In this document: piece after piece, positions 1 through 34,827 of the stretch
How the letters are laid out: each line of letters starts with the position of its first letter
How positions within the stretch are numbered: the first letter of the stretch is position 1
Virus record (IMG/VR): IMGVR_UViG_3300009158_003086
Location: 1-34,827 of that record
Direction: 5' to 3' (one strand)
DNA length: 34,827 nucleotides
Origin: a virus
Position numbers and translations under genes: made by a program
Notes under the pieces: model-generated
Told to the model about the DNA's origin: nothing
Databases searched by the model: none
Seen by the model: only the letters and a program-made list of their open reading frames with translations

Positions 1-240
1 GTTAAATTTATTATCAATTATACAACAGTTAATTCCGATAACATTACTTTTGAAGTAGGAACAACTACGGGAGCAGATATGGAACCTGTATGTTTTTCGG
101 CAGACAAATTAAAAGAAGTACTTGTTGCAAATAAAGGCGATGTAGGTCAATTGCATGTATCTCCTGATGGATTATCTCGAATAGATTTCGTTGGAACTGA
201 TTTTGAATCAAGTTATTGGTTAGTAATGCTTCAAAATTAA
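1..240 (+). CDS. 45: Sliding clamp (gp45-like), C-terminal fragment
   Basis: The window opens inside this gene: frame 1 is open from base 1 and ends at TAA 238-240, leaving the last 79 residues. The fragment has the look of the last domain of a DNA sliding clamp: a helix-forming stretch (ADKLKEVLVANKG), then a strand-turn-strand region (GQLHVSPDGLSRIDF) and a final strand ending SSYWLVML. In T4-like phages the clamp trimer tethers DNA polymerase and also activates late transcription. The clamp-loader genes 44 and 62 lie just downstream, which supports the call. No start or N-terminal domain can be seen here, so the identification rests on this fragment and its neighbours. Confidence 0.65.
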   Translation, partial: VKFIINYTTVNSDNITFEVGTTTGADMEPVCFSADKLKEVLVANKGDVGQLHVSPDGLSRIDFVGTDFESSYWLVMLQN

Positions 241-246
241 TTAATA

Positions 247-417
247 ATGTCATCTAAATCTAAAGACGAAATACTTAAAATAATTGATGCCGAGCTCGAA
301 GGGAATCTTAGGATTTTATTAGATCCTAAACAGAAAGACAGTTTTTCTCGATCTAGAATTGATATTTGGAAAGAAACAGTAAGCAATCGATTATATAGAT
401 ACTTAATAGAAAAATAA
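247..417 (+). CDS. Small hypothetical protein (56 aa)
   Basis: A short frame between the clamp and dUTPase genes, starting at ATG 247 six bases after the clamp stop and ending one base before the dUTPase start. The product is charged and probably helical (it starts MSSKSKDEILKIIDAELEG and ends NRLYRYLIEK), with no cysteine, signal or membrane segment. I recognise no family. Tight spacing on both sides and the absence of any competing frame make it a likely real gene of the replication operon. Confidence 0.55.
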   Translation: MSSKSKDEILKIIDAELEGNLRILLDPKQKDSFSRSRIDIWKETVSNRLYRYLIEK

Positions 418-418
418 A

Positions 419-844
419 ATGATAGTAAACATAATAAATAAATCAACCAATGCGTTGCCGGAATATGAAACACCTGGCAGCGCGGGCCTGGATGTGAGAT
501 GCACAGAACAGATTATTCTAAACCCGGGAGAACGAATATTAGCAAAAACAGGATTATTTGTAGAAATTCCACTTGGATATGAAATACAAGTAAGACCTAG
601 AAGTGGTTTAGCATTAAATCAAGGAATTACCGTATTAAATACTCCAGGAACAATAGATGCTGACTATCGAGGAGAGATCGGCGTAATATTAATGAATCAC
701 GGACTAACAGTTGTTGAGTTTAAACCTGCGGATCGTATTGCACAATTGGTATTAAATAAAGTTGAAAGAATACAATGGTTACAAACAGAGGCATTAACAG
801 GAACTAAACGCGGTCAAGGCGGATTTGGCTCAACAGGAAATTAA
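419..844 (+). CDS. dut: dUTPase (dUTP diphosphatase)
   Basis: Hydrolyses dUTP to dUMP and pyrophosphate, keeping uracil out of new phage DNA and feeding thymidylate synthesis. All five motifs of the trimeric dUTPase family are present in order: motif 1 TPGSAGLDV (18-26), motif 2 RPRSGLA (59-65) with the conserved serine, motif 3 NTPGTIDADYRGEI (74-87) with the catalytic aspartate, motif 4 FKPADRIAQLV (101-111) and the C-terminal glycine-rich motif 5 RGQGGFGSTG (131-140). At 141 residues it has the usual length and looks intact. It lies between the clamp and clamp-loader genes, so it is probably expressed with the replisome. The codons around motif 1 are more GC-rich than the rest. Confidence 0.97.
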   Translation: MIVNIINKSTNALPEYETPGSAGLDVRCTEQIILNPGERILAKTGLFVEIPLGYEIQVRPRSGLALNQGITVLNTPGTIDADYRGEIGVILMNHGLTVVEFKPADRIAQLVLNKVERIQWLQTEALTGTKRGQGGFGSTGN

Positions 845-847
845 CAT

Positions 848-1774
848 ATGTACGGACAACAAGAAAATACACTTTGGACAGAAGCATTTCGTCCAGACAC
901 ATTAGAAGGATATATTGGTAATGAACATATTATCGAAAAAGTTAAAATTTTTATTGCCAATGGCGACGTGCCGCATCTATTATTTTATGGGTCAGCAGGA
1001 ACAGGAAAAACTACATTGGCAAAGATTATTGCAAATAGCGTGGATGCTGATTTAATGTATATTAATGCATCAGATGAAAACTCAGTAGATGCAGTTCGAG
1101 ATAAGATTAAACGATATGCATCAACAGTAGGATTTAAGCGTTGGAAAATTATTATTTTAGATGAAGCAGATTATTTGACACCAAATGCACAAGCTGCTCT
1201 TCGTAACTTGATGGAAACATATAGCAAAACAACACGTTTCATTTTAACATGTAATTATGTTGAAAAGATTATTGATCCAATTCAATCACGTTGCCAAACA
1301 TTTGCTATTATGCCTCCTAACAAAACGGATGTAGCAAAGCGCTTAGTATCGGTGTTAGAAGAAAAACAAGTACAATATGACATTAGAGATATTGCAGCAA
1401 TCATTAACTCATCATATCCGGATATCCGAAGAGCAATTAACACAGCTCAAAGTTGTGTAATTGAAAATCGATTAACATTAGATAAGGCAAGTGCAATTCA
1501 AGCAAATTATATGACTGAAGTACTAGAAATGCTTAAAGATGCTAAAGATAAAAAAGCAGCATTCAATAAAATTAGACAATGCATTGCTGATAGTAAGGTT
1601 AGAGACTTTACTCCAATGTATACGTTCTTATATGATAACTTGGATGAGTTTGCACATGGACATATTGCACCATGCATTTTGATTATTGCAGAATCGCAAT
1701 TTAAAGATGCTAGTGTGGTTGATAAAGAAATTAATATAATGGCAATGTTCGTAAATATATTAGGAGAAATATGA
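848..1774 (+). CDS. 44: Clamp loader large subunit, AAA+ ATPase (gp44-like)
   Basis: ATPase subunit that, with gp62, opens and loads the sliding clamp on primer-template DNA. The 308-residue protein has a Walker A motif GSAGTGKT (48-55), a Walker B/DEAD-box motif IILDEAD (102-108), a sensor-1 region TCNY (134-137) and the SRC arginine-finger motif (147-149) typical of clamp-loader ATPases. The C-terminal part is helical, as expected of the collar domain. The start at ATG 848 lies three bases after the dUTPase stop, and the stop overlaps the next gene in ATGA. Close to T4 gp44 in size. Confidence 0.95.
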   Translation: MYGQQENTLWTEAFRPDTLEGYIGNEHIIEKVKIFIANGDVPHLLFYGSAGTGKTTLAKIIANSVDADLMYINASDENSVDAVRDKIKRYASTVGFKRWKIIILDEADYLTPNAQAALRNLMETYSKTTRFILTCNYVEKIIDPIQSRCQTFAIMPPNKTDVAKRLVSVLEEKQVQYDIRDIAAIINSSYPDIRRAINTAQSCVIENRLTLDKASAIQANYMTEVLEMLKDAKDKKAAFNKIRQCIADSKVRDFTPMYTFLYDNLDEFAHGHIAPCILIIAESQFKDASVVDKEINIMAMFVNILGEI

Positions 1775-1989
1775 GTATAAATACAAAAGGCATCAATCCA
1801 ACGGATATGCAACCAATTCAATGTAAAGAATGTGACGGAATGTATTTTCGTCAAGTAGTAGCAATCAACAAAGTATCTAAGTTTTTAACTGGATCAGATA
1901 AAGATACAATGGTACCCGTACCAGTATTTCGGTGTGATGATTGCGGAGCAATACCTGAAGAGTTTCAACCAATTAAAATGAAAAAGTAA
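1771..1989 (+). CDS. Small zinc-ribbon-like protein (72 aa)
   Basis: Starts in an ATGA overlap with gene 44, preceded by TAGGAG, one of the clearer ribosome-binding sites in the window. Two CxxC pairs (C18/C21 and C55/C58) flank a central polar segment, the layout of a zinc ribbon; the second pair sits in FRCDDCGAIPEEF. The likely role is a small metal-binding accessory factor of replication or transcription, inferred only from fold and position. It is unlikely to be a stray reading frame because the cysteine pairs and flanking overlaps are neat. Confidence 0.7.
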   Translation: MSINTKGINPTDMQPIQCKECDGMYFRQVVAINKVSKFLTGSDKDTMVPVPVFRCDDCGAIPEEFQPIKMKK

Positions 1990-2204
1990 TGTCGATACCA
2001 TATCACAAAAGCACGGTAACTGTTGTATTTAAAACATCTAATAGATCTAATGCTAAAACAAAAATAAAAACGTTTCGCAATAAATCAATTGATGATATTT
2101 TATCAGCTAAACGAATAATAGGAATTCCAGAGACTTCGATTATTTTAGAATTGGGTATAGGTACAGAATTAGAATATCAATACAGAAAACGATATAAATT
2201 ATAA
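1989..2204 (+). CDS. Hypothetical protein (71 aa)
   Basis: Coupled to both neighbours by TAATG overlaps. A basic protein: an N-terminal strand region (STVTVVFKTS), then a lysine/arginine-rich stretch, then hydrophobic IIGIPETSIILELGIG. No known motif was recognised. It sits between the zinc-ribbon gene and the clamp-loader small subunit, so it is probably co-transcribed with the replisome genes. The position resembles that of small regulators in the T4 45-44-62 region, but I see no similarity that would justify calling it RegA. Confidence 0.6.
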   Translation: MSIPYHKSTVTVVFKTSNRSNAKTKIKTFRNKSIDDILSAKRIIGIPETSIILELGIGTELEYQYRKRYKL

Positions 2205-2683
2205 TGGCAAAACAAAAAGTTACTAAACCTGTAAAAGTTGCTGCTCCAAAGGGTGCAACAATATTTGATTTTATTGATGGATTAACTCACAAAAAGAAAG
2301 AATGGAATCAATGGTCAGAAACTGATCAGAAAAAGTTTACTGTGTTTATTGTGAATCGATGGTTAAGTATGCGAATGGAATTTACAGAATTAATCAACGA
2401 GTTTCAAACATATACTATAGGATTGTTACGTCCACAAGAAACGTATCGTTTGTATCATGAATTTCTTCCGGCTTCGAAAGGATTTTCAAAATATATAAAA
2501 GGTAAATCAGAAGACAAATACGATAAAGCATTGATTGTTCAAATTGCAGAACATTATCAAATAGGTTGTTCAGAAGCAGCAGATTACGTAGAATTAATGG
2601 ATTCGGCTGAATGTGAACGAATCTTAACGTTATATGGATATAGTGATGGCGACAAGAAAAAATTATTGAAAGGAATTAAATGA
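2204..2683 (+). CDS. 62: Clamp loader small subunit (gp62-like)
   Basis: Non-ATPase partner of gp44 in the clamp-loader complex. The 159-residue product shows features I associate with gp62 of T4-like phages: an N-terminal IFDFIDGLTHKK region, then FIVNRWLSM (49-57), a LINEFQTYTIGLL segment, a YRLYHEFLPA segment, KYIKGK, and a C-terminal helical YGYSDGDKKKLLKG. It is somewhat shorter than T4 gp62. Position downstream of gene 44, with two small genes in between, supports the call. The start is the ATG of a TAATG overlap and the stop overlaps the next gene in ATGA. Confidence 0.85.
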   Translation: MAKQKVTKPVKVAAPKGATIFDFIDGLTHKKKEWNQWSETDQKKFTVFIVNRWLSMRMEFTELINEFQTYTIGLLRPQETYRLYHEFLPASKGFSKYIKGKSEDKYDKALIVQIAEHYQIGCSEAADYVELMDSAECERILTLYGYSDGDKKKLLKGIK

Positions 2684-2919
2684 GCAACGTAAATACACAA
2701 TCACATTACAAAGGTAAAGATAGCCTTTATAAGTTTGCTGAAGAGTGGGCATTGAACTCGTATGAATTCGATATCATTAAACGCATTGTAAGATGTCGTC
2801 ACAAAGGATCCTTTCATCAAGATTTAATAAAGACTCAAGATTTAATTGGTATTTATCTTCGAGAGCAACAACATAATTATATACAAATCACCCCAGATTA
2901 CTTGGATATAAATAAATAG
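2680..2919 (+). CDS. Small protein, possibly DUF3310-like (79 aa)
   Basis: Overlaps the gp62 gene by four bases. The central segment FDIIKRIVRCRHKG followed by DLIKTQDLIGIYLRE resembles the pattern of the small phage family DUF3310 (a helix ending in a basic patch, then a D-L-x-K helix). That resemblance is by eye and could be chance. No membrane segment. The last gene before the nuclease; its stop is followed by a short AT-rich gap with TATAATATAG just before the next ATG. Confidence 0.6.
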   Translation: MSNVNTQSHYKGKDSLYKFAEEWALNSYEFDIIKRIVRCRHKGSFHQDLIKTQDLIGIYLREQQHNYIQITPDYLDINK

Positions 2920-2935
2920 TTTCATATAATATAGT

Positions 2936-3892
2936 ATGAAATCAGGAAATTATTTAGCACCCATATATCGTTTATCAATACGCGATGCAGCAACCGTACC
3001 TAGAAAAATATCATATTCTCAATGGTCTATGTATGAACGATGTCCATTATCTTGGAAGTTAGCATACATTGATGGATTAGCTCCATTCCAGGCATCAATT
3101 GATACATGCTTTGGAACAGCATTTCACGAAACATTTCAACACTTCTTAACGGTATTATATACAGATTCTGTAAAGCGCGCCGAAAACATAAATTTTCGAG
3201 AAGTATTAACAAATAAACTTCGTGAAGAATATGCACGGTGTGTTGCTGAGTCAGGAGGAGTTCATTTTTCAAATGCTTTGCAAATGGCAGAATATTTAGA
3301 AGATGGCGTTGCTATTTTTGATTGGTTTGCAAAAAGACGGTCACAATATTTTTCTAGCAAAAATTATGAACTAGTAGCAATTGAAATGGAACTATGTACC
3401 CCAGCATCAAAAGCAAATCCATCTGTATTTTGGTATGGATTTATTGATGTTGTTATTAGACACGTTCCGTCCGGCAACATTGAAATATATGATATAAAAA
3501 CATCCCGACAAGGTTGGAATAAATATCAAAAAGCAGACAATTTAAAAGCAGCACAGCTAATTGCATATAAAAATTACTTTGCACAACAATTTGGGACACC
3601 TGTAGAAAAAATTGATGTTGAATTCTTTATTGTGAAACGAAAGATGATTGAAGAATCAATGTTTCCGCAAAAACGAGTGCAAAACTTTAAACCTGCATCA
3701 GGAACAGTAACTCAACGCAAAGTACAAAAACAAATTGATGCATTCGTTGAAGCATGTTTTGATTTAGAAGGAAATCGTAATGATGCCAGAAAATATATGG
3801 CAATATCAGGTAAAGGTGATAAGAATTGCAAATATTGTCCATTTAAAACAGATTATGAAAATTGTCCTAAAGAAGCTAGGATTCGTGAATGA
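2936..3892 (+). CDS. PD-(D/E)XK nuclease, Cas4/AddB-like, with four cysteines
   Basis: Predicted DNA exonuclease of the RecB-like PD-(D/E)XK family. Visible elements: SYSQWSMYERCPLSW near the N-terminus with C36, a conserved G-x-x-x-H-E (G60, H64, E65), the active-site D171 in YGFIDVVI, and D186-I-K188 in IYDIKTS. Three more cysteines cluster at the end (C298, C301, C310: NCKYCPFK...NCP). One N-terminal plus three C-terminal cysteines is the arrangement that binds an iron-sulphur cluster in Cas4 and AddB nucleases. Full length at 318 residues. Likely used in phage recombination, host DNA breakdown or DNA end processing; which of these cannot be told here. Confidence 0.88.
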   Translation: MKSGNYLAPIYRLSIRDAATVPRKISYSQWSMYERCPLSWKLAYIDGLAPFQASIDTCFGTAFHETFQHFLTVLYTDSVKRAENINFREVLTNKLREEYARCVAESGGVHFSNALQMAEYLEDGVAIFDWFAKRRSQYFSSKNYELVAIEMELCTPASKANPSVFWYGFIDVVIRHVPSGNIEIYDIKTSRQGWNKYQKADNLKAAQLIAYKNYFAQQFGTPVEKIDVEFFIVKRKMIEESMFPQKRVQNFKPASGTVTQRKVQKQIDAFVEACFDLEGNRNDARKYMAISGKGDKNCKYCPFKTDYENCPKEARIRE

Positions 3893-3910
3893 AATTTATT
3901 ATATTAAGTT

Positions 3911-4126
3911 ATGTACAAGCACCAACATGTATACATTTATCAATTTGAGATAAAAAATCATTCTACTTGGCAAGGTATGCATACATGCACAATGAAATAT
4001 TCTTTATGCACAAATATTACCGGGCCGGCTCATAAACAAAATAAATTGTTATTAGAACAAATGTTACGAACTGTATATGGGCATATGCCTAAAAGTGTTA
4101 AATTTATACAAGAAAAACTACAATGA
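3911..4126 (+). CDS. Hypothetical protein (71 aa)
   Basis: Begins at ATG 3911, 18 bases after the nuclease stop, and overlaps the next gene in ATGA. The product is polar and rich in histidine (KHQHVYIYQFEIKNHSTWQG at the N-terminus). No family recognised. A second possible frame starting in the ATGA overlap with the nuclease stop at 3889 gives only 19 codons and is less convincing. Confidence 0.5.
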   Translation: MYKHQHVYIYQFEIKNHSTWQGMHTCTMKYSLCTNITGPAHKQNKLLLEQMLRTVYGHMPKSVKFIQEKLQ

Positions 4127-4524
4127 AACTAGTAGCAATAATTGGCAATACCAATTGGCAAAGTCGTAGAAAGATTCAAGAAATATTATTTAACTTGAAA
4201 TCACAATTTAATGACGATGTTAAAATTGTAGGAGCTGGTGGTGAAGGAGCTAATCACATGATTAGGAAAGCTGCTTTAGAATTCGGAATGCAGTATGAAG
4301 AATATAATCCATCATTTTCAGGACGCAATATGTATTCAGCAATGCCTGATTCATATTATGGTAAGCCATATCATTTTTCACAGTTACATCATCGCATGAA
4401 ATTAATTGCACAACGATGTGATCATATGTTGATACTAACAAATGAAGATGTTTTAGACCCAGTATTAAAAACAGCATATAACAACATAAACAAGCTTAAA
4501 AAACCGGTTGTTATATTAGGTTGA
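4123..4524 (+). CDS. SLOG/DUF2493-like nucleotide-binding protein
   Basis: A 133-residue Rossmann-like protein. It opens with a strand ending in a polar loop (KLVAIIGNTNWQSRRKIQEIL), then IVGAGGEGANHMIRKAALEFG, which matches the glycine-rich G-x-x-G-A-N/D-x-x-A motif of the SLOG superfamily (DUF2493, YspA-like). Later strands CDHMLILT and KPVVILG complete the fold. Members of this superfamily bind nucleotides or nucleotide-derived ligands; some sense signalling molecules in defence and stress systems. The role in this phage is unknown. It is the last gene before a transcriptional boundary: its TGA runs directly into a TATATTTATA element. Confidence 0.7.
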   Translation: MKLVAIIGNTNWQSRRKIQEILFNLKSQFNDDVKIVGAGGEGANHMIRKAALEFGMQYEEYNPSFSGRNMYSAMPDSYYGKPYHFSQLHHRMKLIAQRCDHMLILTNEDVLDPVLKTAYNNINKLKKPVVILG

Positions 4525-4526
4525 TA

Positions 4527-4534
4527 TATTTATA
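4527..4534 (+). promoter_or_regulatory. TATTTATA element before the glycan island
   Basis: TATTTATA lies in the 43-base gap between the SLOG-like gene and the first glycosyltransferase, followed by TATAAAAG and an AAAAAAGGAATAG ribosome-binding region before ATG 4568. The same element recurs at other module boundaries in this window. Its reverse complement is TATAAATA, the T4 late-promoter core, but no gene runs to the left, so a T4-type reading is not supported. Promoter function is an inference from position and repetition. Confidence 0.4.
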
Positions 4535-4567
4535 TAAAAGTTATAATAAAAAAAGGAATAGTTATAA

Positions 4568-6061
4568 ATGGAATTACCAAAATTACAAAAAATCGATACA
4601 ACCAAGCCTAGAAAAAAGAAAATTCTTTTATTAGGCGATGATTTTCGTCTACCATCAGGAATTGGGACGATCTGCCGTGAAATTATAATGAATACAGTTC
4701 ATCACTATGATTGGGTTCAATTAGGTGCCGCATTACAACATCCAGAAGCAGGTAAAGCATTTGATTTATCCATAGAAGTTGCTAAAGAATCTGGAGTAGC
4801 TGATGCATCAGTTAAACTTATCCCATGGAACGGATATGGTGATAGAAATATTTTATTTTCTATAATAAATCAAGAACAACCAGATGCAATATTTCATTTT
4901 ACTGATCCTAGATATTGGACTTGGTTATATGCAATCGAGCATGAACTTAAAACTACATTTAATATACCATTAATATATTATTCAATTTGGGATGATTTAC
5001 CATATCCAATGTGGAATGCTCCATTTTACGGATCGTGTGACTTGATCATGGGAATAAGTAAACAATCTGATAATATACATAAAGAAGTGCTTAAACAAAG
5101 CGGATTCGGAGTTGTAGATTATGATGTATGGCCACCAGAATCAGATATAAAATGTACCGATGTAATTACAGGCTTTGTTCCACACGGATTAAATCATAAT
5201 ACATATAAGCCATTAGATCCTGACAACGTTAATTATAAGAAAATGTTTGATCAAATTAAAACTAAAAATAATGTAGATTTTGTTTTATTTTGGAATAATA
5301 GAAATATAAGAAGAAAACAACCAGGAGATGTAATATTAGCATTTAAAACATTTGTTGATAAATTACCTATAGAACAACAAAGTAAAGTTGCATTATTAAT
5401 GCATACACAAATTGTAGATGAAAATGGTACTGATTTACGGGCTATATGGAAAACATTAGCACCTGATTGTAAAATATTATTTTCAGATCAAAAATTATCA
5501 TTTGACGATCTTAATGCAATGTATAATGTTGCTGATGTTACAATTAATATTGGTAGCAACGAAGGATGGGGACTTAGTTCAACCGAATCAATGTTATCAG
5601 GAACACCTATTATTAATAATGTAACCGGAGGACTTCAGGATCAATGTGGGTTTGTTGATGAAAATGACGAATGGATTAGATTTGATGGTGATTTTGCAAC
5701 TAACCATGCAGGAAAATACAAATTGCATGGCATATGGGCTAAACCAGTATTTCCAAGTAATAGATCACTACAAGGATCACCACAAACACCATATATCTTT
5801 GATGATAGGGCAAAATATGAAGATGTAGCAGATGCAATCATGTATTGGTATAATACACCAGAAACACTTCGTAATGAGATGGGCATAGCCGGCAGAGAGT
5901 GGTGTTTGAAAAATGGACTAACAGCAGAACAAATGGGTACGCAAATGATTCATATGATTGATTATTTGTTTGCATCAAAACCAATATTAAGAAATAGATA
6001 TACATTAACAAAAGTTACACCAATAATTTACAATAAAACAGGAATAGTATGCGAACAGTAG
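4568..6061 (+). CDS. Glycosyltransferase, GT-B fold (GT4-like)
   Basis: First gene of the glycan island. The 497-residue protein starts with a short tag (ELPKLQKID) followed by a lysine-rich linker, then the Rossmann start KKKILLLGDDFRLPSGIGT with a glycine loop. The C-terminal nucleotide-sugar-binding domain has VADVTINIGSNEGWGLSSTES, with E332 and E340 forming the E-x7-E motif of GT4-type retaining glycosyltransferases. The acceptor and donor are unknown. An AAAAAAGGA ribosome-binding site precedes the start, in line with being first in a transcript. It overlaps the next gene by 13 bases. The N-terminal tag recurs at the C-terminus of the next protein. Confidence 0.9.
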   Translation: MELPKLQKIDTTKPRKKKILLLGDDFRLPSGIGTICREIIMNTVHHYDWVQLGAALQHPEAGKAFDLSIEVAKESGVADASVKLIPWNGYGDRNILFSIINQEQPDAIFHFTDPRYWTWLYAIEHELKTTFNIPLIYYSIWDDLPYPMWNAPFYGSCDLIMGISKQSDNIHKEVLKQSGFGVVDYDVWPPESDIKCTDVITGFVPHGLNHNTYKPLDPDNVNYKKMFDQIKTKNNVDFVLFWNNRNIRRKQPGDVILAFKTFVDKLPIEQQSKVALLMHTQIVDENGTDLRAIWKTLAPDCKILFSDQKLSFDDLNAMYNVADVTINIGSNEGWGLSSTESMLSGTPIINNVTGGLQDQCGFVDENDEWIRFDGDFATNHAGKYKLHGIWAKPVFPSNRSLQGSPQTPYIFDDRAKYEDVADAIMYWYNTPETLRNEMGIAGREWCLKNGLTAEQMGTQMIHMIDYLFASKPILRNRYTLTKVTPIIYNKTGIVCEQ

Positions 6062-7329
6062 TTATAGCGTCACCAGTAGCAACCCAAAGTGGGTATGGAC
6101 ACCATGCTCGGGAAATTATAAACAATATTATAGAACAACGTGGTACTGAATGGGATATTAAATTAGTTTCATTGCCATGGGGACATACTCCATTTACATA
6201 TCCATTAAGTGCAGATGTAAATAGACGAATTATACAATTGCCATTAACTGCACAACCAGATATCTGGATTCAGGTAACTGTACCAAATGAATTGCAACCG
6301 ATTGGAAAATATAATATCGGAGTCACAGCTGGCACCGAAGGGGACATTTGCCCGGAAGAATGGATTGATAAAATAAATGCAATGCAATTAATAATTGTAC
6401 CAAGTAATTTTACAAAAACAGTATTTGAAAATACAGCAAAAAAATGTAATAAACAAATTACTACTAATATTCAAGTAATACCAGAATATTTTGATGAATC
6501 AATATACAACAATTCAGCAGTTGGACAATTAGAAATAATAAATCAAATTCCGGAACCATTTGCTTTTTTAACGGTAGGTCATTGGTTGCAAGGCCATGCA
6601 GGTGAAGACCGAAAAAATATTAGTGGAGTACTTCATTGTTTCTTTAATACATATAAAAATCAGAAAGATGCACCTGCATTAATATTAAAATCAAGCGGCG
6701 CAACATATTCAATAACCGATAGAATGGAAATTGAAAATAAAATCAATCAAATACGAGAATCTTTTGGTACAGTAAAATTACCAAATGTATACTTGTTACA
6801 TGGCGATTTAACGGATGAAGAAATGAATCTATTATATAATCATCCAAAAATAAAAGCAATGATATCGTTTACAAAGGCAGAAGGATTTGGTCGTCCATTA
6901 ATGGAGTTTTCGACAACAGGTAAGCCTATTATTGTACCACATTATTCAGGTCAAGCTGACTTTTTGAAAAAAGAATTTATTTGTGCATTACCTGGTGGTT
7001 TAACTGAAATACATGGTAGTGCTAGAAATGAATTTTTAATTAAAGGTGCTAATTGGTTTACTGTTGATTATAACTACGCAGGTAAAATGCTACAAGATGT
7101 ACAAAAAAATTATAAGAAATGGTTAGAATTAGCAAAACGTCAACGATACTTTGTTAATACTACATTTAACAAGGCATCGGTAGCAACAATATATTCATCA
7201 GTATTAGATTTGATTGATAGTTCATTAAAACAAGTGCCACAACAAATGCAATTGAATTTACCTAAATTAAAAAAGATAGATGCCACACCTAAAATTACAT
7301 TGCCGAAACTTAATAAATTAGAAGCATGA
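6049..7329 (+). CDS. Glycosyltransferase, GT-B fold, with C-terminal LPKLxKI tags
   Basis: A second GT-B enzyme of 426 residues. The N-terminal VVIASPVATQSGYGHHARE has the glycine-containing acceptor-side loop, and SFTKAEGFGRPLMEF (273-287) has E278 and E286 spaced as E-x7-E for the nucleotide-sugar site, followed by the TTGKPIIVP strand. The last 25 residues form a separate tail containing LNLPKLKKID and TLPKLNKLE, two copies of a short motif also at the start of the preceding enzyme. The start overlaps the upstream gene by 13 bases and the stop overlaps the next gene in ATGA, so the three glycosyltransferases are translationally coupled. Confidence 0.9.
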   Translation: MRTVVIASPVATQSGYGHHAREIINNIIEQRGTEWDIKLVSLPWGHTPFTYPLSADVNRRIIQLPLTAQPDIWIQVTVPNELQPIGKYNIGVTAGTEGDICPEEWIDKINAMQLIIVPSNFTKTVFENTAKKCNKQITTNIQVIPEYFDESIYNNSAVGQLEIINQIPEPFAFLTVGHWLQGHAGEDRKNISGVLHCFFNTYKNQKDAPALILKSSGATYSITDRMEIENKINQIRESFGTVKLPNVYLLHGDLTDEEMNLLYNHPKIKAMISFTKAEGFGRPLMEFSTTGKPIIVPHYSGQADFLKKEFICALPGGLTEIHGSARNEFLIKGANWFTVDYNYAGKMLQDVQKNYKKWLELAKRQRYFVNTTFNKASVATIYSSVLDLIDSSLKQVPQQMQLNLPKLKKIDATPKITLPKLNKLEA

Positions 7330-7949
7330 AAATAACATATGCAATTACAGTCTGCAATGAATTTTTAGAAATACAAAGATTAGTTGCATTTTTATTAACG
7401 CATAAGCGACATCAAGATAACATTGTAATTTTATTTGATGAGTCAAATGGCGATCCTGAAATTGAAATGTTTTTACGTGCACATTCCATTAATGGAGAAT
7501 TTAGTTGGCACAAGGATAAGTTTCTTGGACACTTTGCAGATTGGAAAAATAAACTAACGTCTCTATGTACTGGAGATTTTATATTCCAAATAGATGCAGA
7601 TGAGATTCCATGCACACCTATTTTAGAAACATTACCACTCTTATTAGAGCAGAACCCAGACGTAGAGGTTTATCTAGTACCCAGAGTTAATACTGTAAAA
7701 GGTTTAACCGATGAACATATCAAGCAGTGGAGATGGAATGTTAATAGTGAGGGTTGGGTAAACTGGCCTGACTATCAATGGCGTATATACAAAAATGTAC
7801 CTACCATTAAATGGAAAAACAAAGTACACGAACAATTAACTGGATTTGTACAATATGCAAATTTACCAATGGAAGAAGATTATTCTTTATATCATCCAAA
7901 GACAATCGAACGACAAATAAAACAAAATGAATATTACAATACATTATAA
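7326..7949 (+). CDS. Glycosyltransferase family 2-like (GT-A fold)
   Basis: A 207-residue GT-A enzyme. It begins with a family-2 strand and loop (KITYAITVCNE), has the metal-binding D-x-D at D90-A-D92 within FIFQIDADEIP, and a later WRIYKNVPTIKWKNKVHEQLTG segment like that of WaaE/KdtX-type LPS glycosyltransferases. The enzyme is expected to transfer one sugar from a nucleotide donor, metal dependent, in the cytoplasm. It is compact compared with many family-2 enzymes but no core motif is missing. Coupled to both neighbours by overlaps. Confidence 0.88.
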   Translation: MKITYAITVCNEFLEIQRLVAFLLTHKRHQDNIVILFDESNGDPEIEMFLRAHSINGEFSWHKDKFLGHFADWKNKLTSLCTGDFIFQIDADEIPCTPILETLPLLLEQNPDVEVYLVPRVNTVKGLTDEHIKQWRWNVNSEGWVNWPDYQWRIYKNVPTIKWKNKVHEQLTGFVQYANLPMEEDYSLYHPKTIERQIKQNEYYNTL

Positions 7950-8359
7950 TGGAAAATATATACAGTAAAATTGATCCAACCAAACTACTACATGTAATTG
8001 TTCGAAAAGAAAATTTAACGCCGGGCCGGGTTGAAGTAATTAATGAAGACCAGTTTATCCAATGTGCGCTACTTAACATGGAAAAAGGTAAAACCTTTAA
8101 GCCGCATAAACATATATGGAAAGAACGAACACGCAATGTAATTGCTCAAGAAAGTTGGATTGTAATTCAAGGAAGTGTTAAATGCATCTTTTATGATATT
8201 GACGATCAGATACTTGCTACTCCGATCCTATATCCAGGCGATGCATCATTTACTTTGGAAGGTGGGCATAACTATGAGATATTAGAAAATAATACATTGG
8301 TATATGAATATAAAACAGGTCCATATGAAGGACAACAATTAGATAAACAATTTATATAA
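7949..8359 (+). CDS. Cupin-fold protein (WbuC-like)
   Basis: A single-domain cupin of 136 residues. The likely metal ligands are H53 and H55 in FKPHKHIWKER, E68 in AQESWIVIQG and H107 in LEGGHNYE, set around the two cupin motifs (GSVKCIFYD between them). Small cupins of the WbuC type occur in O-antigen clusters, where their reaction is poorly defined; others act as sugar epimerases or isomerases. It sits between glycosyltransferase and methyltransferase genes, so a step in nucleotide-sugar or glycan modification is likely. Start ATG overlaps the preceding stop in TAATG. Confidence 0.8.
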   Translation: MENIYSKIDPTKLLHVIVRKENLTPGRVEVINEDQFIQCALLNMEKGKTFKPHKHIWKERTRNVIAQESWIVIQGSVKCIFYDIDDQILATPILYPGDASFTLEGGHNYEILENNTLVYEYKTGPYEGQQLDKQFI

Positions 8360-8366
8360 GGAATAT

Positions 8367-9026
8367 ATGAAAATAGTAAAATACGATAAGTATGAAGTTA
8401 AATCAATCGAAAACGATTTAGATTATCAAGAATATGTAAATTTACAAAGTGGCAGAAGCGGTATACCAGTAAATCATAATAATTTTATCAAGGACATCGA
8501 TGAAATGATTAATGTATTTGATATCACAACAGATGATAATATCATCGATGTTGGATGTAGAGGTAATGCACAAGTTTTATTTAATCTTAAAAATAAAGGT
8601 TATAAAAATGTTTATGGAATCGATATCGGGTATGATGCTGAAACACAATGGAAAAACCATCCAGAAGATTTGCAACAAAATTTAAAACGAGCAGATGTAC
8701 ATGAAGGCATTCCATTTAATGTTAAATTTAAAGTAATAACATGTTCACATGTATTAGAACATTGTTACGATCCAGAACAAGTAATTAAACATTTTCATGA
8801 TAGTTTAGAAGAAGGCGGAATTTTGCATTTACAAATTCCATTATCAAAATATAATGAATATATCAACCATGCGCCTCATTATGCATATTGGTCAGATGAA
8901 TCAACATTTGAAATGTGGTTATCAAATTTGGGCTTTGAAGTTATGCGATCAATTAATGCACAAAACATAAGCGATCGTCCAGTTTCAGATGATTATTGTA
9001 CAATTTCTAAAAAAATATCAAAATGA
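8367..9026 (+). CDS. SAM-dependent methyltransferase (class I)
   Basis: A 219-residue Rossmann-like methyltransferase. Motif I is IIDVGCRGNAQVLFNL (59-74), followed by an acidic strand end in YGIDIG, then CSHVLEHCYDP (motif IV/post-II) and EEGGILHLQIPL near the end of the core. The substrate is not visible from sequence, but the location among glycosyltransferases suggests O-methylation of a sugar chain. AAGGAATAT precedes ATG 8367. The C-terminus overlaps the next methyltransferase gene in ATGA. Confidence 0.88.
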   Translation: MKIVKYDKYEVKSIENDLDYQEYVNLQSGRSGIPVNHNNFIKDIDEMINVFDITTDDNIIDVGCRGNAQVLFNLKNKGYKNVYGIDIGYDAETQWKNHPEDLQQNLKRADVHEGIPFNVKFKVITCSHVLEHCYDPEQVIKHFHDSLEEGGILHLQIPLSKYNEYINHAPHYAYWSDESTFEMWLSNLGFEVMRSINAQNISDRPVSDDYCTISKKISK

Positions 9027-9559
9027 TTAAATTACATTTAGGATGTGGTTGGAGAAACTTTGGGTCGGATTGGATCCATATTGATGGCGGCGATTATGAA
9101 CATTTAGATTATAATGATATAACTAAGTTACCATATGATGATAATAGTGTTGATTTAATTTATGCATCACATGTTATAGAATATTTTGATCGTAATGAAG
9201 TCAATTATATTTTACAAGAATGGTATCGAGTATTAAAGCCTGGCGGTAAAATTCGAGTTGCAGTTCCTGATTTTATGAAATTAATTTGGGTTTATCAAGA
9301 TACAAAAGATTTAAATAGAATATTAGGTCCTTTATTTGGAAAAATGCCGATGGCTGATCAAACAATATATCATAAAACCGTATACGATTTTAATTCATTA
9401 AAAGAATTATTAAAATCATTAGGATTTAACAATATAATTTCATATAATTGGAAAGAGACCGACCATTCAGAACATGATGATCACTCACAAGCATATTATC
9501 CACACATGGAAAAAGAAAATGGATTATTAATAAGTTTGAATGTTGAGGCAACAAAATGA
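9023..9559 (+). CDS. SAM-dependent methyltransferase (Methyltransf_11-like)
   Basis: A second, compact methyltransferase of 178 residues. Motif I is at the very N-terminus (KLHLGCGWRNFG), then WIHIDGGDYEHLDYND, the strand FDLI-type segment VDLIYASHVIEYF, and EWYRVLKPGGKIRVAVPDF, the usual post-motif III region. Unlike the upstream enzyme it has no N-terminal extension. Likely a sugar or lipid-linked glycan O-methyltransferase by context; not a DNA methyltransferase, since no DPPY or NPPF motif is present. Confidence 0.88.
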   Translation: MIKLHLGCGWRNFGSDWIHIDGGDYEHLDYNDITKLPYDDNSVDLIYASHVIEYFDRNEVNYILQEWYRVLKPGGKIRVAVPDFMKLIWVYQDTKDLNRILGPLFGKMPMADQTIYHKTVYDFNSLKELLKSLGFNNIISYNWKETDHSEHDDHSQAYYPHMEKENGLLISLNVEATK

Positions 9560-10149
9560 ATTTTAATGTAATAACTGAGTTTGAAAATAAAGTTGCTAAG
9601 TTCTTTGGAGCACCTTATGCAATAGCAGTAGATAGTTGTACTCACGGAGTTGAATTAGCATTACGATACACCAATACTATTCACATTAATGTACCAAAGC
9701 ATACCTATTTATCAGTCCCATTCTTAGCTAATAAACTAAACATAGAATTAGTTTGGAGAGATGAAGATTGGGTAGATTATTATTATTTAACTGCAAACGT
9801 TATTGATGCCGCTGTCCTTTGGAAAAAAGATAGTTACATTCCAAATACCTTTATGGGAGTTAGTTTCCAATTCCAAAAACATTTATCACTAGGTCGAGGC
9901 GGAATACTTTTGACTGATAATGAAGAAGCTGCAATTAAAATAAAAAAGATGTCATATGACGGAAGACTTCCAGGATTACCATGGAGAGAACAAGATATTG
10001 ATACCATGGGCTATCATTATTATATGACACCCGAAACTGCGCAGTTAGGATTAGATAAATTACCAGCAGCAATAAAAAATACACCCAGGCAGTGGGTAGT
10101 AACTGATTGGCCGGATTTGACACAAATGAAAATATTTAAAAAATTATGA
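9556..10149 (+). CDS. Short DegT/DnrJ/EryC1-type aminotransferase
   Basis: PLP-dependent sugar aminotransferase family, but only 197 residues against roughly 370 for the family. Present are the N-terminal FENKVAKFFGAPYAIAVDSCTHGVELAL, the strand NVIDAAVLW at the position of the PLP-contacting aspartate (D84), and SFQFQKHLSLGRGGILLT, where K108 is the expected PLP lysine. A YHYYMTPETAQLGL segment matches the usual dimer region, after which the protein ends. The missing part is the C-terminal small domain. It ends cleanly in an ATGA overlap with gmd, so it is a short form rather than an obvious frameshift. Paired with Gmd, it could form a GDP-amino sugar such as GDP-perosamine (inference). Confidence 0.8.
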   Translation: MNFNVITEFENKVAKFFGAPYAIAVDSCTHGVELALRYTNTIHINVPKHTYLSVPFLANKLNIELVWRDEDWVDYYYLTANVIDAAVLWKKDSYIPNTFMGVSFQFQKHLSLGRGGILLTDNEEAAIKIKKMSYDGRLPGLPWREQDIDTMGYHYYMTPETAQLGLDKLPAAIKNTPRQWVVTDWPDLTQMKIFKKL

Positions 10150-11117
10150 AAAAAGCATTTATAACAGGAATTGCTGGACAAGATGGTTCATATTTAGCAG
10201 AACATTTATATGCATTAGGATATGAAGTACACGGCATTATACGTAGAAATTCCACACCAGAACATCAAGAATCTAGGATATCGTATCTAGATGATAAAAT
10301 AAAAACATACTATGGCGATTTATTAGATCAAGGCAGTTTAGATCGTTTGCTTCGTGATATTCAGCCAGATGAAATTTATAATCTAGCAGCACAGAGTCAT
10401 GTACGCATTAGTTATGATATTCCTCAATTTACAGTACAAACAAATTCATTAGGTGTTTTAAATATTTTAGAATCATATCGAAATGCTTGTCCGAATGCTA
10501 AATTCTATCAAGCAAGTAGTTCAGAGATGTTTGGTAGTTCAGTAGACAAAGACGGGTTTCAGCGAGAAACAACTCCAATGAATCCAGTATCACCATATGG
10601 CTGTACTAAGGTATTTGGATACAATATTGTAAGAAATTATCGTAACGCTTATAAGTTACATGCTAGCAATGGTATTCTTTTTAATCACGAATCACCTCGT
10701 CGGGGTTCAAACTTTGTAACTAATAAAGTTGTTAAGGCAGCTGTATTAATTAGTTTAGGGTTACAAGACAAATTAGAATTAGGTAACATGGATGCATATC
10801 GTGATTGGGGACATTCATATGATTATGTTCGTGCAATGCATTTAATTTTACAACAACCAGAACCAGGAGATTGGGTAGTTGCAACGGGTGAAACTAGATC
10901 AGTGCGTGATATGTGTGAATATGTTTTTAGTAAATTAGGATTAGATTATAAACAATATGTAATACAAAATGAGAAATTCTTACGACCAGAAGAATTACCA
11001 TACCTTAAAGGTGATTGCACAAAAATTAAAAATGAAATGAATTGGACATTAACATATACATTTGAAACAATGATGGATGAAATGATCGAATTTTGGTTAA
11101 AAACGTATACAAAATGA
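10146..11117 (+). CDS. gmd: GDP-mannose 4,6-dehydratase
   Basis: Converts GDP-D-mannose to GDP-4-keto-6-deoxy-D-mannose, the entry point to GDP-fucose, rhamnose or perosamine. The extended short-chain dehydrogenase features are clear: G8-x-x-G11-x-x-G14 in TGIAGQDGSYLAE, the Gmd-typical HGIIRRNS after the second strand, YGDLLDQGSL, YNLAAQSHV, ASSSEMFG and the catalytic Y151-x3-K155 in SPYGCTK. FNHESPRRGSNFVT and GNMDAYRDWGHSYDYV are hallmark Gmd segments, and RPEELPYLKGD matches the C-terminal end. At 323 residues it is slightly short but intact. It overlaps the flanking genes by four bases each. Confidence 0.95.
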   Translation: MKKAFITGIAGQDGSYLAEHLYALGYEVHGIIRRNSTPEHQESRISYLDDKIKTYYGDLLDQGSLDRLLRDIQPDEIYNLAAQSHVRISYDIPQFTVQTNSLGVLNILESYRNACPNAKFYQASSSEMFGSSVDKDGFQRETTPMNPVSPYGCTKVFGYNIVRNYRNAYKLHASNGILFNHESPRRGSNFVTNKVVKAAVLISLGLQDKLELGNMDAYRDWGHSYDYVRAMHLILQQPEPGDWVVATGETRSVRDMCEYVFSKLGLDYKQYVIQNEKFLRPEELPYLKGDCTKIKNEMNWTLTYTFETMMDEMIEFWLKTYTK

Positions 11118-11833
11118 TTTCTATAGTTCAAAATTTTATTTGCACCAAAGAAGAACGATTACAGGTATTGCGTGATTATTTGCCAATGATTGGAGATGTC
11201 TTTGGCGAGTGTGAATTTTATGTTAATTATAATAGTACTATTAATTTAGATGAAATATATTCATTGTATAAGCAACATATACCTAAATTGAATTTCTATA
11301 ATGATTTAAGTGAAGAATGGGCACCTGTTACATTAGCTTTAGCAAAACAAATAACAACCCCTTATACATTATTTTTATGTGAGGATACGCAAATACATGT
11401 ATCTAAACAACAAGTATATAATCGTATCAATGAATTTATTGAATTCGATTGTGATTATTTATTACTAACTAAATTAGAAAAATATCTGCGTCCTGAATAT
11501 ATAAATGGATATACTCCATATAATCAAACAACGTCTCCAGGATACCAAAAATTAAAATATGGATATTCTTATTTAGGTAAACACGCACCGCACAAACGAT
11601 TAAGTACCGATGCAGTTTATAAATCTAAATGGTATCAAGATCGTTTAGAAGAGTTTATATTGAATATTGATCAATGTAAACATCATATTCCAATTCGTGA
11701 CAAACGAAAACCAAATTGCTATGAAGGATATTATGATTTTGATAATGGAATGTCCCGATTTGCAGAATTAAAATGTTATATACCAGACGAAGTAATTATC
11801 TCTGAATTTGATGGAGTAAAACAAAATTCATGA
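11114..11833 (+). CDS. Probable glycosyltransferase-like protein (239 aa)
   Basis: Start chosen at ATG 11114, which forms an ATGA overlap with gmd; an in-frame TTG at 11093 is further upstream but would overlap gmd by 25 bases. The product begins MISIVQNFICTKEERLQVL, like a GT-A opening strand, and has TPYTLFLCEDTQIHVSKQQV, where an acidic pair after a hydrophobic strand takes the place of a D-x-D. A WYQDRLEEFILN segment follows. No exact family was recognised, and the missing clear D-x-D leaves its activity open. Position between gmd and a large glycosyltransferase fusion supports a role in the glycan pathway. Confidence 0.6.
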   Translation: MISIVQNFICTKEERLQVLRDYLPMIGDVFGECEFYVNYNSTINLDEIYSLYKQHIPKLNFYNDLSEEWAPVTLALAKQITTPYTLFLCEDTQIHVSKQQVYNRINEFIEFDCDYLLLTKLEKYLRPEYINGYTPYNQTTSPGYQKLKYGYSYLGKHAPHKRLSTDAVYKSKWYQDRLEEFILNIDQCKHHIPIRDKRKPNCYEGYYDFDNGMSRFAELKCYIPDEVIISEFDGVKQNS

Positions 11834-14034
11834 AAAATATAGTTTTTATACCTAACGTAGATTTAGGAAACGGCAGAAATCAACCATATCATTATTCAAT
11901 TAAAAGTTGGCAAAAATGGTGTGATAAAAATAATGTTCAATTAATAGAGTGGGCTGATACTATTGCCGACCCTGAACATTTAAAAGTTACATTGCAACGA
12001 TATTGGGTACATGATATTTTAGAACATAACGGAATTGATTATGATCAAGTTTTAATAGTTGATGCTGATACAATTATACATCCAGATGCACCTAACTTTT
12101 TTGAAGAAACTGATGGCAAATTTTGTGTAGTTGTGAATAATGGATGTTATGAGTGGACAACACGCAGCATTCAAAATTGGGGCGATGCATTGTTCCCAAC
12201 ACAGCCTAAAATTAAACCATGGAAATATTTTAATGGTGGGTTTCAAATTACTAACAAAACACATAGACCATTTTATGATAAAGTTAAAGATTTTTATTTA
12301 ACAAATATCAATACCATAAATCAATTAAACGATCAAATCAAAGCAGGGACGGATCAGACAATAATTAATTACTTAACACAACTGTTCCAAGTAGAAGTTA
12401 ATTACTTGCCGGAATGTTATAATTTGCAAGATTTGTTTAAAAAGAATTTGTTACATATTCCAGGACATTCTTGGTTCACTGATGAACTACATTTTGTGAA
12501 AGCTGGTTGGGTGTATCATTTCAATGCAATACCACAAAATCCTAGACACGTTGCATATTGGTTAGAACGTACATTTAATGAACTAAATTCATCAGTACAA
12601 GAAACTCCTAAAACGAGTCCAATTAGTTTAGATTATTTTTTAAACATGGAAGTGGCCAATGGCGGCATAAGCAAACAAGTATTAAATCTTAATGGAAAAT
12701 TAAAAACAGTACGAGAGATTGTTGAATATTGGAAAACAGCACCTGCATTAGATCTTACTCCAGAACAATGGCAGTATTATAATTGTATGATTGCTGGGTT
12801 CCGAAAGAATGTAGCAAACCATCACGATATGGGTTGGGACAATATGACTCGTGAATATTATGAATCCTTAGACCCGATGTCTGATAATGAAATTGAAATA
12901 TTCCTTAAAGAGAATGTAGTCGAGTTTGATAATGGATTTATAAAACATAGTTATCATAGAGCATATGCAATGATTGGAAGATTGGTTCGCAATGAAAAAT
13001 ACATTCCATTTTATATGGATACAACTAAAATATATGATACTCCTACAAAATTAGATGGTGTTCATCGAGTTAAACCTATAGTATCAAAAATTAAACTTTT
13101 AAATCAATTAGATGCATTAGGAATTGATCGTAATGAATATTGTTTAACGCAAAGTTCAATATTGAGCATTATGGGTATCAGAGACAATGATGATTTGGAT
13201 ATTATTATTTCATCAAAGCTAAGAAGCCAAAACATTACGTTTCCAAACGGCATAGAAGTATTTCCTGAAAACTATGATAAATTTAAATGTTTTGGTGCCA
13301 ATGGTGATGATAATATTTTACAAAATTATTGTGTAAATATATCTGGTTATAAATTCTTAGAACCTAGATTTTATTTTTCTAGAAAAAATATTAATGATAC
13401 ATCAAGGGACATTCAAGATTGGAAATTAATTAAAGAATTTTTTGAATACAATTCGCATAAAGGATATCCATTTAATTTTGATTTTTATAAATGGGGTGTT
13501 ACATATGTTGATACAATACAATTAGCAGATTTAAATCTTTATGGGTTTGAATTAATTAAAGATAAATTAGATCGAGTAATTAACGGAATCAATCATGGAC
13601 GAATAATTTATCGCGATACAAAAGAAAATAGATATATTAAAATATTTAACAAACAATATTGTAGATTAAAGAATTTTCAAGATGCTATTACGGGAGGTTT
13701 ATTTAACGGATTAGTACCAGCATTAGAATCACTGATATATGATGGCGATATGTTGTGTGGATACATAATGCAATCAGGAAACATAATTGCTGAGAATGAT
13801 CATGAATTCAATAAAATACCTAATCATTTTATAAATACAGTATTACGGAATTGCAAAAAACGAAATAAGATCTACTATGATCTAGTTCCACAAAACATAA
13901 TACAATTATCAAATGGACAATATAGTTTAATTGATTTAGAAAGTGTATATGATCCAGGACAGGAACAACTCATGCAACAACATGGTGCAACATATAAACC
14001 AAATAATTTGTTAGAACAATTGGATTCAATCTAA
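11830..14034 (+). CDS. Fusion: glycosyltransferase + nucleotidyltransferase-like + kinase-like domains
   Basis: The 734-residue protein joins several modules. Residues 1-250 look like a GT8-type GT-A glycosyltransferase: QVLIVDADTIIHPD with D78-A-D80, KYFNGGFQI, AGTDQTIINY and a final GWVYHFNAIP. Around 360-400 is NGFIKHSYHRAYAMIGRL, reminiscent of a ParB-like nuclease or kinase segment. At 434-462, NEYCLTQSSILSIMGIRDNDDLDIII resembles a nucleotidyltransferase/LicD-type site with an acidic DDLD. At 676-706, KIYYDLVPQNIIQ followed by YSLIDLESVYD resembles the catalytic and metal-binding loops of an aminoglycoside-phosphotransferase-like kinase. One polypeptide may thus activate and transfer a sugar or phosphate group; only the first domain is well supported. 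Confidence 0.75.
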   Translation: MKNIVFIPNVDLGNGRNQPYHYSIKSWQKWCDKNNVQLIEWADTIADPEHLKVTLQRYWVHDILEHNGIDYDQVLIVDADTIIHPDAPNFFEETDGKFCVVVNNGCYEWTTRSIQNWGDALFPTQPKIKPWKYFNGGFQITNKTHRPFYDKVKDFYLTNINTINQLNDQIKAGTDQTIINYLTQLFQVEVNYLPECYNLQDLFKKNLLHIPGHSWFTDELHFVKAGWVYHFNAIPQNPRHVAYWLERTFNELNSSVQETPKTSPISLDYFLNMEVANGGISKQVLNLNGKLKTVREIVEYWKTAPALDLTPEQWQYYNCMIAGFRKNVANHHDMGWDNMTREYYESLDPMSDNEIEIFLKENVVEFDNGFIKHSYHRAYAMIGRLVRNEKYIPFYMDTTKIYDTPTKLDGVHRVKPIVSKIKLLNQLDALGIDRNEYCLTQSSILSIMGIRDNDDLDIIISSKLRSQNITFPNGIEVFPENYDKFKCFGANGDDNILQNYCVNISGYKFLEPRFYFSRKNINDTSRDIQDWKLIKEFFEYNSHKGYPFNFDFYKWGVTYVDTIQLADLNLYGFELIKDKLDRVINGINHGRIIYRDTKENRYIKIFNKQYCRLKNFQDAITGGLFNGLVPALESLIYDGDMLCGYIMQSGNIIAENDHEFNKIPNHFINTVLRNCKKRNKIYYDLVPQNIIQLSNGQYSLIDLESVYDPGQEQLMQQHGATYKPNNLLEQLDSI

Positions 14035-14053
14035 TTTTTTTATATAATTAAAT

Positions 14054-14983
14054 ATGGATAGTTCCTTTAACATATTGCTTACATGTGCAGGTGGACCTGC
14101 AGCTGTCAGTGTAATAAAATCTTTGCGTTGCAGTAAATTTAAAGATACTATTAAAATTGTTGCAACAGATCAGGATCCATTAAGTGCAGGAATGCAATTA
14201 GCTGATCGTAATTATATTACTCCTAACGTAGATCTTCCTAATTGGTGGGATACAATTGAATCAATAATTAAACAAGAAAATATTAACGTAATATTACAGA
14301 CAGGCGATGTTGATATATTACAGTTTGCTCAGCATAAATGCGATTTAACTAGATTGGGAGTTTTTAATTTAATACCAGCTGCGTCGACAATTCGTATTTG
14401 CCAGGATAAGTATGTATTTTATTCATTATGCAAACAAGTTTATAAATTACCATATACATCTAAATCAGATACACCCCGCGGGGCAAGAAATCGTATCATT
14501 AAACCAAATAGAGGCAGCGGAAGTAACGGCATCCAATTAATTGATAGTCCAGTGTCAGTCAAAGTAGATGACGGATATATAATACAAACATTGTTACCAG
14601 GCAAAGAAATATCAGTAGATATACTTTGTGACTCTGATTCAAATACATTGAACGCCGTAATACGAGAACGCATACAAACTAAAGCTGGAATTTCCACTAA
14701 GGGTAAAATTATAAAAGATAGTTCGGTATTATTAGAATGTATGAACATATGCAAGTATTTAAATATAATAGGCCCAGCATGTATTCAATTAAAACAAGAC
14801 GAAAATAACAAATACAAGTTTATTGAGATTAATCCTAGATTTGGCGGAGGATTATATTTTAGTACATTAGCCGGCGTTAATATACCAGAAATGATGTTAG
14901 AATTATTTTCTGATCAGCAAGTTACAATCAATGAACCTAAAGAAATAACCGTGGTCCGGTATTTTGAAGAAATAATAATATAA
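14054..14983 (+). CDS. ATP-grasp ligase
   Basis: A 309-residue ATP-grasp protein of the CarB/PylC-like type. The N-terminal pre-ATP-grasp domain starts NILLTCAGGPAAVSVIKSL with a glycine loop. ATP-binding elements follow: RIIKPNRGSGSNGI (K150 and glycine-rich loop), LLPGKEISVDIL (181-191) and the metal-binding FIEINPRFGGG (257-266). ATP-grasp enzymes join a carboxylate to an amine or similar group through an acyl phosphate. In polysaccharide clusters they often add amino acids or other acids to sugars; which substrate is used here is unknown. A short AT-rich gap (TTTTTTTATATAATTAAAT) separates it from the preceding gene. Confidence 0.88.
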   Translation: MDSSFNILLTCAGGPAAVSVIKSLRCSKFKDTIKIVATDQDPLSAGMQLADRNYITPNVDLPNWWDTIESIIKQENINVILQTGDVDILQFAQHKCDLTRLGVFNLIPAASTIRICQDKYVFYSLCKQVYKLPYTSKSDTPRGARNRIIKPNRGSGSNGIQLIDSPVSVKVDDGYIIQTLLPGKEISVDILCDSDSNTLNAVIRERIQTKAGISTKGKIIKDSSVLLECMNICKYLNIIGPACIQLKQDENNKYKFIEINPRFGGGLYFSTLAGVNIPEMMLELFSDQQVTINEPKEITVVRYFEEIII

Positions 14984-15912
14984 TGGCACACTTTTTTAGA
15001 ATATATAATAATGAGCTATCATCATTAGGCGAAGTCAAAAAAATTGGATTTGATATAAATGATGCATACGCAATACCAGATGAATATTTAGAACAAGGCG
15101 AATTTGTAGTAATGCGAACTTGCCACGGAATAGGCGATTGGTCAATTATATCAGCAATGCCTAGATTATTAAAACAAAAATATCCAGATTGCAAAGTTTA
15201 TGTGCCATCTACTAAAATGTTACGTACTGTGTTCGGCGAGATGCTGAATACGTGGGGCTATGGCACATATGATTGCTCCAACATAACTCTTGATATCTTT
15301 AAAAACAATCCTTATGTAGACGCATTTATTGATAGTGCAAATGAAGATATATTTCATGATCATTATAGACTATATGATTTAAATGATTCAAAAATACCAT
15401 TAGTAGAACAAATGCTTAAGTTTTGGCAATTTTCTGATGAAGAAATGCAAGACAGTAATCCTGACATATATTTTGATACTGATGAAATTAATTTTGGTGA
15501 TACATTGATTGCTGATACTTGGAACAATAAACCATATGGATATATTTCTGTGTCATCAACATTTGGAGAAACATCGGATGCACAAAATTTAATTGATGTT
15601 ATTGATAAAAATTTAAATTGGTTTTACTATGGCGAAGTTCCAATCAAAGATACAGTTTTAAATTTTTTAGAAAACGTTGTCGAAGTTAAACCTATGCAGT
15701 TATCTATCAGACAACAAATGTATTTGAAGTCAACGGCTCAAATTAATATAGGAAATGAGACAGGTATGAATCTTTGGTCGAGCAGATATTCAAAAACATA
15801 TATTTTAGGAAATAGAAAATATGGTGCAAACCATGGAGGCATAAATGAAGGTAAAATTAGAAAGGATCCATTTTCAAGTGGCAATTTTCTTAAAAATATT
15901 ATATACGTATGA
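14983..15912 (+). CDS. Glycosyltransferase family 9-like protein
   Basis: A 309-residue protein with the features of the ADP-heptose:LPS heptosyltransferase (GT9) fold. VVMRTCHGIGDWSIISAMP is a GIGD loop as in WaaC/WaaF, followed by LLKQKYPDCKVYVPS. The later YLKSTAQINIGNETGMNLW is the usual C-terminal nucleotide-sugar-binding segment with a G-N-E-T/S pattern. A poorly conserved middle part is typical of divergent phage members. It starts in a TAATG overlap and ends in an ATGA overlap with the phosphatase gene. The donor need not be heptose. Confidence 0.7.
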   Translation: MAHFFRIYNNELSSLGEVKKIGFDINDAYAIPDEYLEQGEFVVMRTCHGIGDWSIISAMPRLLKQKYPDCKVYVPSTKMLRTVFGEMLNTWGYGTYDCSNITLDIFKNNPYVDAFIDSANEDIFHDHYRLYDLNDSKIPLVEQMLKFWQFSDEEMQDSNPDIYFDTDEINFGDTLIADTWNNKPYGYISVSSTFGETSDAQNLIDVIDKNLNWFYYGEVPIKDTVLNFLENVVEVKPMQLSIRQQMYLKSTAQINIGNETGMNLWSSRYSKTYILGNRKYGANHGGINEGKIRKDPFSSGNFLKNIIYV

Positions 15913-16247
15913 AATTTTATGAATCAACTCCGTACACACAAGGTACGCAACAAGTTGCATTAGTTGATATTGATGAAACAATTTGTTGTTATCCAAATAC
16001 TCGCAGATATGATTTAGCGGAACCGATACATGAAAATATTGATAAAATTAATAAGTTGTATGACTCCGGTTGGAAAATTATTTATTGGACAGCTCGGGGT
16101 GCTATATCTGGAGCAGATTATAAACAATTTACATTGGAACAATTGAATACATGGAATTGTAAATTTCACGAACTTAAGTGTGGAGATGAAAAGCCGCATT
16201 TTGACTTAGTAATAGATGATAAAGCAAAAAGGATAGAAGAAATATGA
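15909..16247 (+). CDS. HAD-superfamily phosphatase
   Basis: A small (112 residue) HAD phosphatase with no cap domain. The nucleophile motif is D20-I-D22-E-T24 (VALVDIDETI), motif II is the threonine in KIIYWTARGAIS, and motif IV is DLVIDDKA with two acidic residues. FHELKCGDEKPHFD between them is like that of capsule-cluster phosphatases. It would remove a phosphate from a sugar or glycan intermediate. The gene overlaps both neighbours by four bases. Confidence 0.88.
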   Translation: MKFYESTPYTQGTQQVALVDIDETICCYPNTRRYDLAEPIHENIDKINKLYDSGWKIIYWTARGAISGADYKQFTLEQLNTWNCKFHELKCGDEKPHFDLVIDDKAKRIEEI

Positions 16248-17194
16248 AAAATAAACGAATTTTAATTATAGGTGGTACTGGTGCATTGGGTAGTAATCTA
16301 GTTAAACGATATTATGATACTAATACCATAATGGTATTATCTAGAAATGAACACAAACAAGAAGCATTGCGATTAGAGTTTCCAGATGTAACTTATAAGT
16401 TGGGTGATATAAAAGATAAAAATGCAATCTCTAGATGTTTTTTAGAATTCAAACCAGATGTAGTAATCAATACAGCAGCTGTTAAAACGGTTTGGGTATG
16501 CCAATCAAATCCATATGAATCAGTAGAAGTAAACATTGTTGGGCATCAAAATCTAATCGATGTTATTCAGGAAAGCACTCATAAAATTGAAACAGTAATC
16601 TTTATATCAACAGACAAAGCATGCAAACCAGTTAATGTATATGGAATGTCAAAAGCAATTGCAGAACAATTATATGTTGAATTTGCAAAACGACAAACTG
16701 ATGTTAAGGTTGTATTAGCTCGATATGGCAATGTTTTAAATTCAACGGGGTCTATTATTCCAGTATTTAAAAAGATGATTAATGACGGTGTAGAATCATT
16801 ACCCATTACAGACACTAGAATGACTAGATTTTTATTAACATTGGATCAGGCTATTGATTTAGTTGAATGGGCATATACATATCCAACATCACATGGTAAG
16901 ATTGCTATTCCTAAAATTGAATCATTAAACATTATAGATTTAGTAAAAGCAATTGCTAAAACATGCGGTAAGGAAGATATTAAATTTCATAAGATTCCAA
17001 TCCGAGATGGTGAAAAATTACATGAAGAAATGATTAGTGAAATTGAATTTCAAAGAACAGAGGATGTTGGAAAATATTATTTAATAGGTTATGAAAAACA
17101 AAATGAAGATTATGACCATTTGCCATTTAATTCAGAATATCACGTAACAAAAAATGTAATAGAATTTTTTGATAAAAACGGAATTACAATATGA
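16244..17194 (+). CDS. Nucleotide-sugar 4,6-dehydratase, CapE/PseB-like
   Basis: An extended short-chain dehydrogenase of the polysaccharide-synthesis type, likely an inverting UDP-GlcNAc 4,6-dehydratase. Evidence: RILIIGGTGALGSNL (G-x-x-G-x-x-G), INTAAVKTVWVCQSNP, FISTDKACKPVNVYGMSK with catalytic Y133 and K137, RYGNVLNSTGSIIPVF, ITDTRMTRFLLTLDQA and a C-terminal GEKLHEEMI, all typical of CapE, WbjB, FnlA and PseB. Overlap with the next CapF-like gene suggests the pair work in order. The 316-residue length is normal. The precise stereochemistry cannot be told from sequence. Confidence 0.88.
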   Translation: MKNKRILIIGGTGALGSNLVKRYYDTNTIMVLSRNEHKQEALRLEFPDVTYKLGDIKDKNAISRCFLEFKPDVVINTAAVKTVWVCQSNPYESVEVNIVGHQNLIDVIQESTHKIETVIFISTDKACKPVNVYGMSKAIAEQLYVEFAKRQTDVKVVLARYGNVLNSTGSIIPVFKKMINDGVESLPITDTRMTRFLLTLDQAIDLVEWAYTYPTSHGKIAIPKIESLNIIDLVKAIAKTCGKEDIKFHKIPIRDGEKLHEEMISEIEFQRTEDVGKYYLIGYEKQNEDYDHLPFNSEYHVTKNVIEFFDKNGITI

Positions 17195-18267
17195 TTATAG
17201 GAATTAATGGTAACGGATTTATCGGATATCATTTGTGGTGTTATTTTCATTACAAATGTGATGATGTGCATGTTATACAGTTAAATAGGAATTTGCATAA
17301 TGATTTAGATAATCTTAGTAAATGTGATGTTGTAATACATTTAGCAGAAAAGAATCGAGGGGATGAACAGGAATTATATAAAAATAACATTTCTAGTACC
17401 AATGATTTAGTTGCAGCATTAACACAATTAAATCATCAACCGTTAGTTATTTATACATCGTCGATTCATGAAGATGATGATACCATATATGGCCAATGGC
17501 GTAGAGAAAACAAAAGTACATTTTCAACTTGGGCTAAAAATAATAATTTCATATCCATTAAGTTACCAAATATATTTGGACCATTTTGCAAACCAAATTA
17601 TAATTCATTTGTTGCAACATTATGTGATTCATTAATAACTAATAGACAAATTAAATTATCAGATAACACAATAAATTTATTGTATGTAGAAAATTTATGC
17701 AAACAAATACATGATATAATTAAAGGCACTATTACTAGTATAACTTACGATTGTAGTATATCAGTTATAGAAATTTTTAATATATTGTCTAGATTCTGTG
17801 ACGAATATTATAAAAAAGGACAGATTCCGAAACTACATGATGAATTTCAAATTAATTTATTTGCAACATTTCGATCATATATACAAGGTGTAGATCGTAA
17901 ATTTTCAATAAAGCGTGTTGCTGATAATAGAGGCGAACTTAAAGAATTAGTAATTTTTAAAGAACATGGACAAATATTTTATTCAACAACAAAACCAGGT
18001 ATTGTTCGAGGTAACCATTTTCATACCAAACGAATTGAACGTTTTTGTATAGTAAAAGGCACGGCACAAATAAGTATGCGCCAGGTTGGAACCAATCAAA
18101 TAATTTCTTATATTATTAATGATACAGATAATATTGTTATTGATATGCCTCCATATTATACGCATAACTTAACAAATGTAGGATCTGAAGAATTGATATG
18201 TGTATTTTGGATGAACGACATTTTGCATGAACAACATGTAGATGATACGTATTTTGAAGGTGTTTGA
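17191..18267 (+). CDS. CapF-like bifunctional reductase/cupin
   Basis: Two domains in the CapF/WbjC order: an N-terminal NAD(P)-binding domain (GINGNGFIGYHLW, DVVIHLAEKN, VIYTSS) and a C-terminal cupin (GIVRGNHFHTKRIERFCIVKGTAQI, then DMPPYYTHNL). CapF-type enzymes epimerise and reduce the dehydratase product of CapE on the way to UDP-N-acetyl-L-fucosamine. The usual catalytic Y-x3-K appears here as Y100-GQW-R104, with arginine in place of lysine, so reductase activity may be altered. No CapG-like 2-epimerase was seen in the island. Length 358 residues, near the CapF norm. Confidence 0.82.
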   Translation: MIIGINGNGFIGYHLWCYFHYKCDDVHVIQLNRNLHNDLDNLSKCDVVIHLAEKNRGDEQELYKNNISSTNDLVAALTQLNHQPLVIYTSSIHEDDDTIYGQWRRENKSTFSTWAKNNNFISIKLPNIFGPFCKPNYNSFVATLCDSLITNRQIKLSDNTINLLYVENLCKQIHDIIKGTITSITYDCSISVIEIFNILSRFCDEYYKKGQIPKLHDEFQINLFATFRSYIQGVDRKFSIKRVADNRGELKELVIFKEHGQIFYSTTKPGIVRGNHFHTKRIERFCIVKGTAQISMRQVGTNQIISYIINDTDNIVIDMPPYYTHNLTNVGSEELICVFWMNDILHEQHVDDTYFEGV

Positions 18268-18917
18268 TGAAATTATTAAATTTTGATAGAGTATTATGTT
18301 TGTCTCCGCATCCAGATGATGTAGAATATAGTATGGCAGGCACTATAATAAAATTCAATGATACTATTTTTGATGTTCTATGTTTATCGCATGGCGGTGA
18401 TTTAGATTTAACTACTAATTCATCTAGAGTCAATGAGGTACGAGATGTATGGTCGACAGCCAATTGTAACAATGTTAATTTGCATTTTTCAGACAACAAG
18501 TTTCTTAAAGAACGAGAAGAAGATTCTTGGGTTAATTTTATAGAAACAAATTATTTAAGACTTAATAATTATGATTGTATAATGACTACATCGCAAATTG
18601 ACAGTCACTTTGAACATAAATTAATTTGCAATCTAGGCCCTGCATTAACAAGAGGTATATGGCCAAATAGAACATCTCCAATTTCATTGATTGAATACAA
18701 GTCTCCTAGTACTTTAGATAATTGGATTCCGAACATGTTTATTGACATTTCAAATGTATATGATATCAAATTAAACATGTTAACAAAATTCAAATCACAA
18801 CAGCATCATACGTATTTTGATAGTACAGTACTAAATTCATTTCATTCAAATTATCAATGTGCAAAAAAGAACATGTTAATAACAGAACAATTTAGAATAA
18901 GTCAAACATTTATATAA
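18267..18917 (+). CDS. PIG-L family (LmbE-like) zinc deacetylase
   Basis: Start taken at ATG 18267 in a TGATG overlap with the CapF-like gene. The 216-residue protein has the N-terminal PHPDDVE zinc-site motif (LCLSPHPDDVEYS), LSHGGDL, and a later DSHFEHK with the second histidine pair. PIG-L/LmbE enzymes remove N-acetyl groups from GlcNAc-type sugars, using zinc. In this island it may deacetylate an N-acetylated sugar to make a free amine, which a ligase such as the ATP-grasp protein could then modify (inference). Confidence 0.88.
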   Translation: MKLLNFDRVLCLSPHPDDVEYSMAGTIIKFNDTIFDVLCLSHGGDLDLTTNSSRVNEVRDVWSTANCNNVNLHFSDNKFLKEREEDSWVNFIETNYLRLNNYDCIMTTSQIDSHFEHKLICNLGPALTRGIWPNRTSPISLIEYKSPSTLDNWIPNMFIDISNVYDIKLNMLTKFKSQQHHTYFDSTVLNSFHSNYQCAKKNMLITEQFRISQTFI

Positions 18918-18918
18918 T

Positions 18919-19842
18919 ATGAAAATAGCATTTTTTACTGAAATGGGTTTCGGAGGAAAGATTCCTAGGAACCATGGCAATATGAGAACTGAGTTTGCTT
19001 GGATGTGTGCTTTAGATGCAGAACATTATAATATTAATCAAGCAATTACCTCAACTAGTTATATTGAATCACCAGTATTTGATTTAGGTATAGTTATTAT
19101 TCCAAAAAATGTTAATGAATTTGATCTTAACTCGTTACGGATGCTTTGCAAACAAATTGCAGTTATGCAAGAAGGTCCAAATTGGAACTGGCAGGATTAT
19201 GAATTACCAAAACAAATTTGGTATTTTAATACATTAACATCTGCAGATATTATTTTTACACATAATGAGTTGGATCGAAAATACTATCAAGGATTAACAA
19301 ATCATCCGGATGTTAGAGTTATGCAATCATTAATGATTACGGATTCTATAGGTACATTAGACACTGTTGAACGAAGCGGTGTTATAATTGGTGGCAACTT
19401 TGTTTCGTGGTATGGTGGCTTTGATTCATATGTAATTGCACAAGAATTTGATGATGTAGTACATGCACCATCGATGGGTAGAAAACAACCATTAGAGGAA
19501 CAGTTGATTACACATTTGCCATATATGAATTGGACACAATGGATACACGCATTAAATCAATTTAAATATGGAGTACACTTAATGCGCACACACGCAGCAG
19601 GTACATTTGCTTTGAATTGTTCTTATTTAGGAATTCCATGTATTGGGTATCGAGGATTAGATACTCAAGAAACATTGCATCCGGAATTAACTGTTGATTT
19701 AGCAGATTTGCAAACAGCTAGGAAATTAGCAAAACAACTTACGTCCGATGATGCGTTTTATAAACATTGTAGTACAACAACAAAGGAATTATATCAGCAA
19801 CATTATTCTGAAAACATATTTATAACAAAGTTCCAAGAATGA
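18919..19842 (+). CDS. Glycosyltransferase-like protein (GT-B-like, 307 aa)
   Basis: Starts one base after the deacetylase stop. Opens with KIAFFTEMGFGGKIPRNHGNMRTE, like a GT-B N-terminal loop. Features in the second half: GVIIGGNFVSWYGGFDSYV, then a segment ending HLMRTHAAGTFALNCSYLGIPCIGYRG, which resembles the sugar-nucleotide-binding domain (small residues followed by a G-I-P-x-I-G strand). There is no clear E-x7-E motif, so family membership is by overall pattern. Its place between a deacetylase and an epimerase supports a transferase role. Confidence 0.65.
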   Translation: MKIAFFTEMGFGGKIPRNHGNMRTEFAWMCALDAEHYNINQAITSTSYIESPVFDLGIVIIPKNVNEFDLNSLRMLCKQIAVMQEGPNWNWQDYELPKQIWYFNTLTSADIIFTHNELDRKYYQGLTNHPDVRVMQSLMITDSIGTLDTVERSGVIIGGNFVSWYGGFDSYVIAQEFDDVVHAPSMGRKQPLEEQLITHLPYMNWTQWIHALNQFKYGVHLMRTHAAGTFALNCSYLGIPCIGYRGLDTQETLHPELTVDLADLQTARKLAKQLTSDDAFYKHCSTTTKELYQQHYSENIFITKFQE

Positions 19843-20711
19843 ATATATTAGTTACAGGTGGTGCTGGGTTTATAGGTACCAATTTAATCAAACGTTTATT
19901 AAATGATGGCCATTCAGTGGTATCACTTGATAATTATAATACTGGATTGCATACGAATCATCAAGTAGGTGCAGTATATGTTAATGCTGATATTCGCAAT
20001 TTAGAAGAACATTCTGATGCATTTTGGCAAAAATTTGATGTTGTATATCATTTAGCAGCAATTGCTAGAATACAACCATCCTTTAGTCAACCAATTGAAT
20101 ACTTTGATACTAATGCAATGGCTACAATGAAACTAGCTAAAATTTGTGTTGATTGTAATATTCCAATAATATATGCAGGATCCAGTTCGCATCACTCCGG
20201 AAAGTTTAAGAATCCATATACATTTAGTAAAGATATTGGAGAAGAAATAATTAAATTGTTTCAACAACAATATAATCTTAATGCATCTATTGCTAGATTC
20301 TATAATGTATATGGACCATATCATTTAAAACAAGGCGGTTACTGTACATTGTTAGGCAATTGGGAACGTTGTTTAGAAACGGAAGAACAGATTGTCATAT
20401 ATGGCGATGGATCTAAACGAAGAGATTTCACTCACGTAGATGATATTGTTGATGCATTAATAATGATTTTCGAACAACAACAATGGGGCTATGAATTTGA
20501 GTTAGGAAGAAATAAAAATTATTCAGTATCGGATATTGCTAACTTATATAACATATCCAATATTGAATATCTAGATGATAAACCAGGCGAAGCAGATGAA
20601 ACATTGTGCACCGATATGACAGCACACAATGTATTAGGGTGGAAACCATGTAAGAATGTTGATGAATATATAAAAAGTTATAATGAAAATTTCAATAATA
20701 CAACCAAGTAG
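19839..20711 (+). CDS. NAD-dependent sugar epimerase/dehydratase
   Basis: An extended short-chain dehydrogenase of 290 residues. Visible: MNILVTGGAGFIGTNLIKRL with G-x-x-G-x-x-G, SLDNYNTG at the NAD-binding acidic position, VVYHLAAIARIQPS, GSSSHHSG, the catalytic Y127-x3-K131 in NPYTFSK, RFYNVYGP and GDGSKRRDFTHVDDIV. This is the UDP-glucose 4-epimerase/UDP-glucuronate-type family; the substrate is not determined. It overlaps the next gene by 29 bases and the preceding one by four. Confidence 0.9.
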   Translation: MNILVTGGAGFIGTNLIKRLLNDGHSVVSLDNYNTGLHTNHQVGAVYVNADIRNLEEHSDAFWQKFDVVYHLAAIARIQPSFSQPIEYFDTNAMATMKLAKICVDCNIPIIYAGSSSHHSGKFKNPYTFSKDIGEEIIKLFQQQYNLNASIARFYNVYGPYHLKQGGYCTLLGNWERCLETEEQIVIYGDGSKRRDFTHVDDIVDALIMIFEQQQWGYEFELGRNKNYSVSDIANLYNISNIEYLDDKPGEADETLCTDMTAHNVLGWKPCKNVDEYIKSYNENFNNTTK

Positions 20712-21882
20712 AAACAACTTAAAATATCTTAAATGGTCATATGATGCCATTAGAAAGAATCAAGGTCATCATACGGTAGAAATATGCGTAGCAGACGATT
20801 TTAGTGATAAAGATGGCACATGGCAATGGTGTCAGGAAATGATGCAAACAGATACACATTTCAAAGCTATTCGTAACGAAGGACCAAGTCGACTAGGACA
20901 TACTATTTTATATGACCAACTAGTTAATGAAGTTGCATCACATGACATTTGTATGATATATCACGCAGATATGTATTTATGCCCAGGCGCATTAGATCAT
21001 ATTGAACAACATATTGGTGCTAAAAAGATTGTATCATTAACAAGAATTGAACCACCATTACATCCACCTGGACCAGAAAAAATATTATTAGATTGCGGCA
21101 TTGAACCTGAAGAGTTTGATGAAGATAAATTGCTACATAATATAGAAATGGAATATGATATTATTTATAAAGATAAAATTACAGAAGGAATATTTGCTCC
21201 ATGGGCATTTATGAAAGCAGACTTCCAAGAGATAAATGGACATGATCCTTTGTATGCACCACAATCAAAAGAAGATTCAGATATATTTAATAGATTCCAA
21301 TTAAATGGAGTTACATTTATACAAACTTGGGAAGGACTAGTTTATCATATGACATGTAGAGGTAGCAGATTTAATCCAACCCTAACAACGCCAGGACAAA
21401 ATAGTCCAGAATGGGAAGCTCAAAATCAAAGATCAACAAGAAACTTTATACGTAAGTGGGGACACTTTTGCAAACATGATGAATTCATGAAACCAATTGT
21501 TCCACCTAAATATAATATTGCATTTCGAGTAACAAATTGTAATATGTCAATGGTAGAAGCATTGGAGCCATGGTGTGATCGAATTTATATAGATAACGAT
21601 ATGCAGGTATTGATTGATTCATATATTGAAAAAGAACAACCAAATACTAAATTTGATTTAACTAAACGTGTATTTTGTATTGGATATAATGATCCTGAGG
21701 GTGAAAATGATATTGTTGTTGATATTGATGGAAAACGATTTGGAAACAATGAATATTATTTAATACAACAACTTACAGAAATAATAAAAGATTCCGGAGA
21801 ACCAGGAACATTCAAATTAAATAGTTTACAGGTCACAATTATAACGTTACAATCATATGAACAAGATTTAATTGTAGTGTAA
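20683..21882 (+). CDS. Glycosyltransferase family 2-like with C-terminal extension
   Basis: Last gene of the island. The 399-residue protein begins with MKISIIQPSRNNLKYL and CVADDFSDKDGT (GT2-type strands). MIYHADMYLCPGALDHIEQ contains an HAD in the usual D-x-D place. The region APWAFMKADFQEINGHDPLYAPQSKEDSD (quoted here only in part in function: the acidic ED pair near 205) resembles the acceptor-side segment of GT2 enzymes. A C-terminal part of about 120 residues (from roughly 280) is extra and of unknown function. The start overlaps the epimerase gene by 29 bases, consistent with coupling. No gene follows for 87 bases. Confidence 0.78.
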   Translation: MKISIIQPSRNNLKYLKWSYDAIRKNQGHHTVEICVADDFSDKDGTWQWCQEMMQTDTHFKAIRNEGPSRLGHTILYDQLVNEVASHDICMIYHADMYLCPGALDHIEQHIGAKKIVSLTRIEPPLHPPGPEKILLDCGIEPEEFDEDKLLHNIEMEYDIIYKDKITEGIFAPWAFMKADFQEINGHDPLYAPQSKEDSDIFNRFQLNGVTFIQTWEGLVYHMTCRGSRFNPTLTTPGQNSPEWEAQNQRSTRNFIRKWGHFCKHDEFMKPIVPPKYNIAFRVTNCNMSMVEALEPWCDRIYIDNDMQVLIDSYIEKEQPNTKFDLTKRVFCIGYNDPEGENDIVVDIDGKRFGNNEYYLIQQLTEIIKDSGEPGTFKLNSLQVTIITLQSYEQDLIVV

Positions 21883-21905
21883 ACGGTAAATTTAGTCTTG
21901 ATATT

Positions 21906-21920
21906 TTCGATATAATCGAA
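21906..21920 (+). terminator. Small inverted repeat between glycan and lysis modules
   Basis: TTCGAT-ATA-ATCGAA forms a six-base-pair stem with a three-base loop 24 bases after the last glycan gene's stop. It lies in the 87-base gap before the lysis genes. A T-rich but not uniform stretch follows, so a weak terminator or a regulatory hairpin is possible. The stem is short and may be chance in AT-rich DNA. Confidence 0.3.
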
Positions 21921-21944
21921 TTCATGTTATTTCATTTTGCGTCA

Positions 21945-21952
21945 TATTTATT
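21945..21952 (+). promoter_or_regulatory. TATTTATT element before the lysis genes
   Basis: GTCATATTTATTTTAAAAAGAG lies just upstream of ATG 21970. The core matches the TATTTAT(A/T) element seen at other boundaries and is followed by an A-rich run. It begins the block of lysis genes. Promoter role is inferred from position and recurrence only. Confidence 0.38.
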
Positions 21953-21969
21953 TTAAAAAGAGACAAATC

Positions 21970-22185
21970 ATGAAAGGACTATTTAGCGACGAACCAGGAA
22001 CCGCATCCTCAAAACGAGTAGCAGGATTAATATGTATTATTTTTTTAAATATTACATTGGTAGCTAACTCATTTTCACATGGCGATATAAAACCATCAGA
22101 CATACTAGTACAAACAGTTGGTATGTTGGCTTTTGGTTGTTTAGGATTGACAAGCATCGACAAATATACAAAAAATAAAAAATAA
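21970..22185 (+). CDS. Small membrane protein, holin-like (71 aa)
   Basis: Start placed at ATG 21970; a TTG in frame at 21937 would lie inside the intergenic element. A polar N-terminus (MKGLFSDEPGTASSKR) precedes two hydrophobic segments (about 17-34 and 45-62) and a basic tail (IDKYTKNKK). This layout, together with the endolysin gene nine bases downstream, suggests a holin or antiholin. No family name is certain. Confidence 0.6.
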   Translation: MKGLFSDEPGTASSKRVAGLICIIFLNITLVANSFSHGDIKPSDILVQTVGMLAFGCLGLTSIDKYTKNKK

Positions 22186-22193
22186 GACTAACA

Positions 22194-22805
22194 ATGAGTT
22201 TAAAGAGTTTACAAGAAAAAATCGGAGTGACTGCAGATGGTGCATTTGGTCCTGGTACTATGAAAGCCGCAATGGCATTCTATAAATTGACACCTACAAG
22301 AGCAGCGCACTTCTTTGCGCAGACTGCTCACGAGACTGGAGAATATAAATTATTTAGCGAAAACTTAAACTACTCTGCATCAGGATTGCAAGGTACATTC
22401 GGTAAGTATTTTCCAGGGACATTAGAAGAGTCATATGCTCGTAACCCAGAAAAAATTGCAAACAGAGTTTATGCAGATAGAATGGGTAACGGAAATGAAG
22501 CTTCAGGCGATGGTTGGAAATATAGAGGTAGAGGTGCTTTACAATTAACTGGAAAAGCTAATTACCAAGCATTTGCAACATACCTTAACAAACCTGAGAT
22601 TATGACTAATCCAGATTTAGTAGCTACTACTTATGCATTTGAGTCAGCCATGTACTTTTTTGATAAAAACAAGTTGTGGGCTATATGTGATCAAGGAGTA
22701 AGTGATGCATCTATCCTTTCACTAACAAAACGTATCAATGGCGGCACTAACGGATTAGACCACAGAAAAGCATTAACAAATAAATACTTCACTTACGTAA
22801 AATAA
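22194..22805 (+). CDS. GH19-type endolysin (chitinase-like lysozyme)
   Basis: A 203-residue glycoside hydrolase family 19-type cell-wall lysin. The N-terminus (SLQEKIGVTADGAFGPGT) looks like a short peptidoglycan-binding segment. The catalytic part has QTAHETGEYK with E47 and SENLNY with E56, the two glutamates expected in GH19, followed by the marker WKYRGRGALQLTGKANY and RINGG near the end. It cleaves the peptidoglycan sugar backbone at the end of infection. No signal peptide is present, so it needs a holin for release; holin-like genes lie on both sides. Confidence 0.93.
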   Translation: MSLKSLQEKIGVTADGAFGPGTMKAAMAFYKLTPTRAAHFFAQTAHETGEYKLFSENLNYSASGLQGTFGKYFPGTLEESYARNPEKIANRVYADRMGNGNEASGDGWKYRGRGALQLTGKANYQAFATYLNKPEIMTNPDLVATTYAFESAMYFFDKNKLWAICDQGVSDASILSLTKRINGGTNGLDHRKALTNKYFTYVK

Positions 22806-22811
22806 TCAGAT

Positions 22812-23402
22812 ATGAAATATACGAGAGATCAAATAGAAACTGCAGTTAAAACCAAAGGATATGCTTGGTTCGAAGGTGCAAAAGACTATGATGTTAACAT
22901 TGTAGGCGTTAGAAACTCAGCAACAGGTCAAACTGTAACAAATGCATTTGATGATGTAATTACAGTATCATTTAAAATAGATGGGGTATGGCAATATAAA
23001 GAATGGGCTAACACAACCGATCCTGGAAAAAAGGGTGTTATGCAGTTTGGTAACAAAGCTGGCGTTGCTCGTTTAGTAGAAGGTCAATATAGAGGTTCAC
23101 ATACCATTAGATTGCATCAAGGACAATATGAAGCTTTAGGCCAAGCAAAGAACGTTAAAGTTTATCGCGATGCCAATAAAGATATGAAGTATGATGAAAC
23201 CAAAATAGATGAAGGCGTATTTGGTATTAATATACATAAAGCAGGAGCAGATTCAACATATGTTGAGAATTGGAGCGAAGGGTGTCAGGTATTTAAAAGA
23301 TCTGCAGATTTTGAAGAATTTATGACTATATGTCGTAAAGCAAAAGCAATACACGGAAATTCGTTTACATATACATTAATTGAATCAGCGGATATACGAT
23401 GA
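22812..23402 (+). CDS. L,D-transpeptidase-like (YkuD-type motif) lysis-associated protein
   Basis: A 196-residue protein between the endolysin and a holin gene. The C-terminal half has INIHKAGADS (H142) and then WSEGCQVFKR (S155-E-G-C158), a spacing like the H...S-x-G-C active site of YkuD L,D-transpeptidases, which use a catalytic cysteine on peptidoglycan cross-links. It may cleave or remodel cross-links alongside the endolysin. The match is a motif in a family that I cannot name with certainty; no signal peptide or membrane segment is present. Confidence 0.6.
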   Translation: MKYTRDQIETAVKTKGYAWFEGAKDYDVNIVGVRNSATGQTVTNAFDDVITVSFKIDGVWQYKEWANTTDPGKKGVMQFGNKAGVARLVEGQYRGSHTIRLHQGQYEALGQAKNVKVYRDANKDMKYDETKIDEGVFGINIHKAGADSTYVENWSEGCQVFKRSADFEEFMTICRKAKAIHGNSFTYTLIESADIR

Positions 23403-23821
23403 AAACAACAACAATCACAGCAGCAGCTACATACACGGTGAGTACAATGATAACATTTATATGTACATATTTCTTTAATATGGCAATATCAAACTCTGAT
23501 CAGTATCTTGCACTAGTAGCAGTAGTAATGACGGATGGGTTCTTTGGAGTAATTGCAGGAATTAAACGTGAAGGATTTCAAACATGTAAAGCAATTAAAG
23601 TATTACGTACTTTGGCTACATGGGTAATGATATTAACTGTTGTGTTGATGGTTGAAAAAGGTTTTGCTGGTACGAGTTGGTTAAGTGAAACTATACTAGT
23701 ACCATTTGTTATTTTCCAATTAATGTCGACATTAAAAAATGCATCATTAGCTGGATTTATTAAATTAGAAGTATTAAATACTATTTTAGATAAGTTTGAT
23801 AATCATAAAGGAACAAGATAA
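23399..23821 (+). CDS. Holin, Phage_holin_4-like (140 aa)
   Basis: A membrane protein with about four hydrophobic segments (roughly 14-30, 37-54, 70-85 and 98-112) and a charged C-terminus (LDKFDNHKGTR). GVIAGIKREGFQT between segments two and three, and the KNASLAGF region near the end, resemble holins of the TcdE/BhlA type (Phage_holin_4). It overlaps the preceding gene in ATGA. It would form the membrane hole that releases the endolysin. Confidence 0.78.
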   Translation: MKTTTITAAATYTVSTMITFICTYFFNMAISNSDQYLALVAVVMTDGFFGVIAGIKREGFQTCKAIKVLRTLATWVMILTVVLMVEKGFAGTSWLSETILVPFVIFQLMSTLKNASLAGFIKLEVLNTILDKFDNHKGTR

Positions 23822-23829
23822 TTAGTTTT

Positions 23830-23841
23830 AATCTATAGATT
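23830..23841 (+). promoter_or_regulatory. 12-base palindrome in the holin/membrane-protein gap
   Basis: AATCTATAGATT is a perfect 12-base palindrome a few bases after the holin stop, in the 54-base gap before ATG 23876. It could be an operator or a small hairpin. No second copy was noticed, and AT-rich DNA yields such palindromes by chance. Confidence 0.2.
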
Positions 23842-23875
23842 TGATTTCACAAAAAAATTCATTATATTATAATAA

Positions 23876-24226
23876 ATGAATTATCGTACAATTGCTATAG
23901 CATTTTTAATATTCATGTTCGGCCAATGTTTAGTCTGGTTTCAGGTTAATGCTCCTATATTATGGTCTTGGGGTAAATCATGGAAATGGTTATTAATCCT
24001 AGGCGGAATTCCAATAACATGGTTATTTATGTCAGCAACGGAACTAGCAGTCACCGGCTTCGCGGGATCCTTTTGGCCAGGTCGATTTATGTCCTTTGTA
24101 AGTGGTATGTTAATTTTTACCATATTAACATATATGTTTTGTAATGAACCAATTACTACTAAAACTGCAGTATCATTAGTATTAGCTTTATCCTTAATAT
24201 TAATTCAGTTATTTTGGAAATCATGA
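23876..24226 (+). CDS. Four-helix membrane protein (116 aa)
   Basis: Four hydrophobic segments (about 5-21, 37-55, 70-88 and 95-113) separated by short loops; the third begins at SFWPGRFMSFVSG, and the last ends QLFWKS. This looks like a conserved small membrane family found in large phages, but its function is not known. It is the last gene of the lysis block and could be a lysis regulator or an inner-membrane factor. Its TGA runs straight into a TATTTATA element. Confidence 0.65.
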   Translation: MNYRTIAIAFLIFMFGQCLVWFQVNAPILWSWGKSWKWLLILGGIPITWLFMSATELAVTGFAGSFWPGRFMSFVSGMLIFTILTYMFCNEPITTKTAVSLVLALSLILIQLFWKS

Positions 24227-24234
24227 TATTTATA
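24227..24234 (+). promoter_or_regulatory. TATTTATA element before the large virion gene
   Basis: TATTTATA follows the TGA of the preceding gene directly (TGATATTTATAATAAAA) and is followed by AAAAAGGATTAATTAATG, a ribosome-binding region and start. It is one of the best-formed copies of the recurring boundary element. A late promoter is the favoured but unproven reading. Confidence 0.42.
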
Positions 24235-24256
24235 ATAAAATAAAAAGGATTAATTA

Positions 24257-26704
24257 ATGCAGAACAATTCATTAATATTAAATAATATATTTCTTGAAGA
24301 AATAATTAGAGCAAAACTACTTGATACGCACGATAACTCAGCAAATACATCAAAATTAAACGAACAAGTTGGATTTGATAAGTATACAAAGAATTATAAC
24401 ACAGAAGTTCGGCCAATTGCAGCATTAGGATTAAAGTACGATTCCAAACAGGCTAAATTTATAAGACTTCAAGTTAAAGCCGCAACTGAATTACAAAAAC
24501 AGCTTAATGCAACGACAGCTTCGGGATTACTGGATAGTCCAGCTGAACAAAAAAAATATATGTCATATATGAGACCAAAAGCAGTATATGATAAATTAAA
24601 AGACAAATCATCATATTTTCTTCCATGGAAAAACACCGCAGCAGATTCATTTTTTAAAAATATTGTGAAAAACAGTACTGGTGCAATGACAGGTGTATAT
24701 GAAAATCACACCAATCCAGACAAACAGTGGTATTCATATCAAATATTAATGATCGCAGTCTCCGGCAAAACCCGATGTGTTGTTCAATTTCATCCGGATG
24801 GAACATGCAATATTTCCGATGAAGGTCCGCTTTCCGTTAGCAAATGGAATTATTCAATAAAGGGTGGCAAGTTATATATAACTCAGCCAGATATAGATAA
24901 ATGGATCATGAAGTGTACACCTAGTGCATATTATCTTGTTGCTGAATTTAATCCGGAGTTAAACAACAAAGTATTTGATCCATACAAAGGCGCAGGATTT
25001 TGGAAATCTGCTTGGCTAGATCTTACAGGATATCGTAAAGAAAATTATTGGGCAACTAAAAAAGATCCACAAAAATCATATGAAGAAAGTTCGGACGCTT
25101 TTTGGGATGTAGTACAAACAATTGGTGACTGGGCCGGACTTATTCCTGGATATGGTGATATAATCGATATCGCCAATGCAATAGGATATTTTTCACGAGG
25201 AAAAAAATTCGAAGGTTGTTTATCGTTAATAGCAATAGTACCGGTGGTTGGATCTGTTATTAAACTAGGAGTTAAAAACGGAGTAAAAGCTCTTCGTGTT
25301 GGCAACAGAGTTGGATGTGAAGCCATAGATGCAATAATAGCTAACCCAACTCTTGGAAGTATATTATTAGATTATCTTAGAAGAAATAAAGCAGCACGTG
25401 ATGCATTTAAAGCTTTCATAAAAAATGCACACAAAGCATCAGCATGGCGACCAATTGTAACTGCAGTAATTAATGTATTGAGATGGATACCTGGTGCTAA
25501 AATGGTATCAGAGGCATTAAATGTAATGTTGCGAGATTACGGTACCGCTTTTGATAACTATTTCCGAGGCTCCATTTTAAAATTAGATCAACTAATACAA
25601 ACTTTGGATGTTGGATCCGATGCTGCTAAACTAGGAGCTAAAGCGGAACGAGAAACAGCAGAAAAGTTAGCAACAGATAACGCTGCAGCGGCAGTAGAAA
25701 CCGGCAAATTATTTGGTAGACCGTTACGTAAACGATTAATACAAGATCTTGGTAGTACTATACTTAACGGTGCTGGGAGACTTAATAAGTTTCTAGAAAA
25801 AATAGTAGGAAAAGAATTTTGGGATGCATTAAGTCGAAGTATGTCTAATAATTTTGTTAAATTTGCTAGCAACTTGCCATTAAAAGAATTTATAGGATTA
25901 ATCAAAGCGTCACCGGGCGGCATAGCTTTATTTGTACGATCGCTTAAAACATATGATGAAACAATTATAAGATATTTTATAGACAACCGTATTTTACCAG
26001 GTATAATACTACCTGGTGCACGATTGTCTGAAAATTGGCGTGCATTAACGGTATATATAGGTAGAGCAACCGATCGGGAATTAAGAACCGTCATGCGTCA
26101 TATTAGAGGCTCAATGGCGGGCATGCCAGAAAGGATAACTGATTTAAACTATCGCGTAATAACATCGCTAATTTCAGAAGGTAACGCCTTCTATAAAGTA
26201 TGGTGTATGAAATTTTGGAATATTATACGCGGCGCTGCTCCATGGGCAATTTATAAATGGGCAAAAGATGGTAAATATATTTCATTCGTAAAATATGGTA
26301 CTCAACCAAATCTACTTACTAAATCATTTACTCCGATTTATAAAGCAATTGACACGTGGCTAGCTGCAATACCAATTGCAGGTCCAATCATAGCGGCGCC
26401 AATAAAATTGTTACTTAAAGCTCTAGACGGATTAACTAATTTAAAACGATTAGATATAATTTGGAATGAATTACAAGACTTTTTTGAAAATACAACAGGA
26501 AAAGATCTGTCAGTCAACGAAAAACAAAGTGTTATTCTATCAACATTCGCATATTTCATAGGTAATGCGCCATATGATTTGATAAATTATCTGATTAAGA
26601 TAGTTGGCGGAGTTCTACCAAAAGGTGTTGTACCAGTTAATAGACCAACAGAAATTCCGATGGTAAAAAATCAAGGATTTGCCAAAAAATTAAATGATAA
26701 ATAA
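24257..26704 (+). CDS. Large virion-type protein with pretoxin-like hydrophobic core (815 aa)
   Basis: The largest gene of the window. The N-terminus (LILNNIFLEEIIRAKLLD) contains a possible L-x-E cleavage site. Residues 140-220 contain a strand-rich part (VQFHPDGTCNISDEG, YSIKGGKLYITQPD). Residues 283-345 are hydrophobic and helix-prone (GLIPGYGDIIDIANAIGYF, then LIAIVPVVGSVIKLG), a pattern like the pretoxin (PT-TG) region of polymorphic toxins. Residues 400-780 form long amphipathic helices with further hydrophobic patches. I recognise no catalytic domain. It may be an internal or tail-associated ejection protein. No repeats or frameshift were noticed. Confidence 0.65.
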   Translation: MQNNSLILNNIFLEEIIRAKLLDTHDNSANTSKLNEQVGFDKYTKNYNTEVRPIAALGLKYDSKQAKFIRLQVKAATELQKQLNATTASGLLDSPAEQKKYMSYMRPKAVYDKLKDKSSYFLPWKNTAADSFFKNIVKNSTGAMTGVYENHTNPDKQWYSYQILMIAVSGKTRCVVQFHPDGTCNISDEGPLSVSKWNYSIKGGKLYITQPDIDKWIMKCTPSAYYLVAEFNPELNNKVFDPYKGAGFWKSAWLDLTGYRKENYWATKKDPQKSYEESSDAFWDVVQTIGDWAGLIPGYGDIIDIANAIGYFSRGKKFEGCLSLIAIVPVVGSVIKLGVKNGVKALRVGNRVGCEAIDAIIANPTLGSILLDYLRRNKAARDAFKAFIKNAHKASAWRPIVTAVINVLRWIPGAKMVSEALNVMLRDYGTAFDNYFRGSILKLDQLIQTLDVGSDAAKLGAKAERETAEKLATDNAAAAVETGKLFGRPLRKRLIQDLGSTILNGAGRLNKFLEKIVGKEFWDALSRSMSNNFVKFASNLPLKEFIGLIKASPGGIALFVRSLKTYDETIIRYFIDNRILPGIILPGARLSENWRALTVYIGRATDRELRTVMRHIRGSMAGMPERITDLNYRVITSLISEGNAFYKVWCMKFWNIIRGAAPWAIYKWAKDGKYISFVKYGTQPNLLTKSFTPIYKAIDTWLAAIPIAGPIIAAPIKLLLKALDGLTNLKRLDIIWNELQDFFENTTGKDLSVNEKQSVILSTFAYFIGNAPYDLINYLIKIVGGVLPKGVVPVNRPTEIPMVKNQGFAKKLNDK

Positions 26705-26717
26705 AAATAAATAAGTA

Positions 26718-28061
26718 GTGCTACTAGAATACAAAACACATGGTGAACTTAATCCAAAGCTTTGGGCAGATAATAATCTGCGTTCAAAATTACATGCTGG
26801 GTTGTTAAAGATTGCAGATCATTTTTATGATTTTTTAGAAATAGATGTGCCTATCCAAGACATCATTTTAATAGGTAGTAATGCTAATTATAATTGGACT
26901 AAACATAGTGATATTGATTTGCATGTTATAGTTAACTATTTAGAGATTGGAGATAATCTACATCTTGTAAAAAACTATTTGCATGCAAAAAAAAGTGTAT
27001 GGAATTCAAATTATCCTTTAAAATTTAAAGGCATGAACATTGAATTGTATGCACAAGATTCAAATGATAGTTTGCATTCAAGTGTTGGTATATATTCATT
27101 GCTTAATAAAACATGGATACAAAAACCAAATTCAAAAATTATATCAATTGATGATTCTGCAATACAGCAAAAAACACAGTCATATGAATATGAAATAGAT
27201 GCATTATCAGAATCAGATCCAAAATTAGAATTTAAGATTAAAGATTTATTGCTGCGACTACGCAATTTACGACAGGCAGGACTAGAAGCTGAAGGTGAAT
27301 ATTCATTGGAAAACTTGGCATACAAACATCTTCGTAACACGGGTCATATAGAACGATTAAAACAATTATTAAAAACTAGCACACTAGGACAATTATCGAT
27401 AGATATGCCATTAAATGAACTTAATATACAAAACAACTTGCAAACAGGTAAGGCTCAAATCAAAAAGTTTTTGCTAGCAATGAAAAATGAAGGTGTTGAA
27501 ACAAAACAAGCCTTTAAACTATTAATGCAACATGTTGCAGGTGAAAAACTAGATGATGCTGATTGGAAGTTTATTAAGACTCAAATGAAAGATGTAGTTA
27601 AGTTGATTGGATTAACAACTGTAGCAATTGCCCCGGGTGGGACGTTAGTGGCATTGTTAGCTCGAGCACTTAAAGTAGATAAATACATGTTGCCGTCTTC
27701 ATTTAAAACGGAAAAAGAAGTTACTGAATCATTGATAATGCATGTAACAAAGAAACGAACATTGGATGATGATGGGTGGCACCATGTTATGAAACATATG
27801 CGTGGTGTTGAAGATCCGATGGGACAATGGAATCATCCCGGCAAATGCACAATGATTCCTAGCAATAATATTACAATGCAACAAGTAAAATATCCAGTAC
27901 TGGGAATTGATGACACAGGCGATATGCAAATGATGCAACCTGATAAATCATATAACTATCCAGGTACTAAAGTATTTGAAATACCACATACGCCGGAATG
28001 GCAAACAGTTATAATGCAATTACGTAATGCAATACAAAATGGATCGACTTATGCAGAATAA
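26718..28061 (+). CDS. Nucleotidyltransferase-like protein with LETM1-like segment; GTG start
   Basis: No in-frame ATG lies between the upstream stop and the conserved N-terminus, so GTG 26718 is the start. The N-terminal domain has LIGSNANYNWTKHSDIDLHV (51-70), the G-S-x(10)-D-x-D pattern of the nucleotidyltransferase superfamily (G53, S54, D65, D67). Residues about 259-330 include a helical region followed by APGGTLVALLARAL and MLPSSF, like the ribosome-binding LETM1 segment. The C-terminal part is rich in histidine and methionine. The 447-residue protein is probably a late-expressed enzyme or virion component that modifies a target by nucleotide transfer, but no target is known. Confidence 0.7.
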   Translation: MLLEYKTHGELNPKLWADNNLRSKLHAGLLKIADHFYDFLEIDVPIQDIILIGSNANYNWTKHSDIDLHVIVNYLEIGDNLHLVKNYLHAKKSVWNSNYPLKFKGMNIELYAQDSNDSLHSSVGIYSLLNKTWIQKPNSKIISIDDSAIQQKTQSYEYEIDALSESDPKLEFKIKDLLLRLRNLRQAGLEAEGEYSLENLAYKHLRNTGHIERLKQLLKTSTLGQLSIDMPLNELNIQNNLQTGKAQIKKFLLAMKNEGVETKQAFKLLMQHVAGEKLDDADWKFIKTQMKDVVKLIGLTTVAIAPGGTLVALLARALKVDKYMLPSSFKTEKEVTESLIMHVTKKRTLDDDGWHHVMKHMRGVEDPMGQWNHPGKCTMIPSNNITMQQVKYPVLGIDDTGDMQMMQPDKSYNYPGTKVFEIPHTPEWQTVIMQLRNAIQNGSTYAE

Positions 28062-28245
28062 AGGATTAGGCAGTGATATTAAAAAAATAACCGCTGCAAC
28101 AGGATTGGATAAATTAGCAAAGAAAATTGCACAACTTCTAGATGAAGATTGCGGATGCGATGAACGGGCAACCAAATTAAATGAATGGTCTAAAGATTGG
28201 CCTATATACAAAAAAAGGAACAACATAAATGGCAACAATAAGTAG
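28051..28245 (+). CDS. Small cysteine-containing protein (64 aa)
   Basis: Start chosen at ATG 28051, overlapping the upstream gene by 11 bases; an in-frame ATG at 28027 would extend the overlap. The product starts MQNKGLGSDIKKITAATGLDK, an amphipathic helix, then DEDCGCDERATKLNEW with C-G-C. Short phage proteins with a DCGCDER and LN motif are common near structural genes; function unknown. It overlaps the fiber gene by 17 bases. Confidence 0.6.
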   Translation: MQNKGLGSDIKKITAATGLDKLAKKIAQLLDEDCGCDERATKLNEWSKDWPIYKKRNNINGNNK

Positions 28246-29545
28246 AACAGGTATAGCTGGAGGTAGTACTATATCGCCAACGCATATTACAAATATTATT
28301 GATGCATTAGATGGTAGTAGTAGTACTACAACTGTTATAGCATCTGGATCATTTAGTGGTTCATTAACTGGCCATGCAACATCAGCTACAACTGCAACAT
28401 CAGCAGCAACAGCTTCTTATGTTTTAAATGCAGTAAGTTCAAGCTTTGCTACAACAGCTACAACAGCAACAACGGCTTCTTATGTTTTGCAAGCAGTAAG
28501 TGCTTCATTCGCAACAACTGCTTCTTATGTTAAAACTGCACAAACAGCTAGTTATGTTTTACAAGCAGTGAGCGCTTCATTTGCAGTAAGTGCATCTTAT
28601 GCACCAAGTACTGGTGTTACTATTAACAATAATACAAATAACAATTTAGTAACAGCAACTGGTACTGCAAACACACTTAATGGAGAAGCTACTTTAACAT
28701 TTGATGGAAGTACGTTAGCTGTGGATTATGCTAAAATTACACTCAAAGAGGTTATTAATAATCTTACTCAATCTATACAATTAGCAAATGATGATGGCTA
28801 TTTGATTATTGGTCGAGCAGACACCTCTGCTGCACTTCAGGTTTACGATTATGGCGCTGCGCGACAAGTTAAGATAGGTGCAGGTAATATTTTAGATGCT
28901 TTTATGACCAATTACACCTTTGGTGTGTCTGGTAGTAGTGCATTTAAAGGTAATACTAGTGTTACCGGATCACTTACAGTAAGTGGATCAAATACTTTAG
29001 TAGGTATTAAAACTATTACAGGTTCGGTATTTATTTCTGGATCTAAAACTATAACTGGAACTAATACCATTACTGGATCTTTATTAATATCTGGTTCAAC
29101 CACACTATCTGGAAATTTAAACGTATCTTCAGGCATAACAGGTTCACTATTAGGTACAGCATCATATGCAACTCAAGCATTAAGTGCATCATATGCGCCT
29201 GGTGCTGGTACTCCTTTTCCATATACTGGATCAGCTGCAATTACTGGATCATTAATAGTAACTGGATCAACTTCTTTTAAAGGCAACGTAACCATATCAG
29301 GCTCAGCAACTGATAATATTACTTTAAATACTAACCTGTTGGGTGGAAGCATAAAAGCTCGATCAACATTAGTTGTTAATTTTGCTGATATAGCATTAGC
29401 TAGTGCTGCTGGTAGATTTGTTGTACCATTATACGCGGCAACATCACCTACGGCAGGAACATTGTATTGGGATGATGCTAATGCTATTTTGTATATATGG
29501 CAAGATACTGCAGGAGGCTCATGGCGTAATATGCCATTTAATTAA
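28229..29545 (+). CDS. Repeat-rich tail fiber/structural protein (438 aa)
   Basis: Preceded by AAAAAAGGAACAACATAA. N-terminus MATISRTGIAGGSTISPTHI is of a type seen in phage tail or fiber proteins. A first repeat region (residues about 61-125) has copies of ASYVLQAVSASFA, and a second (about 232-327) has repeats of TGSLxxSGSxxLxG, giving a low-complexity, Ser/Thr/Ala/Gly-rich, beta-strand-forming shaft. The C-terminus (LYWDDANAILYIWQDTAGG) looks globular, as a tip or attachment domain. Likely a trimeric fiber or decorating protein. Adjacency to the other late genes supports a virion role. Confidence 0.78.
   Translation: MATISRTGIAGGSTISPTHITNIIDALDGSSSTTTVIASGSFSGSLTGHATSATTATSAATASYVLNAVSSSFATTATTATTASYVLQAVSASFATTASYVKTAQTASYVLQAVSASFAVSASYAPSTGVTINNNTNNNLVTATGTANTLNGEATLTFDGSTLAVDYAKITLKEVINNLTQSIQLANDDGYLIIGRADTSAALQVYDYGAARQVKIGAGNILDAFMTNYTFGVSGSSAFKGNTSVTGSLTVSGSNTLVGIKTITGSVFISGSKTITGTNTITGSLLISGSTTLSGNLNVSSGITGSLLGTASYATQALSASYAPGAGTPFPYTGSAAITGSLIVTGSTSFKGNVTISGSATDNITLNTNLLGGSIKARSTLVVNFADIALASAAGRFVVPLYAATSPTAGTLYWDDANAILYIWQDTAGGSWRNMPFN
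28409..28605 (+). repeat. Fiber repeats, type A (ASYVLQAVSASFA)
   Basis: About three to four imperfect in-frame copies of a 36-45 base unit encoding ASYVLxAVSxSFA, separated by threonine-alanine linkers. The units are close but not identical at DNA level, so they look like an expanded coding repeat kept by selection. They could recombine and change shaft length. Confidence 0.75.
28961..29149 (+). repeat. Fiber repeats, type B (TGSLxxSGSxxLxG)
   Basis: Around four in-frame units encoding a TGS-hydrophobic-SGS-hydrophobic-G pattern (VTGSLTVSGSNTLVG, ITGSVFISGSKTITG and related). A further copy lies at about 29239-29283. The alternation of small and hydrophobic residues suits a beta-helical or beta-prism shaft. 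Confidence 0.7.
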
Positions 29546-29552
29546 ACATACA

Positions 29553-29560
29553 TATTTATA
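29553..29560 (+). promoter_or_regulatory. TATTTATA element after the fiber gene
   Basis: CATACATATTTATATAAAAGGAAACATTATG lies in the 29-base gap after the fiber stop; the AAAAGGA provides a ribosome-binding site for ATG 29575. The core is identical to the element at 4527 and at 24227. Promoter function is inferred. Confidence 0.42.
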
Positions 29561-29574
29561 TAAAAGGAAACATT

Positions 29575-29742
29575 ATGAAATTGACAAAAGAACAAATTTT
29601 AGGTATTGTAAGACACGCCTTAACATTTATTGGTGGTATCGTAGTAATGAAAGGCTTAGTTGATGAGACTTTAGTAACAGAACTTATTGGTGGAGCAATG
29701 ACACTTACGGGTGCCATATGGTCTATCATCAATAAAAAATAA
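29575..29742 (+). CDS. Small holin-like membrane protein (55 aa)
   Basis: A short gene that automatic length cut-offs may miss. ATG 29575 follows AAAAGGAAACATT at normal spacing. The protein MKLTKEQILGIVRHALTFIG then GGIVVMKGLVDE, TELIGGAMTLTGAIWSII and a basic NKK end has two hydrophobic segments with a polar turn. It resembles the Pam3-gp28 holin family, whose members share the RHxLTxxGG start and the GAxWSI end. The likely role is membrane permeabilisation or lysis timing. Confidence 0.72.
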   Translation: MKLTKEQILGIVRHALTFIGGIVVMKGLVDETLVTELIGGAMTLTGAIWSIINKK

Positions 29743-29750
29743 GAATTGCC

Positions 29751-30203
29751 ATGAGCCATTGTAATTGTTCAAACACATGCACATGTAATTCTGAAGCTGG
29801 TAACTACATGTTTTTTGGTAATTTAAAAATCATTAAAAAATATGTAGATGCTATGCTACAAATGCCTCCAGATCAAGTTCAGGAAATATTAAGCAACGGG
29901 CATGATTGGGCAGCTGATCACGTTGCAACATCAAAAGACGATGTACAGGAAGTTGGCGATTTTCTAATGAATGAGATGCATCAAGGCAATGAAATGGATT
30001 CATACAATATGCAACAACCTCAGTTTATTCCTGCAGGATTTAAAAATCATCTCAAAAAATTAATGCCGGAACGAATTCAAAAGACTGAAGCTGGATATTA
30101 TGCTACTACTGAAACAGGTAAACGATTATCTAAACAACCAAAATCAAAAAAAGCTGCATTAGCACAATTGGCAGCAGTTGAAATTGCAAAGCATAAAAAA
30201 TAA
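29751..30203 (+). CDS. Cysteine-rich N-terminus late protein (150 aa)
   Basis: The N-terminus has a dense cluster of cysteines (MSHCNCSNTCTCN: C4, C6, C10, C12), possibly metal-binding or a disulfide knot. The middle is acidic and helical (VDAMLQMPPDQVQEIL). The end has KTEAGYYATTETGKRLSKQP followed by KAALAQLAAVEIAKH, a motif block I have seen in other large-virus and phage proteins. No named family. Eight bases after the holin-like gene. Confidence 0.55.
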   Translation: MSHCNCSNTCTCNSEAGNYMFFGNLKIIKKYVDAMLQMPPDQVQEILSNGHDWAADHVATSKDDVQEVGDFLMNEMHQGNEMDSYNMQQPQFIPAGFKNHLKKLMPERIQKTEAGYYATTETGKRLSKQPKSKKAALAQLAAVEIAKHKK

Positions 30204-30205
30204 TA

Positions 30206-30844
30206 ATGGCATATATAGAGCACAACTTCTTCCCACTCAAAGTCTTTGTACGGGATGAATACCTTTATCAACACAAAAAAGGACAAGGTAATTTTACAGA
30301 GGGAATTGTAATTTCAGTAAGATGTATGCCTGGTCAGGTAGCGTTATTTCAGGTATTATTAAATAATGGCGTACTGCGAGACAAATTACCAAGTCATGCA
30401 CTTCTAACATCACCTAATACGCCAACACCAGATTTGCCATTTCATTATTTGCAAATTTGGAATTGTTTTTCCTATAATTTTACTTTGTTGCAACTTAATT
30501 TTATTAAAGATGCACCGGTAGAAATATATATGAAAAATCGTCAATGGTATTCCGGCAAATACTTTGCTACTATTAATTGGGGGTCGAATGATATTAATAC
30601 TGATATATCATTAGCTGAAGATCCCATAGAACATAAATCACATCATATCATACTAATGAACAATGGGCAAGTTGCATTGCAACCTAATAATCGTATAAAA
30701 TGGTCTGAACCATCATTTGTAACAAAACCATTTCCAATTAAACCAGATTATCTTGTTTGCAATGAATTTTATAATTCAGAAGATACAGAAAAATGGCATA
30801 CCGAAGATTCTGACAGAATGTTTTATGATAATACAATAAATTGA
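30206..30844 (+). CDS. Conserved phage hypothetical protein (212 aa)
   Basis: Starts two bases after the preceding stop. The first half is strand-rich (FTEGIVISVRCMPGQVALFQVLL), then LPSHALLTSPNTPTPDLP and FHYLQIWNCFSYNFTL. The C-terminal half has a WGSNDINTDISLAEDPIEHK block. Proteins of this type seem to recur in the late region of large phages, but I know no function. It has no signal or membrane segment. The stop TGA opens the 18-base repeat that precedes the next gene. Confidence 0.55.
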   Translation: MAYIEHNFFPLKVFVRDEYLYQHKKGQGNFTEGIVISVRCMPGQVALFQVLLNNGVLRDKLPSHALLTSPNTPTPDLPFHYLQIWNCFSYNFTLLQLNFIKDAPVEIYMKNRQWYSGKYFATINWGSNDINTDISLAEDPIEHKSHHIILMNNGQVALQPNNRIKWSEPSFVTKPFPIKPDYLVCNEFYNSEDTEKWHTEDSDRMFYDNTIN

Positions 30845-30852
30845 TATTTATT
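30845..30852 (+). promoter_or_regulatory. TATTTATT element, first copy of an 18-base repeat
   Basis: The 18 bases TGATATTTATTAATATGA (30842-30859) run from the stop of one gene to the start of the next and are repeated exactly at 33607-33624. The TATTTATT core ends only three bases before ATG 30856. A promoter giving a normal leader for this start would have to lie elsewhere, so the repeat might instead favour translation or be an RNA element. Confidence 0.4.
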
Positions 30853-30855
30853 AAT

Positions 30856-31188
30856 ATGAAACTATACAATTTACTATTTGAATCCAAACAAACTAACGAT
30901 AAGTTTGAGGAATTTGCAGAGACTCGAGGTAAAGGTGCTGCTAAGATAGCGTCTACTGCTGAAGAGAAAGGTGGTCTTGCACTATTAACATGGCATCACT
31001 TTAAAGTGAAAGCTGCATATTATCGTAAAGCCACTGCGGGTAACTTTGAAATTGATTCTGCAAAAAAAGAATTTGCTGAAACACTTAAAAAGATTTCATT
31101 GGATATGACAGCAATTGAATTTCAAAGAGAAGTAGGTCGTTTAGAAGTATTAGGTGAATTGATTATCCGCGATAAAAAAGGCAAATAA
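30856..31188 (+). CDS. Late protein with candidate capsid-targeting N-terminus (110 aa)
   Basis: Start at ATG 30856; TTG 30841 in frame is inside the preceding gene. The N-terminus MKLYNLLFES reads as a short targeting peptide ending in L-F-E, a consensus cleavage site of the T4-type prohead protease ((L/I)-x-E). The rest is a basic helical protein (GAAKIASTAEEKGGLALLT, then VGRLEVLGELIIRDKKGK). T4 internal head proteins have a similar peptide (for example MKTYQEFIAE). The cleavage has not been shown. No other function recognised. Confidence 0.6.
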   Translation: MKLYNLLFESKQTNDKFEEFAETRGKGAAKIASTAEEKGGLALLTWHHFKVKAAYYRKATAGNFEIDSAKKEFAETLKKISLDMTAIEFQREVGRLEVLGELIIRDKKGK

Positions 31189-32000
31189 TGATTCGTTTAA
31201 AAAGTTTATTGAATGAGAGTGTAGCAACTGCTGATTCAATTGCTTGGGCTAAAAAATTTCAAGATGAATTAGGATTAACACCAGAAGCTGCTGCAGCAAT
31301 GGCAGCAAACATACAACACGAAAGTGGATTTATACCTGACAGAATACAAGGTGCTGGAATTAAAACAGGAACGATGGCTGACTCTGGAAAATTAGGTTAT
31401 AGTTGGGCACAATGGACTTTTGGTCCACGTAAGCAGTCATTTCGCAAGTTTATTTTAAACATGTTTAACATAGATATCAATAAAAAACCAGCAACTAATA
31501 AACATGCGTATGCATTTTTAAAGAGTGAAATAGGAAATTATCCAGGATTTAATTTTGATAAATTTAAACGATCAACTAATTTAGAATCAGCTACAGAATA
31601 TTTTGTCACTAAATATGAACAAGCAGGTAAGCCGATGTTAGACAAACGCATTGCAATTGCTTATTCAATTTTAAATAAAATTAAATTACTTAATACAAAT
31701 CAATCATCAACATCGTACATCGATGTTACATATACATCAGATAATCCGCCATATACAGATTTATTAAAGAATCCAATTCCTAAATTAATTGCATCGGTAC
31801 TCAAACAATCTCTTGGTACATTTAATGATTATGAAGCATGGGCCGAAGCAGCTTTCATGGCAATAAAAACCAAATCAAAATATGCGCAAGTTACTAAGAT
31901 ATTAGGCCGAGATGCATATGAATATGTTAAATCATTTATGAATACGGGTACTAAATATCACAAACAACCGATTGATATCTCGTATAAGTCGTTAACATAA
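31188..32000 (+). CDS. Phage tail lysozyme-domain protein with candidate capsid-targeting peptide
   Basis: The N-terminus MIRLKSLLNESV ends in L-N-E after ten residues, like a targeting peptide. The following domain resembles the Phage_lysozyme2 (tail lysozyme) family: LTPEAAAAMAANIQHESGF with E45 as the candidate catalytic acid, then LGYSWAQWTFGPRKQSF. It should cleave peptidoglycan, locally during entry or at lysis. About 100 residues at the C-terminal end are of unknown role. The gene overlaps the preceding stop in TAATG. Confidence 0.8.
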   Translation: MIRLKSLLNESVATADSIAWAKKFQDELGLTPEAAAAMAANIQHESGFIPDRIQGAGIKTGTMADSGKLGYSWAQWTFGPRKQSFRKFILNMFNIDINKKPATNKHAYAFLKSEIGNYPGFNFDKFKRSTNLESATEYFVTKYEQAGKPMLDKRIAIAYSILNKIKLLNTNQSSTSYIDVTYTSDNPPYTDLLKNPIPKLIASVLKQSLGTFNDYEAWAEAAFMAIKTKSKYAQVTKILGRDAYEYVKSFMNTGTKYHKQPIDISYKSLT

Positions 32001-32027
32001 TTTAGCAACATTTGGATTTATTAACAT

Positions 32028-32039
32028 TATTTTATATAA
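32028..32039 (+). promoter_or_regulatory. AT-rich TATAAT-like stretch before 32046
   Basis: The 45-base gap after the lysozyme-domain gene contains ATTATTTTATATAATATAGT immediately upstream of ATG 32046. It is a degenerate relative of the TATTTATA element (TATTTTATA) and includes TATAAT. A similar ATATAATATAGT precedes ATG 2936. Promoter function is a guess from composition. Confidence 0.28.
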
Positions 32040-32045
32040 TATAGT

Positions 32046-32243
32046 ATGAATGAAAACTTTATAGATAAATTATTTATAGAATCAATCAACATAATGAAGA
32101 CGGCAGATTGGATGTGGCCTCCTCGTTGGGATACTAATAGAATAAATAAGTTTTTAAATGATTCATTAATATATGCAGAAAAAAATGAGTTCTATGAACA
32201 ATGTAGTATTATCAGAGATGTTAAAAAAACAATCGAATCCTAA
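32046..32243 (+). CDS. Hypothetical protein (65 aa)
   Basis: The N-terminus (MNENFIDKLFIESINIM) also has an F-I-E like a weak targeting peptide, but it lacks a strict L-x-E. The middle has WMWPPRW and the rest is a helix (DSLIYAEKNEFYEQCSIIRD). No family recognised. It shares 71 bases with the downstream ClpS-like gene if that gene starts at 32173, and less if one of its later ATGs is used. Confidence 0.45.
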   Translation: MNENFIDKLFIESINIMKTADWMWPPRWDTNRINKFLNDSLIYAEKNEFYEQCSIIRDVKKTIES

Positions 32244-32481
32244 GCGCGGCAAATATCAAGTTATATTGCATGACGACAATAAAACTACGTTTGATCATGT
32301 TGTTGATTGTTTAATGGATGTTTGTAGTCATAATGAATTGCAAGCATATCAATGTGCATTAATTGTGCATAATTCCGGAAAGTGTTCTATATTTGTTGAT
32401 TCATATGATGAGTGTGAACTAGTATGTGAATACTTGAATAAATTGCATTTAAAAGTTACAATAGAAAAATTTAAAAAATGA
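32173..32481 (+). CDS. clpS: ClpS-like N-degron adaptor (102 aa)
   Basis: A protein resembling the ClpP protease adaptor ClpS. From residue 28, YQVILHDDNKTTFDHVVDCL matches the E. coli ClpS region that binds N-degrons: D34 and D35 correspond to its N34 and D35, and H66 in IVHNSGK corresponds to its H66. M40 is phenylalanine here. The TFDHV and QCALIVH and GKC signatures are those of Bacteroidota ClpS. Starts at ATG 32173, 32185 or 32194; none has a clear ribosome-binding site. It may redirect host ClpAP (or ClpCP) proteolysis to other substrates; this function is inferred. Confidence 0.72.
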   Translation: MQKKMSSMNNVVLSEMLKKQSNPKRGKYQVILHDDNKTTFDHVVDCLMDVCSHNELQAYQCALIVHNSGKCSIFVDSYDECELVCEYLNKLHLKVTIEKFKK

Positions 32482-32675
32482 TATTACGATTATTAACACC
32501 GTTTTATAAATTTAAGATTGCATTACTTCATGCAAAATATCATAAACATATGCGACGAGCAGATATAGCACGTGCAGCATCTGATATTATTAAATTTAAA
32601 AAACATGTATACAATGCCGAAGACGCTTGGCGCAAATTAGTTATATTAACACATAAAATCAAACCAAATGGGTAA
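32478..32675 (+). CDS. Small basic hypothetical protein (65 aa)
   Basis: Coupled to the ClpS-like gene by an ATGA overlap. The product is basic, with many lysines, arginines and histidines (KFKIALLHAKYHKHMRRADI). It looks helical and could bind nucleic acid or a partner protein. No family recognised. It overlaps the next gene by eight bases. Confidence 0.5.
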   Translation: MILRLLTPFYKFKIALLHAKYHKHMRRADIARAASDIIKFKKHVYNAEDAWRKLVILTHKIKPNG

Positions 32676-33054
32676 AAAATCAGCACACACAGGAATGTCT
32701 CCTAAGGATAGATCTATCAATTTAATGGATAAATTTATTAGACGAAATGAAAACAGAAATAGAGATATGCCGTTTGTATCTGCAATTAGAAAAGATTCGA
32801 ACATTCCTATAGACCAATGGCCTTTAAAGGATCAAATTGAATATTGGAATAACAGAACCGATAAAGACAGATTTGTGGACAAGTATCCAGTATATTCGTT
32901 TTGGATCGATGCCGTTCAATCAATATCAAAAGTACACCCGCAAACATTTACAGATTGGACCGTAAAGTTAAAACCTAGGTTGCAAGAATTATATGATGGC
33001 AAAGTATCTCCAAAAGAAACAATGATTGAACTAAGGAAACTAGGTGTATATTAA
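32668..33054 (+). CDS. Hypothetical protein (128 aa)
   Basis: A basic, polar protein with an N-terminal GKKSAHTGMSPKDRSINLMD and tryptophans in PIDQWPLKDQIEYW. The last third is helical (KLKPRLQELYDGKVSPKETM). I recognise no domain. It overlaps the preceding gene by eight bases and its stop abuts the HNH gene start. Confidence 0.5.
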   Translation: MGKKSAHTGMSPKDRSINLMDKFIRRNENRNRDMPFVSAIRKDSNIPIDQWPLKDQIEYWNNRTDKDRFVDKYPVYSFWIDAVQSISKVHPQTFTDWTVKLKPRLQELYDGKVSPKETMIELRKLGVY

Positions 33055-33609
33055 ATGGAACCGAAGCAGTATAAATACATATATGGCATAGGCAAAACAG
33101 CACTCGATATTCCAGAAAGTGAAATTCGATATGCAATGGAGAATACAAAATCTAATGCTGAAGCGGCTCGCTTTCTCAAAATATCATTTACTACTTATAA
33201 AAAGTATGCTCGATTATATACTGATAGAGATACCAATAAAACATTGTATGAACTGCATAAGAATCAATTCGGCATTGGTATAAGAAAAGATGTAGCAAAT
33301 GCCCGTAAAGGAATTTATTCAATTGACAATATACTTGAAGGTAAACATCCTCAGTATCCTACCTGGAAGTTACGCAATCGATTATTAGCATTAGCAATTC
33401 TGCCAGAAGAATGCGGCAGCTGTGGATATTCAGAACGCAGAGTAACGGATGATACTGTGCCTCTATTTTTAGACCATCTAGACGGCGATGCAACAAATCA
33501 TTGCATAGAAAATTTGCAAATGTTATGTTTAAATTGTTTTTATCAACAATCAGGTAACCCATTCAATGAAAATAAAGAAAATTATTGGAATTACAATTTA
33601 CTTGAGTGA
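33055..33609 (+). CDS. HNH endonuclease-like protein with N-terminal helix-turn-helix
   Basis: The N-terminus (about 30-55, KSNAEAARFLKISFTTYKKY) resembles a helix-turn-helix DNA-binding segment. The C-terminal half has a C120-x2-C123 pair, FLDHLDGDATNH with D140-H141, IENL with N153, and LCLNC (C158, C161), matching the zinc-bound HNH layout. An aromatic residue follows the last cysteine where many family members have histidine. It looks like a site-specific DNA endonuclease, possibly a free-standing homing enzyme. Confidence 0.8.
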   Translation: MEPKQYKYIYGIGKTALDIPESEIRYAMENTKSNAEAARFLKISFTTYKKYARLYTDRDTNKTLYELHKNQFGIGIRKDVANARKGIYSIDNILEGKHPQYPTWKLRNRLLALAILPEECGSCGYSERRVTDDTVPLFLDHLDGDATNHCIENLQMLCLNCFYQQSGNPFNENKENYWNYNLLE

Positions 33610-33617
33610 TATTTATT
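33610..33617 (+). promoter_or_regulatory. TATTTATT element, second copy of the 18-base repeat
   Basis: TGATATTTATTAATATGA at 33607-33624 is identical to 30842-30859. As in the first copy it bridges a stop codon and a start codon. This identity supports ATG 33621 (rather than ATG 33630) as the start of the next gene. Confidence 0.4.
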
Positions 33618-33620
33618 AAT

Positions 33621-34370
33621 ATGATATCAATGAAATCACTTATAATAGAAGGCCGGTATGACGGATTAGTTACTCAGTTATCTAATAAATTATTAGGCCT
33701 AGTAAAATCTAGTTATGCTGCTGTAACAGATCCGGATGGAACATTTTCAGGACAAAAGATATATTTTAAACAAGGTGAGACAGTACCTAATATCGATGAT
33801 GATGCAGTACAGAAACACATTTACTTTGAAGAAGTTGATAACACAACTATCCCGGTAGAATTTTATTTGTCACTTAAAGTACAATGGATTGACGGGTTTA
33901 ATGATTTCCGTGCCGGTGGAGATGCATATAATGATACAACGAAGCAAGCCGGCGAACCACCTTTAATTGAAATAAGATTTCAAATAGATACCGCTGAGTA
34001 TCCAAAGGTATTATCAGAAGTAGCAATGCAACTTCGTGACACATTACGACATGAAATTGAACATGTAACTCAACCGGGTTGGAATTTAATTGATGGTAAA
34101 TATATTCCTTCCGACCAGGCATTGAGAACAAAAATAGAAACAGGAACTTTGCCTCCAGCTCGTTACTTTACATTGCCAAAAGAAACACCAGCAATGCTTC
34201 AAGGAATGTATTTTAAGGCTAAGAAATCAAAAATACCATTCAAACAAGTTGTTAATGATTATTTAGATATCTGGGTATCTAACAATACCATTACAGATCA
34301 AGATAAAGAATCCATATTAACAACATGGCGAAACTATTTACCAAAACTAGGAATAAGGCAGGAGATATAA
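33621..34370 (+). CDS. HExxH metalloprotease-like late protein with candidate targeting peptide
   Basis: The ATG at 33621 is chosen because it lies at the same place in the 18-base repeat as the start of the 110-residue late gene. The N-terminus MISMKSLIIEG ends in I-I-E after ten residues, like a capsid-targeting peptide. LRDTLRHEIEHVTQPG contains H144-E-x-x-H148, the zinc metalloprotease signature. The rest is mostly strand-rich (VEFYLSLKVQWI, LIEIRFQIDTAEY). Likely a late, possibly packaged, metallopeptidase of unknown target. 249 residues. Confidence 0.72.
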   Translation: MISMKSLIIEGRYDGLVTQLSNKLLGLVKSSYAAVTDPDGTFSGQKIYFKQGETVPNIDDDAVQKHIYFEEVDNTTIPVEFYLSLKVQWIDGFNDFRAGGDAYNDTTKQAGEPPLIEIRFQIDTAEYPKVLSEVAMQLRDTLRHEIEHVTQPGWNLIDGKYIPSDQALRTKIETGTLPPARYFTLPKETPAMLQGMYFKAKKSKIPFKQVVNDYLDIWVSNNTITDQDKESILTTWRNYLPKLGIRQEI

Positions 34371-34801
34371 TGTATCATATCGATGAAGCATGTTGGGATG
34401 GCTACCAACAATTTGGAATGAAGAAAAAAGGTGGAAAGCAAGTACCAAATTGCGTTCCAATTAAAGAAGCTGATGGTTATTGTTCATCATGTTTAATTGA
34501 AGCAATTGAATCTGCAGATGCAAATCCAGAATACATACACATAATGCAACCAGGTATCAACGAAGCAGAATACCATGGACGTAAAGTTCAATTAGGTAAA
34601 CCAACTCGTGGTGATGTTAAAAAATTTAAGGTCTACGTTAAGAACCCAAAAGGCAACGTTATAAAAGTTAATTTTGGCGATCCCAATATGAAGATTAAAA
34701 GTTATATTCCTGCACGTAGACGCAGTTACAGAGCCAGACATCATTGTGAAAATCCAGGACCTAGAACCAAAGCAAACTATTGGTCTTGTAGAAATTGGTA
34801 A
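34370..34801 (+). CDS. Conserved virion-type protein with C-terminal Cys/His/Trp motif
   Basis: Start placed at ATG 34370, in a TAATG overlap and preceded by GGCAGGAGATATA, a good ribosome-binding site; ATG 34325 would overlap the preceding gene by 46 bases. A 143-residue protein: an acidic N-terminal part (YHIDEACWDGYQQFG, then KKGGKQVPNCVPIKEA), a middle KFKVYVKNPKGN block, and a basic C-terminus RRSYRARHHCENPG followed by YWSCRNW. This last motif block recurs in late proteins of large marine-type phages (recalled, not checked). Function unknown; a structural or head-associated role is inferred. Confidence 0.6.
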   Translation: MYHIDEACWDGYQQFGMKKKGGKQVPNCVPIKEADGYCSSCLIEAIESADANPEYIHIMQPGINEAEYHGRKVQLGKPTRGDVKKFKVYVKNPKGNVIKVNFGDPNMKIKSYIPARRRSYRARHHCENPGPRTKANYWSCRNW

Positions 34802-34819
34802 GTTGTAGTTTTTTTCATA

Positions 34820-34827
34820 TATTTATA
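34820..34827 (+). promoter_or_regulatory. TATTTATA element at the window end
   Basis: TATTTATA occupies the last eight bases, 19 bases after the last gene's stop and after a run of seven Ts. It repeats the boundary element and probably precedes another late gene outside the window. Confidence 0.38.

Follow-up and report, generated by a model that had tools for sequence, protein, structure and literature searches.

We report that the Bacteroidetes-type T4-like phages examined here carry a short N-terminal leader that acts as an exchangeable module and is joined to dozens of unrelated enzymes. In phage T4, the first ten residues of the internal protein IPIII suffice for packaging, with residues 4 and 7 serving targeting and residues 8 and 10 serving processing, and gp21 cleaves after L/I-x-E (PMC9026906). 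By analogy with this system, we consider it highly probable that the leaders described here are T4-type capsid-targeting sequences cut by a gp21-family protease, and that the proteins bearing them are packaged in the head and injected.

We analysed a stretch of DNA (the window) from an uncultured T4-like phage, a linear viral fragment of 34.8 kb that is devoid of head genes. Among isolates, the window is closest to Flavobacterium phages (immuto; 36% in the HExxH domain and 68% in the 110-aa protein described below), and its long relatives in IMG/VR are G001 (130 kb), G002 (87 kb) and G003 (101 kb), of which G001 encodes an HExxH protein 73% identical to that of the window. In three plus-strand genes the encoded protein opens with a short leader that ends in (L/I)xE, at the positions given in a preliminary description. 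A conserved 110-aa protein (30856..31188) begins MKLYNLLFE↓S, where the arrow marks the predicted cut (ATG 30856; codons 1-9 at 30856-30882); a Phage_lysozyme2-domain protein (31188..32000) begins MIRLKSLLNE↓S (ATG 31188; codons 1-10 at 31188-31217); and a predicted HExxH (zincin-like) protein (33621..34370) begins MISMKSLIIE↓G (ATG 33621; codons 1-10 at 33621-33650). Longer starts at TTG 30841 and GTG 33606 ('MIFIN...') were rejected because they merely read through an upstream ATATTTATTAAT motif.

We fetched 80 homologs of the 110-aa protein by motifs in the body rather than by the leader. In all 80 loci the (L/I)xE is present, its position ranging from residue 9 to 12; it reads mostly E↓S or E↓A and comes in several different leader spellings, although these loci are mutually related and so do not represent 80 independent events. 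MKLYNLLFE itself is one residue shorter than the T4-type leader, and its register is therefore shifted. The protein that begins with MIRLKSLLNE matches Pfam PF18013 (E 7.9e-17, residues 25-164), and in relatives the same leader precedes bodies of unrelated sequence at this site. For the HExxH protein, E10 and G11 are invariant in 16 homologs, both free and fused. Its AlphaFold2 model (pLDDT 70) has residues 1-11 disordered and a first helix from residue 14; a Foldseek search with this model returned no significant match, the zincin-like entry 3e11 ranking second (E 0.16).

To quantify the likeness to T4, we fixed the pattern MxxΦxxΦΦxE from T4 IPII, IPIII and gp24; ipII and ipIII (MKTYQEFIAE) and gene 24 (MAKINELLRE), as read from NC_000866, all match it. 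Measured against a control made of positions inside the same proteins, the pattern occurs at 2/50 gene starts in the window against 0.12 expected (P 0.006), at 7/145 in G001 against 0.35 (P 8e-8), at 5/171 in G003 against 0.5 (P 1.6e-4), at 3/108 in G002 against 0.29 and at 4/225 in immuto against 0.67. The proposed resemblance to T4 internal-protein targeting peptides thus exceeds chance in the window and its relatives. The outcome of counting such N-termini over the window genes, as the preliminary description had suggested, depends on the pattern used: the T4-derived pattern is enriched, whereas a loose (L/I)xE near the N-terminus, found in 5/50 genes against 3.7 expected, is not above chance, and we dropped it as evidence. 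The same description had noted a weaker match on an 815-residue protein (24257..26704, plus strand). We did not accept this protein as a leader carrier, since its N-terminus, MQNNSLILNNIFLEE, does not fit MxxΦxxΦΦxE; in G001 it has only a weak partial homolog (36% over 78 aa).

The leader is widespread beyond these genomes. The DNA pattern for MI(K/R..)LKxLLxE occurs in at least 120 stretches of IMG/VR, with 121 of the 128 matches listed being gene starts, so that no fewer than 121 genes begin with MI(K/R)LKxLLxE; a codon-shuffled control pattern of equal specificity gave 11 matches in the whole collection. Could such likeness arise by chance in AT-rich genes encoding Leu/Ile/Lys/Glu-rich proteins? 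The behavior of the loose (L/I)xE in the window would fit this idea, but the P value of the T4-derived pattern in G001, the gap between at least 120 matches and 11, and the placement of the listed matches at gene starts leave it with a negligible probability. The position of the glutamate is also constrained: when E was demanded at position 11 instead of 10, E10 was nevertheless present in 60/75 gene starts. When the pattern was relaxed to leave every position from 9 on unspecified, the majority of real genes still had E10. Of the 120 stretches listed in that search, 40 were new; 30 of these were spurious ORFs of fewer than 50 codons, and 8 of the 10 real genes read LLE with E9. The leader strings were not found in the literature texts that we searched.

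Behind this shared leader, the bodies are diverse. The 111 complete leader proteins among the matches listed fall into 60 clusters, 44 of them singletons, and between clusters no similarity was detectable beyond the leader. Pfam searches on cluster representatives identified phage lysozymes, LysM, cell-wall hydrolase, ART-PolyVal, NUDIX, zeta toxin, AAA_33 and DnaJ. The same leader therefore stands on at least 60 unrelated body clusters, and it has also been swapped naturally between genes. In relatives, the interval separating the 110-aa gene from the HExxH gene encodes a Phage_lysozyme2, GH24-type or hydrolase-type body, each with MIRLKxLLxE, and in one locus (L004) the MKLYNLLFES of the 110-aa gene is fused straight to a lysozyme body found behind MIRLKxLLxE elsewhere. 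The breakpoint of these exchanges lies at the E↓S boundary.

Conservation acts on the peptide rather than on the DNA. Leader codons differ synonymously between copies in four genomes, with Arg encoded by CGT, CGA, CGC or CGG and Leu by TTA, CTT, CTA, TTG or CTG. These differences bear on the idea that a conserved translation-start or promoter region encodes the peptide incidentally, in favour of which stands a ATATTTAT motif, a putative promoter element, 5' of several leader genes. In the window this motif lies on the plus strand at 30844..30851 and 33609..33616, in each case 4 nt 5' of the start codon (30856 and 33621, respectively), and in G001 its class precedes 36/145 genes, including those for sheath, tube, hub and portal, compared to 1.8% of random windows. 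Synonymous variation, however, shows constraint at the level of the peptide, several leader genes have no ATATTTAT motif, and the internal junctions described below have no start codon, which together make a DNA-level origin highly improbable. Within the peptide, the conserved positions (hydrophobic 4 and 7; 8 and 10) are the functional positions mapped in T4 IPIII. The residue after the glutamate (P1') is also biased, with G/A/S/N favoured (27/60, P 0.002) and L/P/R/F/W/Y/V/H avoided (6/60, P 8e-5).

The ΦxE signature is not restricted to N-termini. Distant relatives have the HExxH domain embedded in fusion proteins of 800 to 1,500 residues in which ΦxE↓G still stands ahead of the domain, and the domains of large multidomain proteins are repeatedly parted by ΦxE↓(N/A/G/S). 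Pairwise BLAST domain cores were dropped as a test of these junctions, being uninformative because the shared domain order fuses the cores, and we instead assessed conservation over distinct upstream contexts. For the GKTAYY domain, a second metallopeptidase domain, 80 fetched loci yielded 57 distinct upstream 12-mers; ΦxE↓N precedes the domain in 54/57 of these contexts, with Glu at P1 in 54/57, L/I/V at P3 in 54/57 and P4 to P12 unconstrained. Similarly, ΦxE↓(A/S/G)EY stands ahead of the GRKV domain in 21/21 distinct contexts. Multidomain proteins of this kind contain superoxide dismutase together with a plastocyanin-like domain (L024), zeta toxin (L028), a nucleotidyltransferase palm and GNAT. 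A domain-end statistic was not used, since the polyproteins have few near-complete Pfam domains and domain ends do not always lie beside a ΦxE site.

Based on these junctions, we give even odds to a model in which T4-like phages of aquatic Bacteroidetes would make injected cargo as head polyproteins with one leader, which the prohead protease would cut at ΦxE↓(N/A/G/S) into effectors. In this model the polyproteins would be chains of unrelated enzyme domains, comprising NMN adenylyltransferase-like, HExxH peptidase, superoxide dismutase, plastocyanin-like, zeta-type kinase and HAD domains. As a counterpoint, ΦxE in these proteins could belong to the native N-terminus of each domain and not mark a cut site. 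Protease-cut cargo polyproteins are probably an extension of the T4-type system.

Two further cases in the window were absent from the preliminary description. A 158-aa protein (34325..34801, plus strand) has predicted internal junctions at IKE48↓A (34460-34468) and INE80↓A (34556-34564) followed by a C-terminal GRKV domain, and its residues 79-158 match phrog_7595. A nucleotidyltransferase-like protein (26718..28061, plus strand) starts at a GTG with MLLE↓YKTH, and its homologs begin MIQE↓YKTH, MLNE↓YETQ and MKIIRE↓YETQ, such that (L/I)xE↓Y(K/E)T opens the protein in 4/4 genomes compared. These few residues may be a leader of the kind seen in T4 Alt, a possibility with weaker evidence behind it than the three main leaders have.

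The leader is modular, it is conserved at the positions that function in T4, and ΦxE is kept where domains meet inside larger proteins; all three observations point to a peptide for targeting and cleavage. They also bear on two other roles for the leader. Because the leaders are amphipathic and positively charged, they might anchor proteins to a membrane or host factor and play no part in the head; we judge this very unlikely, as it leaves unexplained the invariant Glu 10, the free P2, the small P1', swaps exactly at the Glu boundary and ΦxE at internal domain junctions. Somewhat less improbable, though still unlikely, is a virion-assembly tag for the tail, baseplate or another structure that the prohead protease leaves uncut. 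Phage_lysozyme2 and other lysozyme domains typical of tails occur among the bodies and, as Phage_lysozyme2 is a family of tail lysozymes, one of the cargo proteins could belong to the tail. The majority of bodies are nevertheless not tail-like (ART, zeta-toxin-like kinase, NUDIX, DnaJ), leader conservation falls on the T4 targeting and cleavage positions, and the P1' bias and internal ΦxE junctions indicate cleavage.

A targeting and cleavage peptide of the T4 type calls for a gp21-like protease, the absence of which the preliminary description had named as grounds for refutation. Our search found none within the 34.8-kb window, which carries no head genes, but relatives have S77 (PF03420; E 4.8e-35, above the curated Pfam cut-off), which is present in G001 and G006 as well as in immuto. 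In these proteins, the residues aligned with H85 and S140 of T4 gp21, which we take to be catalytic, are kept. Among leader-bearing records, S77 was found in 17/26, including all 8 of at least 80 kb, and in 17/17 of those with a T4-type portal. It was also found in 3/5 chance IMG/VR contigs of at least 80 kb, so that co-occurrence of leader and S77 is by itself weak to modest evidence, and we set it aside as proof given how common S77 is in large IMG/VR contigs anyway. One leader-bearing contig of 167 kb (G100) has a T4-type MCP and core genes but neither S77 nor portal; we rejected it as a counterexample because the contig ends between the core and terminase genes, precisely where protease and portal would sit. 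In the MCPs of leader-bearing phages, moreover, ΦxE↓A aligns with the T4 gp23 cut site E65↓A.

T4 capsid-targeting logic would account for all of our observations. By this logic, the amphipathic ten-residue leader would bind the prohead scaffold core and bring the attached protein inside, the gp21-family S77 protease would cut after ΦxE during head maturation to free the cargo, and the freed cargo would exit with the DNA into the host; ΦxE between the domains of large proteins would allow trimming into separate cargo units. From T4 we infer scaffold binding, cleavage, packaging and injection alike, and the preliminary description was probably right in giving these peptides a role in head packaging.

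The closest parallel is with T4 IPI, IPII and IPIII, which likewise have unrelated bodies behind a ten-residue leader whose positions 4, 7 and 8 are hydrophobic and whose position 10 is Glu, an (L/I)xE cut motif and a gp21-family protease, found here in relatives. T4 Ip1 to Ip3, which have only their leader in common, act as inhibitors of GmrSD restriction enzymes (PMC12373910). The leaders here differ in reading MI(K/R)LKxLLxE or MKLxxLLFES rather than MKTYQEFIAE, and their cargo often consists of recognisable enzymes from dozens of families, whereas the T4 internal proteins known so far are GmrSD inhibitors (PMC12373910). The leader pattern also covers T4 gp24, whose N-terminus reads MAKINELLRE↓S, and E65↓A of gp23 is kept in the MCPs of leader-bearing phages, but these two T4 proteins belong to the shell and are not cargo. 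The propeptide of T4 Alt is about 7 residues long and its C-terminus is also cut (PMC9026906). This injected ADP-ribosyltransferase recalls the leader-bearing ART-PolyVal proteins and has a short propeptide ending in Glu, yet no search that we made gave an Alt match for the leader proteins.

The large multidomain proteins also resemble the polyvalent proteins of phages and plasmids, for which injection has been proposed (Iyer et al. 2017, PMC5512222), in joining several unrelated enzymatic domains, including metallopeptidase and ART, in one phage protein. Of the published polyvalent domain families, PF18760 ART-PolyVal was the only one that we observed, on leader proteins. Processing by embedded metallopeptidases was suggested for polyvalent proteins (PMC5512222), while the ΦxE junctions suggest the prohead protease here. 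Work on SPN3US and phiKZ describes many ejected proteins, some with propeptides cut by a gp21-related protease (PMC5694885, PMC7411985). Those phages are thus similar in having ejection proteins processed by a prohead protease, though they belong to a different lineage from the leader phages. To our knowledge, their propeptides are not one shared ten-residue module.

What is new compared to T4 is a far larger, enzyme-rich cargo set and, likely, the polyprotein extension. In related aquatic phages, the leader marks a large and hidden group of proteins that are probably injected into bacteria. The candidates include ADP-ribosyltransferases, kinase-like folds, a zeta-toxin-like protein, NUDIX and cell-wall enzymes, and such proteins could plausibly serve takeover and counter-defence. 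If this is true, a ten-residue signature would make it possible to tell from sequence alone which proteins an abundant group of uncultured phages injects, with cut sites predicted to the exact residue, much as secretion signals identify secreted proteins.

A second end module, besides the MIRLKxLLxE-type leader (the N-terminal peptide of about ten residues ending in ΦxE), is the C-terminal tag KYDASGIDTPGDPNM. It closes eight different proteins, and all but one of these begin with such a leader as well (gene ends in IMG/VR loci L172, L092, L146, L155 and L174, and also L051). A second and longer N-terminal module, (L)AENMxRFGTKNLxE, contains two ΦxE sites and was found in L044, L045, L047, L055, L086 and L141, being directly preceded by MIKLKNLLAE in the last two. 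We also found ΦxE|N sites near both the complete Fe/Mn superoxide dismutase and the plastocyanin-like copper domain that make up part of a phage multidomain protein (L024:3071-6829).

Two ORFs for T4-type portals, 1440 and 1021 residues long, harbor insertions that interrupt the Pfam match, and the ORF for S77, the gp21-family prohead protease, is split in like manner in the IMG/VR record G010 (split portal and S77 ORFs: G024:45345-47567, G034:21566-23788, and G010:67546-69132 and 71514-72392); these are candidate inteins or other insertions. Within the window, PHROG 3704 and GenBank label the gene family at 30206-30844 ferredoxin or PurM, a label that looks wrong because a ferredoxin should have a cysteine cluster, and none is present in this sequence. 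The window also holds a long run of glycosyltransferase, nucleotide-sugar and methyltransferase-like genes (4568-21882), with counterparts in the Flavobacterium phage immuto.

Upstream of genes, the motif ATATTTAT/TATTTATA recurs in the window (30844-30851 and 33609-33616) and in the 130-kb relative G001 (L039-L045), where it precedes 36 of 145 genes, including those for sheath, tube, hub and portal, compared to 1.8% of random windows. It is a possible late promoter, and since it lies 4 nt before the ATG in some leader genes, a nearly leaderless mRNA would result.
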